From: Paraburkholderia ginsengiterrae
GTDB taxonomy: Bacteria; Pseudomonadota; Gammaproteobacteria; Burkholderiales; Burkholderiaceae
NCBI RefSeq assembly: GCF_001645125.1
Contig: NZ_LXKA01000382.1
Span: 1-64,000 of the forward strand
Length of the DNA stretch: 64,000 nucleotides
Direction: 5' to 3'
Numbering within the stretch: position 1 is the first letter of the stretch; every line of letters starts with the position of its first letter. The notes beneath the pieces are model-generated. The model searched no databases. It saw only the letters and a list, made by a program, of their open reading frames with translations, and had not been told where the DNA came from. Shown piece after piece: positions 1-64,000 of this stretch. The translations under genes were made by a program, and so were the position numbers.

Positions 1-57
1 CGGACGACGTCAAACGCAAACGCAATTCGAAGGAGGCAGCACTCAGCTAATAACCGT

Positions 58-1314
58 ATGCGCAGGTGTATCAAATTTAAATTGCGTTTGCGTCCGACGC
101 TGTATCAACTTGAGATTGCGTTTGACATCAGTGTCAAAGTCGCGCTGATGTGGCTAACGGGACGTCTGGCTCCGGACTTCAAGACAATTGCCGACTTTCG
201 CCGTGACAGCGGCGCAGCCATTCGCAACGTATGGCGGCGTTTTGTCGAACTATGTCGCGGGCTCAAGCTGCTATCCAGTGACATGGTGGTCATCGACGGT
301 AGCAAGTTCAAGGCATCAACCAGCCGCGACAGGAACTACACGGCAAGCAAGATCGACAAGCGTCAGAAGCAGATCGAGGAAAGCGTGCAGCGATATCTCG
401 ACCTGATTGAAACCGCCGACCGCATTAGTCCTACGGGATTTGATGTAAAAACCGTCCGGCTCTACGAGAAGGTCGCCGTGTTGCGCCAGCAGATGCGTGA
501 GCTTAAGCAGATCAGCAGGCAGCTAGAAAGGCAGCCGGACAAGCAGTTGTCGATGACGGATCCGGACGCACGGTCGATGGCAACAAGTGGAAGAGGCTCC
601 GGCATAGTGGGCTACAACGTCCAGACAGCAGTTGACACGAAACATCATCTGATCGTTGAACACGAAGTAACCAACGTCGGCAACGATCATGGGCAACTCA
701 GCAAAATGGCGCTGTCGGCGAAGCACGCGATGGGCAGATCGAAGCTGAAGGTTGTAGCTGACCGGGGTTACTTCAGCGGCCCGGAGATAAGGGCGTGCGA
801 TCTGAACGACGTCAGCGCGTATGTTCCCAAGCCGCTCACGTCAGCATCCCGGAAGAAGGGTCTGTTCACGAAGTCCGACTTCGTCTACATGGCAAAAAGT
901 GACGTGTATCGATGCCCTGCTGGCGAGCGGGCAATCCATCGATTTACAACCGTCGAACATGACATGAATCTACGGGTCTACTGGCCGAGTGCCTGCCCGC
1001 GTTGCCATCTGAAGGAACAATGTTCAACAAGCGACTATCGTCGTATTCGACGATGGGAACACGAGAACGCGCTGGAAGCCATGCAGCGCCGGCTTGACCG
1101 GAGGCCCGACGCAATGACGATCCGCCGAAGTACAGTCGAGCATGTGTTCGGGACGCTAAAGCACTGGATGGGGCCCGCCCACTTCCTGACCCGGACGCTC
1201 AAACGCGTGAGTACCGAGATGAGCCTGAACGTGCTTGCCTACAACCTGAAGCGGGTCATGAAAATACTTGGCGTCGCAGGGACGTTAAAGGCCATGACAG
1301 GAATCAGAAGCTAA
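58..1314 (+). pseudogene. IS1182-family transposase, 5'-truncated
   Basis: This is the DDE transposase of an IS1182-type insertion sequence. From about residue 30 it reads like the family (MWLTGRLAPDFKTIADFRRD, a central VIDGSKFKA segment, and a C-terminal HVFGTLKHWMGPAHFLTRT followed by MSLNVLAYNLKRV). The usual first 90 or so residues, with the helix-rich N-terminal domain, are missing. They are replaced by unrelated sequence in positions 1-147 that contains short inverted repeats (CGCAAACGCAATT at 15-27 against AATTGCGTTTGCG near 84-96, and a tttgaca/tgtcaaa palindrome near 121-138). The reading frame is open to the window edge, so the ATG at 58 is only formal. It is probably inactive. A hairpin follows the stop directly, and a porin remnant ends shortly after it, suggesting that the element landed in or beside that porin. 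Confidence 0.8.
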
Positions 1315-1334
1315 GCCCCGAGGGGCTTTGTTGG
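1313..1334 (+). terminator. Hairpin terminator after the transposase
   Basis: The stop codon is embedded in AAGCCCC-ga-GGGGCTT, a 7-bp GC-rich stem with a very short loop, followed by TTGTT. This resembles a short intrinsic terminator for the transposase transcript. Confidence 0.45.
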
Positions 1335-1474
1335 GCTCGCGATGCCAGAATAGTGCAAACTCGTCGTATCGAATTTGATCGACCTGATCTGCAATCGAGC
1401 GCTTCGCCGAGAAAACGGCGTTTCCACACGGTTTGGATCATGACCTGAACCGAAAAACCACTTAAATTGGGACT

Positions 1475-1890
1475 CTAATATGAGATTGCATTGTCGTTAC
1501 GGACATCGATGACTTGGAAGTTGTTCAGGGCCGAAGCGAGAGTAGCATCGTTAAATGCGTCGTATCTCCCCACGACAGGGATGTAAACAGGCGAGAGTTG
1601 ACGTCCAACGCGCACTCGCCGAAAGTCGAACTCGCAAAACCGATCCACGCCTGACGACTCCACGCACGTGTGACGTCAAAAGCCGCGCCTGTATTGCTGT
1701 AGAACCAGTTCTCGAGTTGGAAGTTAAAAATATTTCCACCTCCAAGTCGTTCGGTTCCTTTCAGACCGTACCGAGATCCGGTCGCAGCACCAGAGTCAAT
1801 TCTCGCAGCAGTCCCGTTTCCAGCATTGGTAATTTCAATGCTGGTATCGATCACGCCATAGAGCGTAACATCGGTCACCGCAATGCTCCT
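1475..1890 (-). pseudogene. Porin (Gram-negative porin family) remnant, frameshifted and truncated
   Basis: Reading the minus strand from about 1878, one frame gives VTDVTLYGVIDTSIE, then SRYGLKGTERLGGG and a FQLENWF segment. These are the first strands of a Burkholderia-type trimeric porin. Near 1620-1660 the homology passes to another frame, which gives VGRQLSPVYIP and later FASALNN-like and DNAISY blocks, matching porin strands about 100-150. The gene then stops at 1475, well before a full porin (about 350-380 residues) would end. The signal peptide is also replaced by an unrelated hydrophobic stretch. It lies just downstream of the MFS gene on the same strand, so it was probably once the outer-membrane partner of that transporter and was broken during insertion of the IS1182 element. 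Confidence 0.75.
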
Positions 1891-1964
1891 AAGTATTGGA
1901 TATATAATTAGGAATGCGATGCTAATAAGTAAAATTATCGCATATTTTTCTTGATCTTTAGGGG

Positions 1965-3428
1965 CTAGGTGTGCGTCCGAATCATTGCTCGCTGATTGTT
2001 TTCCGTCACGGTCGTGACCCGCTGATTCCGGCGCAGGCGTATATCTAACAAAAACAGAAATCCCGTCGAGATGCCCCCGATTAGAGCTGCGATAGCCCCG
2101 AGGTTGACGACGCTCTGGGTTGAAAGACCACGCATCATCAGCTCTCCAGCCAGGATCGGACCGCAAACAGATCCCAGGCGACCGACACCCAACGCCCAGC
2201 CCATGCCGGTCGAATGCACTGCTTGCGGATAAAGATCAAGGCCGACGGCTTGTATACCTGCCTGTCCACCGATAATGGATGTACCCGCCACGAACGTGGC
2301 CACCGCCAATGGTCCGATGCCCATATGCAATGTGGGGACCACAGCGTAAATCGCTGCTGCACCGATCACATATCCGACAAGCAGAACCAATTTTGGATTA
2401 GTGCGACGAGCCAGCGATCCAAGAAGAAGAACTCCCGCAAGCCCGCCTATCTGCATCACTGAGGTCGCAAGAGCAGCATCACGGTATCCAAGACCGGCCT
2501 CCTGGCAAAGTATTGGCAGCCAACTTGCAAGAAGGTAGAGACACAGCAGATTACAGAAGGCAATCGCCCAGATGCATAGTGTCTGCAAGGTCCTTCGATG
2601 CGCGAACAGTTCGAGGAACGGTGCACCCTTCGTCGAAGCAGGAGCACTGAAGGGCGTCAAACTTGCCGCTATGCCCGGGCCAAATACTTTCACCGCGATT
2701 CGCTGCGCTGAAGTGCTCAGGTTGCCTTCGCGTCGGATCAGGAAGTTCAACGATTCCGGCATCCAGAAGGCCATACAGAACGCGACCATTATGGACGCGA
2801 GCCCACCTGCTACGAACACGCCTCGCCAACCCGAGCTAGATATCAATAGTGCCGCAACTGGGCCGCCAATCGCTCCTCCTGCTGACATACCAAGACTGAC
2901 CAGCATTACAGTGAGAAATCGACGTTTGCTCGGGGCGAATTCCGCGCAGATCGACAGTGCGTTAGGCAAAATAACGCCGAGCCCAAATCCCGTCAGTGCC
3001 CGTGCAATGAAGAGTTCTCCAAAGATCTGTGCTTTCGCCGACGCCAGCATGCTCAGCCCACTAACAAGCAGCGCCGCGACAGTCACCTTGCGTCGACCTA
3101 AGATGTCAGCGATGGGGCTAAGGACAATTGCCCCGACGAACATCCCGACTAATGATGCACTGAAGGCCTGGCCTATCGAGGAGTGGTTAAGAGCTAGGTC
3201 GACGCGCAACAAAGGCGCGACATATGCCATTGCGTAGGCATCGTATCCGTCAAAAACGAGGCAGATAAAACAAAGAAAAAATATAAAAAACTGGTAGCGC
3301 CCGATCGATTTTCGATCCAGAGCAGATTCAAACGAAAAAACGACGTCGCTATCATTTTGTGTCACGTTGACTCCGAAAGAGTGCACGGTTTTGACTACAC
3401 GGCGCGAATTGAAGTCTTCAGTCACCAC
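1965..3428 (-). CDS. MFS transporter, aromatic acid:H+ symporter (AAHS) type
   Basis: A 487-residue inner-membrane transporter with about 12 hydrophobic segments. It carries the AAHS hallmark FDGYDAYAM in the first helix (around residue 60), the MFS loop 2-3 motif with DILGRRK, and a helix-4 arginine segment (IARALTGFGLGVILPN). Family members such as PcaK and BenK bring benzoate-like acids into the cell with protons, so uptake of an aromatic carboxylate for the catabolic genes further along is likely. The start is a GTG at 3426-3428 with an AGGTAGA ribosome site upstream. About 40 residues precede the first helix, somewhat long for the family. A porin remnant follows on the same strand. The substrate cannot be told from sequence. 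Confidence 0.85.
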   Translation of the reverse strand: MVTEDFNSRRVVKTVHSFGVNVTQNDSDVVFSFESALDRKSIGRYQFFIFFLCFICLVFDGYDAYAMAYVAPLLRVDLALNHSSIGQAFSASLVGMFVGAIVLSPIADILGRRKVTVAALLVSGLSMLASAKAQIFGELFIARALTGFGLGVILPNALSICAEFAPSKRRFLTVMLVSLGMSAGGAIGGPVAALLISSSGWRGVFVAGGLASIMVAFCMAFWMPESLNFLIRREGNLSTSAQRIAVKVFGPGIAASLTPFSAPASTKGAPFLELFAHRRTLQTLCIWAIAFCNLLCLYLLASWLPILCQEAGLGYRDAALATSVMQIGGLAGVLLLGSLARRTNPKLVLLVGYVIGAAAIYAVVPTLHMGIGPLAVATFVAGTSIIGGQAGIQAVGLDLYPQAVHSTGMGWALGVGRLGSVCGPILAGELMMRGLSTQSVVNLGAIAALIGGISTGFLFLLDIRLRRNQRVTTVTENNQRAMIRTHT

Positions 3429-3463
3429 TCTACCTGCGCGTTTTAAGGTAGGTCGCCGAAATC

Positions 3464-4114
3464 TTGGGGTACAAGCGATTTTCGTTGGTCGGATGCATGA
3501 GATTCAGTAATGCGTTGAAATGGTACGTGATCGAAATTGACGTACCTAGGGACTATCTCTCTATGGCTAGCACGCCTTCCTCGACATCCCGATGGAGGAT
3601 CTTGAATTCTCCTTTGCCCGTTACGGCGGGGCAGTACTCGCACACTTTCCCATCGGTAGGGGACGCCGCCACATTACCCCTCGTGTATCCGGTGCAACGT
3701 TTTGATTTCCTGGACTACGACTTTCGGTACCGGCGAGGAGGCAGCCTCGAGGTCGACTATTGTCCGTTCAAGGCTACCTAGCCTGAAGACCTGGCTGCGG
3801 AGGCAATGGCCAGCTTTCTACTTCTTTTGGGGCCCGCAAGCGAAGGGATCGCGATTCCCGTGATTCCCGCGCGCTTGATGCGCGATCATGTCGAGCGAGG
3901 CGAATCTTCAGCGCAGATTGCTCGCTCGCAAGCGTCGCGCCCGGGCAAGGGCATTAGCACCTGGCTGGTTCAGGACATCATCGGACTCTGGACAGGAGAT
4001 TGGGACGATCAGGTCGTCGCACGGGCCGAAGGCGGCACGGATCGAGAACCGTTTGTTTTCGCCGAGTTGGTCGTGGAACGCATCCGGAAGGGGCCCGACG
4101 GCTGGGGCAACTGA
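3464..4114 (+). other. Two consecutive same-frame short ORFs of unknown nature
   Basis: Between the divergent MFS gene and the convergent nuclease gene, one plus-strand frame is open from 3464 to 3781 (105 codons) and again from 3806 to 4114 (102 codons), separated by one stop and a few codons. The second ORF reads like a real soluble protein (ARLMRDHVERGESSAQIA, then WLVQDIIGLWTGDWDDQVV). It could be one decayed gene of about 215 codons with an internal stop. I do not recognise a family, and no convincing ribosome site precedes either ORF. No other gene is visible in 3429-4217. Confidence 0.25.
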
Positions 4115-4217
4115 TCGTTCTGCTTGAACTCTGATCGCGTATGCCGGTCGCGTCTCGCGGTATCCAGATACGCGGTCTAGACGCAAAGTTCGATTCCGAA
4201 CAGGAAGACGACACCAT

Positions 4218-5291
4218 CTATCGGCCAGGTAGGTCACTGCCGGCGTCTGGCATCGACGTGAAGTCGAATACCGAACTGTGAGCCCGATCGAAGCGTGGGC
4301 ACACGAGTCGAGGCTCCAGCGGACCTTTAAGCGGACCGACGAATTTGTATCTCATGCTGGATCCGCATTTTGGGCAGCTCGCGAAAATTCGCGTCAGGTA
4401 CACGTCACCTCGAGCATCTGCTTCAAAAAGCAATCCTCGGTCGAACGGAGACGCCAAGGTTGGCATTCGCTGTCTAAGCGCATAGCAGACAATTATGAGC
4501 ATCACCCCAGCCATCATCATCGAAAGGCCGCCGAGGAAGCCAAACCAGTACGGGGGATGATGCAGAATGAAGGGTGTCCCGCATGTGAACCAGATTCCCA
4601 TGCCGGTGATGCAGAGGAGAATCGCGTAGGGTCCTAACTTTTGGGAGTTCACTATGGGGCGATTCAGCACGTACGAACGTTTTGCATTAACAAACATCCG
4701 TCCATGTTCGTCATATATCTCTTCGTTTTTTCGCCGTCCGTTCTGAGCTTCGACTAGCGTTTCAATCAATGACGTAATTCTGCTCGCGGTCTTGTCGCTC
4801 CGTTGCTGGGCGTCCCGGAATGCCGCTAGGGTAATGGAATCAGGAGTGGGAGCATACTGCTGTCGGAGAGAATCGTGCGCGCAAATATGATTGCAAATGT
4901 CGCCCCAAAACTCGACCTGAACCGCAAACTTGCTCTCGGCCATGCGTTGGCTCGACAGTTCTTCCGTCCACTGAAGGAGGTGCGTATCACGCTCGGCCGT
5001 AGTGGCGAATATCAGTGTGCCGACGTCCCACGTACTGGCATCGAGCTTCCTGATGTCCTCTTCCAGCACTTCGGGTGTGAGTGCTTTCAGGTCGTATCTC
5101 TTGCATTGAATGGCGACTGCGCGCTCGGACCTGGTTCGTACCAAGACGTCGATGCCATGCTGCGACTGCCCTGATCGTCCGTTGATGGACGGCAACGGGT
5201 CCTTGAAGACGGCCCCATAAACATTGGCGCAAAGCTGCTCAAAATCGGCTTCTCCCAGCGGCTTGCGTATTTCTGGTCGATATGGTTGCAT
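4218..5291 (-). CDS. Membrane-anchored Mrr-like restriction endonuclease-fold protein
   Basis: A 357-residue protein with three parts. Residues 1-130 look like a PD-(D/E)XK nuclease of the Mrr type: FEQLCANVYG helix, then GIDVLV (D48) and AIQCKRY (Q62, K64), the D...QxK arrangement of that family. Two hydrophobic segments lie at about 222-243 and 249-272. A C-terminal zinc-ribbon-like part has C306, C309, C331 and H338 (CPKCG ... CPRFDRAH). Mrr-like enzymes cut foreign or modified DNA, and membrane-anchored versions are plausible in phage defence, but I see no partner gene. The ATG at 5289-5291 has only a weak ribosome site. It lies among IS and pseudogene debris, which suggests horizontal transfer. 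Confidence 0.7.
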   Translation of the reverse strand: MQPYRPEIRKPLGEADFEQLCANVYGAVFKDPLPSINGRSGQSQHGIDVLVRTRSERAVAIQCKRYDLKALTPEVLEEDIRKLDASTWDVGTLIFATTAERDTHLLQWTEELSSQRMAESKFAVQVEFWGDICNHICAHDSLRQQYAPTPDSITLAAFRDAQQRSDKTASRITSLIETLVEAQNGRRKNEEIYDEHGRMFVNAKRSYVLNRPIVNSQKLGPYAILLCITGMGIWFTCGTPFILHHPPYWFGFLGGLSMMMAGVMLIIVCYALRQRMPTLASPFDRGLLFEADARGDVYLTRIFASCPKCGSSMRYKFVGPLKGPLEPRLVCPRFDRAHSSVFDFTSMPDAGSDLPGR

Positions 5292-5719
5292 GAATTCGGA
5301 TCCGGCAAGTGGTTTATTCTTAACCCAAGCTCGTCAATGGCTTGAGCTCACTGATATAACGGCCGAATTCGCCCATTACTTAATAAATTTTAACAAACGG
5401 ATCTCGATTGAACATCGCGCACTGTGACTTGGGCAAATTTGAAGCGCGTTTGGTGGCAACCGTCAAGGCACCCGTTGCAGAACGCTAGTGCGTTGCACTT
5501 TCACATTGTGGCGTGCGTCCAGCCGGTACGTGTTCTGTCTGGAGGGGCGAAATGCCGGACCGCCGTCCGCTTTGAGGGCTGGTGATGGTTGGGCGTAGTC
5601 ACGTTCCAAGGCGTGCGCGTATTGCGCTCTCATGTGTGCGTGGGAAGCGGTGCTGCCGTCCGAATCCGCAAGTACTTCGGCCCAGCGAGTAACCTCTCTC
5701 GCAGTCCCTGTCCACGGAA
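5292..5719. other. Intergenic region without a recognisable gene
   Basis: About 430 bases upstream of the nuclease gene. The first part is AT-richer (around 5315-5400) and may hold the nuclease promoter. No protein remnant, RNA or repeat could be supported here. Confidence 0.4.
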
Positions 5720-6093
5720 CGGGCGAGTGTCCCCTTCGGGAGGCGTTGTCACGGTGTTGGTTTTGACACCGGGAACATAACGATCCCGTATGGAATCCAC
5801 CTGTGCCTTCAGGAGCAGATTGTCCTCACGCTCACGATGGTCGTAACTTCAAAGGGCGCTGCAGGTGTCCCGGGATTCATGTTTGTCATCCTGCTGGCGA
5901 CACTGGCGAGTGCCGGTCTGCCCCTCGAAGGGCTTGCTTTCATCGCAGGCGTGGATCGTCTGATGGATATGGGAAGAACGGTCCTGAACGTGTTGGCAAT
6001 GCCTTGGCGCCGTTGACTATCGCGAAATCGGAGGGGCAGTACGATAACGAAAAAGGCCGTCAATACATCGAGTCGATCAAGTCGCGATGTTGA
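5720..6093 (+). pseudogene. Dicarboxylate/amino acid:cation symporter (DAACS) 3' remnant
   Basis: The plus strand from about 5790 reads LTLTMVVTSKGAAGVPG, then VILLATLASAGLPLEGLAF and AGVDRLMDMGRTVLNV, which are the re-entrant loop and last helices of a DctA/GltP-type symporter. A stop (MPWRR then TGA near 6015) interrupts it, and the expected ending continues in another frame as VGNALAPLTIAKSEGQYD. Possible traces of the preceding helix (VVTVLVLTPG) lie near 5740-5770 before another stop. About three quarters of the gene is absent. Frameshifts and missing 5' sequence make it clearly non-functional. A live copy would have taken up C4-dicarboxylates or glutamate-like substrates. Confidence 0.75.
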
Positions 6094-6265
6094 GACCCAG
6101 GCGCGGTGAACGGGACGTTTTTCATTGCGGGATGTTGCGGACTACCGCCAGCCCATTTGTGACGAGAGACGTGAGAGCCTACCGCGTGGTTCGTCTTCTT
6201 GCCGGAGAGCCGTTGCGGTTTCCGTGAGTGACCCAAAACGCGTACTGAAACACAACCGTTCATCG

Positions 6266-7912
6266 TCAGCCTGTCGAAGCCACCGACGTTTCAGTCAGCG
6301 ATGGTCTCGGTACGACTATCCTGGTGGAGCGGTGAGCAGGAAGGTCTACCTTGACCAAGGTGCCGATTCCTGGCGAACTCATGACGTCAATCTGGCCGCC
6401 GAGCATTAGAACGCGTTCCTCCATTCCGGCGAGGCCGAAAGATCTATTTCTGGTCGCCTGGACGTCGAATCCCTGACCGTCGTCAAGGACTTCCAGCAAG
6501 TAAGCATTCGTTGTTCGTTCTAGTGTGATAATTACCTCGGTAGCATCAGCGTGACGCGTGACATTTGTCAGCGCCTCCTGGACGACGCGGAATAGCACGA
6601 TAGCGTGATCTTCGCTCATTGCCATATTCTCGTCTCGCATGCGAAGGTGGCACATCGTGCGGCCATTGCGGTTGAATTCGGCGGTGAGCCACTCGAGAGC
6701 TGCTGCAATGCCCATATCCAGAACCGGAGGGCGTAGCGATGTTATGACGCTCCTGACAACCTGCATGGTTTGATCAACCAAGGCGATCAGTGACCCAGTC
6801 TCGTCGACCAGCGCTGGACGGTCGTTTTTAAGCTGCATACGCAATGTCGACGCACGCATGCGAAGCGCGGTGAGATGTTGTCCGAGTTCGTCGTGCAGTT
6901 CGCGTGCAATATGCTTGCGTTCTTCTTCTCGGGCTGTCTCGCGCCGCGAGGCAAGTTCCCGCAGCATTTCATAGGATTCACGCAGGCGGTGCTCGGCCTT
7001 CCTCTGCCCAGTCAGATCGACCACGAAGGCGACACCTTCTTTCTCGGTTTCATCGAAGGTGGCGGTAGTAAGCATAATTGGAACGCGGCTGCCGTCTTTC
7101 CTGATGTACTCCTTTTCGAACGGTGGCAAGAAGCCGGTCTTCCTCAAACCGGGTATCAGTTCTCGCAAATCACGATCGAGCCATTCCTGCGGGGTAAGAT
7201 GTTTCCAGTTGATGCATCCCGACGCAAGATCTTCGCGATCGTAGCCAACAATGTGAAGAAACGCGTCGTTGGCGACATGAATGCAACCGTCGAGGTCGTA
7301 GATGAAAATACCGACAATGTTGGTGTCGACTAACCGCCGGATCTTCGCCTCGCGTTCGGTGAGTCGCTGACACAGCCGGATATTTTCCATGGCGATCGCA
7401 GCTTGAGACGTCAGCAGCTTCAGGACCGCCAGGCGAGCGGGGGAGAAGACGCGCGGGGCCAGGTTGTTTTCGAGATATAGAACGCCGATGAGCTTGGCTT
7501 GGGTCAGCAATGGCAGACCGAGAACCGAGCGTGCGCGGTGTTGCCTGATGTACGGGTCTTCGACGAATGTACCTTCTGCCAATGCATCGTCGAGGAGCAA
7601 GCACGCCTGGCTACTCAGGACATGGCGTAGGATAGACTCCGGAAGCGCTGTGGCGGCCAAGGCATGTTTGCACAATTGCACCGTTACCGTATCGCCGTCG
7701 GCTATCGCTTCTGCAGCAATCCGTTCTCCAGCAGTTTGGGCAAGAATCAACAGCGCTCGCCCGGCTCCAGCTTGCATCAGCGCCGTCCGCATGAGCGTGT
7801 CGATCAGCTTTTCAAAGACCAACTCGCCTGATACCGCTTGAGATAGCTGGATTACGGTCGCCAGGTCGAGCTGTTCGAAGGACGTGGCGATGGTGCCGAT
7901 ATGCGCGGTCAC
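6266..7912 (-). CDS. GAF-PAS sensor histidine kinase (HisKA_3 type)
   Basis: A 548-residue cytosolic histidine kinase. A GAF domain covers about 30-170 (LIGVLYLENNLAPRVF). A PAS domain covers about 185-310 (VGIFIYDLDG, then EYIRKDGSRVPI). A HisKA_3 dimerisation segment holds the phospho-accepting histidine in HIARELHDELGQHL. The HATPase domain has EALTNVTRHADA, DDGQGF and GLAGMEERV. The N-terminus (TIATSFEQLDLATVIQLSQ) closely resembles the region following the AAA/kinase part of the large trifunctional Ser/Thr-kinase/ATPase/histidine-kinase proteins common in Burkholderiales, so this looks like a free-standing C-terminal version. The start is a GTG with a good AGGAGG site 7 bases upstream, which supports an independent gene. 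No response regulator is encoded next to it, and no membrane segment is visible. Confidence 0.85.
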   Translation of the reverse strand: MTAHIGTIATSFEQLDLATVIQLSQAVSGELVFEKLIDTLMRTALMQAGAGRALLILAQTAGERIAAEAIADGDTVTVQLCKHALAATALPESILRHVLSSQACLLLDDALAEGTFVEDPYIRQHRARSVLGLPLLTQAKLIGVLYLENNLAPRVFSPARLAVLKLLTSQAAIAMENIRLCQRLTEREAKIRRLVDTNIVGIFIYDLDGCIHVANDAFLHIVGYDREDLASGCINWKHLTPQEWLDRDLRELIPGLRKTGFLPPFEKEYIRKDGSRVPIMLTTATFDETEKEGVAFVVDLTGQRKAEHRLRESYEMLRELASRRETAREEERKHIARELHDELGQHLTALRMRASTLRMQLKNDRPALVDETGSLIALVDQTMQVVRSVITSLRPPVLDMGIAAALEWLTAEFNRNGRTMCHLRMRDENMAMSEDHAIVLFRVVQEALTNVTRHADATEVIITLERTTNAYLLEVLDDGQGFDVQATRNRSFGLAGMEERVLMLGGQIDVMSSPGIGTLVKVDLPAHRSTRIVVPRPSLTETSVASTG

Positions 7913-8166
7913 GGGGGCTCCTCCTTGATCTGCGGAAGTAATTGATCAAGCTGCCTGACCTTGCCCTTAGCACCCTAGCAGGCGCAGCCGTAACGAAGGC
8001 TAGGTGTCCCCGACCGAGGGACTGATGCGCCAGTCCAGCAATTCCCAGTGCAACTGTACGGGACAACAAAAGCGCGGATTGCCGTCGTGCCGCCGCAGAC
8101 TATGGGGCGGCAACCGTGATGCAGCGTGACGTGCCGGAGCACGCGGTGTGCTCCGCGCGCTAATCA

Positions 8167-8943
8167 TCAAGACAACAAATCCATGCAGAGTCTGTCTAGC
8201 GCGTGTTTCAGATCGATTCTACGATACGTTTCCGTGATTCGTCCTTGCCGAAGGCATTCGTCAAAACGCTTTGATCGTTCTTCGTGGATAGCATTCGGAA
8301 CTTCGGCTGCGCGCCTTCGATAGTTTTCGATTACTCGTTCGTTGTCCACTCGTTGCAAGGGTGGAAGCCGGCGACTGGCAAGAAATTCGAGCATCGGACC
8401 CGGGCGTAATGATTTCGCACTGTTCTCGATCGGTGCGGCGCCGAAAGCATTGATCCGCAACGTCGAGTCCTCGACAATCCCATCATATCCGTAGGCATAG
8501 CACTGCTTGATTCTGTCGGCGGCAGCGTCGGGTTCTTTGAAGTGATGTTTCAGATTTTGCGCCGGACCCTCGGGCACAACAAGGTGAGTAATGCCATGGC
8601 TGTTTACGGATCCCAAGACGTCGACGTGATCGTTCTCGACAAAAATTTCCTTGCGTGGTGGCCAGAAGTCGAACGCCGAGTGGTTGCCGTGCTTCGCACC
8701 GACGTGAAACAGGTAAATCTCTGGGTAAACGGGGCGCCTACGGCGATCACGACCCGGCGAGTCGTAGAACGCTGTCGTGGCAACCTGGATTAGCAAGGAC
8801 GCTCCCAATCCGCCAAAAGGCGCATTGACGATCACACCAAGCCTGTCGAAGGGCCCCCAATCCAGTAGCTCCGACGGTGATACTTTGTCTCCGCCATCCT
8901 GAATCTCGAACATCTCACTGCTTAAATATGTGGCGGTATGCAT
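8167..8943 (-). CDS. Conserved-looking hypothetical protein, 258 aa
   Basis: I do not recognise this family. The protein is soluble-looking, with no signal peptide or membrane segment. Distinct stretches are LGVIVNAPFGGLGASLL, a histidine-rich HVGAKHGNHSAFDFWPP, and a charged helical C-terminus (ENYRRRAAEVPNAIHEERS). A second possible start is the methionine at residue 11 (MFEIQDGGDKV). It stands alone, on the same strand as the histidine kinase gene and about 250 bases upstream of it, with no shared operon structure evident. Codon use looks like that of a real gene, and no longer ORF competes for the region. Confidence 0.6.
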   Translation of the reverse strand: MHTATYLSSEMFEIQDGGDKVSPSELLDWGPFDRLGVIVNAPFGGLGASLLIQVATTAFYDSPGRDRRRRPVYPEIYLFHVGAKHGNHSAFDFWPPRKEIFVENDHVDVLGSVNSHGITHLVVPEGPAQNLKHHFKEPDAAADRIKQCYAYGYDGIVEDSTLRINAFGAAPIENSAKSLRPGPMLEFLASRRLPPLQRVDNERVIENYRRRAAEVPNAIHEERSKRFDECLRQGRITETYRRIDLKHALDRLCMDLLS

Positions 8944-9510
8944 GCTTGCTCCGAAGGGTCAGGGCCGTAGGCGACGAGTGTTGAGTTCTATCGCGCACAA
9001 AACGATGCCGGATCCGACGCGAGATATATTTGTCGCTATCCAGAATTCAGACACGGTAACCAAGGGGGGCGTGCCCTACAAGCGATATTTCCTGTGTGGA
9101 CGAAGGACGAATACTCATGCATAGAGGATTTCCGCTCAGTGCTTGTTGATTCCTTCGTGTTCGTTGTCGAGCTTCAGTGTCGAGCGATACGAATCGCTAT
9201 TCGGCTTCGCACGCGGTAAGGCGCGTGACCGGCATCGTAGTTTGGGCACGGTGTAGGAGCCGTTGCCATGTATCGTTCCCCTCATCCTCCGTGCCTTTCG
9301 AGGGCGTATCGAAGTTTTGATCTCTCGACGGCTAGGCTTGCCTTGTTGGAGACGTCGCGGTGAGTGGTGCGAATGGATACCGGTCTCGCAAAAAACCTAC
9401 ATACAAGAAAGTTGCTGCTCGAGACAGAGCCGTGATGATGGACATCGGATGAATGTACCGAATGGTTTTGCGGCGATGGCGCTCTGTCTCGATACTGGTG
9501 TATGTGGAGT
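8944..9510. other. Intergenic region without a recognisable gene
   Basis: About 570 bases between two minus-strand genes. Only short ORFs without ribosome sites or family resemblance occur. No repeat or RNA could be supported. Confidence 0.35.
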
Positions 9511-9795
9511 TTAAGGAGCCGAGGCCCCCTGTGGCGGGCGATTGGTGCCTTCATACGGAGATTCGGTCCTGTCTGTCTCGCGTTTGAAAGCGCCCTTATC
9601 GAGTTGCCGCAGCTGTGCGCGATTGGCAGCCTTTGCTGCAGCTCTTTGCTGCTTACGAGCAAGGCGTGCTTGCTTTTTCGACTGCGCAGCCGCATCGGAA
9701 CTTTGTTGTTGTGCATTCACGTGCTCTACTGGCGCGGCCAGAAAAATGCTGAGCAAAGCGGCGCACGTCGTAATTTTCAGTTTATTTAGCGACAT
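9511..9795 (-). CDS. Small secreted basic protein, 94 aa
   Basis: The N-terminus is a clear Sec signal peptide: positive MSLNKLK, a hydrophobic core, and a likely cleavage after VNA before QQQSS. The mature part is about 65 residues, rich in Ala, Lys, Arg and Gln (KKQARLARKQQRAAAK), and probably a single helix, ending in a proline-rich tail. I expect a periplasmic or loosely envelope-associated protein of unknown role; similar short Ala/Lys/Gln-rich exported proteins are common in Burkholderia relatives. No Shine-Dalgarno sequence is obvious before the ATG. It lies downstream of the porin gene on the same strand, with about 130 bases between, so co-transcription is possible. Confidence 0.6.
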   Translation of the reverse strand: MSLNKLKITTCAALLSIFLAAPVEHVNAQQQSSDAAAQSKKQARLARKQQRAAAKAANRAQLRQLDKGAFKRETDRTESPYEGTNRPPQGASAP

Positions 9796-9928
9796 GATTT
9801 AACCCATTTAAAGATTGAGTTGATTAGATGCCTTCACGCACCAACCGTCGTGAGCGAGAATGAAATGTGGATGCTATGTGCTATAGACATCGAAGACGCG
9901 TGATTTGATGTGTTGTAGGATCAATATT

Positions 9929-11014
9929 TCAGAAGAAGTGTCGGACCCCTACCGCAATTGCTACTTGACGGCTGGTTGAGGACGGAGTCAGCGGATACAG
10001 TGCTGCGGATTGAGTTGCTCCAGAAGCGGAAGCCAGACTGGCGGCAACGTACGCATCTGTTCGTTTGGACAAGAATTTATCGAGGAATAAGCTATAGTTT
10101 GATTCGGCACCCGAGCCGATTCCATATCTTCCATACCCCGCCGTGAGCTTCAGGTCCGGCTGAAACGCATAGACGGCGGAAACGGTCGCCCCGCGAATTG
10201 ATTCGTAGTGGCCGAAACCTTCAAATGCGACGTACGTATAGCTGAGTTGGCCAGTCAGGCGATCTGTTACGCGATACGACGTGCTCGCGCCATAGATATT
10301 TTGGGCGTCCACAGCATACGATCGGAAAGGGGCCACCTGCTGGCCAAGGAAACTTTTCATACCCGCAAGAGTCGGCGTGAAGTTGGTACCATTGATTTTC
10401 GTTGCCACCGTTGCGGCGCGGAGTCGGTCGTCAGCATAGGTGATTGAAAAGCTCACGACTCGCCCACGATTGAACAAGTCAGTCGAGCCACCGGGGAGCG
10501 CATACATGGCGGAGAAAGTAAAACCGTGATAAGTCGGGGATCGATAGGTAATCGCGTTGTCGATATAGCCACCGGCCATATGGTCGGCATTCGCGGGGGT
10601 AAAGAAGAATGTAGCGTTATAGGCGGGAGTGTTTCCAAGAAGATAAACGGAATAGTCGAAATGGCGGCCAACTGTTACCGTTCCGTAATCGATTTGAGAA
10701 AGACCCACCCATGAACCCCCGCTAAAGAAACTGTCACTCCTGAACTGTTTTCCGTTGGATAGGTTGAAGTAGCTGGTGAGATCGAAAAGCGCTTTTAATC
10801 CTCCTCCCAGATCCTCCGTGCCTTTGATACCGAAGGCCGTGTTCCAGTGAAAACTGTCAATCATCTGTACAACGTGAGCTCCACCCGCATTGTTCGCGTA
10901 TGCAACGGCTTCGTCGACCACTCCATAGAGTGTTACGCTGGACTGCGCGGCAGCGCCGACGCAGTAGGTGGACATCACGAGAAGCGATAGCAGTTTGCAC
11001 TTCATTCTTTTCAT
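9929..11014 (-). CDS. Gram-negative porin, OmpC-like trimeric porin
   Basis: A 361-residue outer-membrane porin that lets small solutes diffuse across the outer membrane. It has a signal peptide (LLSLLVMSTYCVGAAA) cleaved before QSSVTLYGVVDEAVAYANN, a typical strand-loop pattern (FGIKGTEDLGGGLKALFDL, then WVGLSQIDYGTVTVGRHFD), and the terminal VAIAVGVRHFF, whose last Phe is the outer-membrane insertion signal. The annotated start at 11014 has GGAG directly abutting it. The second in-frame ATG (11003-11005) lies about 8 bases after that GGAG and is the better start, giving MKCKLLSLL. The gene is intact, in contrast to the porin remnant at 1475-1890. Confidence 0.9.
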   Translation of the reverse strand: MKRMKCKLLSLLVMSTYCVGAAAQSSVTLYGVVDEAVAYANNAGGAHVVQMIDSFHWNTAFGIKGTEDLGGGLKALFDLTSYFNLSNGKQFRSDSFFSGGSWVGLSQIDYGTVTVGRHFDYSVYLLGNTPAYNATFFFTPANADHMAGGYIDNAITYRSPTYHGFTFSAMYALPGGSTDLFNRGRVVSFSITYADDRLRAATVATKINGTNFTPTLAGMKSFLGQQVAPFRSYAVDAQNIYGASTSYRVTDRLTGQLSYTYVAFEGFGHYESIRGATVSAVYAFQPDLKLTAGYGRYGIGSGAESNYSLFLDKFLSKRTDAYVAASLASASGATQSAALYPLTPSSTSRQVAIAVGVRHFF

Positions 11015-11593
11015 CTCCAGACTATATCGGTTTTAAAAGTTTCCGCATCGCGCTGCCGCCTTTGGTGACGCGGAGGCACCGTGCCGTCGAAACGTTCACG
11101 GTGCGTACAGCATTCCAATCAGATGGGCCCGTACGCTATTCCCTGACCGCCGGGCGTTCCCCGTTTTAATCAGATGCTCGTTGGGTGTGGCTCGCGCTGT
11201 GGTATCGCGAAGGTATGGCGGCATTTTTCTCGCCACAACCGAAAAATTTGCACACATTGCGTTCGTGAAACTGATGCATGGAGTTGGGGAGGTGTTGCGA
11301 AACGCAACGTCGATCTGATTCGGAATCGTCGAAGGGAATCTGGTGGGGGTTCACACGTAGTGTCAATACACCGACGCCGATCGTGTGAATGAAACTCATG
11401 TGTGACACCCGAAGAAATCGGTTGTCGGCGGTCTTTCCACGTCTTAGGTTTGTCGGATTTCGGGCTCAGAGCTTGGGTGCATGAGCGGGCGAGCGGAATA
11501 ATCCCGCAAGCGGGTGAGTGCGCGTGCGCTGGTATCGCATCGCCGGCGACCTTACCATTTTCTATCTGGTTTTCTTTGGAATAGGTACGCGCG
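11015..11593. other. Upstream region of the porin, no gene recognised
   Basis: About 580 bases between the porin gene and a decayed small membrane ORF. It must hold the porin promoter, but I could not pick a convincing -35/-10 pair. The short ORFs here look like noise. Confidence 0.35.
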
Positions 11594-11845
11594 ATGGACG
11601 GAACAATTGATCTGGTGACTATAGGACGGAAGCGTGCCCACGTGGAGCTATCCCGAGGATAGTGGCTTCTTCTGCTTGCAACTGTGGGTGCTGCAGTGTG
11701 TGGAAATGTTGTGTTCGCACTTGGCTTTGATTACCTCCGCACATACACATGGCCTCTTGTCGACGCGGTTGTGGCACTGATCGGCGTGTGGGTGCTTCGT
11801 GGCTTGATGCCGCGCTTCAATCACGGGCGTTCGGAGGGGCAGTAA
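11594..11845 (+). pseudogene. Possible small two-helix membrane protein with an internal amber stop
   Basis: From an ATG at 11594 the frame runs 22 codons to a TAG at 11660-11662. It then stays open for 61 codons to a TAA at 11843. The open part encodes two hydrophobic stretches (LLLLATVGAAVCGNVVFAL and TWPLVDAVVALIGVWVLRG) and a short polar tail, plausible for a small inner-membrane protein. Either the gene is broken by the TAG, or a non-ATG start after it is used (a GTG lies near 11684). No family is recognised. Confidence 0.3.
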
Positions 11846-12060
11846 CAGGGCCGACGAGGGGCACGGTTGGCCTGGCGGATCCGTGCCTCAATAGATTATC
11901 GTCGTCCTGATGGCAGTAAACTCTCCCGGCCATTCATGAGAAGCGCACGCCACAGTGGTCCGAAAAGCGGTTTTGCTGTCACGCAACAATCTCGCCCGAA
12001 GTTGTCGCTAGAATTCTTTCATGTCGCGGAACAACGCGCGACGACAACGGAGAAAATTCC

Positions 12061-12291
12061 ATGCGATGCCAAATCATCAAACAAATCATTCTCGCGACAT
12101 CGATCGCGGCTGCGCTCACGGCGTGTTCTGCTACGGGTTCCCCGGTTTCTGCGTTGACAGACGCTGGCGGAGTGCCGTCGGCATCGACTCAGTCAGGTCG
12201 TTCGCGTCCCGTGGATTCTGAATACGGTTGTGCCTGGGTCCCAAGGGAACAGGCTTCGACTTACTACGGTTGCGCATGGATTCCACGGTAG
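12061..12291 (+). CDS. Small lipoprotein, duplicate A
   Basis: A 76-residue predicted lipoprotein. The lipobox is LTAC (after a short signal KQIILATSIAAA), so Cys22 should be lipidated. The mature part is Ser/Ala/Thr-rich and ends with two related blocks, EYGCAWVPRE and YYGCAWIPR, each with one cysteine, a small internal repeat. It is paralogous to the gene at 12593-12832, about 532 bases downstream. ACGGAG before the ATG is a reasonable ribosome site. The function is unknown; small Burkholderia lipoproteins of this size often lie in the outer-membrane inner leaflet. Confidence 0.65.
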   Translation: MRCQIIKQIILATSIAAALTACSATGSPVSALTDAGGVPSASTQSGRSRPVDSEYGCAWVPREQASTYYGCAWIPR

Positions 12292-12304
12292 GTCGTTCGC
12301 GAAG

Positions 12305-12482
12305 TTAGTCGCGGCCGTCAGATGGGTCACGCAGGGCGTCGCTGTTGGTGGTTACAAAGAAACGTACTTTCGCTGGTTCCTGTCGGCTCGCAGTAAATGC
12401 GTAGACGGGGGTGGGGCCTGGTTGCCAGGCGGGCAAGATACGCACTAGTGAGCCAGACTCGACCTCCGGGTGAACCGTGGCG
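12305..12482 (-). pseudogene. LysR regulator C-terminal fragment, product of the tandem duplication
   Basis: Read on the minus strand, this gives HPEVESGSLVRILPAWQPG, then TPVYAFTASRQEPAKV and finally DALRDPSDGRD before a stop. It corresponds residue for residue to the last 58 or so codons of the intact LysR gene at 12847-13743. No start or DNA-binding domain is present. Most of the differences from the intact copy are conservative or at third codon positions, so the duplication is not recent. Confidence 0.75.
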
Positions 12483-12496
12483 TCGGAGTGGGCTGC

Positions 12497-13026
12497 AAAG
12501 CGGGTTTGCTGTCGCGCAACAATCTAGCCCGAAGTTACCGCTAGAATTTTCTCATGTCGCGAAACAAGGAGCGACGACAACGGAGAAACTCCATGCGGTT
12601 CCAAATCTTTAAACATATTATTCTCGCGACCTCGATCACGGCTGCGCTAACGGCGTGTTCTGCGACGAGCTCGCGGGTTTCTGCGGCGACAGACGCTGGC
12701 GGAGTGTCGTCCGCATCGACTCAGTCGGGCCGTTCGAGCCATTCGCACTCCGTGGATTCGGAATACGGTTGTGCCTGGGCATCAAGCGAACAGGCTGCGA
12801 CTTACGACGGTTGCGCATTCGTTCCACGGTAGATCGTTCTGCGAAGTTAGTCGCGGCCGTCAGATGGGGTGCGCAGGGCGTCGCTGATGGTGGCGACAAA
12901 GAGACATACTTTCGCCGGCTCCTGTCGGCTCGCAGTAAATGCGTAGACGGGGGTGGGGCCTAGTTGCCAGCCAGGCAAGATACGCACTAGTGATCCAGAA
13001 TCGACTTCCGGGCTAACCATGGCTTC
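12497..13026 (+). repeat. Tandem duplication, copy B
   Basis: The second copy of the unit described at 11964-12483. It contains the second lipoprotein gene and, antisense, the true 3' end of the LysR gene. The copies differ by point changes and by about 10 bases of indel inside the lipoprotein gene (extra SSHSHS-like codons in copy B). Confidence 0.8.
12593..12832 (+). CDS. Small lipoprotein, duplicate B
   Basis: A 79-residue paralogue of the lipoprotein at 12061, again with a signal peptide ending in LTAC and a C-terminal pair of cysteine blocks (EYGCAWASSE and YDGCAFVPR). The ATG at 12593 is chosen over the upstream in-frame ATG at 12554 because it matches the start of copy A and follows CGGAGAA. 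Copy B has a Ser/His insertion (SSHSHS). The gene is convergent with the LysR gene, whose stop lies 14 bases away. Confidence 0.65.
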   Translation: MRFQIFKHIILATSITAALTACSATSSRVSAATDAGGVSSASTQSGRSSHSHSVDSEYGCAWASSEQAATYDGCAFVPR

Positions 13027-13743
13027 TGCAAACACGGAAATTCCTACGCCTCGCTGGACAAGCCGACGCAGAAGCCCAACGTTGTTCGCAACCACCCGTC
13101 CGGTAGGTTTCAGTGTGAAGCGATCGTCGACTTTATGTGCTTCCCAGTGTTCTACAGCGGCATCAACAAGCCCTATGCAGAAAGAAGGGTCAAGGTCCGC
13201 CGGTCCTGTGATGCCGGAGAGTTTCGCTGCTATTTCGGGACTCGCATAGAAGTAGCGCGAGAGAGTGGCCAATTTGCGTCCAATCAGGCGGCTGTCGGGA
13301 GGGTTTCCGATTCTAATCGAGACATCAAAAGAGCCAGCGACCATATCGACCGGTTCGGAGGTCAGGTGGAGATGCAGGCGCACGCGGGGATATCTCGCCA
13401 GGAAGCGCGCAATCGGCAGGTCAAGAAAGGTAGTAGAAAAGTCGACAGGAAGCGCCACGCGGAGCACGCCCGATGGTGTTGCCGCAGCTGCTCCGAGTGA
13501 CTCGTGCGCAGACTGTGCTTGCGCGACCAGTTCGCGGCATGTTTCGTAGTAGGTCGTACCTAGTTCAGTGAGTTCGACGGTACGTGTACTACGATTCAAC
13601 AACCTAACGCCGATAGTATCCTCAAGCCGGCCAATGCGTCTCGACAGCGTGGATACGGGCATATCGAGCACGGAGGCTGCGCGCGTGAAGCTACGTGCAT
13701 TTGCGACTTCCACGAAAAGATGCATATCCTCAAGCAGGCTCAT
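12847..13743 (-). CDS. LysR-family transcriptional regulator
   Basis: A 298-residue regulator. The N-terminal winged helix-turn-helix spans about 1-60 (FTRAASVLDMPVSTLSRRIG) and is followed by a substrate-binding domain of the CrgA-like subgroup (RVALPVDFSTTFL, then SRLIGRKLATLSRYFYASP). It binds DNA as a tetramer and responds to a small ligand, not identifiable here. It starts 9 bases after the stop of the chemoreceptor gene, so the two form a likely operon. Its last 58 codons are duplicated downstream in copy A of the tandem repeat. Confidence 0.88.
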   Translation of the reverse strand: MSLLEDMHLFVEVANARSFTRAASVLDMPVSTLSRRIGRLEDTIGVRLLNRSTRTVELTELGTTYYETCRELVAQAQSAHESLGAAAATPSGVLRVALPVDFSTTFLDLPIARFLARYPRVRLHLHLTSEPVDMVAGSFDVSIRIGNPPDSRLIGRKLATLSRYFYASPEIAAKLSGITGPADLDPSFCIGLVDAAVEHWEAHKVDDRFTLKPTGRVVANNVGLLRRLVQRGVGISVFAEAMVSPEVDSGSLVRILPGWQLGPTPVYAFTASRQEPAKVCLFVATISDALRTPSDGRD

Positions 13744-13752
13744 CTCGAGGCT

Positions 13753-15294
13753 CTAGCGAAAGACAGCTAGCGTTAATTCCAGCTGTCTTGCCTGGCTCGC
13801 AATGGAAGCGGTTGCGGCCGAACTCTGCTCCACGAGGGCAGCGTTCTGCTGCGTCATTTCGTCAATGCCTCCAAGAGCCCGATGAATGTCATCGAGCGCA
13901 TTGCATTGCAGCTGTGAACGTGAAGAAATCTTTCGAACAATCGCATCTACAGCGGAGATTGCTTCTCCGAGCTTGGCGATCGACCGAGCTGCCTGGTCCA
14001 CGGTCCTCGACCCGGCGTGGGTTCGGGCAAGTGATCCATCTATCAACCCCTTTATCTTTGAGGTCGCCTCTTTGACGCGATTGGCTAACGACCGCACCTC
14101 GTTTGCCACAACCGCAAATCCCCGTCCCTGTTCACCCGCGCGCGCGGCCTCAACGGCAGCGTTGAGAGCAAGCAGGTTAATTTGTGCGGCTATCGACTCG
14201 ATGGTAGACATCACGTCCGACATCGCGCGCGCACCCTGGACAATGTCTGTCATGCACTCGACCACAGCTTCAACCGCTTCAGTGCCCTGCTTTGCAGCGC
14301 CATTCGCAGATTCCGCATAACGTTCCGCCTCTAGTGTGTCTGACGTTGCGTCGAAAACAGATTGCCGTAGCTCACCGGTGCGCTCTGTGATCTCAGTTGT
14401 CGAAGATGCCTGCGCTTCCGTCCGGCCGGCCAAATCATCATTACCAGCAGATAGTTCTGATGTTGCAACCGTCATGGCACTCACGCCGATGCGCACCCCA
14501 CCTATCATGGATACGAGGCTTTCACGGGTGAGATTAATGGCCCGAGACAGATCACGGATAGCGCCCTTCGATTCGACCGCCGTACGAGCGCCGGTTTCTC
14601 CAGACGAGAGTAGGTGAAGACTGTCAGTCAACGATGCTAGTGGTGCACTTACCGCACGTGCGAGAACTGCTTTGGAGAAAACGGCGGCAAGAATTGATGC
14701 TGTCAGTCCGGCGCTCGCATACAGGTAGCGCGGCATACCACAAGACGGGACACTTAGAATTGCCAATATGACGATCCAAAGTGGAGCCGCGCAGATCAGC
14801 AGTATCAGCCAAATCATAGGGTCTGCCCGTAGCAGATTGAGAGGGAAGGCCAGCCCCACAAATCCCATGCGCCCCGCCCGCAGACCAAAAAGCCAAGAAT
14901 ATCTGGACAGCAAGCGGTATTGACGTTCGCTTTTCCTGGCTTCGGATGGTGATGCATAAGTCCGGACTGCAGTTGAGCCCGTTATTTTGCCGTTCTCGAT
15001 CCATGGTGAGATGCTGGTATACGCCCAGAATGATGATCCATCACAACGACGTATAGGCAGTGCTCCCTCCCAACGACTGCCGCCCATCACGGTCTTGATG
15101 ATATCTTTGCCGACGGCAGGCGGAGTGCCCCCAGTTAGGTATCTGGCTACCGGGGACCCAATAACGTCTTCCAATGAGTAGCCGGTGGCATTTGCGAAAG
15201 CCTGGTTAGCGTAAGTGATTTCCGAACTGTTCGTTCGGGTGATCATGTATGTAGCTCGCTCGAGCGGCTTTCGCAGGTCTTGTTTTTCATACAT
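13753..15294 (-). CDS. PAS-containing methyl-accepting chemotaxis protein (Aer-like)
   Basis: A 513-residue chemoreceptor. The N-terminus is a cytosolic PAS domain (about 10-115: ITYANQAFANATGYSLEDVI and the later RWEGALPIRRCDGSSFWAY), as in Aer-type energy or redox sensors. Hydrophobic segments lie at about 160-182 and 188-207. They are followed by a linker and the cytosolic signalling domain with the hairpin EQGRGFAVVANEVRSLANRV near residue 390. No periplasmic sensory domain is present, so sensing is probably intracellular. Coupling to CheA/CheW is expected from the family. It is followed closely by the LysR gene and sits divergently upstream of the lower-pathway operon, suggesting a role in moving toward the compound that is degraded. 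Confidence 0.88.
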   Translation of the reverse strand: MYEKQDLRKPLERATYMITRTNSSEITYANQAFANATGYSLEDVIGSPVARYLTGGTPPAVGKDIIKTVMGGSRWEGALPIRRCDGSSFWAYTSISPWIENGKITGSTAVRTYASPSEARKSERQYRLLSRYSWLFGLRAGRMGFVGLAFPLNLLRADPMIWLILLICAAPLWIVILAILSVPSCGMPRYLYASAGLTASILAAVFSKAVLARAVSAPLASLTDSLHLLSSGETGARTAVESKGAIRDLSRAINLTRESLVSMIGGVRIGVSAMTVATSELSAGNDDLAGRTEAQASSTTEITERTGELRQSVFDATSDTLEAERYAESANGAAKQGTEAVEAVVECMTDIVQGARAMSDVMSTIESIAAQINLLALNAAVEAARAGEQGRGFAVVANEVRSLANRVKEATSKIKGLIDGSLARTHAGSRTVDQAARSIAKLGEAISAVDAIVRKISSRSQLQCNALDDIHRALGGIDEMTQQNAALVEQSSAATASIASQARQLELTLAVFR

Positions 15295-15529
15295 TAGTGT
15301 CAGGTTCCTTTCCGGCTTGATGTCTTCCAGCGCATCCCAGATTCGCCCTACTTTCTACTCCCTGATTGTTGTCCCGACCAACGATTCAAAATATGCAAAG
15401 GTGAGAAAATTTATCCGTTGTCAACGCTCCGCATTGCTGATAGCAAGCGTCGCCTATTCAATGCTCGTCACGCATGACTCTCGCTGCGGTATGGACGGCG
15501 AATAAACACTGCATCGATGGTTGCGTATC

Positions 15530-15546
15530 TGCATACAGTACACAAT
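15530..15546 (+). promoter_or_regulatory. Predicted GntR operator, site A (lower-pathway operon)
   Basis: TGCATACAGTACACAAT differs by one base from the core of the near-palindromic site before the Rieske oxygenase operon. It ends about 50 bases upstream of the hydratase start codon. The half-sites flank a central AC-A-GTA, as is usual for FadR-type GntR operators. This is inferred from recurrence only. Confidence 0.6.
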
Positions 15547-15597
15547 ACTTAGGTTTTGCTCTTCGAAAGCTATGCTTACTTCGTTGCGGGGGAACCT

Positions 15598-16377
15598 ATG
15601 AATGTCACTGACACTGAGCTTGATCTGGCTGCCAGGCTTCGCGCTGCCTGCACCGCAGGACCTATCGCGCCGTTCGCATCAGATCACGGGATCGACATCG
15701 AAGGTGCGTACCGAATCCAGAATATCAATACCGAGCACGCAATTCACGCGCAAGGGCGCGTAATTGTCGGACGCAAGATAGGACTGACTTCTCCTGCTGT
15801 ACAGGCGCAACTTGGCGTTGATCAGCCGGACTTTGGGATACTTTTTTCTGATATGGCCGTACCTCACGGAGCGTCTACTTCGACCAAAGGGTTGGTGCAA
15901 CCCAGAATTGAAGCGGAAATCGCATTCGGGATGAGGTGCGACATTGAGGATCCTGACATCACTGAGGCGCAGTTGGTAAAAAGCATCGACTGGGTGGCTG
16001 CGGCACTCGAGATCGTGGACTCCCGGATTGCCGAATGGCGTATCGGTATCGTTGAGACTATTGCAGATAACGCATCGTCGGGAAGATTCGTAGTCGGTGA
16101 GAAGCAGTCGATGTTGCCGAGCACGGATGTAGTGAGCTGTTTGATGACGCTGTGGCGCGACGGGGAAATTGTGTCCCAAGGAACAGGCAAAGACTGTCTT
16201 GGAAGCCCGCTCGTCTCCACACTGTGGCTTGCCAGGAAAATGATTGAGGTGGGCAGACCGTTGCGCGCTGGAGAGATCGTCCTGAGTGGTGCTCTCGGGC
16301 CGATGGTCAGTGTAAAGGCTGGGGAAACTTATTCGGCCTCAATCGCCGGTATCGGCGTGGTCCAGGTGGGATTCTAG
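15598..16377 (+). CDS. mhpD: 2-keto-4-pentenoate (2-hydroxypenta-2,4-dienoate) hydratase
   Basis: A 259-residue cytosolic enzyme of the MhpD/DmpE/CarD type. It adds water to 2-hydroxypenta-2,4-dienoate, giving 4-hydroxy-2-oxovalerate, the first common step after meta-cleavage and hydrolysis. Family stretches are VGRKIGLTSPAVQAQLGVDQPDFG, interrupted here for length at PAVQ, then PRIEAEIAFGM with the metal-binding acidic residues, and EIVDSRI. The ATG at 15598 follows GGGGGA and gives the normal length; an upstream in-frame ATG at 15556 has no ribosome site. It heads the operon with hydrolase, acetaldehyde dehydrogenase, aldolase and GntR, behind operator site A. Confidence 0.9.
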   Translation: MNVTDTELDLAARLRAACTAGPIAPFASDHGIDIEGAYRIQNINTEHAIHAQGRVIVGRKIGLTSPAVQAQLGVDQPDFGILFSDMAVPHGASTSTKGLVQPRIEAEIAFGMRCDIEDPDITEAQLVKSIDWVAAALEIVDSRIAEWRIGIVETIADNASSGRFVVGEKQSMLPSTDVVSCLMTLWRDGEIVSQGTGKDCLGSPLVSTLWLARKMIEVGRPLRAGEIVLSGALGPMVSVKAGETYSASIAGIGVVQVGF

Positions 16378-16472
16378 AGCGTCGCGTTTCTGGGCATACC
16401 TGGAAAGTGCGAATGTCTCCATTTGTTCGAAAACTGACGCAAAGACTGATGAAGAGATAAAGAGGATAGACG

Positions 16473-17243
16473 GTGCCTTACATAGAACGCGGGAGTACGC
16501 AGCTTTACTACGAGATTCATGGCTCAGGGCCGCCAGTGGTTATGCTGCACGGCGTTGGCGGAAATCACGCCAGCTGGTTTTATCAGATTGCGGCGTGGCG
16601 AAACCAATTTCAGATGGTTCTCGTTGATGCAAGAGGCTTTGGGAATTCTTCTGATCCTGAACGACTGGGTCGCTCTGCATTCACTGAAGATCTGGTCGCT
16701 CTTCTAGACGATCTCGATTTGGACACTGTGTCACTGATCGGGCAGTCGATGGGCGGCGGTACGGCGATCGACTTCGCATGTCAATTTCCCAATCGTGTCT
16801 CGTCACTTGTAATTGCCGATTCGCTGGTCGGGCTCGAGTTGCCGCGTCGCCTGGCCGATCAGATGCAGATCGTACAACAGCGGACCAGCGGACTGGACCA
16901 GTTGGGGCGTGTACTGGGACGTTCTTTTATTGTACGTGAGTCCGCAATGGCGACGCTGTATCTACAGATCGCTGGCTTTAACCAGTACACAGTCAAGACG
17001 CTGGTTGGAGAGCAAAAGACTCATACGCCAGAAGAGCTTGCCCGTAGCGACGTCCGTATCGCATTTCTTGTGGGCGAGGAGGATGTCCTCTTCCCACCGG
17101 AGATCGTTTCGGAGGTCGTGGCCATGGTTCCGGGGGCAACGTTCTATCGATTGCCGGCGACGGGGCATTCCGCGTACTTCGAGGCACCTGACGCATTCAA
17201 TTCAACGATAGGAAACTGGCTGCAGGAGGCGCAGGAAACATGA
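16473..17243 (+). CDS. Alpha/beta hydrolase, probable meta-cleavage product or enol-lactone hydrolase
   Basis: A 256-residue alpha/beta hydrolase. The nucleophile is Ser92 in GQSMGGG, the oxyanion region is MLHGVGG, and the catalytic His lies in [11 protein letters not shown]. It is shorter than the typical BphD/CarC carbon-carbon hydrolases and resembles 3-oxoadipate enol-lactone hydrolase-like proteins. The operon position, between the hydratase and the acylating aldehyde dehydrogenase, still favours cleavage of a ring-fission product. The GTG start at 16473 has AGAGGATAG just upstream. The stop overlaps the next start (ATGA at 17240-17243), indicating translational coupling. The precise substrate is unresolved, because a second hydrolase of this fold is encoded at 31299. 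Confidence 0.82.
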
Positions 17244-18181
17244 CTAATTCAACGGGAAAAGTGCGGGCGGCAATCATTGGATCAGGGAATATCGGTAGCG
17301 ACCTGATGATGAAAATCCTGCGATATGGTAAGAACGTCGAGATCGGGGCAATGGTAGGCATCGACGCAGGCTCCGACGGTCTCGCTCGGGCTTCGAGGCT
17401 CGGGGTGCCAAATACGGCAAACGGTATCGACGGCCTGCTGACGATACCTGGCTTCAGTGGCATTCGTATCGCGTTTGACGCCACCTCCGCAGGCGCACAT
17501 GCACACCATGATCGAGTGCTGAGTGCGCATGGCGTTAGAGTCATAGACCTCACACCTGCGGCACTTGGGCCGTTTGTTGTCCCCGCCGTCAACATCGAAA
17601 AACACTTCGATGCACCCAATATCAATATGGTGACATGTGGCGGTCAGGCAACCATTCCGGTTGTTGCAGCGATATCCGAGGTCACGAAGGTTCACTACGC
17701 GGAAATCGTGGCATCAATCTCAAGCCGATCGGCTGGCCCTGGCACTCGCGCGAACATTGACGAGTTTACCGAAACGACATCGAAGGCACTGGAAACCGTT
17801 GGCGGGGCAACCCGTGGGAAAGCCATCATTATCCTCAATCCGGCTGAGCCCCCAATGATCATGCGCGACACCGTCTACACGCTGTCCGAGCCTGCAGACG
17901 TTGGGAAGATCGAGCAGGCGGTGGAAGCCATGGTCGAGCGTGTGCAGCGATATGTGCCGGGGTACCGACTCAAGCAACGCATTCAGTTCGACGACGTTTC
18001 TTCACTCCCGGGACAAGGGGCCGGAGCGGCCGCCCTCAAGACCACCGTCTTTCTGGAAGTGGAGGGGGCGGGCCATTACCTGCCGTCGTACGCAGGCAAT
18101 CTGGATATCATGACTTCAGCTGCGCTTGCATGCGCGGAACGCATTGCCGTCGAAATTCGGGGAGAGCGACATGACCACTAG
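17240..18181 (+). CDS. mhpF: Acetaldehyde dehydrogenase (acylating)
   Basis: A 313-residue NAD-dependent enzyme that oxidises acetaldehyde with CoA to acetyl-CoA (EC 1.2.1.10). It forms a channelling complex with 4-hydroxy-2-oxovalerate aldolase. Visible features are the N-terminal Rossmann motif [12 protein letters not shown], the catalytic Cys133 in [11 protein letters not shown], and [17 protein letters not shown]. The length matches DmpF/BphJ/MhpF. The start overlaps the hydrolase stop by 4 bases, and its end overlaps the start of the aldolase gene by 11 bases, as in other meta-pathway operons. All key residues are present. Confidence 0.95.
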
Positions 18182-19247
18182 ACTTTACATCTCGGACGTC
18201 ACGCTGCGAGACGGCAGTCACGCAGTCCGGCATCAATACTCGATCGAACATGTAAAAGCGATTGCGCACGCACTTGACGAAGCTCGGGTTGATTCAATTG
18301 AAGTCGCTCATGGGGATGGACTTTCCGGTTCGAGTTTTAACTATGGTTTTGGCGCACATAGCGATGTGGAATGGATTTCCGCTGTCGCGGAAACGGTCAC
18401 ACACGCGAAAGTGGCAACATTGCTGCTTCCAGGGATTGGGACAACGCATGATTTGCGTGAAGCCTTTGATGCCGGTGCGCGCATCGTACGTGTGGCGACT
18501 CACTGCACGGAAGCTGATGTTGCTGCTCAGCATATTGGAAAGGCGCGTGAACTCGGCATGGAAGCGGTTGGCTTCCTGATGATGAGTCACATGGTCTCGC
18601 CTGCAGAGCTTGCCAAGCAGGCGCACCTGATGGAGAGCTACGGCGCGCAATGCATCTATGTGGTGGATTCAGGCGGGGCATTGACCATGGCCGGAGTTCG
18701 AGAACGAATTCGCGCCTTCAGAGACGTGCTAAGTCCAGCGACACAGACTGGCATACACGCGCATCATAACCTTGGGCTCGGTGTTGCCAACTCCGTCGTT
18801 GCGGTGGAGGAGGGCTGCGATCGGGTGGATGCGAGTCTTGCCGGTATGGGCGCGGGTGCAGGCAATGCGCCGCTGGAGGTGTTCATTGCCGTCGCCGACC
18901 GCATGGGATGGGTGCACGATTGCGATCTTCACGCGCTGATGGATGCCGCCGACGATCTGGTGCGTCCCTTGCAAGATAGACCGGTACGAGTCGACCGCGA
19001 AACGCTTGCACTGGGGTATGCAGGAGTCTACTCAAGCTTCTTGCGGCATGCGGAGGCGGCATCGCGTAAGTACGGCGTTTCGACCGTGACCATACTGGAG
19101 GAACTCGGACGACGCAGAATGGTGGGCGGGCAGGAGGACATGATTGTGGATGTCGCGCTCGATCTCGTCAAACACGAGGAAGAGCTGATAGTGGGTGTCG
19201 CGCTCGATCTCCTCAAGCGCGAGGATTCCAGACGTCCTCCTGTATGA
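18171..19247 (+). CDS. mhpE: 4-hydroxy-2-oxovalerate aldolase
   Basis: A 358-residue metal-dependent class II aldolase that splits 4-hydroxy-2-oxovalerate into pyruvate and acetaldehyde, which passes to the partner dehydrogenase. Active-site features are [15 protein letters not shown] (Arg13, Asp14, His17) and the metal-binding [15 protein letters not shown]. The ATG at 18171 follows GGGGAGAG and begins at the conserved N-terminus; the upstream ATG at 18126 lies inside the dehydrogenase gene. The C-terminus is slightly long: a block [14 protein letters not shown] is followed at once by its near copy [14 protein letters not shown]. The tail was therefore extended by a small internal tandem duplication at about 19140-19225. 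The GntR gene starts on its stop codon (ATGA). Confidence 0.95.
19140..19225 (+). repeat. Short coding tandem repeat at the aldolase C-terminus
   Basis: Two adjacent units share GTCGCGCTCGATCTC and encode [12 protein letters not shown] and [12 protein letters not shown]. The first belongs to the normal aldolase ending; the second appears to be an added copy that keeps the frame and contributes the final extra residues. Confidence 0.7.
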
Positions 19248-19951
19248 ATACAAATCCTTCACTGCATCCGAGGCGATTGCGTGACCGCATCTACGACGCA
19301 GTGAGGGAACTCGTCGGTCAGGGCGTGTTCGTCCCCGGTCAACGATTGACTGAAGAGGATCTTGCCGCGCGCTTCGACGTATCCAGAACCCCAGTGCGCG
19401 AAGCGCTATTCCAGCTCGCGCGGGAAGGACTACTCGTGCGCACCGTTCGCGGATATGGGGTTCCCTCAATTGCGATGCCTGAGGTCGCTCAGCGGTTGCA
19501 GGTCCGATGCCTCGTGGATCCTGAACTCGCTCGTGTGGTCGTTTCTACGGCTGACGCGGAACAGTTGCTCGAACTCGTTGCCTGCATCGAGTTCGCGCGT
19601 GGCTTATTATCGGAGGGGACGGGACAGTCGCTCGCCGGTGCTTTCCATCGGCTACAGAAGTGTCTTATCCGATGCTGTTCAAACGCGGTGCTTGCACGTT
19701 GCTGCGACGCAATTGAAGACGACTTTGTAGCAGCACGACGAGGGCTGTTTGAGCGTCCGTGGAGCAGAGACCTCGCTGCGGAGCACCTTGATCGACTCCT
19801 GCGTGCCATCCAATTGCGTGACGCTGATAGTGCAGCGTGCGAGACCCGGGTCTTGATCGAAGGTTTGCTTCGTCAAATTGGTTCCTGCACGACAGGCGAA
19901 GGCGCAGAGCACAAAATCGTATCCTCTTTTGCGCGGGAAACCGGAAACTGA
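19244..19951 (+). CDS. GntR-family regulator (FCD/VanR-type), 1
   Basis: A 235-residue regulator. The winged helix domain (about 8-75) includes [20 protein letters not shown] and is followed by an all-helical FCD-type effector domain. It is translationally coupled to the aldolase (ATGA overlap), so it is made with the lower pathway it probably controls. The effector domain appears degenerate: I could not assign the usual Asp/His metal-site residues, and it is cysteine-rich around CLIRCCSN and ARCCDAIE. It is paralogous to the convergent GntR gene 11 bases downstream (shared [18 protein letters not shown]). Which of the two binds the TGCATACAGTACGCAAT sites cannot be told from sequence. Confidence 0.88.
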
Positions 19952-19962
19952 GGCGATTCCGG

Positions 19963-20655
19963 CTATGCAGTGTTGTCCGGTTTGGCCCGAGCCTTTCCGC
20001 GCTTTGCTTCGGGCGAGTACCTGTCAATCAACGTTTCCACATAGTCCTTTGCGGCCCTTGCCGCAGCCTTGGAGTCGCGTGCCTTGATTGCGTCGACTAG
20101 CTGCCCGTCCCGCTCAATGGAAATTGCCCGATTGCTTTCGTCTCTGTAGTACTCGTTTCGGACCAGCAAAAACTGGTCTTCAAGGACGGCACACACTTTT
20201 GCGAGAGGTGTGTTGTGGCACATTTCGAGCAGCAGGGTACGAAATTCGTGCGCCGCAGCGACGAACGCAATGAATTTCGACTGTTCCGCCGCCTTTTTCA
20301 TTCGTCCGAACACTGCCTCGAGGGAGTCAAGCTGCTCTTCCGTACCAAAACGGGCTGCGTGCTCGGCCAGAGGCGGATCCAGGAGAAGCCTCACCCCCAT
20401 CCGCTGCAGGAAGTCCTGCGGCGTGTCCGCTATCAATGAATATCCGCGCTCGGACTGTTCGAGCAAACCCTCCCGGGCAAGCTGAAATAGCGCCTCACGT
20501 ACTGGTGTCCTGGACACGCCGTACCGCTCGGCTAACTCCAGCTCGACGAGTCGGCTGCCGGCGGGTATAACTCCGCTAAAGAGATCTTCTCGAAGCAGCC
20601 GATAGACCTGATCTCTTAGCCTGTCACTCTGGATGACCTTACGGGACATATTCAT
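19963..20655 (-). CDS. GntR-family regulator (FCD/VanR-type), 2
   Basis: A 230-residue GntR repressor-type protein. The N-terminal winged helix ([20 protein letters not shown]) is followed by a helical FCD domain (HEFRTLLLEMCHNTPLAKV) that would bind a carboxylic effector. The ATG at 20653-20655 is chosen because it gives the family N-terminus (MNMSRKVIQSDRLRDQVY); the ATG six bases on is equally possible, whereas the upstream ATG at 20751 adds about 32 unrelated residues. The start codon lies within a diverged copy of the shared operator, which suggests autoregulation. It is convergent with GntR 1 and divergent from the Rieske operon. The Lys/Arg-rich C-terminal tail is unusual. Confidence 0.88.
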   Translation of the reverse strand: MNMSRKVIQSDRLRDQVYRLLREDLFSGVIPAGSRLVELELAERYGVSRTPVREALFQLAREGLLEQSERGYSLIADTPQDFLQRMGVRLLLDPPLAEHAARFGTEEQLDSLEAVFGRMKKAAEQSKFIAFVAAAHEFRTLLLEMCHNTPLAKVCAVLEDQFLLVRNEYYRDESNRAISIERDGQLVDAIKARDSKAAARAAKDYVETLIDRYSPEAKRGKARAKPDNTA

Positions 20656-20670
20656 TGTGTACTTTGTGAG
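20651..20670 (-). promoter_or_regulatory. Predicted GntR operator, site D (diverged, on the GntR 2 start)
   Basis: The minus strand reads CTCACAAAGTACACAATGAA. Its right half (AGTACACAATGAA) matches the right half of site B in all but one position, while the left half has drifted. Because it covers the probable start codon of GntR 2, binding there would block that gene's own expression. Confidence 0.45.
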
Positions 20671-20943
20671 GGAAGCCTGTTGAAGAGCTGAGCTTGATTC
20701 TACGATGACCAACGCGCCGGCGGAAGCATTGGTTACCCACGGAAGACGCATTAACGAGAGTAATGCATAAGCATTTTTAAAATCAGTTGTTGCCTGAGGT
20801 TCTGCGCCCTACGATCAATATATCCGCGCGTCGACAAGCGACAGCGTCTGAAATGCTGCCGTGATGCGAGCGCGCCACACTGGTGATAGCAAGGTAGGCG
20901 CGCTCTCACAAACGCGGCGCGGAATCCATCCTAATAAACACGG

Positions 20944-20968
20944 TTCATTGCATACAGTACGCAATGAA
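20944..20968 (+). promoter_or_regulatory. Predicted GntR operator, site B (Rieske operon), near-perfect palindrome
   Basis: A 25-base element with arms TTCATTGC and GCAATGAA around ATACAGTAC. Only one of its twelve base-pair positions is mismatched. The core TGCATACAGTACGCAAT (20949-20965) recurs as sites A and C. It ends about 22 bases before the oxygenase start at 20991 and covers an upstream in-frame ATG (20964), which argues that the ATG is not the real start and that the site lies over the promoter or leader. Confidence 0.7.
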
Positions 20969-20990
20969 CAACGCTCAGGAGCGATCGAAC

Positions 20991-22151
20991 ATGGCACAAG
21001 GAAGCACGTTTGTCGACGAAAGTCTGCTTGAAAAGGTGCCGCGCTGGCGAAACTACCTCGCCGCCAAGCTGGGATTCCGCAATCATTGGTACCCGGTCAA
21101 GGCTTCGTCAGACGTTATCGAGGGTAGGGTGGTCCAGGCGACGGTCCTTGGTGAAGAAATACTTCTCAAGCGCATTAACGGCGAGGTCAAAGCGATCCGC
21201 GACCGTTGTTTGCACCGAGGAGTGAAGTTTTCCGAGAAGGTGGAATGCTACACCGAGGACACGATCACGTGCTGGTACCACGGTTTCACGTACAAGTGGG
21301 ACGGCGGTCGGCTCTGCGATATCCTCGCGTCCCCTGATAGCAAAGCGATCGGCCGACGAGCGGTTCGTACCTATCCGGTGCAGGAAGCAAAGGGTCTTGT
21401 GTTCGTTTTTGTTGGCGACGACGACTATAAGGCGCCTCCGCTAGCTGAGGACGTGCCGCCGACGTTTCTCGACGAGGACCTTGTAATGCATTGTGCGATT
21501 TACGAGGTTGATTCGAACTGGCGAGTAGCGTGTGAAAACGGCTTTGATGGTCTGCATGTCTATATCCATCGCTCCTCAGAGCTCGTCCCCGACACAATGC
21601 GGTCTCTACCGATCGGCCACCTCGCTAAATCTGGGGAAGTCGAGGTGCACGAAGCCTTCGGGGCCCCTAAGGGTGTTTACGACGCTTTCGCCAATCATAC
21701 GAGCATCTGGGAAGGCAAGGTGGATGGCCAGGTGGTCGTAACCGGCACCAAACGGGTGTCGGATAAGCCCACACGCACCACTGCGGCGTCGCTGTGGATG
21801 CCGTGCGGTTTGCGCGTGGATGACTTTCCCGACCAGGACATCACTCAGTTCGAGTTCTACGTGCCCGTTACTGAGGAGAAGCACCTCTATGTGATGCTGG
21901 TCGGCAAGCGGGTCGACAGCGAGCAGGACAAGGAGCATTTCAACCACGAGTTCTGGAATCGCTGGAAACCAATCGGGTTTGAAAACTTCAATGCACAGGA
22001 CATCGAGGCGCGTCTCGCCTTGCAAAAATTTTATCGTCGTGACACCGCTTGGCTTGATGAAATGCTTATCGAAGGTGATTCGCCGCTGATCAAGTGGCGC
22101 GAACTGTGTCACCGGCACACACGTGGGATTCAGAAGCCCGAGCATCTTTGA
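20991..22151 (+). CDS. Rieske non-haem iron oxygenase, terminal component, CarAa-like
   Basis: A 386-residue terminal oxygenase subunit. The Rieske 2Fe-2S ligands are C73, H75, C94 and H97 (CLHRG ... CWYHG). The mononuclear iron site is D186, H189, H193 (NGFDGLHVYIH) with D337 as the likely third ligand. Spacing and flanking sequence match carbazole 1,9a-dioxygenase CarAa and 2-oxoquinoline 8-monooxygenase, which are alpha3 enzymes without a beta subunit; no beta-subunit gene is present. The ATG at 20991 follows AGGAG by 9 bases and is preferred to 20964. The reductase and ferredoxin needed for electron supply are in the same operon. Reaction: probably angular or lateral dioxygenation of a bicyclic or N-containing aromatic; the substrate is inferred only from similarity. 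Confidence 0.88.
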   Translation: MAQGSTFVDESLLEKVPRWRNYLAAKLGFRNHWYPVKASSDVIEGRVVQATVLGEEILLKRINGEVKAIRDRCLHRGVKFSEKVECYTEDTITCWYHGFTYKWDGGRLCDILASPDSKAIGRRAVRTYPVQEAKGLVFVFVGDDDYKAPPLAEDVPPTFLDEDLVMHCAIYEVDSNWRVACENGFDGLHVYIHRSSELVPDTMRSLPIGHLAKSGEVEVHEAFGAPKGVYDAFANHTSIWEGKVDGQVVVTGTKRVSDKPTRTTAASLWMPCGLRVDDFPDQDITQFEFYVPVTEEKHLYVMLVGKRVDSEQDKEHFNHEFWNRWKPIGFENFNAQDIEARLALQKFYRRDTAWLDEMLIEGDSPLIKWRELCHRHTRGIQKPEHL

Positions 22152-22183
22152 TTTCCCGCGAGTCGGGTTGTGAGGCGATGTCA

Positions 22184-23428
22184 ATGAAAACTGAACGCCA
22201 TGACGCACCGATTGTCGTGATCGGTGGTGGACTTACCGGCGTGCATGCCGTCGAATCGTTGCGAAAAGCTGGGTTCGCCGGGCGCATTATTCTTTCAGAC
22301 AAGGAGTCGCGTCTGCCGTACGACCGGCCGCCGTTGTCGAAATCAGTGTTACTCGAAAAGGAGAAGGTTCCCAATATTCAGCTCCGCAATCAGGCCTTCT
22401 ACGAAAATAACAAGGTGGAGTTGAAATTTAGTTGTGGAGCAACGCAGATTGACCGGCAAGCACGGGTCGTGCGGTTCGACGACGGATCAGAACTTCCGTA
22501 CGACCAACTTCTTCTTGCTACGGGCTCCTCGCCGCGCACGCTTCCAATGTTTGCGCCAAGTATGCCCGGTGTTTTCTACCTGCGTAACCTCGATGACTCG
22601 CTAAATTTGCGTGACGCGCTCCGTTCTATCTCTCGTGTTCTTATCGTTGGTGCAGGTGTGATCGGGCTGGAGGTAGCCGCAGCGGCGCGCGAGCTAGGTG
22701 TGGATGTAACGGTTATTGAAGCTGCGGAACGACCAATGCAACGTGCTGCCTGTCGTGTCGTAGCCGATTACATACGCGGTCGTCACGAAGCGATGGGTGT
22801 CGAAATCCTGACCGGCGTCACGATTGCATTCGCGCTTACCCGCGATGGGCAGTGGCACGTAACGTCAACTGACGGACGCGTCATGTCTGGAGACGCGGTT
22901 GTAGTCGGAGTTGGTGTAGCTCCGAATATTGACCTCGCTCAGGCCGCAGGATTGGAAACCTCTCCTCGCGGAATTGAGGTTGACGGGTACGGCCGAACGA
23001 CAGATCCGTTCATTTATGCTGCGGGCGAGGTGGCCTATCACTTTAACACGCGTAGTGGCCAGTATGACCGGCAGGAAAACTGGCACCACGCAGCAGCGCA
23101 CGGAACCCATGTTGGTCGCGCGATGGTCGCGCCCTCGGATCCATACGAGGAAATCTGTGGCTACTGGTCAGACCAATATGATTTTTCTCTTCAATGTTAT
23201 GGCTCATCAATTGGGGAGAGAGACATTCTTCGAGGTGAACCGACTTCGGACAGATTTTGTGTCTTTCATACCGTGGACGGGGTGGTTGCCGGCGTCAGCG
23301 CGATAAATGCCTCGCGCGATCTGCGCATCGGCAAATTACTCGTAAGGACGCGAGCACGAATTCCAGAGTCTGTTCTTTCGGACGCATCCGCAGATCTGAC
23401 AAGCTGGTCTGCCGACTCGGTTCTTTAA
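22184..23428 (+). CDS. FAD-dependent ferredoxin reductase of the Rieske oxygenase
   Basis: A 414-residue NAD(P)H:ferredoxin reductase of the BphA4/ThcD type. The N-terminal FAD motif is IVVIGGGLTGVHAVESLRKA, followed by YDRPPLSKSVL. The NADH-binding motif is VLIVGAGVIGLEVAAAAREL. The second FAD motif ends in FIYAAGEVA, where the usual Asp of GD is Glu. The final domain resembles the reductase C-terminal domain. The ATG at 22184 has GAGG 8 bases upstream, so the earlier in-frame ATGs at 22094 and 22178 are less likely. It should pass electrons to the Rieske ferredoxin at 24890 and then to the CarAa-like oxygenase. Confidence 0.9.
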   Translation: MKTERHDAPIVVIGGGLTGVHAVESLRKAGFAGRIILSDKESRLPYDRPPLSKSVLLEKEKVPNIQLRNQAFYENNKVELKFSCGATQIDRQARVVRFDDGSELPYDQLLLATGSSPRTLPMFAPSMPGVFYLRNLDDSLNLRDALRSISRVLIVGAGVIGLEVAAAARELGVDVTVIEAAERPMQRAACRVVADYIRGRHEAMGVEILTGVTIAFALTRDGQWHVTSTDGRVMSGDAVVVGVGVAPNIDLAQAAGLETSPRGIEVDGYGRTTDPFIYAAGEVAYHFNTRSGQYDRQENWHHAAAHGTHVGRAMVAPSDPYEEICGYWSDQYDFSLQCYGSSIGERDILRGEPTSDRFCVFHTVDGVVAGVSAINASRDLRIGKLLVRTRARIPESVLSDASADLTSWSADSVL

Positions 23429-23494
23429 CGCTGCAAAAGGCGGAGGGGTGATGACCGTTGTTCATCGATCCGCCTAAACGACGAGATTACTTTC

Positions 23495-23917
23495 ATGACT
23501 ATGAGCATTCGGCCATTCCATTTGGCCTTTCCTGTTGATGACCTTGAGGCCGCCCGTCGCTTCTATGGCGACATGCTTGGGTGCCCGGAAGGACGAAGTT
23601 CAGATCACTGGATCGACTTCGACCTGTTTGGCCACCAGATTGTTACTCACTTGCAGGCGTGCCCCGGGGAGCGGGTGACCAACGATGTGGATGGCCACAA
23701 TGTACCGGTTCCGCACTTCGGTGTCGTGTTGTCCATGGATGATTTCAATTCACTGGCAGACCGTCTTCGTGCGAAAGGTGTTCAGTTCATCCTCGAGCCG
23801 CAAGTTCGCTTCGAGGGACAAGTGGGAGAACAAGCAACGATGTTCTTCATGGATCCCGCCGGGAATGCACTCGAATTTAAGGCGCTGCGAGATCTCGCAC
23901 AGCTGTTCGCGAAGTGA
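23495..23917 (+). CDS. VOC-family protein (glyoxalase/extradiol dioxygenase fold)
   Basis: A 140-residue single-module vicinal oxygen chelate protein. Typical features are [20 protein letters not shown] at the start, VPHFGVVL in the second beta-alpha unit, and [16 protein letters not shown] at the end. H9, H74 and the C-terminal Glu are candidate metal ligands. Members act as glyoxalases, isomerases, ring-cleavage dioxygenases or binding proteins, so the reaction is open. Its place directly after the oxygenase reductase suggests a step on the hydroxylated product. The stop overlaps an upstream in-frame ATG of the next gene. Confidence 0.82.
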
Positions 23918-23928
23918 GGTGTGACGAG

Positions 23929-24870
23929 ATGCAATTGTTGATGGCAATGACCGGCAAGGATGGTACGGAATGGCTGAACGCAGTACGCGACGCGATGCCG
24001 GGCGCGCAGGTGCGCAGTTGGACTGCAGACGATGACGCCGCCGCAGATTACGCACTCGTGTGGCGGCCTGACCCTCGCGTACTAAAGGGGCGGCACGGCT
24101 TAAAAGCCGTATTTAACATGGGCGCGGGCGCCGATGCGCTGCTTGCGCTAGCCAAGGAGGATCCGGAACTTGTACCAGAAAGCTTACCGGTCTTTCGTAT
24201 CGAAGACGCAGGGATGGCGGGTCAGATGGCGGAGTACGCATTGTATGCGGCACTCCGGCATCTCAGACGATTCAGGGAATATGAACTGCAGCAACGCGTA
24301 CAAACATGGCGACCATTGCGACCGCGCCTGGCGCAGGATTTCAATGTGGGGATTCTGGGTCTTGGCAGCCTTGGAGCCGAAGTGGCTCGAAGATTGGTCG
24401 GATGGGGATTCAACGTAAGAGGTTTTAGCCGTCGCGAAAAAGATATCGAAGGTGTGCAGTGCTTTGCGGGGGATAAAGCGTTCGATGCGTTCCTGACGGA
24501 TCTGGACGTTCTTATTAATCTCCTGCCCGCCACTTCGCAGACGCACGGAATACTGGAGAAGAAATGCTTCTCCAAACTTCGGCGTGGTGCGCTGGTCGTC
24601 AATCTGGCTCGTGGGTCACACCTTGTTCAGGACGATCTTCTTGACGCAGTCAGATCTGGTCAGGTCGGCGGAGCGATGCTTGATGTGTTCTCCGTCGAGC
24701 CCCTGCCTAGTCAGCATCCATTCTGGTCTGAACCAGCGATCACGCTGACTCCGCATATTTCGGCAGTGACCCAGGTCAATGAATCGGCTGCGCAAGTTTC
24801 AAAAAAGATCGCGATGCTCGAGCGTGGCATGACACCTGGTGGTCGGGTCGACTTTGCGCTTGGCTATTGA
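23929..24870 (+). CDS. D-isomer 2-hydroxyacid dehydrogenase (GhrA-like)
   Basis: A 313-residue NAD(P)-dependent reductase of the glyoxylate/hydroxypyruvate reductase A group. The dinucleotide motif is GILGLGSLGAEVARRL. The catalytic Arg is in NLARGSHLVQ, the Glu in DVFSVEPLP, and the His in TPHISAVT. The ATG at 23929 lies at the normal N-terminus (MQLLMAMTGKDGTEW); the ATG at 23914 overlaps the previous gene. In a ring-degradation operon it may reduce a 2-oxo acid side product formed after ring fission, which is not a standard meta-pathway step. The substrate is unknown. Confidence 0.85.
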   Translation: MQLLMAMTGKDGTEWLNAVRDAMPGAQVRSWTADDDAAADYALVWRPDPRVLKGRHGLKAVFNMGAGADALLALAKEDPELVPESLPVFRIEDAGMAGQMAEYALYAALRHLRRFREYELQQRVQTWRPLRPRLAQDFNVGILGLGSLGAEVARRLVGWGFNVRGFSRREKDIEGVQCFAGDKAFDAFLTDLDVLINLLPATSQTHGILEKKCFSKLRRGALVVNLARGSHLVQDDLLDAVRSGQVGGAMLDVFSVEPLPSQHPFWSEPAITLTPHISAVTQVNESAAQVSKKIAMLERGMTPGGRVDFALGY

Positions 24871-24889
24871 TAACCGTATGGGAGGAAAG

Positions 24890-25207
24890 ATGGAAAAGAG
24901 GATTTTCTTGTGTCAGAAGTCAGCTGTGCCAGCCAACGGTGTTGTGCAAGTCTGTCCCGAAGGGCGCAGTGATGGTATCGCGGTCTATGACGTGGAAGGT
25001 AAGTATTACGCTACCGAAGATATGTGTACGCACGGGATGGTGGCACTTTCTGGTGGCGACCTGGAAGGTGCAACGATCTTTTGTCCGCTTCACGGCGGCG
25101 CCTTCGACGTTCGTACCGGTGAAGCGCTGGAAAAGCCGTGCACGATAGCGCTCAAGACATTTCAGATTTTCGAGGAAGGCGACGCACTCTACAGTGCGCT
25201 CGACTGA
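24890..25207 (+). CDS. Rieske-type ferredoxin
   Basis: A 105-residue 2Fe-2S electron carrier. Cluster ligands are in CTHGMVALS (Cys-x-His) and CPLHGGAFD (Cys-x2-His), as in BphA3 and CarAc. The ATG at 24890 follows GGGAGGAAAG at ideal spacing. Upstream in-frame ATGs lie inside the previous gene or on the ribosome site. It should carry electrons from the flavoprotein at 22184 to the CarAa-like oxygenase at 20991, completing a three-component system, though two unrelated genes separate it from the reductase gene. Confidence 0.92.
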   Translation: MEKRIFLCQKSAVPANGVVQVCPEGRSDGIAVYDVEGKYYATEDMCTHGMVALSGGDLEGATIFCPLHGGAFDVRTGEALEKPCTIALKTFQIFEEGDALYSALD

Positions 25208-25256
25208 TGGGCAAAAAACACGCCCCAAGGGGACGGCTAAATTCAAGGTGATCGCG

Positions 25257-26534
25257 ATGTTTAGTAAGGAAGACAACGAAATTCTGTGTCGTGTCGGGCC
25301 TGGAACCCCGATGGGGAAGACCTTCAGAAGCATGTGGATGCCGTTCATGCTGCCAGAAGAGCTTCCTGCGCCTGATTGTCCGCCCGTTCGCGTACGGCTG
25401 CTTGGAGAAGATCTCGTCGCGTTTCGCGATTCAGAGGGAAGAATCGGCTTGCTGGACCGGTACTGTCCGCATCGTCGCGTCGATCTGTTTTTCGGGCGCA
25501 ACGAAGAGTGTGGCCTTCGTTGTGTCTACCACGGCTGGAAATTTGATGTGACTGGCAAAATTGTCGATATGCCAGCGGAGCCCGAGAATACCCAGATGAA
25601 AGAGGACACGCGGATTAAGAGTTATCCCGTGATCGAATGGGGTGGCGTCATCTGGGCATATATGGGCGATCAAGCGACGATGCCTGCGAAGCCTCCGGAA
25701 ATGGAATGGGGGCTTGTCCCGGCGGAGGCTCGGTTTATTACAAAACGTCTGCAGCGTACAAATTATGCGCAGGGCGTGGAAGGCGGAATCGATTCGAGCC
25801 ATGTTGGCATTCTTCATAGTCACCTTGACCCTGAACATCCCGAATTACCATTCCGGCAGCGTCAAATATCGCCTAATCTGGCGATTCCGTACCTGGCGTC
25901 GGACACTGCGCCCCGATTCTTCATTCGACCGACCAACTACGGAATGGCTATTGGCGCGCGACGAAACGCGAGCGATGAGGAATACTATTGGCGCGTCACG
26001 CAGTATCTCGCTCCCTTTTACACAATGATCGCGCCGTTACGGGAGGGGCGAGCATTCATGGGACATGCGTGGACACCAATCGACGACCACAATTGCTGGG
26101 TCTTCACCATGACCTGGAATAGCGATCGTCCGCTTGATGCCGACGAACTGGACCATGGCGCTGTGCATTCAGAGGTAACAGACGACGGCACTTACCGGCC
26201 GCTATTGTCCTCCGAGAACGACTACGGGCTAGACCGCGTCCGCCAAAAGCTGTACAGCTCGACAGGAATCGAGGGTATTGGCATGCAGGACACTGCCATC
26301 CAGGAGAGCATGGGCGCCATCGTGGATCGATCAGTTGAAAATCTCGGTTCGGGCGATGCCGCGATCGCGGGTTTTCGGCGAAGCATCCTCAAGCTCGCAA
26401 AAGAGCGGGAGTCGAGCGCGCGTCTCGAAATTGCCGATAACCCTCAATGGTTTCGCGTTCGATCCACCGCTGCGATTCTTCCGCATGGTACGGATTTTCT
26501 TGAAGGCACTGCTGCTTATACCAAGGTGGATTGA
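25257..26534 (+). CDS. Rieske oxygenase, phenoxybenzoate/phthalate dioxygenase-like (class IA type)
   Basis: A 425-residue terminal oxygenase. Rieske ligands are C70, H72, C89 and H92 (YCPHR ... CVYHGW). The iron site has D179, H182 and H187 (GGIDSSHVGILH). The start (VGPGTPMGKTFRSMWMP) and FFGRNEECGLRCVYHGWK are characteristic of PobA (phenoxybenzoate dioxygenase) and related single-subunit enzymes that work with a PobB-type reductase containing FMN and plant-type 2Fe-2S. No such reductase is in this operon; the nearest candidate is the fused reductase at 32301. The ATG at 25257 follows AAGGTGATCG. Its 3' end overlaps the convergent LysR gene by 19 bases. Diaryl-ether cleavage or demethylation are both possible. 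Confidence 0.88.
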   Translation: MFSKEDNEILCRVGPGTPMGKTFRSMWMPFMLPEELPAPDCPPVRVRLLGEDLVAFRDSEGRIGLLDRYCPHRRVDLFFGRNEECGLRCVYHGWKFDVTGKIVDMPAEPENTQMKEDTRIKSYPVIEWGGVIWAYMGDQATMPAKPPEMEWGLVPAEARFITKRLQRTNYAQGVEGGIDSSHVGILHSHLDPEHPELPFRQRQISPNLAIPYLASDTAPRFFIRPTNYGMAIGARRNASDEEYYWRVTQYLAPFYTMIAPLREGRAFMGHAWTPIDDHNCWVFTMTWNSDRPLDADELDHGAVHSEVTDDGTYRPLLSSENDYGLDRVRQKLYSSTGIEGIGMQDTAIQESMGAIVDRSVENLGSGDAAIAGFRRSILKLAKERESSARLEIADNPQWFRVRSTAAILPHGTDFLEGTAAYTKVD

Positions 26535-27487
26535 CACGACGGCTGCGCGATCAGCGCAGCCTCGTTTAGAATCCACTCGCGCAGGCAGCATACCGCGTGA
26601 TCGTCATTGGTGCTCTCAAGGGTAAAAAGATAATATCCCCCGGCACTAGGTACTTCGGCAGGCAGGGGCGCGAGCAATTCATCGCGCCACTCATAGTTCG
26701 CAAAGATCACCTCAGGTACAAGCGCGATGCCCTTTGAGTCACGGGCTGCCTGCAGAGCCATGAAAAAGTGGCCAAGGTCTAGCGGGTTAGCGTCTTGAGG
26801 GGCGGTGAGACCGTACCATGCCAACCAGTCATGCCAGGCATGACGTCGGCTGGCAGTATTAATCAACCGATACTGCAGTAAGTCCGCTGGCGTCGCGATT
26901 TCTCCCACAGCATCCATAAGCTTGCGGGACACGACGGGGATAAGGGTATCCGGAAAAAGTGGATCAATGTTCAATCCCTTCCAGTTGTCGATCATTGCAA
27001 GGTCAACGCGCGGAGCGCGTCGGTCATAGCGTGCTCCTGGCAGTCGGCCCACCCTGATGGCAACGTCTGTGTCACCGCTATGAAGGTCTGCCGGTTCGAT
27101 AGACGACACAATTCTTACTTCGATACCAGGATGGCATTCCGTGAACCCAGCGAGGCGCGGCATGAGCCAATGGGTCGCCAAAGTGGGCAGGATGTCAAGT
27201 GTAAGTATCCGGTGCGAGTCAAGAACGGTCTGCCGTGTCGCTTGGGAGATGATGGTTAACGCTTGCTGGACCGCCTGGAAATACTCATCGCCGGCTCGCG
27301 TCAGTTCGATCTTACGGGTGAGTCTGATGAAAAGCTTGTGGCCAAGGAAGCTTTCCAGCAGTCGGATCTGTCGCGAAATCGCGCCCTGCGTAAGGTGCAG
27401 TTCATTAGCTGCTTTCGTGAACGACAAGTGGCGTCCCGACGCCTCAAATGCACGGAGAGCGAGCAGTGGGGGAAGACGATAGCTCAT
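26516..27487 (-). CDS. LysR-family regulator (GcvA-like)
   Basis: A 323-residue LysR regulator. The N-terminal HTH (SFTKAANELHLTQGAISRQI) is followed by an effector domain with LTLDILPTLATHWLMPRLAGF, typical of the GcvA/AmpR-like group. The ATG at 27485-27487 is chosen because MSYRLPPLLALRAFEASGRH is the conserved family beginning and GGTGACAG lies upstream; the longer frame from 27724 would add 79 unrelated residues and cover the promoter of the divergent ring-cleavage gene. It is divergent from the LigB-like gene at 27702, with operator site C between them, so both a LysR and a GntR input may act there. Confidence 0.88.
   Translation of the reverse strand: MSYRLPPLLALRAFEASGRHLSFTKAANELHLTQGAISRQIRLLESFLGHKLFIRLTRKIELTRAGDEYFQAVQQALTIISQATRQTVLDSHRILTLDILPTLATHWLMPRLAGFTECHPGIEVRIVSSIEPADLHSGDTDVAIRVGRLPGARYDRRAPRVDLAMIDNWKGLNIDPLFPDTLIPVVSRKLMDAVGEIATPADLLQYRLINTASRRHAWHDWLAWYGLTAPQDANPLDLGHFFMALQAARDSKGIALVPEVIFANYEWRDELLAPLPAEVPSAGGYYLFTLESTNDDHAVCCLREWILNEAALIAQPSCQSTLV
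26541..26566 (+). terminator. Probable terminator of the Rieske operon
   Basis: GGCTGCGC-gatca-GCGCAGCC forms a perfect 8-bp stem and is followed by TCGTTT. It sits 7 bases after the stop of the second Rieske gene and lies inside the 3' coding end of the convergent LysR gene. Confidence 0.6.
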
Positions 27488-27659
27488 TCTGTCACCTTTT
27501 ACCATGTCGCTGGACGCATTACTGGCGCGCATCGTCGCAGCAGGAAAAAATCGTTTGTTGACGAAGCCAGTGGCTCCTACCATCCAACATGGGATGAGTT
27601 GCCGCGCTTGCGGGAGGTTACGGCGCGGCGTCAACGGATTTCCCAGTTGTTGCGTCCAT

Positions 27660-27676
27660 TGTATACGGTACGCAGT
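27660..27676 (+). promoter_or_regulatory. Predicted GntR operator, site C (ring-cleavage gene)
   Basis: TGTATACGGTACGCAGT matches the core of site B at 14 of 17 positions, and the preceding CAT and the following CAT extend the similarity. It ends about 25 bases before the start codon at 27702, a placement close to that of site B. Confidence 0.6.
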
Positions 27677-27701
27677 CATGTCAATATTCGAGGAAGTGCT
27701 A

Positions 27702-28688
27702 ATGGCAAAAATTGTGATGGGCATCGGTTCGTCGCACAGTCCGACCCTTTTAATGACGCCCAGTGGGTGGCTTGCGCGCGCCGCGTCCGACGATCAAAAC
27801 TTCTTTGTGCTGCACGATCGAACCGGGCAACGTGTGACGTACCAGCAACTGCTTGAGTCGGCCGATCCCGCTCTCGCTAGTGAAATCACGCCGGAGAAGC
27901 TTCAGCAGCGGCATGAGCAAAACCAGGCCGCTGTTGAGCGGTTGGCCAGTATCCTCGACGATGCGAAGCCGGACCTGGTCGTTATCATTGGTGATGACCA
28001 TAAAGAGGTATTTCGCGACGATAATATGCCGGCCTTGTCGATCTTTTGGGGGGAAACGCTGCCGTACCGCCCGAGCGGGATCATGAAATGGAAGTACGAT
28101 CCGGCGCTCGATCAGGCGCTCTGGTATCCCCAAGAGGAAAAGGATTATCCGGTCGCTTCCGCTCACGCAGAACGACTCATCCAGGGATTGATGGATGACG
28201 GGTTCGACGTCGCTCAGTCAAAGTATTTTCGCGACGGCCAGGCGATGAGTCATTCGTTTGGCTACGTTTACTACAAGTTGATGACGGGTCCGGCGTACCC
28301 GGCCATTCCGGTAAGTATTAACACCTACTATCCTCCCAATAATGTTTCGCCGTCGCGCGCATTCCAGATCGGTCAGGCAATTCGTCGTCAGATTGAATCG
28401 TGGCCGGAAGATTTGCGGGTTGTCGTAATTTCCACGGGTGGCCTCAGTCACTTTGTCGTGGACGAAGAGTTCGATCGCGATTTCCTTGCGTCACTCGCAA
28501 AAGGTGGCCCCGAAGCCCACGCATCGCTTCCCCTCGTCAAGCTGCAGTCTGGGAATTCCGAATTTCGCTGTTGGTCTGCACTTGCCGGGGCGGTGGACGG
28601 CATGCGCATGGAGCTGATCGACTACATTCCGTGCTATCGCAGTCTGGCTGGAACGGGCTGTGCAATGGCATTTGCGACATGGTCTTGA
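27702..28688 (+). CDS. Class III extradiol ring-cleavage dioxygenase, LigB-like (single chain)
   Basis: A 328-residue LigB-superfamily protein. Candidate iron ligands are His12 in GIGSSHSPT and the acidic/His cluster GDDHKE (His100), with a later STGGLSHFV segment. These enzymes use Fe(II) and O2 to open catechol-type rings next to the hydroxyls. The ATG at 27702 follows AGGAAG; the long upstream frame from 27504 overlaps the divergent LysR start and is rejected. It lacks a LigA partner of its own, unlike the second LigB-type enzyme at 30420. It may open a different intermediate, for example the second ring of a bicyclic substrate. Confidence 0.85.
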   Translation: MAKIVMGIGSSHSPTLLMTPSGWLARAASDDQNFFVLHDRTGQRVTYQQLLESADPALASEITPEKLQQRHEQNQAAVERLASILDDAKPDLVVIIGDDHKEVFRDDNMPALSIFWGETLPYRPSGIMKWKYDPALDQALWYPQEEKDYPVASAHAERLIQGLMDDGFDVAQSKYFRDGQAMSHSFGYVYYKLMTGPAYPAIPVSINTYYPPNNVSPSRAFQIGQAIRRQIESWPEDLRVVVISTGGLSHFVVDEEFDRDFLASLAKGGPEAHASLPLVKLQSGNSEFRCWSALAGAVDGMRMELIDYIPCYRSLAGTGCAMAFATWS

Positions 28689-29301
28689 CGTAGCCAGAGA
28701 CGTTAAGGGGGACTCCAGCGTCTGGTACGAGCATCGCATTTCAGTGACGCGCGTGAGGGTAGCCACCAGCCAAATCGCGCAGGTTTCGGGCCGGTGACAA
28801 GGGCTTTAAGCGGATGGTCTTCAGAAACGCCCGATTTTGCGGAGCAGGTGGGTCATCTCGCGAACGCAACGATAGGGCGATGCTCGCCCGATCGTTTAGC
28901 CAGACGTTCACTGCTTGATGGTTGGGTTCCGGTTTCGCAGTCACACTCTGGTGTTCCACGCTCGGTGAGTCCGTGAGCACCGGTTGTAACCGGTCGCTAC
29001 GGATCGGCATCCAAAGTGTTTGCGATTAGCAACGACGTGATAGTTCGGCGAGCCGCGAATTTGGCATCCCCCGAGCAGCTTCGCTTCGGCATTGCTCGTG
29101 TCGGAAGTGGTCGTGACGTCGCTTCCATCACTTTCATCTGAACGTCATGTCCCGCGACCGTGACGCATGAGTATGCGTGTGCCGGGCACATTACATTAAT
29201 CGTTTGTGACTCGGCACGTAAACACTCAAGAATTCAACATAAACGGAAAACTGGTGTCGTGAATAGTGACTGGCTGATCAACCTATACGGAAATATTCTT
29301 A
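28689..29301. other. Intergenic region between catabolic operons
   Basis: About 610 bases with no convincing gene. Several frames are open for 60-90 codons but lack ribosome sites and family resemblance. The last 100 bases are AT-rich (around 29190-29300) and probably contain the promoter of the aspartate-dehydrogenase-like operon. No copy of the shared GntR operator was found here. Confidence 0.4.
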
Positions 29302-30126
29302 ATGGATAACTTTGAAAATGTTCGTCCCAAGCGAGTAGGTATCGCGGTACTTGGAACGGTAGGTAAGTCGTTGGCGAAAGCGTTGGACCGTGGCATTCCC
29401 GGTGTGGAGCTGGTTGCAGTCGCGGCTCGCAATGAATCCGCTGCGCGCGACTGGCTCTCGGGGCTTAGCTCAAGTCCGAAGATCGCGAGCTTCGAAGAAA
29501 TCGCGGAGACGTGTGATGTTGTTATCGAATGCGCACCGGCACAGTTGCTTCCGCAGATCGCGGAGCCTGCATTGCGTGCCGGCCGTCAGGTCGTTGTACT
29601 GAGCTGTGGCGCATTGCTTGATAATGATCATCTGACAGGTCTTGCAGCGCAGCATGGTGGGCAAATCATGGTGCCGAGCGGTGCGCTGCTCGGGCTCGAT
29701 GCCGTGACAGCTGCAGCCGAGGGAGAGATCAGCTCGGTGCAAATGATCACTCGCAAACCCGTCAGCGGGCTGCTTGGGGCTCCGTATTTGCTCGATCGTG
29801 GTATTTCTCTTGACGGTTGCACCGAGCGCACCCTTGTGTTTTCTGGAACTGCACGCGAGGCGGCTCGAGGATTCCCGGCGAATCTGAACGTCGCGGTCGC
29901 GCTGGCGTTGGCCGGCATTGGGCCGGATCGGACGCAGCTTGAAATCTGGGCCGATCCAGATCTCAAACGTAACACGCACACGATTACGGTCGAGTCCGAT
30001 GCAGCCCGGCTGTCCATGACAATTGAAAATATTCCGACCGAAAATCCGAAGACCGGCCGTATCACCGCCCAAAGTATTCTTGCGCTTCTGCGCAAAATGT
30101 CGACCCCACTCCGGGTGGGTTCCTAG
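29302..30126 (+). CDS. Aspartate dehydrogenase-like protein (DUF108/NadX family)
   Basis: A 274-residue NAD(P)-dependent dehydrogenase. The N-terminal Rossmann motif is GIAVLGTVGKSLAKAL, and the C-terminal domain has NLNVAVALALAGIGPD and a catalytic-His candidate in NTHTITVESD, as in L-aspartate dehydrogenase. That enzyme interconverts L-aspartate with oxaloacetate plus ammonia via an imine. Inside a ring-cleavage operon, directly before the LigA and LigB genes, a role in NAD synthesis is unlikely. I infer action on an amino or imino acid intermediate, or removal of nitrogen from a nitrogenous aromatic. It heads a four-gene operon ending with a meta-cleavage hydrolase. Confidence 0.82.
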   Translation: MDNFENVRPKRVGIAVLGTVGKSLAKALDRGIPGVELVAVAARNESAARDWLSGLSSSPKIASFEEIAETCDVVIECAPAQLLPQIAEPALRAGRQVVVLSCGALLDNDHLTGLAAQHGGQIMVPSGALLGLDAVTAAAEGEISSVQMITRKPVSGLLGAPYLLDRGISLDGCTERTLVFSGTAREAARGFPANLNVAVALALAGIGPDRTQLEIWADPDLKRNTHTITVESDAARLSMTIENIPTENPKTGRITAQSILALLRKMSTPLRVGS

Positions 30127-30138
30127 AAGGGAGACGTG

Positions 30139-30432
30139 ATGACAGAGAACAGGCGCCCACCTGTTGAACTACACAGGCTCATTCATGCACTGATACAGGA
30201 CGGAGAGCTGGTAAAACGCTTTCGCGACACGCCCGATGCAGTTTTCAGTCAGTTTTTCGTACCTCGCGAGCAGGTAGAAATGCTGAAAAGCGATCCGCAA
30301 AGCGCTTTTAGGGAGTTGGGCGTGCATCCGAACCTCCAGTTCAAATACCTCGGGCTGAGCGGTCTTTTAAATCTGAAACCCGCATCAATCCGTCCTTTTC
30401 TTGAGAGAGATGACACGTCATGGGGCAAATAG
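30139..30432 (+). CDS. Extradiol dioxygenase small subunit, LigA-like
   Basis: A 97-residue helical protein of the LigA family, the small subunit that covers the active site of two-subunit class III extradiol dioxygenases (LigAB, CarBa/CarBb). The fit is the N-terminal helices (LHRLIHALIQDGELVKRF) and a C-terminal HPNLQFKYLGLSG. The ATG at 30139 follows AAGGGAG; a GTG directly before it (30136) is an alternative. Its end overlaps the start of the LigB-type catalytic subunit by 13 bases, strongly suggesting coupled synthesis of both subunits. Confidence 0.85.
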   Translation: MTENRRPPVELHRLIHALIQDGELVKRFRDTPDAVFSQFFVPREQVEMLKSDPQSAFRELGVHPNLQFKYLGLSGLLNLKPASIRPFLERDDTSWGK

Positions 30433-31247
30433 TCAGTGCTGCTGCCACATCTCACACCTTCGGTGTCACCGACGATGTCGAGACTCAGGCGCAACGAATC
30501 TTCGACGGCATCAGTGAGATAGGTCGCGCGATCAGGGCGAGCCGTCCGGACGTACTGGTAATCGCCTCGAGCGACCATCTCAACGATTTTTCCCTGGACT
30601 TCCAGATTCCGTTGGCGGTGGGTATTGCCGACCAATGGACACCGTTGGGTGATCTTGGTGTGCCGCGTACCCATTTCACGGGGCATCGCGAATTTGCTAG
30701 CGGTTTGTTGAATTATTGCGCAGACAACGGTTTTGATCTGGCGGGCGTCGAGAACGTACGACTGGATCATGGGATGGCGATGCCGAATGCCATCATCAAC
30801 CTCGACTGTGAGATGCCTATCGTGCCGATATTTATTAACACCGTCATGACGCCGGCACCGTCATGTGCGCGTAGTTACGAACTTGGCCGATGTCTAAATC
30901 GATATGTGAGAGACGTGCGACCTGACGGGGAGAGGGTGGCCGTACTGGGAACCGGAGGGCTGTCACACTGGATTTGCTTGCCGGATTCGGGGCGTGTCAA
31001 TGTCGAGTGGGACGAGGAGGTCATGAACGCGTTCGTCTCCGGTGACTCCGAAAAAATTATCGGACTAACGCGTGACGTAATTCTTAGGGACGGTGGCAAC
31101 GGCGGCCTCGAGATTGCCTCGTGGGCGTTTATGGCTGGTGCATCAGCAAGTAACACCGGCCGGATCATCTACTATGAGGAAATGCGACCATGGTGGACAG
31201 GAATGGGCGGAATCTTGATGAGCGGTCAGACTGACGGGCCAAATTGA
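30420..31247 (+). CDS. Extradiol dioxygenase catalytic subunit, LigB-like (CarBb-type)
   Basis: A 275-residue class III extradiol dioxygenase catalytic subunit. Candidate Fe(II) ligands are His12 (AAATSHTFG), His53 (ASSDHLNDF) and a downstream Glu; GTGGLSHWIC holds the catalytic His region. It pairs with the overlapping LigA gene as in LigAB or CarBaBb, which open protocatechuate or 2'-aminobiphenyl-2,3-diol. The following hydrolase gene fits a product carrying an aryl or acyl side group. Both this and the 27702 enzyme occur in one regulon, so the order of ring openings is not evident. Confidence 0.87.
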   Translation: MGQIVSAAATSHTFGVTDDVETQAQRIFDGISEIGRAIRASRPDVLVIASSDHLNDFSLDFQIPLAVGIADQWTPLGDLGVPRTHFTGHREFASGLLNYCADNGFDLAGVENVRLDHGMAMPNAIINLDCEMPIVPIFINTVMTPAPSCARSYELGRCLNRYVRDVRPDGERVAVLGTGGLSHWICLPDSGRVNVEWDEEVMNAFVSGDSEKIIGLTRDVILRDGGNGGLEIASWAFMAGASASNTGRIIYYEEMRPWWTGMGGILMSGQTDGPN

Positions 31248-31298
31248 TACCCGCGCGCCTGATTACCTTCACCACCTTCAAAATCATTCGGAAAACTT

Positions 31299-32156
31299 AT
31301 GAGCTATCCACAACTACCAACTGACATTCAATCTCTGAGCCGCTTTGTGGATGTCGACGGCATCAAAACCCACTACATCGAGAAGGGGACGGGACGACCA
31401 CTTGTCCTTCTGCATGGAGGCGGTGCGGGTGCCGATGGCTGGGGAAACTGGCGTGGTTGTATCGATGCATACGCGGAACACTTTCGGGTTCTGGTGCCCG
31501 ACATGCCGGGCTTCGGTCGAACGGGCAAGCCATCGCCTGATACTTACGACTACTCCCAGGATGGGCGTAACCGTCACCTCGCCGGATTCCTTGATGCACT
31601 CGAAATCCGTTCAACCAGCTTGATTGGCAATTCCATGGGCGGAGCGACAGCTCTGGGACTCGCTATCAACTCGCCTGAGCGTGTGCAGAAACTCGTGCTG
31701 ATGGGTAGTGCTGGACTTGATATTGCCAATCCAGATCCAACCTACATCAAAAAACTACAGGCCTATGATTTCACGCTCGATGGCATGCAACAAATCATGA
31801 CGACTATGACTGGCTCCAGTCACGTTGTCGATCCGGCGCTCGTGCAATATAGGCACGAAATCATGCAGAATGCTGATGCCCAGGTGGCTATCCGAAGCAT
31901 CGTTCGCTCCAAGCTTGCGTATACCCACGAGCAAATCGCCAGCGTGAGCGCACCAACACTTGTCGTCGGTGGTAAGGAGGACAAAGTCGCTGTCCTCGCG
32001 CGAACCTACGGCTATCTTGAACTCATCAGGCAGGCCTGGGGCATCGTTGTACCAGAAGCTGGCCACTGGGTGATGATCGAGGCTCCAGAAGCATTTGTCC
32101 GCATGACGCTTACTTTCCTCCTCGATTCGGCTTTCGGAGTGATCGTCGACGGCTGA
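31299..32156 (+). CDS. Meta-cleavage product hydrolase, alpha/beta fold (CarC/BphD/MhpC-like)
   Basis: A 285-residue carbon-carbon bond hydrolase. The nucleophile is Ser112 in IGNSMGGAT, the oxyanion loop is LHGGGAGADGWGNW (the GGGxG signature of meta-cleavage hydrolases), and the catalytic His is in EAGHWVMIEAPE. These enzymes split 2-hydroxy-6-oxo-hexadienoates into 2-hydroxypenta-2,4-dienoate, the substrate of the 15598 hydratase, and a carboxylic acid. It closes the operon begun at 29302 and is followed by a perfect hairpin at 32194. Of the two hydrolases in the island this is the better match for the main ring-fission step. Confidence 0.9.
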   Translation: MSYPQLPTDIQSLSRFVDVDGIKTHYIEKGTGRPLVLLHGGGAGADGWGNWRGCIDAYAEHFRVLVPDMPGFGRTGKPSPDTYDYSQDGRNRHLAGFLDALEIRSTSLIGNSMGGATALGLAINSPERVQKLVLMGSAGLDIANPDPTYIKKLQAYDFTLDGMQQIMTTMTGSSHVVDPALVQYRHEIMQNADAQVAIRSIVRSKLAYTHEQIASVSAPTLVVGGKEDKVAVLARTYGYLELIRQAWGIVVPEAGHWVMIEAPEAFVRMTLTFLLDSAFGVIVDG

Positions 32157-32193
32157 TGCCGGTCTTTAGACTGCTCAGTGACTCTCTGTCTCT

Positions 32194-32225
32194 GCCGAGC
32201 TCCGTGCTAGTGCACGGAGCTCGGC
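32194..32225. terminator. Bidirectional hairpin between convergent operons
   Basis: GCCGAGCTCCGTGC-tagt-GCACGGAGCTCGGC is a perfect 14-bp stem with a 4-base loop, 38 bases after the hydrolase stop and 75 bases from the stop of the convergent fused reductase gene. No U-run follows, so it may act as a barrier or as a factor-assisted terminator for both sides. Confidence 0.65.
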
Positions 32226-32300
32226 GCGGCGACCAATAGGTATGTCAACTTGTTGACCGGTGCGTGACCGAACGCGTAATTCGTGAAGAAAGCTATCAGA

Positions 32301-34040
32301 TCAGCTATCCAAAGGACTTGTGTCTGGCCGTTGCAAATTGCGATACGTGGCCGAAGATGCCGAATCGTCGCGCAGCAGCACGTCCTCGAAGAAGGCGCCG
32401 ATCTCATGGGTCTGGTCGCGGAGCTGGATCTCCAACACCCAAAGTCCGTCAGTCGGAGCAAAGCCTGCTTGCGCGAGCTGGTGCGGACCGTAGAGGGCGT
32501 GCGGGAAATCAGAGATGCGGTGGCCTTCAGCTTCACGCACCAGTTCGCAGCTGTGCGTGCGCGCTAGCGCTTCTGCGTGGGTGTACAGTGCCTCGCCGCT
32601 GATGCCGCGCAGCCAGGCCTCGCGGGTTTCATCAAAAATCGAGCGGACTGCCCTGGCGCATCGCAGCCGGTCGGCATCTTCGCCTAACACGAACGTATCG
32701 GCGTAGTCTCCCTCATAACCGTCCCAAACCGGACCGATGTCGACGAAAAAGATATCGTCGTCGCATAGGAGACGCGCACGATCAGGCTCGCGCACAAGGC
32801 TGGTCGTGTCTGGGCCGAATCGGATATAGGTGGGGTGCCAATTGCGCTCTGCGCCGAGTTCACGCAGGCGCCGGTCAGCGAGTTCGGTAGCCTCGGCCAT
32901 GGTCATCCCAGGGCGCAACTGCGCTGCAATGTCATAAACCGCGTCAATAGAGCGTTCGCGCGCTGCGAGAATTCCTTCGCGCCGAAAACGCGGACCGACG
33001 CGTTCCCACGCCCTCGAGTCCGGCACGTTTTTGCCGCTAGGTACGAATGCGTCGGCATGCCACTGCTCCGAAGGCAGGCCGGCGGCTGTTAGCGCCGCGC
33101 GTGCGTCGCTCACCATACCCGTATTACCGCAGGCATGCACGCGCGTTGTTTGCCAGTTGCCGCCGTCCGCGAGTGCGTAATCTTGTACATGGTGCTGTAA
33201 CGCAGAATCGCGGCCCGCGTAAGCCTTGGTTTTCCTCGGCACTACGGCCGTCCATCTGAAGCGAGGATGGCTCTCAGCGAGGCTGTTGAGTTCGTCGGCA
33301 GCGTAGTGGTCGTCGGTGTGACGACCGCCCCAGTACAACGCAATGCTGTCGTATTGCTCACTGTGCAGCGCTTCCAGCAGCACGGGCCGCACCCCTGCGT
33401 AGCCGGTACCTGTGGCCAGCAGCACGAGGCGGCGAACATGTTCGCGTGAGGGTGCTGGCGGTAGGCCAAAGGGGCCGTCCACTGTCATAGAATCGCCAGC
33501 CGCAAGTTGCCTGAGCAGTACGTCTGAGAATATCCCACCCGGAACGCGGCGGATGTGCAGTTCCAATGGCTCGTGGGTGTTGCGCAGGTTGGCGACCGAG
33601 AAACTGCGGTGCTCCCCGCCCTCCAAGAGGAACTGCAGGTGCTGGCCTGCACGAGTCTCAAAGGACTCGCCGGGTAACGGCGCGACTACAAGCCGCCACA
33701 CATCTGGCGACAGCGGCTCGACCACAACTACTCGCACAGTCCGCCGCGTGGGCGCTGGCGTCGGCACCCAATTTGGTACTTCCAGCGTCAATTGCCCCAA
33801 CGCTCGTGTCTTGCACATCAGCAGCCGGTTCGGTCCAGGCTCGAACTCATCCAGGGCCGGTGGCGCGACCCGCTCGTGCGCCCCCGACAGCACCTCGGCC
33901 ACGCACGAGCCGCAAGCCCCTCGACGGCACGAAAATGGTACGGATACCCCGGCTGCGAGTGCTGCGTCCAAAATCGTGGATTGTCCCTCGCAGGAGAACG
34001 CCGTGCCGTGGGGATGGAAAGTGCAAACGGATGCGGTCAT
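32301..34040 (-). CDS. Fusion of 2Fe-2S/FAD reductase with an M24-type metallohydrolase
   Basis: A 579-residue two-part protein. Residues 1-85 are a plant-type ferredoxin domain with cluster cysteines C38, C43, C46 and C76. Residues about 100-335 are an FAD/NAD(P)H reductase (RSFSVAN at 145-151, GTGYAGVRPVLLEAL near 211-225, CGNTGMV near 304-310), as in oxygenase reductases and CDP-6-deoxyglucoseen reductase. Residues about 345-570 form a pita-bread M24 (creatinase/aminopeptidase P-type) domain with all likely metal ligands: D434, D445, H507, E537 and E552. The frame is continuous with no internal stop or obvious restart, so the fusion appears genuine. The reductase half could feed the PobA-like oxygenase at 25257. 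The hydrolase half would cut an amide or C-N bond. This pairing is unfamiliar to me. Confidence 0.85.
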   Translation of the reverse strand: MTASVCTFHPHGTAFSCEGQSTILDAALAAGVSVPFSCRRGACGSCVAEVLSGAHERVAPPALDEFEPGPNRLLMCKTRALGQLTLEVPNWVPTPAPTRRTVRVVVVEPLSPDVWRLVVAPLPGESFETRAGQHLQFLLEGGEHRSFSVANLRNTHEPLELHIRRVPGGIFSDVLLRQLAAGDSMTVDGPFGLPPAPSREHVRRLVLLATGTGYAGVRPVLLEALHSEQYDSIALYWGGRHTDDHYAADELNSLAESHPRFRWTAVVPRKTKAYAGRDSALQHHVQDYALADGGNWQTTRVHACGNTGMVSDARAALTAAGLPSEQWHADAFVPSGKNVPDSRAWERVGPRFRREGILAARERSIDAVYDIAAQLRPGMTMAEATELADRRLRELGAERNWHPTYIRFGPDTTSLVREPDRARLLCDDDIFFVDIGPVWDGYEGDYADTFVLGEDADRLRCARAVRSIFDETREAWLRGISGEALYTHAEALARTHSCELVREAEGHRISDFPHALYGPHQLAQAGFAPTDGLWVLEIQLRDQTHEIGAFFEDVLLRDDSASSATYRNLQRPDTSPLDS

Positions 34041-34142
34041 GGTGATTTCCTTTCAGTGAAGACTACTGCGCGGCGCCCTCGTGATAGCTTGTGGGTGGTA
34101 GCGTCTCAGGTGCGGCAGGGACCGTAGATCTCTGTCGTACCT

Positions 34143-35174
34143 TCACTGGAGCGAGCCGCGTTGCTGCTGCTCTTTCTCTTGCGACTCGAACAGCGCTTTG
34201 AAATTGCCTTCGCCGAAGCCGTCCTCCCCCCGGCGCTCGATGATCTCGAAAAAGACCGGACCAATCTGGCGCTTCGTAAATCGCTGGAGCAGGAGCTTCT
34301 GGGGACCCTTGCCATCCACCAGGATCCCTCGCTTAGCCAACCGCTCAACGTCGAGGCCATGGTCCGGCAGCCGTGCGTCAATGCCGTCGTAATAGTTCTG
34401 CGACGGTGCGGTCATGAACTCAATGCCAACCGCCTTGAGCTTCTCGATCGTGACTTCGATGTCGGACGTAAGCAACGCAATGTGCTGGATCCCTTCGCCG
34501 CCGTAATCCCGAATGAACTCATCGTTCTGATTGAGTACACCGGGCTGGTCATGAGCGGCCGCAGCTACCGGAATCGAGACGCGTCCGCATGGGCTTACCA
34601 TGGAGCGGGCGCGCATGCCGGACATATGCCCCTTGATTTCCAGATACTGCTTTTCTGCAAATCCGAACGTGTCACGGTAAAAGTCGGCCCAACGATCGAG
34701 ATTTTCGGGGTGAACGATATTGGACGTATGATCGACCGCCATGATATGTGCGTCGCCTACCGCTACTTGCCGGGCTTCGACTGGCAATGAAAAGACTTCG
34801 TGGAAGTCGGTGTCGACGAAGTACACGAGGCTCTCACCAATACCGAGGATCGTTGGTGTATCGATGACAAACATTCCTTCGGTGTCTGGGCTGGCTGTGC
34901 GCGCTCCACCGGAAAGAGCTTGGGCGTGCGCGAGCCGCGCGTCGCTGACGTGGATTCCAATCGCACGCACGGACGCGCCGTGTTTCGACTGGAATGCGCT
35001 TGCGTTGCCGTTGACTATGAATGCGGCCGTGCCTTGCGTCATGAGGTACATTTCGTTCTTCGACTTGCCACGGAGACGAAATCCAAGGCGTTTGAAAAGA
35101 TCGATGAGTTCCGAGGGACGAGGCGAAACGAACTCGACAAATGCAAATCCGTCGGTTTTAACTGGTGTATTCAT
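34143..35174 (-). CDS. hpd: 4-hydroxyphenylpyruvate dioxygenase
   Basis: A 343-residue Fe(II) enzyme that converts 4-hydroxyphenylpyruvate to homogentisate in tyrosine breakdown (EC 1.13.11.27). The three iron ligands are H149 (AVDHTSNIV), H231 (GIQHIALLT) and E310 (PVFFEIIERRG). The typical C-terminal GFGEGNFKALFESQE is present. The length is within the bacterial range. The start is the ATG at 35172-35174; upstream sequence gives only a weak ribosome site. It lies about 100 bases downstream of the hairpin side of no other catabolic partner: homogentisate 1,2-dioxygenase is not in the window, so this may be an extra copy or part of a related 2-oxo-acid oxidation. Confidence 0.93.
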   Translation of the reverse strand: MNTPVKTDGFAFVEFVSPRPSELIDLFKRLGFRLRGKSKNEMYLMTQGTAAFIVNGNASAFQSKHGASVRAIGIHVSDARLAHAQALSGGARTASPDTEGMFVIDTPTILGIGESLVYFVDTDFHEVFSLPVEARQVAVGDAHIMAVDHTSNIVHPENLDRWADFYRDTFGFAEKQYLEIKGHMSGMRARSMVSPCGRVSIPVAAAAHDQPGVLNQNDEFIRDYGGEGIQHIALLTSDIEVTIEKLKAVGIEFMTAPSQNYYDGIDARLPDHGLDVERLAKRGILVDGKGPQKLLLQRFTKRQIGPVFFEIIERRGEDGFGEGNFKALFESQEKEQQQRGSLQ

Positions 35175-35505
35175 GATTACGTAGGTATACGAAGTAAAGG
35201 TTCTGGAGATGATCGCGGTCGCGGGTGCTCTGTGCTGCCTAATAGCCCGCGTCGCAATGTTCCTACACTACTAACCGCTTCCACATGTCGATGGCGTGCT
35301 CCGACGTCCAGGTGCGCGGATCGTCAAATCCGGCGAGTCGTCGTAGGCACGTGAGCCATCGAACGGCCTGCAATGGCAGATTGAGCATGCCCTGACAGTC
35401 TAGTTGCGTGCCAGAGCGCAACGCAGGAAACAGTTTGACTCGCAGACGTATGGCCGTCAGTGGAATGTGGATTTCCGCTCACGATGCCGCAGACAAACGA
35501 CCGGG
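35175..35505 (-). other. Intergenic region with a possible 3' gene remnant
   Basis: On the minus strand the frame ending at 35273 is open for about 70 codons without an ATG at its beginning. It contains QGMLNLPLQAVRWLTCLRRL followed by DDPRTWTSEHAIDMWKRL. The composition looks protein-like, and this may be the tail of a lost gene. I do not recognise the family. The rest of the gap presumably holds the hpd promoter. Confidence 0.25.
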
Positions 35506-35919
35506 TCACTTGCGCGTGGCTGCAACCACCTTGATCTCGACGATCAATTCGGGGCGAGCTAGGGAGGCCACTCCGAGAATTGTCCACGCCGGGAAGTCGG
35601 AGCGGATGTATCGTTCCTTCACTTCCCGGAAGGTAGCAAGTTGCGACCCGATGTCGACATGATAGGAAACGAGTTCGACGACGTCTGTGAAGTCGAGATC
35701 CAGGTGTTGCAGGACCGCTTCGATTCGCCGGAAGGCGACTTCAATCTGTTCCTTGGAATCCTCGGGTATCGATCCGTCGGCACGCAGGCCAATCTGGCCG
35801 GCGACAAAGACCAGTCCATTTGCAGTTACTGCTGGTGAGTATTGGAAAAGATCAAAAATGCGATTGCTTCCGAAAGTTGCGTCATCTTCCGGAAGGCGCA
35901 AGCGCTCGATTTTGCTCAT
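35506..35919 (-). CDS. Rid-family protein (YjgF/YER057c/UK114 superfamily), non-RidA type
   Basis: A 137-residue protein with the Rid fold: SPAVTANGLVFVAGQIGLRADG, FRRIEAVLQHLDLDFTDVV and a final ARPELIVEIKVVAA. RidA proteins hydrolyse reactive enamines and imines to oxo acids and ammonia using an Arg in a PxR(S/T) motif. Here the corresponding stretch is FPAWTILGV, so that Arg is replaced by Trp. It is therefore probably one of the other Rid groups, often found in catabolic operons for aromatic or amino compounds, where ring-opening or imine hydrolysis steps occur. It stands alone between hpd and the Crp/Fnr gene, all on the same strand. Confidence 0.85.
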   Translation of the reverse strand: MSKIERLRLPEDDATFGSNRIFDLFQYSPAVTANGLVFVAGQIGLRADGSIPEDSKEQIEVAFRRIEAVLQHLDLDFTDVVELVSYHVDIGSQLATFREVKERYIRSDFPAWTILGVASLARPELIVEIKVVAATRK

Positions 35920-36020
35920 GACAGTCCTTCAAATCAGCTGGTGTGGGACGTGGAAACTGCTTCCGACGAGCCAGACTTTAAGTGAGCGACAGAGGGACGT
36001 CTGTATAGCGAGTTACAAAA

Positions 36021-36734
36021 TCACCCTAGAAGTTTTGACGGATCGATAACCCAGATGCGGCGCTTCCGGATCTCGATTGCTCCGACTGTTGTCAGCCGTT
36101 TCAACGCGCGTGTAACCGTGACTCGGGTCGCACCTGTCATCGCCGCGATTTGCTCGTGGGTCAAGGTCATAGCTATAAGCGTGCCGTGTACGTGCTTTTC
36201 GCCATACAGTTCGGTCAGCCGTCCCAGCAGCTCGCCTATTCTCATTTCCGGCTTCGGAAGAGCCAGATACTGGATTCGAGATGCCAGGACGCGCTGCTTG
36301 AGCGCGACAATTCGCATTAACGAGATGGCGAGTTCAGGGCGAGACGAGATCGTTTCAATGATTACCCTGATATCAAATTCAACTACCTCGGAATCTTCGA
36401 CTGCGATAGCCGTGGCGATGCGGGGGTAGCCGTCCATCGCCGGACTTTCACCGAACATGGCCCAAGGGCCCATTACCTCGAGAATGAACTCCGCGCCGTC
36501 ACTCTGGAAAATCGAGACCTGGATACGGCCCGCAAGCAGAAAATAGAAAGTAGATCCGAACTCGCCTTGACGATAAATCATGGCGCCCTTGGCGAACTTC
36601 ATTCTCCGGCCGAGATGGGCGGCACGGATCCACGCACCTGCGGTGGCGTCGTCCATATGCCATGTCTCGGTATTCGGCACGGTGCTCTTGCCCAAACCTT
36701 TCTCCATTCTGCTGTGTGGGGCCGGTATGGACAT
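36021..36734 (-). CDS. Crp/Fnr-family transcriptional regulator
   Basis: A protein of about 237 residues. The cyclic-nucleotide-type beta-roll (KFAKGAMIYRQGEFGSTFYF, then GPWAMFGESPAMDG) is followed by a long dimer helix and a winged HTH (LTHEQIAAMTGATRVTVTRA). There is no Fnr cysteine set, so oxygen sensing by 4Fe-4S is unlikely, and key cAMP contacts are not clear. Starts at 36734 or 36707 are both possible; the frame runs further upstream to 36866, but that part lacks family character. It is upstream of the Rid and hpd genes on the same strand and may regulate them. The IS21 remnant begins about 120 bases beyond its start. Confidence 0.83.
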   Translation of the reverse strand: MSIPAPHSRMEKGLGKSTVPNTETWHMDDATAGAWIRAAHLGRRMKFAKGAMIYRQGEFGSTFYFLLAGRIQVSIFQSDGAEFILEVMGPWAMFGESPAMDGYPRIATAIAVEDSEVVEFDIRVIIETISSRPELAISLMRIVALKQRVLASRIQYLALPKPEMRIGELLGRLTELYGEKHVHGTLIAMTLTHEQIAAMTGATRVTVTRALKRLTTVGAIEIRKRRIWVIDPSKLLG

Positions 36735-36849
36735 TGTGTCACGGGAGCGAGGCCATCTGAGCGTTGCGTAGGGTGGTAAGGGTGTACAGACATTGCAATG
36801 GCAAGACATCGAGGAGATGGAACGTGTCGTGTGCCATGCAACTTGCGCA

Positions 36850-37790
36850 TTCATCGCACGCAGCATCCGGACCTATGACGATCTTCAGGGCGAGGAGGTA
36901 GCGGCATGAGCACACCCGCTTACGATCCCGGCCGACTGGCCCTGATGCTCAATGAACTGCGCCTGCCGACCATCGCCCGCCTGTGGCCTGAATTCGCCCA
37001 GCGTTCCGACAAGGAAGGCTGGCAGGCAACTCGACTGCTGGGTGTACTGCTTGAGCACGAACTGGCCGAGCGCGCCAAGCGGCGCATAGAGCGACACCGC
37101 GCCGAGTCGCATCTCGATCCGACCAAGACACTGGCTACCTTCGACTTCGGCATGGTGCCGATGGTCTCCAAAGCTCACTTGATGGCACTGGCGACCGGCG
37201 ATTCATGGCTCGAGAAAGGCGCCACAGTGCTCCTGTTCGGCCCACCAGGAGTCGGCAAGAGTCATCTTGGGGCGGCCATCGGACACGCGCTGATCGACGC
37301 CGGTTACCGGGTGCTGTTCACGCGGACCAGTGAGATTGTGCAGAAGCTGTGGGCCGCACGTCAGAGCCTGCAATTGCCTTCAGCGCTCGCCAAGCTCGAC
37401 CGCTTCGACATGGTCATCCTGGACGACCTGTCGTACGCCCGAAAGGACCAGACCGAAACGAGCGTGTTGTTCGAGCTGATCGCCGAACGATACGAGCGCC
37501 GCAGTCTTCTGATAACCGCCAACCAGCCGTTCTCGGGCTGGAATGACGTGTTTCCAGATCCCGGCATGACCGTCGCTGCGATCGACCGGCTCGTCCATCA
37601 CTCGACGATCTTCGAAATGAACGTCGAAAGCTACCGCCGTCGTACGGCCAGCGACAAACAAACCAACCGGCGCCGACAATCACAGGGAAGGAGCGACAAC
37701 CATGACCGAATAACCACCGACAATCACCCCGGTCGACCGGCCAAAATAATTGACGGTAAGCCGGCCATGCTGCTTGACGCTATCTAGAGA
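36850..37790 (+). mobile_element. IS21-family element remnant (istA tail plus istB)
   Basis: Only the last dozen or so codons of the transposase gene istA remain (RTYDDLQGEEVAA then TGA at 36907-36909, overlapping the istB start in ATGA). They are followed by a complete istB. The left end and nearly all of istA are missing, and no terminal inverted repeats could be identified, so the element is immobile alone. It lies between the Crp/Fnr promoter region and the AbiEi/Xre remnants. Confidence 0.75.
36906..37787 (+). CDS. istB: IS21-family helper ATPase IstB
   Basis: A 293-residue AAA+ ATPase that loads the IS21 transposase on DNA. The Walker A motif is LLFGPPGVGKSHLGAA (near residue 110-125), and Walker B is FDMVILDDLSYA. 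The sensor region is LITANQPFSGW. Typical IstB proteins are about 250-260 residues; this one has a divergent extension of about 35 residues (from about TASDKQTNRR onward, ending DGKPAMLLDAI), probably read-through of the element's end after a frame change. Without istA it cannot transpose its own element, but it could act on related IS21 copies elsewhere. Confidence 0.92.
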   Translation: MSTPAYDPGRLALMLNELRLPTIARLWPEFAQRSDKEGWQATRLLGVLLEHELAERAKRRIERHRAESHLDPTKTLATFDFGMVPMVSKAHLMALATGDSWLEKGATVLLFGPPGVGKSHLGAAIGHALIDAGYRVLFTRTSEIVQKLWAARQSLQLPSALAKLDRFDMVILDDLSYARKDQTETSVLFELIAERYERRSLLITANQPFSGWNDVFPDPGMTVAAIDRLVHHSTIFEMNVESYRRRTASDKQTNRRRQSQGRSDNHDRITTDNHPGRPAKIIDGKPAMLLDAI

Positions 37791-37885
37791 AGCTTGCTAT
37801 CGCGCTGGGTGTCGGAGTCGCTGATTTCTTTGAGTCGCCGTCACGGTTTCAACGTAAGTCGCCTCCCGTCCTTTTCCTTGATTGA
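37778..37885 (+). pseudogene. Xre-type HTH regulator C-terminal remnant
   Basis: Directly past istB a different plus frame reads RYLEKLAIALGVGVADFFES, the typical end of a Cro/C1-type helix-turn-helix domain (LERIAQALGVSLADFF-like), then a short tail ending PVLFLD and TGA at 37883-37885. The frame has a stop at 37775-37777, and the N-terminal HTH is missing. The remnant overlaps the 3' end of the convergent AbiEi gene by about 45 bases. It looks like half of a regulator or antitoxin gene removed by the IS21 event. Confidence 0.55.
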
Positions 37886-38644
37886 CCAGCGTTTTCCCTG
37901 ACTCAGGCGATTTACGTATTTCTGAAGATCTTCCCCCCAAGGGTAACCGCTGCTTTGGCCTAAATCGCGTACTAGCTTCACGACTTTTACGCGGACGCAA
38001 TTTTCCAGCAAGGGGCTGAGAATATCAATGCGCACGTTACGCAACATGTCCGCCAGATGTGCCGCTTCGTCCAGTGATTGCCCTTTTCTGCCTCTCTTCC
38101 CTATATCGCTCGCAAGTTCTAACAGGGCAAGTTCTGGGACCGAAACCAACACGTGCGCGCTTTTGGATGGCAACGGTCGCAGCCATTGAATCACCGAATA
38201 TTGATCGTCAAACAACTGCGTTGTCTGAAACGTGTAGGGCATGTGCTGCTCAATCCAAGTGGGAAAGCGATAGGATTTCGATCCCCACAGCGTGATCCTG
38301 GGTCTGAAGGCAACGTTGTGCCGGACGCCCTGCCAGTCAAGCGCTGTTTTGCCTCCAACGTGCAGTCCGGGAATCCTCCTGCTCAGGTAGGTGATGATCC
38401 CTTCTACAGAAGCAACATCCCCAGCGACTAGATATGCTCCTTTCGACAAGCGTTGGAGCCACCCCGCGTTAACCAGGTAGGTGGTTTGGGCCGGGTTTAT
38501 CTCTAAGCTCCGCAACATCGCTGGATCAAGTGGTTGTCCGCGCGGCGCGTCTTTTATCAGGCGCTGGATTTTTCGATCACTCAAGGTTACCTCATGAGCG
38601 TAGTTTAAAAGATCAAAATTAGCTTTAATTTGAAGTTGGAGCAA
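37841..38644 (-). CDS. Type IV toxin-antitoxin AbiEi-family antitoxin, apparently orphan
   Basis: A 267-residue protein of the AbiEi antitoxin/transcriptional regulator family. It has an N-terminal winged helix (NPAQTTYLVNAGWLQRLSKG then AYLVAGD) and a C-terminal antitoxin domain (HVGGKTALDWQGVRHNV, later VPELALLELASDIGKRG). In intact systems the nucleotidyltransferase toxin AbiEii is encoded immediately downstream and overlapping. Here the downstream side holds only an Xre remnant and an IS21 remnant, and no nucleotidyltransferase motif (GGS...D.D) is visible, so the toxin seems lost. The ATG at 38644 is in an AT-rich stretch. The gene may persist as a repressor or as an anti-addiction element. 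Confidence 0.8.
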   Translation of the reverse strand: MLQLQIKANFDLLNYAHEVTLSDRKIQRLIKDAPRGQPLDPAMLRSLEINPAQTTYLVNAGWLQRLSKGAYLVAGDVASVEGIITYLSRRIPGLHVGGKTALDWQGVRHNVAFRPRITLWGSKSYRFPTWIEQHMPYTFQTTQLFDDQYSVIQWLRPLPSKSAHVLVSVPELALLELASDIGKRGRKGQSLDEAAHLADMLRNVRIDILSPLLENCVRVKVVKLVRDLGQSSGYPWGEDLQKYVNRLSQGKRWSIKEKDGRRLTLKP

Positions 38645-39324
38645 TTAAATTACGACAGAACCGCCCTCGCCGTCAATGGTTTCCGGGGGCAACTATCTGG
38701 TGCGAACGAATTGTTTGACCGGGCTGGTGCCGCACAGCTACGTCTCAGGATTGCAGATTCCGGACCCGGCGAGAGTGCGGCCGGTCTGCGTTCAGCCTGT
38801 GGCGGTCGCGATGTGATCCGGCTGAGCATTGCAATTGGGTGCCGCAGATCGAATACGGAAAGAAAAACGTACTTGGCGTAAGCAGGGCGCGAAGCCGATT
38901 TCATCTGCCCGCTTGTCCAATGTCCGCTGGGGCGAAAGCGTTGGCACGAATGGTTCAGTCTCGGAATCGCCCGACATGCCAAGGCTCGACCGACTATCGC
39001 TTTTAGAACGAACGAAAGCGCGCGTCACACAAGGGGCCCGACCGTTATGGAGGCAATTTTTTGAATTCGGAGGCCATAATTAAAACAGCTACTTAGCGAG
39101 GGCTGTCTCGACCGAGTATATTTTTTGCGATCACCAGATGATCCGGGAGAATAAAACCCGTCATGGATTATTCACCACGTGAACTCTGCCCTGAGTTCAG
39201 CAAGCGGTGAGTGCGCAATACGCCAGGAGGCCGGCCCTGTCCCCAGGCGAGGATTGTACGGATCGGCGGCCGAATCGATCGCCGACCCAAGGTGCCCACT
39301 CGGTATCGAAATGTCGCACTTGGC
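38645..39324. other. Intergenic region without a recognisable gene
   Basis: About 680 bases between two minus-strand genes. ORFs up to 110 codons on either strand overlap each other and show no family resemblance or ribosome site. An AT-rich patch at about 39050-39180 could contain a promoter. No repeat or RNA was supported. Confidence 0.35.
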
Positions 39325-39888
39325 CTACAAGATGCGCCGCAAGACATCGTTGCGGCGATCCGCGTCCAAAAAGCGATGCTTCAACGCACCGAGGATGTGA
39401 AACGCGATGAGCGCGAGCAACGTATAGGCTAACGTCCTATGCAACCACTGGAATACCTTGAACCAATTATCGTTTTTAGGCAGGAGCTCAGGCAACTGCG
39501 CCCCGAAAAACGGTACACCGTCGCTTTGAGTAAATGTGCTCGACATCGAGTAACCCATCAACGGCACCACGATAGCCAAAGCGTACAGTAGGTAATGCGC
39601 TGCCTTGGCGCATTTCTTTTCCCAGTCGGCATGCCCCGCCGGCGGAGCCGGCAGCGTCTTCCGGGAACGGATCGCGAGTTGAACCAGAACGAGCAAAAGA
39701 GTCAGAATCCCGAACTGCTTATGAGTCGGGTAGTACCAGTCGAACTTGGCCGGAAGGTCATCGCTAAGTCTGACCATTGTCCATCCCATCCACAGTTGTC
39801 CGAAGATCAGGAACGCTCTGGCCCAGTGGAGAAGCCGAACGACAAGCGGATACTTGTCTTCCGCCAATTTTGCAACTTGGATTTCCAT
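39325..39888 (-). CDS. Cytochrome b561-family membrane protein
   Basis: A protein of about 187 residues with four hydrophobic helices (about 22-43, 60-77, 100-120, 150-172). Paired histidines able to bind two haem b groups are RLLHWARAF in helix 1, the H in YPTHKQFG, and the C-terminal FQWLHRTLAYTLLALIAFH. This is the bacterial b561/CybB layout, which passes electrons between quinol and periplasmic acceptors. The start at 39888 (MEIQVAKL) is preferred; 39906 and 39900 are in-frame alternatives. The C-terminus is intact. The gene is about 175 bases downstream of the aminotransferase gene on the same strand and could be a separate unit. Confidence 0.85.
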   Translation of the reverse strand: MEIQVAKLAEDKYPLVVRLLHWARAFLIFGQLWMGWTMVRLSDDLPAKFDWYYPTHKQFGILTLLLVLVQLAIRSRKTLPAPPAGHADWEKKCAKAAHYLLYALAIVVPLMGYSMSSTFTQSDGVPFFGAQLPELLPKNDNWFKVFQWLHRTLAYTLLALIAFHILGALKHRFLDADRRNDVLRRIL

Positions 39889-40082
39889 CTCAATTCCCAT
39901 CCTCAACGATCGAAGCGAACTCTTAAAACCTTCGGTCCCGGTAACTCACACCGTGCCGGCAAAAAGCACGGGGTGGCTCGGGACCGCTGATGAAGAATCC
40001 GCAAGCAGACGAGCGAGTGCTCCGCAGGTAGCACACGAGCACTCGCTCCGACGCTCGTGTGTACCTAAGGCAAAAAGCGCTG

Positions 40083-41426
40083 TCAACAGCACTCACGCAG
40101 CGCTTCGTGCAACGCGCGCGCTATCAGGGCCGCCTCGTCCAACGTCAGCGTTAGCGGGGGGGACATGACAACCTTATTGGCGATGGCTCGCACCAGAACG
40201 CCGCGCTTGCGTGCGGCATCGGCGACGCGCGCCGCGAAGCCCTCCATCGGATTGAGGGGTGTTCGGCTCGCCTTGTCGGTCACGAGATCGAGGGCCAGCA
40301 TGAGGCCTTTGCCGCGTACATCCCCCACAGTCTCGAATTCGCGTTTCAGCGGAAGCAACTGCTCGAGCAAATGCTGGCCGACGCTGCCGGCATTCGCAGG
40401 CAGATTCTCGGATTCCACAATGTCTAGCACCGCGAGAGACGCGGCACAGGCGAGCGGGTGTCCGCTGTACGTATAGCCATGCATCACCATATGCGAGAAG
40501 CCGCTTCCGGTTTCGATGGCTTGCGCGATACGCCCGTTGTACATCGTTGCGCCCAGCGGCACGTAGCCTGCGGAGATTCCTTTAGCCAGGCAAAGAATGT
40601 CTGGTGCCACGCCCCAACCTCGACTTCCGAGCATGTTGCCGGTGCGGCCGAAGCCAGTGACCACCTCGTCGGCGATCAGCAGGATGCCGCTTCGATCGCA
40701 CACTTCCCGGACGCGGCGCCAATAAGTGGCCGGCGGTACGATCAGGCCGCCCGCACCCTGCACCGGCTCTGCGATGAATGCGGCAATGGTTTGGGGGCCA
40801 TGAAATGCGATCGTTTCTTCCAACTGTCGGATGCAATGCGCGACGAGCTCCTCCGCGTCCTCACAACCCCAAGGGTTGCGATAGAGCCACGGCGTATCGA
40901 GCAGAACGCAACCCGGCAACAGGGGACCGTGGTTGTAGTGATAGACACCATTGCCTCCGACCGACGTTCCGCCCATATGTACGCCGTGGTAGCCATTACG
41001 CAGCGAGAGGAATTTCGTTCGCGAGGGCTCGCCTGCGGCAACCCAATATTGGCGAGCCATTTTCAGCGCGGTTTCGCACGCGTCGGACCCACCGCTGCCA
41101 AACATCACGCGCTGCATGTCCTCTTGCTCGAACATCGCGCAGAGCCGATCGGCGAGGTCATACACGCGCGGATGCGCAACGCCGTCGAACGTTTGATAGT
41201 AAGAAAGCTCATCCATCTGACGCGCGATCGCGGCTTTCACTTCCGGCCTGTTGTGGCCGACATTGACGTTCCACAATCCGCCGACCCCGTCGAGCATGCG
41301 GTTGCCTTCGACGTCGAACACGTAGTTTCCGTCCCCTCTGGCAATGACGACGGTTGGGGTCGAGTGGCCTGCGGCCGCCGAGCTCATCGGGTGCCAGAAA
41401 CGCTTTTGACGCTGTTGATAGTCCAT
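40083..41426 (-). CDS. Class III aminotransferase (omega-amino acid:pyruvate type)
   Basis: A 447-residue PLP enzyme. The cofactor region shows LFGSGGSDACETALKMAR-like phosphate contacts (FGSGGSDACETALKMAR), the Asp of the pyridine-binding ILIADEVVTGFGRTG, and the Schiff-base Lys in CLAKGISAGYVPLGA. The best family fit is omega-amino acid or beta-alanine:pyruvate and amine:pyruvate transaminases, which turn a primary amine into an aldehyde. The adjacent aldehyde dehydrogenase, 79 bases upstream on the same strand, would oxidise that aldehyde to an acid. Together they look like an amine catabolic pair. The substrate is not determined. Confidence 0.9.
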   Translation of the reverse strand: MDYQQRQKRFWHPMSSAAAGHSTPTVVIARGDGNYVFDVEGNRMLDGVGGLWNVNVGHNRPEVKAAIARQMDELSYYQTFDGVAHPRVYDLADRLCAMFEQEDMQRVMFGSGGSDACETALKMARQYWVAAGEPSRTKFLSLRNGYHGVHMGGTSVGGNGVYHYNHGPLLPGCVLLDTPWLYRNPWGCEDAEELVAHCIRQLEETIAFHGPQTIAAFIAEPVQGAGGLIVPPATYWRRVREVCDRSGILLIADEVVTGFGRTGNMLGSRGWGVAPDILCLAKGISAGYVPLGATMYNGRIAQAIETGSGFSHMVMHGYTYSGHPLACAASLAVLDIVESENLPANAGSVGQHLLEQLLPLKREFETVGDVRGKGLMLALDLVTDKASRTPLNPMEGFAARVADAARKRGVLVRAIANKVVMSPPLTLTLDEAALIARALHEALRECC

Positions 41427-41505
41427 GATGTATCACTCAAGAAGTGCTTGTAAGGAACTGCACAAAACCAATGCTTAGGTGTGGGGCGCTGACGGATATT
41501 GCGTG

Positions 41506-42951
41506 TCACAGTGCCGCGGTGACGACTTTCTCCTCAAGGTAGGATTCGAGCGCGGCCCGGGACAGATCGCGTCCAATGCCGCTGTGCTTGACTCCTCCCC
41601 ACGGCAGGCGCGCATCGAGAGGGCTCCAGCAATTGATTGCCACGGCGCCTACATCGAGACAGTCGGCAACGCGGTGGGCTGTGGCGAGGTTTTGCGTCCA
41701 CAGCGAAGCGGACAAGCCATACGGCGTATCGTTGGCGATGTCGATCGCCTCCTCTTCGGTGTCGAAAGGAATGACCATCCCGACCGGCCCGAACACCTCC
41801 TCGCTTGCGATTCGCATGCTGGGATGCACGCCGCCAAGCACGGTCGGCCTCATGAAATACCCATGCTCAGGTACCGCTTCGTCGCCTGCCAGCCTGATCG
41901 CGCCTTCCGCGATGGCGCCTTGGACATGTGCGCGCACGCGAGCGAGATGACGTTCATTGATCAGCGCCCCCATCTGCGACGACGGGTCCGATGGCGGGCC
42001 AACGCGCATGCTGCGCGCTGCATCGGCGAGCCGCGTTTCCACGGCTTGCGCGAGCGAGCGATGCACGAGCACCCTCGATCCCGCGGCGCACGTCTGGCCT
42101 TGATTGACGAACATCCCAAGCGTCAAGACGGGAATGAGTTGTTCTATATCGGCATCGGCAAAAACGATCTGAGCCGCTTTGCCGCCAAGCTCGAGGGTGA
42201 CGCGCTTGAAGGTTTTGGCTGCTTCAATTGCGATCGAACGCCCTACTTCAGTACTGCCGGTGAAGCTGACCTTGCTGACCAGAGGATGCGCGACTAGCGC
42301 AGGACCTACATGCGCGCCGATACCGTGGACGATGTTGACTACGCCATCTGGAATGCCCGCTTCGCGGGCAAGCTCGCCGAGCCGGGCCACTGCAATGGGA
42401 GCGTCTTCCGAGGGTTTGATGACAACGGTGCAGCCGGCCGCTAGCGCGGGCGCCAGCTTCCATACGGCGATCATGAGCGGCGCGTTCCAAGGAATGATTT
42501 GCGCCGCCACGCCTACCGGCATGCGCTTCGTGTAGTTCAGCGTGCGCCGGCCCATGAACCCGTCGGTGGGGATCGTGCGGCCCTCCAGCTTGTCCGCCCA
42601 GCCTGCGAAGTAGCGAAGTACGTCGACGCTCATCGGCACGTCCATCATTCGCATTTCGATCGGCGGCCGTCCTTGTTCTTCGGCGAGCAGCCTTTGAAAC
42701 GTGTCGCTATCTCGCTCGATCAGATCGGCAAGGCGATGCAGCCAGCGCGCCCGAGCTGCTCCGCCGGCATTGGCCCACTGATCGTCGTGCAAGGCCGCGT
42801 GTGCGGCTTTCACCGCGCGATCGACGTCCTCGTGGTTTGACGCAGGGACCCTGGCCAAGCGCTCGCCGGTCGCCGGGGCGAGCTTGTCGCAAAAGCTGGC
42901 AGACGCAGCCTTGCAATGCCGGCCGCCGATTAGGTTTTCGAGTTCCATCAT
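41506..42951 (-). CDS. NAD(P)-dependent aldehyde dehydrogenase
   Basis: A 481-residue member of the aldehyde dehydrogenase superfamily. The catalytic Cys is in NQGQTCAAGSR, the general-base Glu in VTLELGGKAAQ, and the cofactor region includes IIPWNAPLMIAVWKLAPALA and FTGSTEVGRSIA. The fit is the betaine/semialdehyde/phenylacetaldehyde dehydrogenase group. The tandem ATGs at 42951 and 42948 follow AAGAAGG, whereas the ATG at 42969 lies before that site. It is the upstream partner of the class III aminotransferase and should oxidise the aldehyde released by it. Confidence 0.92.
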   Translation of the reverse strand: MMELENLIGGRHCKAASASFCDKLAPATGERLARVPASNHEDVDRAVKAAHAALHDDQWANAGGAARARWLHRLADLIERDSDTFQRLLAEEQGRPPIEMRMMDVPMSVDVLRYFAGWADKLEGRTIPTDGFMGRRTLNYTKRMPVGVAAQIIPWNAPLMIAVWKLAPALAAGCTVVIKPSEDAPIAVARLGELAREAGIPDGVVNIVHGIGAHVGPALVAHPLVSKVSFTGSTEVGRSIAIEAAKTFKRVTLELGGKAAQIVFADADIEQLIPVLTLGMFVNQGQTCAAGSRVLVHRSLAQAVETRLADAARSMRVGPPSDPSSQMGALINERHLARVRAHVQGAIAEGAIRLAGDEAVPEHGYFMRPTVLGGVHPSMRIASEEVFGPVGMVIPFDTEEEAIDIANDTPYGLSASLWTQNLATAHRVADCLDVGAVAINCWSPLDARLPWGGVKHSGIGRDLSRAALESYLEEKVVTAAL

Positions 42952-43303
42952 CGCCTTCTTGATCCTCAAAGTGGGGTGTCAGGTCGGTTCGCACACCTCG
43001 ATACACGTGATGGGTCATCGCGATTGCCGAAGGGTGCAGCCTCATGTTCGGAGCTACTTTAAGTCGACGACGTGCTCTGGCTTGTCCGCTTTTGGCAATC
43101 GCTGCTTGAGCATCTGAATAGGGAATACCCGACTTTTTTCACGCCGAGAGCTGCATCGTCGAGCCACTTTGGCCCCGCCGCGAAGAGCTTCCGAGAGCGC
43201 GTCATTTCCTCTAACGCCCGACGCAAACGGCTCACCGCCCGGTTGCATCTTTCATCGTCGTCGAATTTTCATAAATACCAAAATGAGGGATTACAGTGCT
43301 TAC

Positions 43304-43316
43304 ATACGGCACGTAT
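43304..43316 (+). promoter_or_regulatory. Palindrome upstream of the envelope-module promoter
   Basis: ATACG-gca-CGTAT is a perfect 5-bp inverted repeat ending 13 bases before the candidate -35 box at 43330. Its ATACGGCACG resembles ATACGGTACG of GntR site C, but the flanks differ, so the binding protein is unknown. Confidence 0.4.
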
Positions 43317-43329
43317 CGCATATTGCATG

Positions 43330-43357
43330 TTGACGAATCTTTTATTCTGGGAATAAT
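43330..43357 (+). promoter_or_regulatory. Candidate sigma70 promoter of the DUF1329 operon
   Basis: TTGACG at 43330-43335 and AATAAT at 43352-43357 are separated by 16 bases, five of six matches in each box. It lies about 115 bases upstream of the DUF1329 start. Confidence 0.5.
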
Positions 43358-43473
43358 GAGCGCAACGCATCAGGGCAAGGCTGCGCCTTCCGCACTCGAT
43401 CCCGATGCCGGTAGGTAAGAGGCGGTCGCTTCCATCCGATCGCCGTTACGTTCTTGGTTACGGGAGATCTCTC

Positions 43474-44835
43474 ATGCAGTTGCATCTGAAGGCTGGTCTT
43501 GTCGTCGCATGTTCTTTGGCGATCTCGATGGCTTGGGCACAGTCGCAGGGAAACCTGACAGTCAGCGGCGCGGAAAAGGCGGGAAGCTCAGACGGCCGCA
43601 TTCCTGCGTATTCGAGCCCACAGTCGGCGCCCGCAGGTTGGTCGCCAGGCAAAGTCAGAGGCGACTATTCGCCGTACAAGTCGGAAAAGCCGCTGTTTTC
43701 CATCACTGCGGCCAACGTCGATAAGTACGCGGCGAATCTGACGCCAGGCCAGATTGCGATGTTCAAGCAGATCAAGGACTACCGGATGGACGTGTATCCC
43801 ACGCATCGCGACTGCGGCTATCCCGAGTGGGTTCAGGAAAACACCAAAAAGAACGCCGGCACGGCGAAGCTGGACGCAAGTGGCGACCATCTGGTGAGCG
43901 CAACGCTCCCGGGTATTCCGTTCCCGGCGGCGAAGACAGGGCAGGAGGCGATTTGGAACTATCTGTCTCGCTACCGCGGCGTCGGTATCAAATGGGCCAA
44001 GGTCAACACGATGGTTTCTCCGCGTCCCGGTGGTTCCGAATGGATCGCAGTGACTGGCCGCCAACTGGTGTACACGCCTTGGGGAAAGAAAGGTGCGAAT
44101 TCGCTGGGAGCTGACGAGGGGTTGTATTCGATCTATGTCGGCTACGACACGCCGGCAGCACTCGCAGGGCAGGCGCTCGTGCAGACCGACAATTTTTCGA
44201 GCAACGACAGCCCCGTTTACTACTACTTTCCGGGACAACGGCGCGTGCGCCGCATGCCGTCCTACAACTACGATGCGCCCCAGATCGGTTTCGAAAGCCA
44301 GTACACCGTGGATGAGCCCTGGCTCTTCAACGGCAGTATCGATCGCTTCGACTGGAAGATCGTAGGAAAGAAGGAAATCTACGTGGCGTACAACGACTTC
44401 GCGATGTACGACTTCAACAAGAGCATCGGTGACGTCTTCAAGACTGACCAGATCGACCCGTCGGCGCGCCGCTATGAACTGCACCGCGTTTATGTGGTTG
44501 AAGCGGCGCTCAAGCCGAACATGCGGCACATCTCGCAGAAGAAAGTTTTATATCTCGACGAGGATACGTATCTCGCGCTTGCGGGCGAGGATTACGACGC
44601 CCAAGGAAAGCTTTGGAAAACTAAGGAAAGCTATCCCATTCCGATTTGGGAACTCGGCGGCACGTGCGACGTAGAGCCGTTTTCTCAGTACAACCTGGTC
44701 ACCAGCCGCTATGTGACCGATCAAAACGTCGTGGGTGGTGGGCAGGACGTTCAGTATCTCGATTCGTCCAGCTCTCCTATGTTCCGGTCCGACTACTACA
44801 CGCCTGAGAATCTCGGCGCCATCAGCGAGCGCTAA
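43474..44835 (+). CDS. DUF1329 family protein (LolB/LolA-like outer membrane-associated)
   Basis: A 453-residue exported protein. The signal peptide (LKAGLVVACSLAISMAWA) is cleaved before QSQGNLTVSGAEKAG. Sequence such as GEEYDAQG-type LALAGEDYDAQGKLWKTKES and YYYFPGQRRVRRMPSYNYD fits the DUF1329 family, which resembles lipoprotein-sorting folds and is thought to bind lipid-like molecules in the periplasm. The ATG at 43474 with GGGAG 8 bases upstream is chosen; the frame extends to 43405 without signal-peptide character. It is the first gene of a four-gene set with DUF1302, an RND exporter and a YCF48-like propeller, often seen beside catabolic genes for hydrophobic substrates. Confidence 0.88.
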   Translation: MQLHLKAGLVVACSLAISMAWAQSQGNLTVSGAEKAGSSDGRIPAYSSPQSAPAGWSPGKVRGDYSPYKSEKPLFSITAANVDKYAANLTPGQIAMFKQIKDYRMDVYPTHRDCGYPEWVQENTKKNAGTAKLDASGDHLVSATLPGIPFPAAKTGQEAIWNYLSRYRGVGIKWAKVNTMVSPRPGGSEWIAVTGRQLVYTPWGKKGANSLGADEGLYSIYVGYDTPAALAGQALVQTDNFSSNDSPVYYYFPGQRRVRRMPSYNYDAPQIGFESQYTVDEPWLFNGSIDRFDWKIVGKKEIYVAYNDFAMYDFNKSIGDVFKTDQIDPSARRYELHRVYVVEAALKPNMRHISQKKVLYLDEDTYLALAGEDYDAQGKLWKTKESYPIPIWELGGTCDVEPFSQYNLVTSRYVTDQNVVGGGQDVQYLDSSSSPMFRSDYYTPENLGAISER

Positions 44836-44897
44836 TACGCGATGCCGGCCTGACGATCCACGGCGATCGAAAGGCCGCGACGACTAGGGGAAATTTC

Positions 44898-46727
44898 GTG
44901 AAAACAAAAGCGTTTCGCGCATCGGTGTCCGTTGCGCTGATGGGGCTGGGCACTATCCCGGTTTATTCGTATGGTTACGACTTTACGACGGGACTCGGCG
45001 ATTTGTCCGGCTCGTGGGTCTCGAATCTCACGGCGGGCGCCGGCATTCGTACAAAGAGCCCTAGCTGTTCGCTCACTGGCGACCCGAACGCATATGGCTG
45101 CGGCAGCGCGGCTAACGTCAATCAATGGGGCTCCAGCGACAACGGAGACCTGAACTATCGAAAGGGGCAGCCGTTCAGTTCCTATGTCAGCGCAACGAGC
45201 GAGCTGCTGCTGACGATGCCGAACGAAGGCTACAAGTTCATGGTACGGGGTACCGCGATGTACGACTTTCTGGTCGGCAACACCGCGCGAACGCCGCTCT
45301 CGAGCAGCACCCTGGCGCAGGTGGAATACCCGGTGCAGCTGCTCGATCTATGGGCTGAAAAGGACTTTGCGCTCAATGGGCAGCAGGCCCACGTGCGCCT
45401 TGGCAATCAAGTCGTCAACTGGGGTGAGAGCTATTTCGCTTCTGGCGGCATCAACCAAACGAACTCGCTCGATATCCAGAAGCTTCTCATTCCCGGAACG
45501 CAGCTGAAGCAGGCGCTATTGCCTGCGCCTATGCTGAGCTTTGCCACCGGCTTGTCGCATGGTTTCAGTACCGAAGCCTATTACCAGTTCCAGTGGAACA
45601 GCAATCGCTATCCTCCCGTCGGCACTTACTGGTCGGTTGGAAACAGCTTCGGGCGAGGCGCCGTCGCGGGGACGGGCAGTTCGGTCAACGCGAATGTGAA
45701 CGGTGTGGATGCCGGCACCATTGCTGGTCCCAACAGCGGCAACTCCGCGACACTGTCGTCGATCAACACGGGGCTGCTCAGCGGGCAGTATGCCGGGCCG
45801 CCTTACAACTCCGTAGGATTCCAGGTGAACACGGTCTTGCCGTCGGGATACAAGCCGCAATACGGCGTCAGGCTCAACTACAAACCCAAAACGATCGACG
45901 TCAATTTCGGTTTCTACTACGAAAACTATACGGACAAGTCACCGGTTCTCTCCGGGCTATCCAATGGCACGAGCCAGTTTTCATACCTTGAAAATCGCCA
46001 GCTCTTTGGTGTCAGCGCCAACTTTGGTCTTGGCGATTGGGCAATCGGAACCGAACTTTCGTACCGTCCGCACGATGCCGTTGCGCTCTCGAGCTGCTTC
46101 GGCGCGAATGGCCCGCTCGATCTGAACACGAACGGCGTCTCCGGCATCAATTGCCCGCAGTGGATGGACATGAAGAAGTTTCAGTACGACATCAACGGCC
46201 AGCTCAGTCTTACTCAGAGCGAGTATCCGTTCCTGAAGCTCATTCGTGCCGACCAGGCGGTGCTCACTGCGGAGTTGACCTGGATCTACTACCCGGGGCT
46301 GAGCTCCAGTGGGGTCGCGCGCACGATCGACGGCCACGGCGTGCAGCAGGCACCGGCGGCGGGTTACTTCACGTGGCTCAACAATGGGTCGAGCCTGGGC
46401 TATCCGATCACCGCGGCGGCGGGTACATCGAGTTCGGTGGGCGCGACAGTCGATTTCAACTGGACCTATGACGGCAGTCTGATTCCCGGCTGGCAGGTCA
46501 CGCCGGGGGTGACGTTCACGGATGCGCTGTACGGCTACACCCCGACGTTTACGGCCAACTATCTGCAAGGTGCGAAGTCGATAAACGTATACGTGTTGTT
46601 CAACCAGAACCCAGCCACGTGGCAAGCCGGAATCAACTACACGGCCTTCTTCGGCGGCCATGGTGGCGTTGGGCAGCCGTACGCCGATCGCAATTTCGTT
46701 GGGCTGTTCGCTACACGCAACTTCTGA
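44898..46727 (+). CDS. DUF1302 family outer-membrane beta-barrel protein
   Basis: A 609-residue exported protein. After a signal peptide (FRASVSVALMGLGTIPVYSYG) it continues as a long beta-rich sequence with alternating aromatic residues, and ends in NFVGLFATRNF with a terminal Phe as in outer-membrane barrels. Segments such as VRLGNQVVNWGESYFASGG and INQTNSLDIQKLLIPGTQLK are characteristic of DUF1302. It is expected to form an outer-membrane channel or receptor. It begins 62 bases after the DUF1329 stop in the same operon. The partner RND protein and propeller follow. A role in moving hydrophobic or aromatic compounds across the outer membrane is inferred. Confidence 0.88.
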   Translation: MKTKAFRASVSVALMGLGTIPVYSYGYDFTTGLGDLSGSWVSNLTAGAGIRTKSPSCSLTGDPNAYGCGSAANVNQWGSSDNGDLNYRKGQPFSSYVSATSELLLTMPNEGYKFMVRGTAMYDFLVGNTARTPLSSSTLAQVEYPVQLLDLWAEKDFALNGQQAHVRLGNQVVNWGESYFASGGINQTNSLDIQKLLIPGTQLKQALLPAPMLSFATGLSHGFSTEAYYQFQWNSNRYPPVGTYWSVGNSFGRGAVAGTGSSVNANVNGVDAGTIAGPNSGNSATLSSINTGLLSGQYAGPPYNSVGFQVNTVLPSGYKPQYGVRLNYKPKTIDVNFGFYYENYTDKSPVLSGLSNGTSQFSYLENRQLFGVSANFGLGDWAIGTELSYRPHDAVALSSCFGANGPLDLNTNGVSGINCPQWMDMKKFQYDINGQLSLTQSEYPFLKLIRADQAVLTAELTWIYYPGLSSSGVARTIDGHGVQQAPAAGYFTWLNNGSSLGYPITAAAGTSSSVGATVDFNWTYDGSLIPGWQVTPGVTFTDALYGYTPTFTANYLQGAKSINVYVLFNQNPATWQAGINYTAFFGGHGGVGQPYADRNFVGLFATRNF

Positions 46728-46788
46728 TGTTGTGATGGCGGCAACGGCGCGCGGGAGCGCGCGCCGAAACTTTTGAAGGATAGATTCC

Positions 46789-49149
46789 GTGCTAACTCGC
46801 TTCGTCCTCCGCCTCGAGAAATTTTTCTTCGGCCATCGTGCGATCGTGCTGGCGGCGATCGGTATCTTTACAGCCGTGATGGCGGTATTCGCCGTGCAGT
46901 TGCGCATGGAGGCCGGCTTTGAGAAGCAGATGCCGATCGGGCACGAGTACATCAAGACGTTCAAAAAGTATCGGAACGATTTGTTTGGCGCGAATCGCAT
47001 CACGGTAGTCGTGCGGGCTCGGAACGGCAACATCTGGACGCCGCAGGGACTCACCCGGCTTTATCAGGTGACGCAAGCGGTCATCTTCCTGCCGAACGTC
47101 GACCGCGGAGGTGTCCAGTCGCTGTGGACACCGAACGCCTTCGTCAACGAGATTACCGAAGACGGTTTCCGGGCGAGCCCCGTGATTGACGGCACGATCA
47201 CGCCGACGCAGTTGACACCAGCCATCGTTGCGCAGATCCGAAAGTCCGCGATCGACGGCAGCTATATCGGCACGCTCGTTTCGCATCGCGAAGACAGTGC
47301 GATGATCACTGCCGAGCTCAACGAACGCGACAGTTCGGGAAAGGTCCTCGACTATGTCGCGTTCAACCGCTTGCTCGAAGAGCAGATTCGCAAGCCGTTC
47401 GAAGATGCGGGCTATGAGATTCAGATTATCGGCTTTGCCAAGCAGATCGGCGATATCGCCGACGGCGCCACGGCCGTGCTGGGCTTCTGCGGCATTGCGC
47501 TTTTACTGACGGCGCTCGCGGTGTATTGGTACAGCCATTCCGTCCGCTTCACCGTGCTGCCGATCGCATGCTCGCTGACCTCGCTTGTCTGGCAGTTCGG
47601 CACGCTGAAGCTGCTGGGTTTCGGGCTCGATCCGCTGGCCGTGCTCGTGCCGTTCCTCGTATTCGCGATCGGCGTGTCGCATGGCGTGCAGCAAGTCAAC
47701 CATATCGTTCGCGAACTCTCCCACGGTTACAGCTCGTTGGAAGCCGCGCGCCGGAGCTTCAGCGGACTGCTGGTGCCCGGCACGCTCGCGCTGATCACCG
47801 CGTTCGTGTCGTTCATCACGCTGCTCTCGATTCCTATTCCAATGGTGCGAGAACTCGCGATTACTGCTTCGCTCGGCGTGGCGTACAAGATCGTCACGAA
47901 CCTGGTGATGCTGCCCGTTGCCGCATCATGCTTCCATTTCACCAAGGCCTATGCCGACCGTGCCCTTGCAAAGCGGGAACGTCGATCGGTCTGGCTGCGC
48001 GGTCTCGCACGAGTGGCTGAGCCCAGAAACGCCTATGTCGTTGTCGCGATTACCGCGGTGATTTTTGCGGCGGCCGTATGGCAAAGCGGAGATCGCGTAA
48101 TCGGCACGCTGCAGCCCGGAGCGCCGGAATTGCGCGTCGATGCCCGCTTCAACCAGGATGCCGTATCGATCGCGAAGAACTACGACGTGGGGCTCGACTG
48201 GCTGACCATCGTGTTCGAGTCGAAGGGAGCCGCTTGCGACAACCCGGCTGTCGGTGTGGCCGAGGAGGAGTTTGCGTCCACGATGCGAAGCGAACCGGGT
48301 GTGGTCTCGGTTCAGTCTTACCCCGGGATGCTGCGCACGTATAACGAAGGCTATAACGAGGGCAACCCGAAGATGAACGTGATACCGATCGATTCCGGCA
48401 ACTACGGCGGGCTGTCGGCCGAGATCGGACGGGTGAAAGGCTATATGAACAAGGACTGCAGCATGACGGCGGTTCACCTGTTCCTGACCGATCACAAGGC
48501 GGCGACACTCAACCGGATTCTCGGTGATGTGAAGCAGTATCGTGCGGCCCATCCGCACCGCGATTTGTCGATTCGGCTTGCCGCGGGCAACGCGGGCGTC
48601 CTTGCCGCGATCAACGATGAAGTCGCGCAGAGCGAGTTGCCCATGATGCTTTACGTGTACGCAGCGATCCTGATTCTCGTATTCCTTGCCTATCGCGACG
48701 TGCGCGCGATGATCGCCTGCTGCGCGCCGCTGACAGTGGCGACCTTTATCGGTTACTGGTTCATGAAGGAGCTGCAGATCGGCCTGACCGTCGCGACACT
48801 GCCCGTCATGGTGCTTGCGGTCGGGATCGGTGTGGACTACGCGTTTTACATCTACAACCGGTTGCAATTGCACATGGCGGGCGGCCAGACAATCGTCAAG
48901 GCGGTTGAGCATGCGATGCTCGAGGTGGGTGTGGCCACGATCTTTACTGCCATCACGCTCGCGATCGGTGTCGCAACGTGGAGCTTCTCGGCCCTCAAGT
49001 TCCAGGCTGACATGGGGAAGCTGCTTGCCTTCATGTTCATTGTGAATCTCGTGATGGCGATGACGGCACTGCCTGCGATTGCCGTTGTGCTGGAGCGTTG
49101 GTTTCCGCGCCGTAAGCCCGTGCGCGCGCCCGGCCTGCTTACCCACTGA
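46789..49149 (+). CDS. RND-superfamily exporter (MMPL/HpnN-like)
   Basis: A 786-residue inner-membrane protein. A first helix (about 15-35) is followed by a large periplasmic loop, five clustered helices (about 218-385), a second periplasmic loop with conserved SQS-like ends, and another helix cluster (about 620-770). This twofold layout is that of MMPL/hopanoid-type RND transporters. VGIGVDYAFYIYNRLQ near residue 683 holds the acidic residue expected to carry protons. No AcrA-like adaptor or TolC is encoded nearby, as is common for this branch, where an outer-membrane partner of DUF1302 type may serve. A GC-rich hairpin lies just before it (about 46748-46770). The substrate is unknown. Confidence 0.9.
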   Translation: MLTRFVLRLEKFFFGHRAIVLAAIGIFTAVMAVFAVQLRMEAGFEKQMPIGHEYIKTFKKYRNDLFGANRITVVVRARNGNIWTPQGLTRLYQVTQAVIFLPNVDRGGVQSLWTPNAFVNEITEDGFRASPVIDGTITPTQLTPAIVAQIRKSAIDGSYIGTLVSHREDSAMITAELNERDSSGKVLDYVAFNRLLEEQIRKPFEDAGYEIQIIGFAKQIGDIADGATAVLGFCGIALLLTALAVYWYSHSVRFTVLPIACSLTSLVWQFGTLKLLGFGLDPLAVLVPFLVFAIGVSHGVQQVNHIVRELSHGYSSLEAARRSFSGLLVPGTLALITAFVSFITLLSIPIPMVRELAITASLGVAYKIVTNLVMLPVAASCFHFTKAYADRALAKRERRSVWLRGLARVAEPRNAYVVVAITAVIFAAAVWQSGDRVIGTLQPGAPELRVDARFNQDAVSIAKNYDVGLDWLTIVFESKGAACDNPAVGVAEEEFASTMRSEPGVVSVQSYPGMLRTYNEGYNEGNPKMNVIPIDSGNYGGLSAEIGRVKGYMNKDCSMTAVHLFLTDHKAATLNRILGDVKQYRAAHPHRDLSIRLAAGNAGVLAAINDEVAQSELPMMLYVYAAILILVFLAYRDVRAMIACCAPLTVATFIGYWFMKELQIGLTVATLPVMVLAVGIGVDYAFYIYNRLQLHMAGGQTIVKAVEHAMLEVGVATIFTAITLAIGVATWSFSALKFQADMGKLLAFMFIVNLVMAMTALPAIAVVLERWFPRRKPVRAPGLLTH

Positions 49150-49180
49150 CTGCTTAGTTTCGACATTTGAGGTTTTATTT

Positions 49181-50152
49181 ATGATCAGGAATCTTCTTGC
49201 GGGTGCGGCGATTGCCTGCTTCTGCACGATCGCCGCGGGTCAAACGGCCGGCGATGCGCCGAGCCCTCTCAAGATCGAAGCCGCGCATGCGCGGGCCGAT
49301 CCGACACACGCAATGCTGCTCGATGCAGCGCGTGCCGGCGGCCGTATCGTTGCAGTTGGGGAGCATGGCATTGTGCTGCTTTCTGACGATGGCGGGCGCA
49401 GCTACCGGCAGGCGAAACAGGTGCCGGCATCGTCGACGCTGACCGCGGTCTATTTCACGGACGCGGATCACGGGTGGGCGGTGGGGCAATGGGGCGTGAT
49501 ACTGTCCACCGGCGATGGCGGCGAAACCTGGACGCTCCAACGATCGGATACATCGATCGATCAGCCTCTGTTTTCCGTTTACTTCACAGATGCCCGGCAC
49601 GGTTGGGCGGTTGGGCTGTGGTCCCTGCTGCTTGTCACCGAGGACGGCGGCCACGTATGGAAGGTATCGAAGCTGCCGCACCCGCCGGGCGGAGGCAAGG
49701 CAGATCGCAATCTCTTCCACATCTTCGCGGGTCCTTCCGGCACACTGTTTATTGCGGCGGAGCAAGGCATGCTGCTGCGCTCGCGCGACGGCGGCGCAAC
49801 CTGGGAGTACCGGCAGACGGGCAATAAAGGCAGCTTATGGACGGGCACTGCAAGCGCTGACGGCACGATCTTCGTCGGCGGCTTACTCGGCCATCTATAT
49901 CGCAGCCGCGACGGCGGCGACACCTGGGATGCAATCGATTCCGCCTCGACGGGGTCGATCACGGATCTCGTCGCATCAGGCGACCAGGTAAAGGGTGTCG
50001 GGTTGGACGGCTTCATCATCAGTGGCACGAGCACGGACGAACGATTCACGGCGCGGCAGCGGCCTGACAGGGCGGCGCTGACCGGACTCGTCGTTTCGGG
50101 TTCCGGTAGCGCGATCCTTCTTTCGAAGGATGGCTTCGTAAAACCCGAGTAG
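49181..50152 (+). CDS. YCF48-like beta-propeller protein, exported
   Basis: A 323-residue protein with a signal peptide (LLAGAAIACFCTIAAG) cleaved before QTAGDAPS, followed by repeated bladed units: LSDDGGRSY, STGDGGETW, TEDGGHVW, RSRDGGATWE and RSRDGGDTWD, each an Asp-box (SxDxGxTW) turn. The YCF48/HCF136 family acts as an assembly factor for photosystem II in plants; bacterial relatives are periplasmic scaffolds of unknown partners. The ATG at 49181 with TTGAGG upstream is chosen over the frame from 49079. It is the last gene of the DUF1329/DUF1302/RND module, ending at a perfect hairpin at 50177. It probably assists assembly of the transport complex. Confidence 0.87.
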   Translation: MIRNLLAGAAIACFCTIAAGQTAGDAPSPLKIEAAHARADPTHAMLLDAARAGGRIVAVGEHGIVLLSDDGGRSYRQAKQVPASSTLTAVYFTDADHGWAVGQWGVILSTGDGGETWTLQRSDTSIDQPLFSVYFTDARHGWAVGLWSLLLVTEDGGHVWKVSKLPHPPGGGKADRNLFHIFAGPSGTLFIAAEQGMLLRSRDGGATWEYRQTGNKGSLWTGTASADGTIFVGGLLGHLYRSRDGGDTWDAIDSASTGSITDLVASGDQVKGVGLDGFIISGTSTDERFTARQRPDRAALTGLVVSGSGSAILLSKDGFVKPE

Positions 50153-50176
50153 GCTGGAGCAGCCGGCGTAGAAGTT

Positions 50177-50210
50177 TGCGCGCTTTGCTCGACATCGGGC
50201 AAAGCGCGCA
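50177..50210 (+). terminator. Hairpin after the envelope module
   Basis: TGCGCGCTTTGC and GCAAAGCGCGCA form a perfect 12-bp stem with a 10-base loop, 25 bases past the propeller stop. There is no long U-run, but the stem and place fit a terminator. Confidence 0.6.
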
Positions 50211-50913
50211 CCGCATTGCCACGCTCAAGGCCAGTTCGGAGAAGCCGCTGAAAGTGCGCCTTGCGCTTGGCGGCTACGCGAGGCTTTTAGGCGTCGGCCA
50301 GCAGACCGAGGCCTCGCTACTCGACGCGCACAAGCTACTTGTCGAGTCCAACATGTCGACTTGCTGCGTCACGCGCTAGGTGCGTTCGAGATCGAAGCCT
50401 GAGAAACGATAACGAGATTCATCGCAGCAGTGAGGTTTCGTTTACCGGCAACATGCCGGTTTCGGTCAAATCAGACAACTCTCGAAAGCCGCGCCGTGCG
50501 TGAAGAGGCGCGGCGCGCAAAATGCCGATTCAGCGGCATTCACCTGCATCAGGGCGGCGAAACGATTTCGGCCCTCGCAACCCACAATCGCAAACACGCT
50601 GCCATCGAAGCCATTCGAGAAGCGCTCGTCGCCTTCCATGACGTCTAAATCGTCGTGAAGGCCATGCAACCGAGCGTTGTCAACGACGTCCCAGACCTGC
50701 GGGAGCCGCAAGACGATGTCAAGCACATCCTCGGATATTGAAACGATCGCGGCATGAGCATCGGCGCACCGGTTGAACCAACCGGCTTCGCCGGCGGGCT
50801 CAACGCGTATCGCCGCAACGGCGTACAACAGCATGGTCGTAGTTTCGAGAGACATAGGCCATGGAGATTGGATTTGGAACGGCAACGTACCCAACGATCG
50901 ATAGCGAGCGCGC
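50211..50913 (-). other. Gene-poor stretch with a doubtful minus-strand ORF
   Basis: About 700 bases between the hairpin and the permease. A minus-strand frame from 50894 to 50466 (142 codons) is open, and its sequence (SISEDVLDIVLRLPQVWDVV, then GDERFSNGFDGSVFAIVG) is plausible, but it lacks a ribosome site and a family. Plus-strand ORFs of 60-110 codons overlap it. I would not call a gene here. Confidence 0.25.
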
Positions 50914-52353
50914 CTATTGAACGGCTCGTCCCAGACAGCGGTAAAGCCCGGGATCTTTTCTTCTCAACCGCAATGCAGCCCAAACGCCCGAAATGCCGAT
51001 TGCGAGCAGGAGATAAGGAAACAGTGAGACGAGCTTTGAATCAGAACCGCTCAAAACGGACAGGTTGCGAACGACGAGCACGAGGCATGCGCTGAGCGCA
51101 ATCACGCTGATGGCCGGGGCGATCAGCCGATGAACGATGCCGGCGTCGCGATGATCCCGCGCGAAAAACACGATGACCGATGCCGCTACGAGAATCTGCA
51201 CGGCAATGATGCCGATCGTCGCGAGGGCGCTCATCCACGAAAAGACAATCGCGAAAGGATCTAGGTGCAGCAAGGCGGAGCCGGCTACCGTCACGAGCGC
51301 GATAAGCGTTTGCAGCTTGCCGGCAACGTCGGGGCAGCGATAAACGGGGCAAGTATGGCCGAGCTTGCTCCACAGCACGCCTTCCCGGCCCATTGCATAG
51401 AAATAACGCGTGATGGTGTTATGGAACGAAAGAATCGCTGCGAAAAGGCTCGTCACAAGCAGGATGTTCATCGCATCGGTGGCGACCTTGCCGAGGTACC
51501 GGTCGCTCATTGCGAACCAAAGGTTTGCCGGATCCTTCGTTGCTTGCGCAACGATTTGATTCTCGCCCCAAGCCTCGACAATCGCCCATGCGGAGAACGC
51601 ATAGAACGCCATGATGAGTATCACGGCCACGTAGGTGGCGCGTGGAATGGTGACTTTGGGATCGCGTGCTTCTTCGGAGAAGATGGCCGTTGCCTCGAAA
51701 CCCATGTAGGAACCGAGGACGAACACGAGTGCGATACCCAATCCAGGACTGAATATGGCGGCAGGACTGAAAGGCCTAGCGGTGAACCCGCCGGCGCCGC
51801 CTCCCTTCGTCACGATCGCGAGGTCGAGCAGCATCACGATTGCAATCTCGCAGATCATCAGCATCCCGAGAAGCCGGCCGCTGAACTCGATGTGACGTGC
51901 GCCGCAGAAGTGGACGATGGCAATGCACGCGAGCGCGAATCCCCACCATGGGATGTCGACCCCGTAGTGCTGCTGGATGCCGTTGTTGAGAAAGAAGCCG
52001 AACATGCTGTAGATGGCGATCTGCACGGCGTTGTAAGCAACGATCGCGATGAACGCCCCCCCCACGCCGAGCGGAGCGCCGAGCCCATTGGCGATGTAGG
52101 CGTAGAACGCTCCTGCATTGGAGATATGGCGGCTCATGGCGGCGTAGCCGAGGCTGAAGAGCAGGTACATCACGCCGGCCAGCACGAAGGCCCCAGGCAC
52201 GCCGGCACCGTTCCCCAATGAAAACGCCGCCGGTGTTGCACCTACCATGGCAGTAAGCGGCGCGGCGGCGGCGACGACGAAAAAGACGATCTGAGGCAGT
52301 CCGACAGCGTTCTTGCTAAGCCCCTCGCTGGGCTGACTGGAAATCTGGTTCAT
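50914..52353 (-). CDS. APC-superfamily amino acid/amine permease
   Basis: A 479-residue inner-membrane transporter with about 12 helices. The APC hallmark is at the start (IVFFVVAAAAPLTAMVGATP), with unwound-helix motifs such as FALGNGAG-like AAFSLGNGAGVPGAF and ALVFVLGSYMGFEATAIFSEEAR, the conserved helix 6 segment. This resembles the amino acid/polyamine/ethanolamine branch. With the aminotransferase/aldehyde dehydrogenase pair at 40-43 kb and an EutR-like regulator next door, import of an amine or amino acid is likely. A 318-codon antisense ORF covers it and is a shadow. Confidence 0.9.
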   Translation of the reverse strand: MNQISSQPSEGLSKNAVGLPQIVFFVVAAAAPLTAMVGATPAAFSLGNGAGVPGAFVLAGVMYLLFSLGYAAMSRHISNAGAFYAYIANGLGAPLGVGGAFIAIVAYNAVQIAIYSMFGFFLNNGIQQHYGVDIPWWGFALACIAIVHFCGARHIEFSGRLLGMLMICEIAIVMLLDLAIVTKGGGAGGFTARPFSPAAIFSPGLGIALVFVLGSYMGFEATAIFSEEARDPKVTIPRATYVAVILIMAFYAFSAWAIVEAWGENQIVAQATKDPANLWFAMSDRYLGKVATDAMNILLVTSLFAAILSFHNTITRYFYAMGREGVLWSKLGHTCPVYRCPDVAGKLQTLIALVTVAGSALLHLDPFAIVFSWMSALATIGIIAVQILVAASVIVFFARDHRDAGIVHRLIAPAISVIALSACLVLVVRNLSVLSGSDSKLVSLFPYLLLAIGISGVWAALRLRRKDPGLYRCLGRAVQ

Positions 52354-52637
52354 GGATGATCCTTGAGACCGGGTCGTTCACGTGTGATCGATCGCGGCAT
52401 GCCTGACGGGTAGCCCGCATTCGATGTGAGCCGCCAATATTCGATAACGAATCGTGTGGCTTTGCCGTCGTGCGGGGGCGCGCTTTGACTCCCGCCTGAA
52501 GCGGTTCGCCGGTTCCGGCGGGAGCAGGGCTACTCTACGGCGCGAGCGTTCTTCGATTTGTCCGCTATCGGCAATCTATCTCTTCGACGTACGCTAGGGC
52601 TTACCCTGGAGCACCTTTGCCGACGTGCTGCGCGGCC

Positions 52638-53582
52638 TTACGCGCGCAGCGTCTGCGACGGCAGTTCGTGGAAATGTTGGTGGTAGTAGGACGAAAAGCG
52701 CCCGAAGTGACAGAACCCGAACTGCGCCGCCACGTCGCCGATACGGAAGGTGGGGGGGCTCGTCATCAGGAACCGGCGAACCGCATTCAATCGGATCGAT
52801 CGGAGATAAGCGGTCGGCGTCGTGCCCGCGATGTTCTGAAAACTGTACTGCAGCGTTCGGCGGCTGATCTTCAAATGACGGCACAGGTCGAGCACAGTCA
52901 AGAGATCGTCGTTGCTGTCGAGCGCTATTTCCTGGCTTTTGCGGACGATGTAGCTTTGGGTCGACATGTGAGGCAGCGTAGGGGTTCCCTCATCACCGGT
53001 TCGCACTAAACCGAGCACGATGCCGACGACGCTGTCAGTCAGCACCTTCTCGTTGAACGCACCCCGGTTCACGAGCGATTCGCTGTCCAAGGCCGTGCGC
53101 AGCACGTCTTGCAGGTTGTCGACGGCCGCTTCGTACCGCAGCAGCGACACCGGCAACACCGGCTGCGCCAGCGTTCGCTCCGGCAGTTCGGAAAGTGCCG
53201 CATGCTCGGGTTCCAGTGTCAATGCGCGGTCGATCGTGAACGCGATGACGTCCGTATCACCGGGCAAATGGACGACGAACTCCTCGCCGCTTCGCAGCGT
53301 CAGAAGGCTCGGTAAATTGACGGCGCGGCCTTGGACGATCGGGGCGACTGCGCGAACGACGGGCAAGGCGAAGCACAGATGATTGTGCGGCGCACGGCCC
53401 TGTTGCAGGACACGTTGATTGATCTGCTCATGAAAGACGTGAAAGCGTTGGCCCGAGATTTGGCGCAGCGTGGTGCTCGCCGAGCCTGGACTGATCTGAT
53501 CGTAACGCTGTGACCAGTTCGCGACGGCTTGCGAATGGAGAAATACATCCGAAAAGCGTCGTGTTTCAGCACGCAAAGGCAT
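52638..53582 (-). CDS. AraC-family transcriptional regulator (EutR-like)
   Basis: A 314-residue regulator. An N-terminal sensor half is followed by a C-terminal double HTH (LDLCRHLKISRRTLQYSFQN, then RIGDVAAQFGFCHFGRFSSY). The C-terminal part, including TPTAYLRSIRLNAVRR and FHELPSQTLRA, is like EutR, the ethanolamine-operon activator. It lies about 285 bases upstream of the APC permease on the same strand, and probably controls that permease. The ATG at 53582 gives the usual family length, although the first 15 residues are uncertain. Confidence 0.87.
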   Translation of the reverse strand: MPLRAETRRFSDVFLHSQAVANWSQRYDQISPGSASTTLRQISGQRFHVFHEQINQRVLQQGRAPHNHLCFALPVVRAVAPIVQGRAVNLPSLLTLRSGEEFVVHLPGDTDVIAFTIDRALTLEPEHAALSELPERTLAQPVLPVSLLRYEAAVDNLQDVLRTALDSESLVNRGAFNEKVLTDSVVGIVLGLVRTGDEGTPTLPHMSTQSYIVRKSQEIALDSNDDLLTVLDLCRHLKISRRTLQYSFQNIAGTTPTAYLRSIRLNAVRRFLMTSPPTFRIGDVAAQFGFCHFGRFSSYYHQHFHELPSQTLRA

Positions 53583-53858
53583 GGTCGGCTCTGTGGCACC
53601 AGCCGATTCGGCGGCGCGTTCGGTTGTCGTTCGTTGCGTGAGCCATGCGCACTTCCTAGTGATTCGTCAGAGGATATCTCTGTGTCGATTTTCTGCGTAT
53701 TCCGTATTGTGGGATTTTGAAAATGCGCACCAAGAGATTGCGCCTTTTTTAGAAACGTAATCGCACAATAAAGGATCGTCAATATCCTTGTGCGTAGGTG
53801 TTTTCATTGGGAGCGCTTGCCTGCGCCCCCGACTGCCTCGAACACGCGTAGCCGCCGT

Positions 53859-54620
53859 TCACCTTCCAGGCGGGGTGGGTATTGCCGGGTAGGCCTTGAA
53901 TCCGATGGTCCGGGCGGTCGCCGCGAGCGCGGCGCCCAAGACGGACTCGTTGAACAGGGCGTAGTGCTCGCGCCTGAAGACGAGGGTCATGCTGGAAGTG
54001 GCTTCGCTGCTTTCGCCCGCGGGAATGGGCGCCGAGATCCCCACGTGATCTTTATGAAGCTCCTCGTGCGAGACCCAATAGCCCTGCTGGGTGATTTGCT
54101 GGCAATACCGCCACAGGGTGGGCCAGTCTTCGGTGAGGGCCGGGTCTTGCGCGAGCAAGTGCCGATCGAATAGGCGTTTGAGCCGCGATCGGCTCATCGT
54201 TGCGATGATCACTTTCGAGGAGGCACCTCGCATCAGCGGCATGACCTGTCCGCGGCTGAATCCCAGGTTTAGCCGCTCGGGCCCGCTCTCGTGATGGATG
54301 TTGATGATTTGCTCGTCATACATCGTTGAGATGAGGCCCTCGCCCCCCGTGCTCCGCACGAGCTTCTTCAACTCAGGAATGCCGGCTTGCAGGAGCGGGT
54401 CGGATTCGCGCATCTTGTGATCGAGATTGATGATTCGCGCGCCAAGCGAATAGACCCCGTTCGCGTTGTTGAGCAACCCCGCTTCGGTGAGCTCTTTGAC
54501 GTATCGATAGCAGGTGGTACGCGTGAACCCCATGCGCTCGGCGATGGATTCTGCCGTCATCGACATGGCAGTCGAGGAGAACAGGTCAAGGATGGACAAC
54601 ATGCGGGTGAGACTCGACAT
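53859..54620 (-). CDS. IclR-family transcriptional regulator
   Basis: A 253-residue regulator with an N-terminal winged HTH (TAESIAERMGFTRTTCYRYV) and a C-terminal effector domain (VMPLMRGASSKVIIATMSRS, later GISAPIPAGESSEATSSMT). IclR proteins often control aromatic catabolism and respond to pathway acids. It is divergent from the catabolic operon that starts at 55030, with a 9-bp inverted repeat and a candidate promoter between them, so it is the most likely regulator of that operon. No preceding gene shares its strand closely. Confidence 0.9.
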   Translation of the reverse strand: MSSLTRMLSILDLFSSTAMSMTAESIAERMGFTRTTCYRYVKELTEAGLLNNANGVYSLGARIINLDHKMRESDPLLQAGIPELKKLVRSTGGEGLISTMYDEQIINIHHESGPERLNLGFSRGQVMPLMRGASSKVIIATMSRSRLKRLFDRHLLAQDPALTEDWPTLWRYCQQITQQGYWVSHEELHKDHVGISAPIPAGESSEATSSMTLVFRREHYALFNESVLGAALAATARTIGFKAYPAIPTPPGR

Positions 54621-54895
54621 AGCGTTTTTATCGCTTCTATCTGCGGGTTGGTAAATGGCCGGCGCGCTATGCCGCGCGTCGTCGGTGCATCAGCGCTCGT
54701 TTTGCCGCTTGGATCGAGAATCCGTCATTCTGCGATCTGCCTCCATGGCGCCGCCTCGAATAATGCCTCGTTGGTCCCGTTGCGCAAAGTCCCGCCATGG
54801 CGGAGCACCGATCGGCGCTCCGCGTTCGACACACTGCCGCTGGGCGCCTAAGTGAACCGTTAGCGCCTTCGTGTCTTCAACTAAATCCCGACATC

Positions 54896-54932
54896 GGAGA
54901 TTTTCGATTCAGTAGTTCGAAGAAAAATCTCC
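54896..54932. promoter_or_regulatory. Inverted repeat, candidate IclR operator
   Basis: GGAGATTTT (54896-54904) and AAAATCTCC (54924-54932) form a perfect 9-bp inverted repeat with a 19-base spacer. It lies between the divergent IclR gene and the catabolic operon and ends 10 bases upstream of the candidate -35 box, a usual place for an activator. Confidence 0.5.
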
Positions 54933-54942
54933 ATCTAGTAGA

Positions 54943-54971
54943 TTGACAGTCTCGAAATACGGGATTAGCAT
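54943..54971 (+). promoter_or_regulatory. Candidate sigma70 promoter of the 55-64 kb operon
   Basis: TTGACA (54943-54948), a perfect -35 box, is followed after 17 bases by TAGCAT (54966-54971), four matches to the -10 consensus. The start codon at 55030 is about 58 bases downstream. Confidence 0.6.
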
Positions 54972-55029
54972 CCATAGCACTGATCTCGGCGCGCGATGCG
55001 CCGCATCGTATCGAACCCAGGAAAAATCG

Positions 55030-56628
55030 ATGGAAACCGCTAATCCCGCAGTTTTGGAAACAAGCGTCGCCGATGCAGTTACAACGGGGGCCGAGCTCAT
55101 GCTGCTTGCAGCGCGTGCCGCTGGCGCCGAGGTCTGTTTCGCCAATCCGGGCACGACGGAGATGCCGCTCGTGGCCGCTTTGGACACCGTGCCCGGGATT
55201 CGGGCTGTGCTCGGTTTGTTCGAAGGCGTGTGCACGGGGGCCGCCGACGGATATGGCCGCATGACGGGCAAGCCTGCTTTGACGCTGCTGCATTTGGGTC
55301 CGGGCTTTGCGAACGGCATCGCCAACTTGCACAACGCGAGGCGTGCACGCACCCCGATCGTGAATATCGTCGGCGATCACGCCAGTTGGCACGTTCAATA
55401 CGATGCGCCGTTGACGTCCGACATTCATTCGCTGGCACGCCCCGTGAGCGGCATGGTGAGAACCATTGAGTCCACGGGGGACATCGAGAGCGATACGCTC
55501 GCTGCGTTTCAGTCAGCGTTGAGGGCGCCCGGCAGCATTTCGACACTCGTCTTTCCGGTCGATTATCAGCAGCATCACGCCCCGCGCCGAGACGGCGGAC
55601 TGCCGTCGGTGCAAAGCCGGCGCAGCTTCCAGGAAACGCGAGTTGAAGCCGTCGCGCAGAAGCTGAAGGCGGGCAAAAGCGTGGTGTTCCTGTTGGGTGG
55701 CGGTGCACTGTCCGAGCGTGGGCAGCGTGCTGCCGGTCGGATCGGCGCAAGCACGGGCGCGCGCTTCTTCAGTGAGACATTTCCTGCGCGGACAGAGCGT
55801 GGTGGTCGCCTCCCCGACATCGACCGTCTGCCGTATTTCCCGGAAAAGGCGATCGAGCAACTCGGGACTGGCGACGTGGTGGTGCTGGTGGAGACGATCA
55901 CGCCGGTTGCCTACTTCGGCTACGAAGGTTTGCCGAGCCTGCTGGTCGACGAGCGGCGATTGATGACGCTTGCCGATGTGGCCGAATGCGGCGACGCTGC
56001 GTTGGAAAGACTCGCAGAACTCGTTGGCGCGGATACGTCGGAGGTCGGCGTCCCGATGTCGCGCTATGCGATTCCCGAGTGCGCGCTCGATCCTGCGCTC
56101 GTAGGCAAGGTGCTTTCGAATGCGCTGCCCGATGAAGCCATCGTATCGGTGGAGGGGGGCACCTGCGGCTATCCGTTCGTCACCGCGTCCGCATCGGCTG
56201 CCCGCCACACGATTCTCACAAATACTGGAGGCGCGATCGGGCAAGGGCTGCCTGTCGCGCTCGGTGCGGCCATCGCTTGCCCGGAGCGTCGCGTGTTCGC
56301 GCTTCAGTCCGATGGCAGTGCGCAGTACACGATCCAGTCGCTGTGGACGATGGCACGTGAGCGCTTGCCGGTCGTCATGCTGATTACGTCCAATCGCCGC
56401 TACGGAATTTTGCAGACGGAGCTGCGCCGGGCAGGCAGCGCCGAATTCGGTCCTCAAGCCCGTGCGCTTACGGAACTCGACAACCCTGCATTCGATTGGT
56501 TGGCACTCGCGTCGGGGTATGGCGTGCCCGCCGTGCGTGCATCGACCACGCGTGAGCTCGAGGCAGCGCTTGCGACCGCGCTCGTTCACACGAGCGGCCC
56601 TTTCCTGATCGAAATGGTGCTCGCCTGA
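55030..56628 (+). CDS. ThDP-dependent enzyme, acetolactate synthase/benzoylformate decarboxylase-like
   Basis: A 532-residue thiamine-diphosphate enzyme with three domains. The N-terminal PYR domain has VCFANPGTTEMPLVAAL and the activating Glu in LFEGVCTGAADGYGRM. The C-terminal PP domain has the diphosphate/Mg motif as QSDGSAQYTIQSLW, with Ser at the first GDG position. This type is usually labelled acetolactate synthase large-subunit-like. The lack of a small subunit gene and the following aldehyde dehydrogenase suggest instead decarboxylation of a 2-oxo acid to an aldehyde, as in benzoylformate decarboxylase. The ATG at 55030 is chosen as the family start; 54943 overlaps the promoter. First gene of the operon. 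Confidence 0.88.
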   Translation: METANPAVLETSVADAVTTGAELMLLAARAAGAEVCFANPGTTEMPLVAALDTVPGIRAVLGLFEGVCTGAADGYGRMTGKPALTLLHLGPGFANGIANLHNARRARTPIVNIVGDHASWHVQYDAPLTSDIHSLARPVSGMVRTIESTGDIESDTLAAFQSALRAPGSISTLVFPVDYQQHHAPRRDGGLPSVQSRRSFQETRVEAVAQKLKAGKSVVFLLGGGALSERGQRAAGRIGASTGARFFSETFPARTERGGRLPDIDRLPYFPEKAIEQLGTGDVVVLVETITPVAYFGYEGLPSLLVDERRLMTLADVAECGDAALERLAELVGADTSEVGVPMSRYAIPECALDPALVGKVLSNALPDEAIVSVEGGTCGYPFVTASASAARHTILTNTGGAIGQGLPVALGAAIACPERRVFALQSDGSAQYTIQSLWTMARERLPVVMLITSNRRYGILQTELRRAGSAEFGPQARALTELDNPAFDWLALASGYGVPAVRASTTRELEAALATALVHTSGPFLIEMVLA

Positions 56629-56663
56629 GCACTGCTGTCAGAACAAATCTGGGATTCAAAAAC

Positions 56664-58178
56664 ATGTCCACCGACGTGAGTGGTTGGAGTGAACTTATCG
56701 GCGATGCGGCGCGTCGCTTCGCCTTGCGCCGGCATCGGCTCTTTATCAACGGCGCCTGGCAGGACGCCGCCGACGGAGGGACGTTCGAGACGCTCGATCC
56801 GGCGAGCGGGACAGTCGTTACAAGCGTGGCCGATGCAGGGCCGGCGGACATCGATGCCGCGGTCCGTGCCGCACGGTCGGCGTTGGAAGCGGTCACATGG
56901 AAAAAAATGACGCCCATCGACCGGGGGCGTTTGCTCAATCGCCTGGCGGATCTGATCGAGTCGAATGCGCAAGAGTTGGCTGAGCTCGAATCGCTCGACA
57001 ACGGCAAGCCGCTTTCGGCCGCGCTAAACGGCGACGTTGCAGGCACGGCGAAAATCTTTCGCTACTTTGCCGGCTGGCCGAGCAAGCTCGAGGGAGCAAC
57101 GATTCCTGTCTCGCCGAGCGGAGGGCGGACGTTCCTGAACTATACGCGCAGCGAACCCGTGGGGGTTTGCGGGCTGATCGTTCCGTGGAATTTTCCGTTG
57201 TCGATGGCCGCGTGGAAGCTGGCGCCGGCATTGGCGGCGGGCTGCGGCTGCATCTTGAAACCTGCTGAGCAGACACCGCTCACGGCGTTGCGATTAGCTG
57301 AACTGATCGACGAGGCCGGATTTCCGGCAGGCATCGTGAACGTTATGACGGGGCGCGGCGCCACGGCCGGCGCAGCACTTGTGGCACATCCCGGAGTCGA
57401 CAAGATCGCGTTCACGGGATCGACTCAGGTGGGCAAAAGCATTGCCCGGCAGTGTGCGGATTCCCTCAAACGCGTCACGCTCGAACTGGGCGGCAAATCA
57501 CCCAATATCATCTTGCCGGATGCGGATCCTGCCGAGGTGGCCGAAGCTGCTGCCGCTGCAATTTTCTATAACCAGGGCCAGGTCTGCACGGCCGGCTCGC
57601 GGCTGTATATCCACAAAAAGCACTTCGATCGCGTCGTTGCCGATATCGCCTCCAAAGCCCAGTCCATTCGAATCGGCCCGGGGCTGGAAGCCGGCACGCA
57701 AATGGGGCCGCTCGTCTCGTCGCTTCAGCATCAACGTGTGAGCGACTACGTGAGCATCGGCCGCAACGAAGGCGGCACGACGATTACCGGCGGCGGCCGC
57801 CCGCACGACAGACCCGAAGGGTATTTCTTCGAACCGACCGTCTTCGTCGATACCCGCGACGGCGCTCGCATCGTCAAGGAGGAGATATTCGGCCCCGTAC
57901 TGACTGCCATGCCTTGGGACGATATCGATGATCTCGTGAATCGCGCGAACGATTCGCCGTTCGGTCTTGCCGCAGGCATATGGACGCGCGACGTGAAAGA
58001 GGCGCACCGGCTTGCTGCTCAGCTCAAAGCGGGGACTGTCTGGGTGAATTGCTACAACGTCACGGATCCGGCATCGCCGTTCGGCGGCTTCAAAGAATCG
58101 GGCTGGGGGCGCGAACTCGGCCGCAAAGGCATTGAGAACTACCTCGAAACGAAGAGCGTTTGGATCAACGTGGATTGA
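56664..58178 (+). CDS. NAD-dependent aldehyde dehydrogenase (phenylacetaldehyde dehydrogenase-like)
   Basis: A 504-residue aldehyde dehydrogenase. The catalytic Cys is in NQGQVCTAGSRLY and the general-base Glu in VTLELGGKSPNI. The cofactor stretch is LIVPWNFPLSMAAWKLAPAL, followed by FTGSTQVGKSIA, and the C-terminus has YNVTDPASPFGGFKESGWG. The closest group is phenylacetaldehyde/aromatic aldehyde dehydrogenases such as FeaB. Coming right after the ThDP enzyme, it would oxidise the aldehyde formed by decarboxylation. Intergenic distance 35 bases; start ATG at 56664. Confidence 0.92.
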   Translation: MSTDVSGWSELIGDAARRFALRRHRLFINGAWQDAADGGTFETLDPASGTVVTSVADAGPADIDAAVRAARSALEAVTWKKMTPIDRGRLLNRLADLIESNAQELAELESLDNGKPLSAALNGDVAGTAKIFRYFAGWPSKLEGATIPVSPSGGRTFLNYTRSEPVGVCGLIVPWNFPLSMAAWKLAPALAAGCGCILKPAEQTPLTALRLAELIDEAGFPAGIVNVMTGRGATAGAALVAHPGVDKIAFTGSTQVGKSIARQCADSLKRVTLELGGKSPNIILPDADPAEVAEAAAAAIFYNQGQVCTAGSRLYIHKKHFDRVVADIASKAQSIRIGPGLEAGTQMGPLVSSLQHQRVSDYVSIGRNEGGTTITGGGRPHDRPEGYFFEPTVFVDTRDGARIVKEEIFGPVLTAMPWDDIDDLVNRANDSPFGLAAGIWTRDVKEAHRLAAQLKAGTVWVNCYNVTDPASPFGGFKESGWGRELGRKGIENYLETKSVWINVD

Positions 58179-58192
58179 GAACGGAGCTTGAA

Positions 58193-58996
58193 ATGGATAT
58201 GGGACTCAGAGGCCAGACGGCATTCATCACAGGGGGCAGCATGGGCATCGGCAAGGCCATCGCCGAGCAGCTGGCCGGCGAGGGCGTGAACGTCGTGCTT
58301 GCCGCACGGCGGATGCAGCACCTTGAAGAGGCCGCGGAGGACATTCGTTCGCGACTGCCGTCCGATGCGGGCGAGATCGCCTGCGTTTCGGTCGACACGT
58401 CGAGCACAGCCTCGGTGCAGGCGGGCGTCGACGAGGCTGCCAGGCGATTCGGCCGCATCGACATTTTGATCAACGGCGCGGCCCATCCTGGCGGACTCGT
58501 ACGTTCGGAACTCGAGGAGGCCGACGCGGATGGCCTATTGAAAGACATCGACATCAAGGTCGTGGGCTATTTCCGCTGTGCGAAGGCGGTCGCGCCAATC
58601 ATGAAACGCCAGCGATACGGCCGCATTCTCAACATCGGCGGGCTAACGGGGCGCGGGAGCAAGCAACTGTCGGGCATGCGCAACGTGGCCATCGTCCACA
58701 TGACGAAAGTGCTGTCCGATCAATTAGGGCCGTTCAACATCACGGTCAACACGATTCACCCCGGCGTGGTCGAAACACCGCACATCCATGAGCTCTACGA
58801 GAAGGAAGCTGCAAAGCAGGGGCTGACGGCGGAGCAAGTCGAGCAAAACTACATCAAGGTCACGCCCATTCGCCGGGTGCTGCAACCGGAGGAAATGGCA
58901 TGGATCGCTACTTTCATGGCCTCGCCGAAGGCCGGCGCGATCACGGGCGAATCGATCGGCGCGGACGGTGGAATCACGCGTGGCATCTTTCTGTAA
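58193..58996 (+). CDS. Short-chain dehydrogenase/reductase, atypical active site
   Basis: A 267-residue SDR-fold protein. The cofactor motif TGGSMGIGKAIAEQL and ILINGAAHPGG (NNAG-like) are present, as is the C-terminal ITGESIGADGG. The catalytic YxxxK is not: in the expected helix the sequence is SGMRNVAIVHMTK, so alignment of the following AIVHMTKVLSDQL with the usual helix places Ser at Tyr and Asn at Lys. It may act by a different base or bind rather than oxidise. The ATG at 58193 has GGAG 8 bases upstream. It starts 14 bases after the aldehyde dehydrogenase stop. Confidence 0.88.
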   Translation: MDMGLRGQTAFITGGSMGIGKAIAEQLAGEGVNVVLAARRMQHLEEAAEDIRSRLPSDAGEIACVSVDTSSTASVQAGVDEAARRFGRIDILINGAAHPGGLVRSELEEADADGLLKDIDIKVVGYFRCAKAVAPIMKRQRYGRILNIGGLTGRGSKQLSGMRNVAIVHMTKVLSDQLGPFNITVNTIHPGVVETPHIHELYEKEAAKQGLTAEQVEQNYIKVTPIRRVLQPEEMAWIATFMASPKAGAITGESIGADGGITRGIFL

Positions 58997-59009
58997 CGAG
59001 GAGCAGCTA

Positions 59010-60026
59010 GTGAATAAAACCATTCTTGTGGCCACTGCCGGCCAGGGGATCCTGCGAAGCTCGGATAACGGGAAGTCCTGGAAGCGGCTCGACCTGGACC
59101 AGGATATCGAATTCGACGGCGTCGTTCGGAGTCTGGCTGTGCATCCGGACGACCCACGCCTGGTGTTCGCCGGCGCCGATGTCGGCCTTTGCAAGAGCAC
59201 CGATGGCGGCGTGAACTGGAAGCGGATCGATTCGATCCTGAATGGTCAGACGGTGTGGTCAATCTGTTTCGATCCGAACAACCCGAAACATATGCTTTGC
59301 GGTACGGGTGCCCCTTCGCGCGCCGGCTTCTTCCGCTCGACCGACGGAGGCGAGAGTTGGACGAAGCTCCCGCCGGAAATCCCCGAGCGTTGCGCGGGCG
59401 TGAACAAGCCTCGAGTACTGACTTGCGCGATCGACCCATCGAACTCGAGCCATCTGTGGTTCGGCATCGAAGAGGGTGGACTGTTCCGTAGCAGGGATGC
59501 GGGTGAGAGCTGGGAGCGAATCGATGGCCAACGAGGCGGCGTGAGCAATTCCGATATTCATTGCGTCGCCTTTATTCCTGGCCCGCCGCAGACACTGCTC
59601 ATTGTCGTGGTCAATGCGATCTATATCTCGAACGACGATGGGAAGACGTGGAAGGGCTTGAATGCAAAGCAGGAATGGACGCTGCGCTATGCGCGCACCG
59701 TGCGTGTCCGGCCAGGCACCAACGAAGCGTTTCTCGTCATCGGGGATTCGACGCCGGGTCACACGAGCAAAGTGCTCAAATCGACGGACCTCGGCGAATC
59801 CTGGATCGAGGTGCCGCTGACGCAGACGCCCAACTCGGCGTTCTGGGCCGTCGGAGTCAACGAGGCTGATCCGCTTCTCATGTTCGCCGGCTCGAAGTAC
59901 GGCCATCTGTTCAGGACCGAGGACGGCGGCCAGACCTGGTTCAAGGAGTGGCGCGAGTTCAGCGAAATTACCGACGTGACGTGGACACCGGTTTTAACCG
60001 TAGACAATCCTCCTCAACATCATTGA
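59010..60026 (+). CDS. Asp-box beta-propeller protein (YCF48/sialidase-like repeats), no signal peptide
   Basis: A 338-residue protein of repeated blades with Asp-box turns: RSSDNGKSWKRL, KSTDGGVNWKRI, RSTDGGESWTKL, RSRDAGESWERI, ISNDDGKTWKGL, KSTDLGESWIEV and RTEDGGQTWFKE, hence about seven blades. Unlike the propeller at 49181, no signal peptide precedes the first blade, so it should be cytosolic. The GTG start at 59010 has GAGGAG 6 bases upstream and begins right at the first blade. Its operon position between an SDR and a VOC protein suggests a catalytic lactonase- or hydrolase-like propeller, or a scaffold for pathway enzymes. I cannot assign a reaction. Confidence 0.82.
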   Translation: MNKTILVATAGQGILRSSDNGKSWKRLDLDQDIEFDGVVRSLAVHPDDPRLVFAGADVGLCKSTDGGVNWKRIDSILNGQTVWSICFDPNNPKHMLCGTGAPSRAGFFRSTDGGESWTKLPPEIPERCAGVNKPRVLTCAIDPSNSSHLWFGIEEGGLFRSRDAGESWERIDGQRGGVSNSDIHCVAFIPGPPQTLLIVVVNAIYISNDDGKTWKGLNAKQEWTLRYARTVRVRPGTNEAFLVIGDSTPGHTSKVLKSTDLGESWIEVPLTQTPNSAFWAVGVNEADPLLMFAGSKYGHLFRTEDGGQTWFKEWREFSEITDVTWTPVLTVDNPPQHH

Positions 60027-60034
60027 GGTAGTAC

Positions 60035-60493
60035 ATGGAAAAACCCAACGTCAAACGCACGCATATCGCGCTTTACGTTCGCGATCCGATCGCATCCGGC
60101 AAGTGGTACGAAGAAGTGCTCGGCATGGAAGAAACCGCGCGGGGGGAGAACTGGGTGTTCATGTCCTTCGGCACGAAGCACCACGATATCGCGCTGATCG
60201 GGACGGACGAGGCGCGCCCGCCGATCAAGCGAGGCCTTCAGCATTATGGCCTCGAGATCGGCGCGGACGTGACGTACTTGCGGCGCCTGTACGGCATGCT
60301 GTTGCGCAAGAACGTCGAGGTCGTGAAGACGACCGACCACAAGATCGGCTACGGGTTGTACTTCAACGATCCGGACGGCAATCGTCTGGAGTTCTTTTGC
60401 GACCTTGTCTTCGACGACGGAGAAGGAAAACGGCTTCTGAACGAGTATCACGCGCCTAGCGATCCCATTGATCTCAAACCCCTGTTCGACTAA
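60035..60493 (+). CDS. VOC-family protein, possible extradiol dioxygenase
   Basis: A 152-residue protein of the vicinal oxygen chelate fold. The likely metal ligands are H10 (VKRTHIALYVRDP), H71 (GLQHYGLEI) and E119 (PDGNRLEFFCDL), the His-His-Glu set of type I extradiol dioxygenases. It has GYGLYFNDPDGNRLEFFCD, which is typical of that group, though it is only one module pair in length. It might open a catechol made by the flavin hydroxylase at 62023, or be an isomerase. Start 9 bases after the propeller stop; AGGTAG upstream. Confidence 0.82.
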   Translation: MEKPNVKRTHIALYVRDPIASGKWYEEVLGMEETARGENWVFMSFGTKHHDIALIGTDEARPPIKRGLQHYGLEIGADVTYLRRLYGMLLRKNVEVVKTTDHKIGYGLYFNDPDGNRLEFFCDLVFDDGEGKRLLNEYHAPSDPIDLKPLFD

Positions 60494-60506
60494 CCGGCAC
60501 CTGCAA

Positions 60507-61112
60507 ATGAAAACGACTCCCAATTTCGAAGGCTTTCAAATTCGCAAGTGGCACACCCACATAGAAGATGTTCTCACCAACGAGAATGGCCGCCACGCAG
60601 ATGGCGAGCCGTTGCGGAAAATCGTGATCGCCGCGGTGATCCTCAACCCTTTTGCCGGTCGCAGCGTGGACGATCTCGGCGAGGTCGTGAACGCCTCGCC
60701 CGCGCTTGGCCATGAATTCGCGCGGCGCATCCGGCAGCTGCTCGGCGACGACACGGTCGAGAGCTACGGTAAAGCGTGCGTCGTAGGTGCGGATGGCGAA
60801 TACGAACACGGCAACGCGTTTCTGACGAGCGTATTCGCCGATCCGGTGCGCGATGCGGTAGGCGGCGGGAAGGCCTGGGTGCCGTCGACGGGCAAGCGCG
60901 GCGGCATCAATACGGTGATAGACATTCCGCTGGCCCATAAGGACGCACTTTACGTGCGCTCTCACTATGACACCGTCTCGGTCATGGTCGCCGACGCGCC
61001 CAACCCGGACGAAGTCGTCATCGCGTTCGCGTTTGCTTCACGCGGGCGGCTGCACGCGCGGCTTGGCGGCATCAAGACTTCGGAGATCCAAGGTCAGGAT
61101 GGGCTGCACTGA
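60507..61112 (+). CDS. AA_synth family protein (DUF1185, 'amino acid synthesis')
   Basis: A 201-residue protein of the family named amino acid synthesis (AA_synth, formerly DUF1185), whose true reaction is unknown to me. Characteristic stretches are RKIVIAAVILNPFAGRSVDD, LGHEFARRIRQLLG, GKACVVGADGEYEHGNAFLT and GGGKAWVPSTGKRG. The fold is expected to be a cytosolic alpha/beta enzyme. The ATG at 60507 is the family start; 60468 lies inside the preceding gene. Neighbours are all catabolic, which points to a ring-fission or lactone/amide-related step rather than amino acid synthesis. Confidence 0.8.
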   Translation: MKTTPNFEGFQIRKWHTHIEDVLTNENGRHADGEPLRKIVIAAVILNPFAGRSVDDLGEVVNASPALGHEFARRIRQLLGDDTVESYGKACVVGADGEYEHGNAFLTSVFADPVRDAVGGGKAWVPSTGKRGGINTVIDIPLAHKDALYVRSHYDTVSVMVADAPNPDEVVIAFAFASRGRLHARLGGIKTSEIQGQDGLH

Positions 61113-61135
61113 CGGCCTGAGATAGGAGACATAGG

Positions 61136-62011
61136 ATGAGCGAGTTGCAGCCGAGCAGGGGTGAATTCCGCAGTGGCGAACTGACTTTGCGTTATGTCGA
61201 GTGGGGGCCGAAGGACGCGTTGCCCGTCATTCTCCTGCATGGTTTGCGCAGCTATGCGATGACGTGGGAGCCGACGGCCAGGTTCTTTTCCACTGACTTA
61301 CGCCTGATTGCACTCGATCAGCGTGGACGGGGCGATAGCGACTGGGACTCGGCGTGCAACTACTACACGCCGGCCTACGTCGCGGATCTGGAAGCCATGG
61401 TGGCCCACCTTGATCTTGAAACGTTCGTTCTGGTAGGGCACTCGCTCGGGGGCACGAATGCCCTCGTCTATACGGCGAGACACCCCGAGAAAGTCAAAGC
61501 GCTTGTCGTGGAAGATATCGGACCCGGTTCGTCAAGCTCGACCGAAGGCGCAAAACGGATCGTAGGTGAACTCGAGTCCACGCCGTCCCGCTTCGTAGAC
61601 TGGGAGGCGGCGCGGCAGTTTTGGCGGAGCAAGCGGCCTCACATCTCCGAGGAAGCGTTGAACTCCCGGCTCGAACACACGTTGAAGGCAAGTGAGGATG
61701 GCGGCGTGATCTGGAAGTACGACGCGAACGGGATCGGGCGCGCGCGCATCGAACTCGCGCGGCGGCCCGAGTTGGGCGTCGATTTGTGGCCGGTCGTGGA
61801 CGGCCTCCGCTGCCCGACGCTCGTGATCCGCGGTGAACATTCGGACTTCTTGTCGAGATCGACCGCGCAGGAGATGAGCCGACGCAATCGACACATAGCG
61901 TGGTGCGAGGTTTCGAACGCGGGGCACTATGTCCACGATGACAACGCTACTGGCTTTCTGCTCGCGCTCGATGACTTCTTTGAACAACGGAAAGCCGAGC
62001 GAGGGGCTTGA
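61136..62011 (+). CDS. Alpha/beta hydrolase
   Basis: A 291-residue alpha/beta hydrolase. The nucleophile is Ser103 in VGHSLGGTN, the oxyanion loop is LLHGLRS, and the catalytic His is in NAGHYVHDDN. It lacks the GGGxG loop of classical meta-cleavage hydrolases, so an esterase, lactonase or amidase role is equally possible. RBS ATAGGAGACATAGG. Its stop overlaps a possible TTG start of the next gene. Confidence 0.85.
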   Translation: MSELQPSRGEFRSGELTLRYVEWGPKDALPVILLHGLRSYAMTWEPTARFFSTDLRLIALDQRGRGDSDWDSACNYYTPAYVADLEAMVAHLDLETFVLVGHSLGGTNALVYTARHPEKVKALVVEDIGPGSSSSTEGAKRIVGELESTPSRFVDWEAARQFWRSKRPHISEEALNSRLEHTLKASEDGGVIWKYDANGIGRARIELARRPELGVDLWPVVDGLRCPTLVIRGEHSDFLSRSTAQEMSRRNRHIAWCEVSNAGHYVHDDNATGFLLALDDFFEQRKAERGA

Positions 62012-62022
62012 GCTCGAACATC

Positions 62023-63657
62023 ATGGAAAAGATACACACCAGCGTGGCAATCGTCGGCGCCGGGCCGGTTGGCTGTACGGTTGCCAATTTGCTCGGCGTC
62101 TACGGCATCGAAACGATGCTGATCGATCGCAGTTTAGACGTTCTTCCATACCCTCGCGCGGTAGGCATGGATGACGAGGCGCTACGCGTCTTCCAAACCG
62201 CCGGTGTGGCCGATGCGCTTATCGACGACATCATCCAGAACGTGTCGTTGCGAATGTTTACCGCGAAGGGCGAGCCTTTCGCCGATATTCGCCCTGGGAC
62301 GCGCGAGTTCGGATGGTATCGCCGCAACATCTTCATGCAGCAGCTCGCCGAGGCAACGCTACGTGAGCATCTGGCGAACTATCCCCACGTCGAGATGCGT
62401 CTTGGATCCGAGGTCAAATCCCTTCGGCAGGGGGCGCAGGGCGTGACGTTGGGCGTGACGGATCGCGACGGGGTGGCGCGCGAGATCGAGGCGCAGTATT
62501 GCGTCGCCGCCGATGGCGGCCGCAGTACGGTCCGAGATCTCGTCGGCGTGACATTGATCGGCAATACCCATCCAATCAAATGGCTCGTGGTGGACGTGCG
62601 CAACGCCGAGATGGACGCCCCCTATACAGCGTTGCATTGCGACCCGCGGCGGCCGAACGTATGCATTCATTTGCCCTTCGGCTACCGCCGCTGGGAATTT
62701 ATGGTGTTTCCGCACGAAGATGCGGATCGCCTGGTCGAAGAATCATCGGTCAAATCCTTGATTGCACCGTACGTCTGGAATGTGGATCGTCTCGAAGTGG
62801 TGCGCGCACGAATCTATACACATCACTCCCGAGTGGCCGATCGTTTCATTGTCGGACGCACGTTATTCGCCGGCGACGCGGCACACCTCAGCCCACCCTG
62901 GATCGGTCAGGGATTGAATCTCGGCCTAAGAGATGCCGGCAACATTGCGTGGAAGCTTGCTGCCGTAGTCAATGGGCGGATGGATCCGTCGATTCTGACG
63001 AGCTACGAAGTCGAGCGACGCGATCACGCCAAGGCGATGATCGATCTCGCGGATACGTTCGGCCGGATTCTGATGCCGACGAGCAACGTCAAAGCATTTA
63101 TTCGCGACGTGTTTTTCAAGTCGTTCGGTTCTCTTGGACCCGTGCGCGACTACGTGTTGCAGATGAAGTTCAAGCCGATGCCTCGCTATGACCGGGGACT
63201 CGTCGTCGAAGCTGCGGGCGACGCGCCTGATACGGCGGTCGGCCGCATGTTCATTCAACCGGACGTTGAAGTCGGCTTGCGGGAAAAGCGGAAATTGGAC
63301 GACGTTTTAGGGCCGTGGTTCGCAATCGTTGGCTGGCGCACCGACCCCTATGAAGCACTCGATGCCGAAGGGCGAGCTTTTTGGACGTCTATGCAGGCCG
63401 TGTTCATCCGAGTTGAGCGGTCGCGCAGCGGTGCGTCACGTGCAGAGCGGATCAGTGGGTCTGCGACGACGATTTGTGTCGAAGATCTAGAAAATGCGCT
63501 GGAGCCTTGGTTTCGGCAACAAGGGCGGACGATTGCGGTCATTCGTCCGGATCGGTATGTTGCGGCCCTTGCCGATCGAGCGTCGTTTGCTGAAGTCACG
63601 CGTGCGTTCGCTGCGAAAGTGTGCTCGACAAGTCATGAATTGGAGGAGACGCTGTGA
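62023..63657 (+). CDS. FAD-dependent aromatic hydroxylase, MhpA-like
   Basis: A 544-residue class A flavin monooxygenase similar to 3-(3-hydroxyphenyl)propionate hydroxylase. The FAD motif is VAIVGAGPVGCTVANLLGVY. The middle DG motif is CVAADGGRSTVRDLVG, and the second FAD motif is LFAGDAAHLSPPWIGQGLNL. The C-terminal thioredoxin-like domain seems complete. It adds a hydroxyl to a phenolic ring using NAD(P)H, making a catechol for later ring opening. Start ATG at 62023; the TTG at 62008 overlaps the previous stop, and either could be used. The following gene overlaps its stop (GTGA). Confidence 0.9.
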   Translation: MEKIHTSVAIVGAGPVGCTVANLLGVYGIETMLIDRSLDVLPYPRAVGMDDEALRVFQTAGVADALIDDIIQNVSLRMFTAKGEPFADIRPGTREFGWYRRNIFMQQLAEATLREHLANYPHVEMRLGSEVKSLRQGAQGVTLGVTDRDGVAREIEAQYCVAADGGRSTVRDLVGVTLIGNTHPIKWLVVDVRNAEMDAPYTALHCDPRRPNVCIHLPFGYRRWEFMVFPHEDADRLVEESSVKSLIAPYVWNVDRLEVVRARIYTHHSRVADRFIVGRTLFAGDAAHLSPPWIGQGLNLGLRDAGNIAWKLAAVVNGRMDPSILTSYEVERRDHAKAMIDLADTFGRILMPTSNVKAFIRDVFFKSFGSLGPVRDYVLQMKFKPMPRYDRGLVVEAAGDAPDTAVGRMFIQPDVEVGLREKRKLDDVLGPWFAIVGWRTDPYEALDAEGRAFWTSMQAVFIRVERSRSGASRAERISGSATTICVEDLENALEPWFRQQGRTIAVIRPDRYVAALADRASFAEVTRAFAAKVCSTSHELEETL

Positions 63658-63971
63658 TACTGGAAGAACGCAGGTACACCCTGGTCCCGGGTGGTATTTC
63701 GCAATATATCGCGCAGTACGGCGCACTTGGGCGCGAATCGCAGGAAAGGCATCTCGGCAAGATGGTGGGGTGCTTCCAGTCGGAAGTGGGAGAACTCAAT
63801 CAACTTATTTTCCTGTGGCGCTACGAGAGCATGGCTGACCGCGAAACGCGTCGCGCGGCGCTCATGGCCGATGCGCGATTTGCGGAGTTCAGAAAGAGCG
63901 TGCGAGCGCTGCTAGTGCAGCAAAAAAACTGCATTCTCAATGCCGTCGTTTTTCCGGAGGCGACGCCGTGA
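63654..63971 (+). CDS. NIPSNAP family protein
   Basis: A 105-residue dimeric ferredoxin-like (ABM-type) protein of the NIPSNAP family: EERRYTLVPGGISQYIAQY, LIFLWRYESMADRETRRAAL and FAEFRKSVRALLVQQKN. The molecular function is unknown; such small proteins often accompany monooxygenases in degradation operons. The GTG at 63654 has GGAGGAGAC upstream and overlaps the hydroxylase stop by 4 bases. Confidence 0.87.
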   Translation: MILEERRYTLVPGGISQYIAQYGALGRESQERHLGKMVGCFQSEVGELNQLIFLWRYESMADRETRRAALMADARFAEFRKSVRALLVQQKNCILNAVVFPEATP

Positions 63972-64000
63972 GGGAAACGAACACGAAGACTGAGCCTATG
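63968..64000 (+). CDS. Start of a further operon gene, cut by the window edge
   Basis: A GTG at 63968 overlaps the NIPSNAP stop (GTGA), and GGAGGCG lies just upstream. Eleven codons (VRETNTKTEPM) are visible before the edge. The coupling style matches the rest of the operon, so translation probably continues, but nothing about the product can be said; an ATG at 63998 is an alternative start. Confidence 0.4.
   Translation, partial: MRETNTKTEPM

Follow-up and report, generated by a model that had tools for sequence, protein, structure and literature searches.

The window analysed here, a stretch of 64,000 nucleotides from the Paraburkholderia ginsengiterrae contig NZ_LXKA01000382.1, carries on its minus strand a gene of 579 amino acids (32301..34040, ATG at 34040, no internal stop) in which an oxidoreductase is joined to a pita-bread metallohydrolase fold. 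Pfam analysis placed a plant-type [2Fe-2S] domain (Fer2) at residues 11–80 (33801..34010, minus), containing the cysteines C38, C43, C46 and C76, followed on the same strand by an FAD-binding domain (FAD_binding_6, residues 103–192, 33465..33734) and an NAD-binding domain (NAD_binding_1, residues 207–314, 33099..33422). The M24 domain, also on the minus strand, extends over about residues 345–557 (32370..33008) as judged by alignment with unfused relatives, with the Pfam Peptidase_M24 match covering residues 357–510. All four domains scored above the curated Pfam cut-offs, Peptidase_M24 (PF00557) with 71.2 bits against a cut-off of 23 (E = 1.4e-19). A sequence-only reading of this DNA had earlier described a single continuous frame over the reductase and the M24 half, giving no strand, and the open minus-strand frame bears this out. 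Its residue numbers for the four Fe-S cysteines and the five M24 metal ligands (D434, D445, H507, E537 and E552) were likewise all correct, and these nine residues, like W401, H402, R508 and H514, do not vary among 51 aligned fused proteins, the window protein and 50 of the 72 homologues with a clean single frame.

The reductase half is homologous to the P450 reductase 5ogx over fusion residues 12–335, whereas its scores against the NCBIfam profiles for BenC (121 bits, cut-off 430) and MmoC (127.4 bits, cut-off 500) remained below the cut-offs. The closest solved or curated reductases of this domain type are 5ogx, the benzoate dioxygenase reductase, MmoC and BenC, all of which serve oxygenases. 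The fusion shares with BenC, MmoC and 5ogx the Fer2-FAD-NAD order and the four cluster cysteines, but differs from BenC and MmoC both in falling far below their curated cut-offs and in carrying an M24 domain. Profile matches of the M24 half in the PDB were to Xaa-Pro and methionine aminopeptidases and to prolidases, with modest scores (best 9.5e-10).

The five metal ligands of the M24 half, the same as those of methionine aminopeptidase (MetAP), aminopeptidase P (APP) and prolidase, were invariant in a 16-row alignment as well, and a second histidine, H514, follows H507 at seven residues, the spacing seen in MetAP. The W401-H402 pair, located upstream in the M24 half and invariant in both the 51-row and the 16-row alignments, is specific to the family, and the GHGIG motif of M24 peptidases is replaced by GHRxx. 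Unlike M24 peptidases, the fusion family is fused to or located beside an electron donor, and it lacks a histidine at the H79/H243-type place, which we take to be that of the catalytic histidine in the CHGIP/LHY/PHG loop (H79 of E. coli MetAP, H243 of APP). This residue was absent from all 13 family rows in an alignment with other M24 proteins of the window genome, and a motif check found it in none of 72 fused and 20 unfused sequences; in six fused sequences and one unfused sequence a histidine does occur within the next 20 residues, but not at a constant position. It is present in five of six other M24 proteins of the window genome, a partial seventh (L169) having been left out of the alignment, and the sixth control (L168, G000:C350:206979-207725) is a divergent M24 protein that also lacks it and bears AHRV and EPH motifs. 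As the ligands are kept while the histidine at the catalytic position is missing, the sequences indicate that the dinuclear site is retained and the peptidase machinery altered. The metals of M24 proteins usually serve non-redox roles.

A 4-hydroxyphenylpyruvate-dioxygenase (HPPD)-like gene (34143..35174, minus; TIGR01263, 280.6 bits against a cut-off of 277) lies 102 bp upstream of the fusion on the same strand and is possibly co-transcribed with it; further HPPD-like matches were found in the window genome at 63%, 43% and lower. Farther upstream, Pfam identified genes for a RidA-type protein (Ribonuc_L-PSP, 35506..35919, minus) and a Crp-type regulator (36021..36866, minus), beyond which lie genes for an IS21-type IstB helper (36906-37787) and an AbiEi-type antitoxin (37841-38644); a DDE transposase gene is situated at 58-1314. 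The GC content is 63.8% in positions 33001-34000 as against 54–57% in the seven kilobases before 32000, a contrast that hints at a separate acquisition of the fusion, yet the window from 40 kb on also has 56–63%. Two stretches on the other side of the fusion (16473-19247 and 25194-32156) hold aromatic-breakdown genes, namely those for an acetaldehyde dehydrogenase, a DmpG-type aldolase, a LigXa-like Rieske enzyme and two LigB-type dioxygenases, as well as an aspartate dehydrogenase and an HsaD/BphD-like hydrolase. A gene for a Rieske homotrimeric ring hydroxylase (20964-22151) is overlapped at its end by a gene for a BphA4-type ferredoxin reductase (Reductase_C, 22094-23428), which is on the same strand as both Rieske genes, with 1.8 kb between its end and the other one (25194-26534). 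Given this reductase gene beside them, the suggestion that the reductase half of the fusion might supply a PobA-like oxygenase devoid of a reductase in its operon loses much of its force, and feeding the Rieske enzymes of the window was set aside as the main role of the fusion.

When GTDB species genomes were scanned with six exact patterns of 8 residues, of which four lie within the reductase half, 78 loci were hit. Of these, 77 match both halves, and the remaining one, L103, matches the M24 half alone. With patterns placed mostly in the reductase half, the scan is biased towards close relatives that are fused, and the numbers of loci are minimum values. The frame check passed 72 of the 77 fused loci as clean and flagged five, but four of the flagged stops, at residues 553–584, are the normal protein end, hence 76 of 77 loci are single frames. 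The sole exception is the copy of Variovorax sp. E3 (L099), which shifts frame within the M24 half. The fusion is thus no sequencing error: a stop and restart hidden by such an error, which the sequence-only reading had named as a refutation together with homologues that always occur as two separate genes, is ruled out, the second possibility is contradicted by the same 76 loci, and we rejected both a sequencing artefact and a pair of genes as explanations. The remark in that reading that such proteins are not normally fused is true in general, but this particular fusion is a recurring architecture. That the fusion is peculiar to this genome was likewise rejected on the 77 loci with both halves.

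By record title the 77 fused loci carry seven genus names, with 54 from Pseudomonas, 14 from Achromobacter, 4 from Variovorax and 2 from Roseateles, and one each from Comamonas, Herbaspirillum and Pantoea; in the M24 tree the Pantoea row groups among those of Pseudomonas. The closest relatives of the window protein were from Roseateles noduli and Comamonas sp. JUb58 (57–59% identity). Within the genus of the window the fusion was seen, among 145 genomes, only in the window's own. A frame longer than 555 aa at the M24 match was found there and in one other of these genomes (G016), whose locus (L120) gave no reductase match. Across the phylum, 17 of 398 genomes matched the M24 profile, three of them, the window genome included, in a frame longer than 555 aa.

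Trees were quick searches with SH-aLRT supports, in which long branches, including those of the window, L116 and L124, were flagged. The M24 tree drew on 73 of 111 rows, and in it all 40 fused rows and L103 formed one clade (support 98). L103 is a second, M24-only match in Pseudomonas sp. K2I15, 51% identical to the window protein and placed near the fused copy of its own genome. The sister clade of the fused M24 proteins (support 97) comprised six unfused M24 genes from the genus and family of the window.

A survey of the genus identified 15 genomes besides that of the window with an M24 protein of the sister type (E up to 1e-94, the next match being 3e-88), five of which were placed by the M24 tree and ten assigned by this gap in score. 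In six of these (L106, L116, L201, L204, L206 and L208) a reductase gene of the FAD-NAD-Fer2 type directly precedes the M24 gene on the same strand; Pfam analysis of three of the six reductases put Fer2 last, and the other three were matched by BLAST at 33–43%. In two more (L121 and L200) the gene directly after M24 encodes a flavoprotein of the pyridine-nucleotide type, in both cases with a rubredoxin-binding domain recognized by Pfam. In the remaining seven, four of which carry two alpha/beta hydrolases, BLAST found no match to the reductase queries adjoining the M24 gene. The same kinds of query revealed no directly adjacent reductase at 15 same-genus loci of an outer M24 clade, these being the loci with fetched surroundings out of 47 further genomes and second copies in 4 of the 15, and other unfused M24 genes had mixed neighbours. 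A reductase next door in 8 of 15 sister-type genomes versus 0 of 15 outer-clade loci gives a one-sided Fisher p of 0.001 when relatedness is ignored. Fer2 leads in the fusion but stands at the end of all three split reductases examined, so that the pairing appears to have arisen more than once. As no reductase was found adjoining the M24 gene in 7 of 15 sister-type genomes or at any of the 15 outer-clade loci, the M24 activity may not need one.

A MocR regulator with GntR and aminotransferase domains is encoded divergently beside the fusion in 75 of the 77 fused loci, at a median of 79 bp from the matched stretch; two of these 75 matches end about 890 bp from the fusion, and in the two loci without MocR the fusion lies less than 500 bp from a contig end. 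MocR is also found near five of the six split pairs with an FAD-NAD-Fer2-type reductase. The window copy is an exception, having no MocR beside it: no MocR-like place was found on the contig of the window, and 19 were found elsewhere in its genome, the four best at 36–41%. A tree of 26 MocR rows, which took in 13 of the 75 fused loci with MocR, resolved two lineages, one with seven fused rows (Pseudomonas and the Pantoea record) and three split rows (support 97), the other with six fused rows (Roseateles, Comamonas, Variovorax, Achromobacter and Herbaspirillum) and two split rows (support 100). To judge by these gene arrangements, MocR accompanies the reductase–M24 pair whether fused or split and whichever the domain order of the reductase, and nothing else speaks as strongly for a joint action of reductase and M24 as this tracking of both forms. 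Among the flanking genes, called by a greedy longest-ORF script and then clustered, only MocR recurs in over 20 of the 77 fused loci. Two clusters, M20-peptidase-like and PLD-like, reached 20 loci, both in Pseudomonas. No oxygenase was among the common neighbours that were annotated, namely these two and the MotA/ExbB-like and alpha/beta-hydrolase proteins, as distinct from clusters 4 and 5, which span 18 and 16 loci, and from rarer ones.

Three of the 15 sister-type clusters contain in addition a class-I glutamine amidotransferase (GATase) gene. At L206 the genes for an amino-acid permease, the reductase, the M24 protein and the GATase lie on one strand with MocR divergent, and L201 and L106 have the same gene set in another order plus an amidase. 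A second match to the cluster GATase (E 1e-30) was obtained in exactly three of the 145 genomes, each time within these clusters. The fetched flanks of the 77 fused loci gave no match to either GATase query, and the one GATase match of the window genome is on another contig.

These clusters recall the dnf genes of Dirammox, in which DnfR is a MocR regulator, DnfA an AurF-type diiron oxygenase, DnfB an NADH-dependent 2Fe-2S reductase and DnfC a glutamine amidotransferase (PMC9478400, PMC9136411). Among the seven dnf genes described in PMC9136411 are those for a transaminase, a hydroxymethyltransferase and a pyridoxal kinase, but none for a permease. A proposed scheme, still disputed, has DnfAB hydroxylating the glutamine amide and DnfC releasing hydroxylamine (PMC11440038, PMC11160463). 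In common with dnf as it appears in these accounts, the M24 clusters have MocR and an NADH-linked Fer2 reductase, and three of the 15 sister-type clusters have a GATase that belongs, like that of dnf, to PF00117. They differ in having M24 as the terminal component where dnf has AurF and, on the same published description, in showing no PLP-related genes and yet carrying a permease; the fusion moreover puts Fer2 first, and in the window it has neither MocR nor a GATase beside it. The window genome gave no match to the AurF-type diiron oxygenase family (PF11583) at E 1e-20 or 1e-15. A dnf-like cluster in a genome of the same order (L270, G1103) comprises genes for MocR, AurF, a Fer2-bearing reductase, an alanine-racemase-like protein, a GATase and a pyridoxal-kinase-like protein. 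Its reductase shows 23% identity to that of L206 (E 0.05), and in a GATase tree two of the M24-cluster GATases grouped with the dnf one (support 96, with long branches and an arbitrary root), while housekeeping copies were the nearest group of the third; identities were 47–56% throughout. With reductases so little alike and GATase kinship mixed, a simple swap by descent from dnf was rejected; by analogy, the M24 clusters would bear a partial likeness of design to dnf, with M24 in the place of the oxygenase.

We propose that the fusion is a self-sufficient M24 redox enzyme which is fed by NADH, probably requires O2 and acts on an amine or amide, a tentative assignment to which we give somewhat less than an even chance. 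NADH would reduce the FAD in the reductase half, from which electrons would pass to the [2Fe-2S] cluster and on to the dinuclear M24 metal site on the same chain; this site, here no hydrolase, would oxidise a small amine- or amide-bearing substrate, with O2 as the probable oxidant, nitrogen as the probable point of attack and iron as the likely metal. A pairing of redox type is supported by the occurrence of the same M24 lineage beside three kinds of reductase, fused as well as split, under two MocR lineages. Every redox reading is countered by the failure to find a reductase next to 7 of 15 sister-type and 15 of 15 outer-clade M24 genes, and by the non-redox roles that M24 metals usually have. 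In a more specific form, drawn by analogy with dnf, the pita-bread fold would have turned into a dinuclear-iron N-oxygenase with its own NADH reductase, doing the job of DnfA on an amide or amine in a hidden hydroxylamine- or hydroxamate-forming pathway; we consider this doubtful, if a serious possibility. We know of no pita-bread oxygenase, and among the papers listed by searches of the open-licence literature none described one or a Fer2-FAD-NAD-M24 fusion.

The sequence-only reading had instead tied an oxidation to C-N or amide hydrolysis on one substrate. C-N or amide chemistry remains sensible in view of the MocR, amidase, GATase and permease genes near some unfused relatives, whereas ordinary hydrolysis of the creatinase/aminopeptidase-P kind is weakened by the missing H79-type histidine, although the metal ligands that are kept would be compatible with hydrolysis. 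On such a view the M24 half would cleave C-N or amide linkages hydrolytically, the electrons of the reductase half would go to a different oxygenase that attacks the same compound, and fusion would keep the stoichiometry or channel the product. We regard this as unlikely, since no gene besides MocR occurs in more than 20 of the fused loci, the annotated common neighbours are not oxygenases, the histidine is missing throughout and the Rieske genes of the window already have a BphA4-type reductase beside them; the dimetal ligands and H514, however, are kept, and amidase, alpha/beta-hydrolase and GATase genes do adjoin some relatives. MocR-regulated M24 hydrolases also exist: DoeA/EutD of ectoine breakdown, a genuine hydrolase, serves the catabolism of a nitrogen compound under the MocR regulator EnuR and without a reductase.

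The evidence for electron transfer that underlies the redox-enzyme proposal is shared by an O2-free reduction at the M24 metals, for example of a hydroxamate, N-oxide or oxime, which would remove an oxidised-nitrogen compound. A single regulated gene with no conserved pathway around it suits such a detoxification, but the closest solved and curated reductases (5ogx, the benzoate dioxygenase reductase, MmoC and BenC) serve oxygenases, and we find it rather improbable. Invariance of the five ligands and of W401, H402, R508 and H514 over 51 rows would be needless if the M24 half had lost all catalysis and served for binding or docking, so as to deliver a substrate or a partner to what is otherwise a normal oxygenase reductase; this we judge rather improbable, even with the catalytic-position histidine missing and with M24 pseudo-enzymes such as LmaPA2G4/Ebp1 on record (PMC3888471). 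That two neighbouring operon genes of unrelated activity were fused passively or by chance is at odds with an M24 lineage that recurs with three reductase kinds, split and fused, under two MocR lineages, and we consider it highly improbable, common as fusions of neighbouring genes are in general.

Annotated relatives of the two halves are named 'M24 family metallopeptidase' or '2Fe-2S/FAD-binding oxidoreductase', and the recurrence of the reductase–M24 pairing argues that such peptidase and oxidoreductase names miss the function. P450-reductase fusions combine an NAD(P)H reductase and a terminal metal site on one chain as self-sufficient oxygenases. The fusion fits among these reductase-plus-terminal-component systems, with the difference that a dinuclear pita-bread site would take the place of the heme, and would form a category of its own if M24 activates O2. 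Should the M24 site accept electrons, a redox enzyme would have arisen from a fold known for hydrolysis, a turn comparable to that of hydrolases to redox enzymes among HD-domain proteins. If nitrogen is oxidised, there would be a new enzyme for heterotrophic organic-nitrogen oxidation, a process still poorly understood, and if the N-oxygenase version were true, peptidase and reductase annotations would conceal a pathway in Pseudomonas, Achromobacter and the genus of the window. The redox idea is made testable by a single soluble-looking protein of about 60 kDa.

In a plasmid search with the whole fusion protein, the match reached 80% of the query length in none of the 489 records returned, and among seven plasmid M24 regions inspected three were without an annotated feature and the others had mixed neighbours. 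At L207 an HPPD-like gene (39%) is also close to an unfused M24 gene. At two outer-clade loci (L109 and L119), rubredoxin and rubredoxin-reductase genes lie about 1.3 kb from the M24 gene, with a LysR gene between. DJ-1/AraC (GATase1-like) regulators, of a type known from amine catabolism, were observed near or beside the sister-type M24 genes of L108, L121, L124, L149, L200 and L203.
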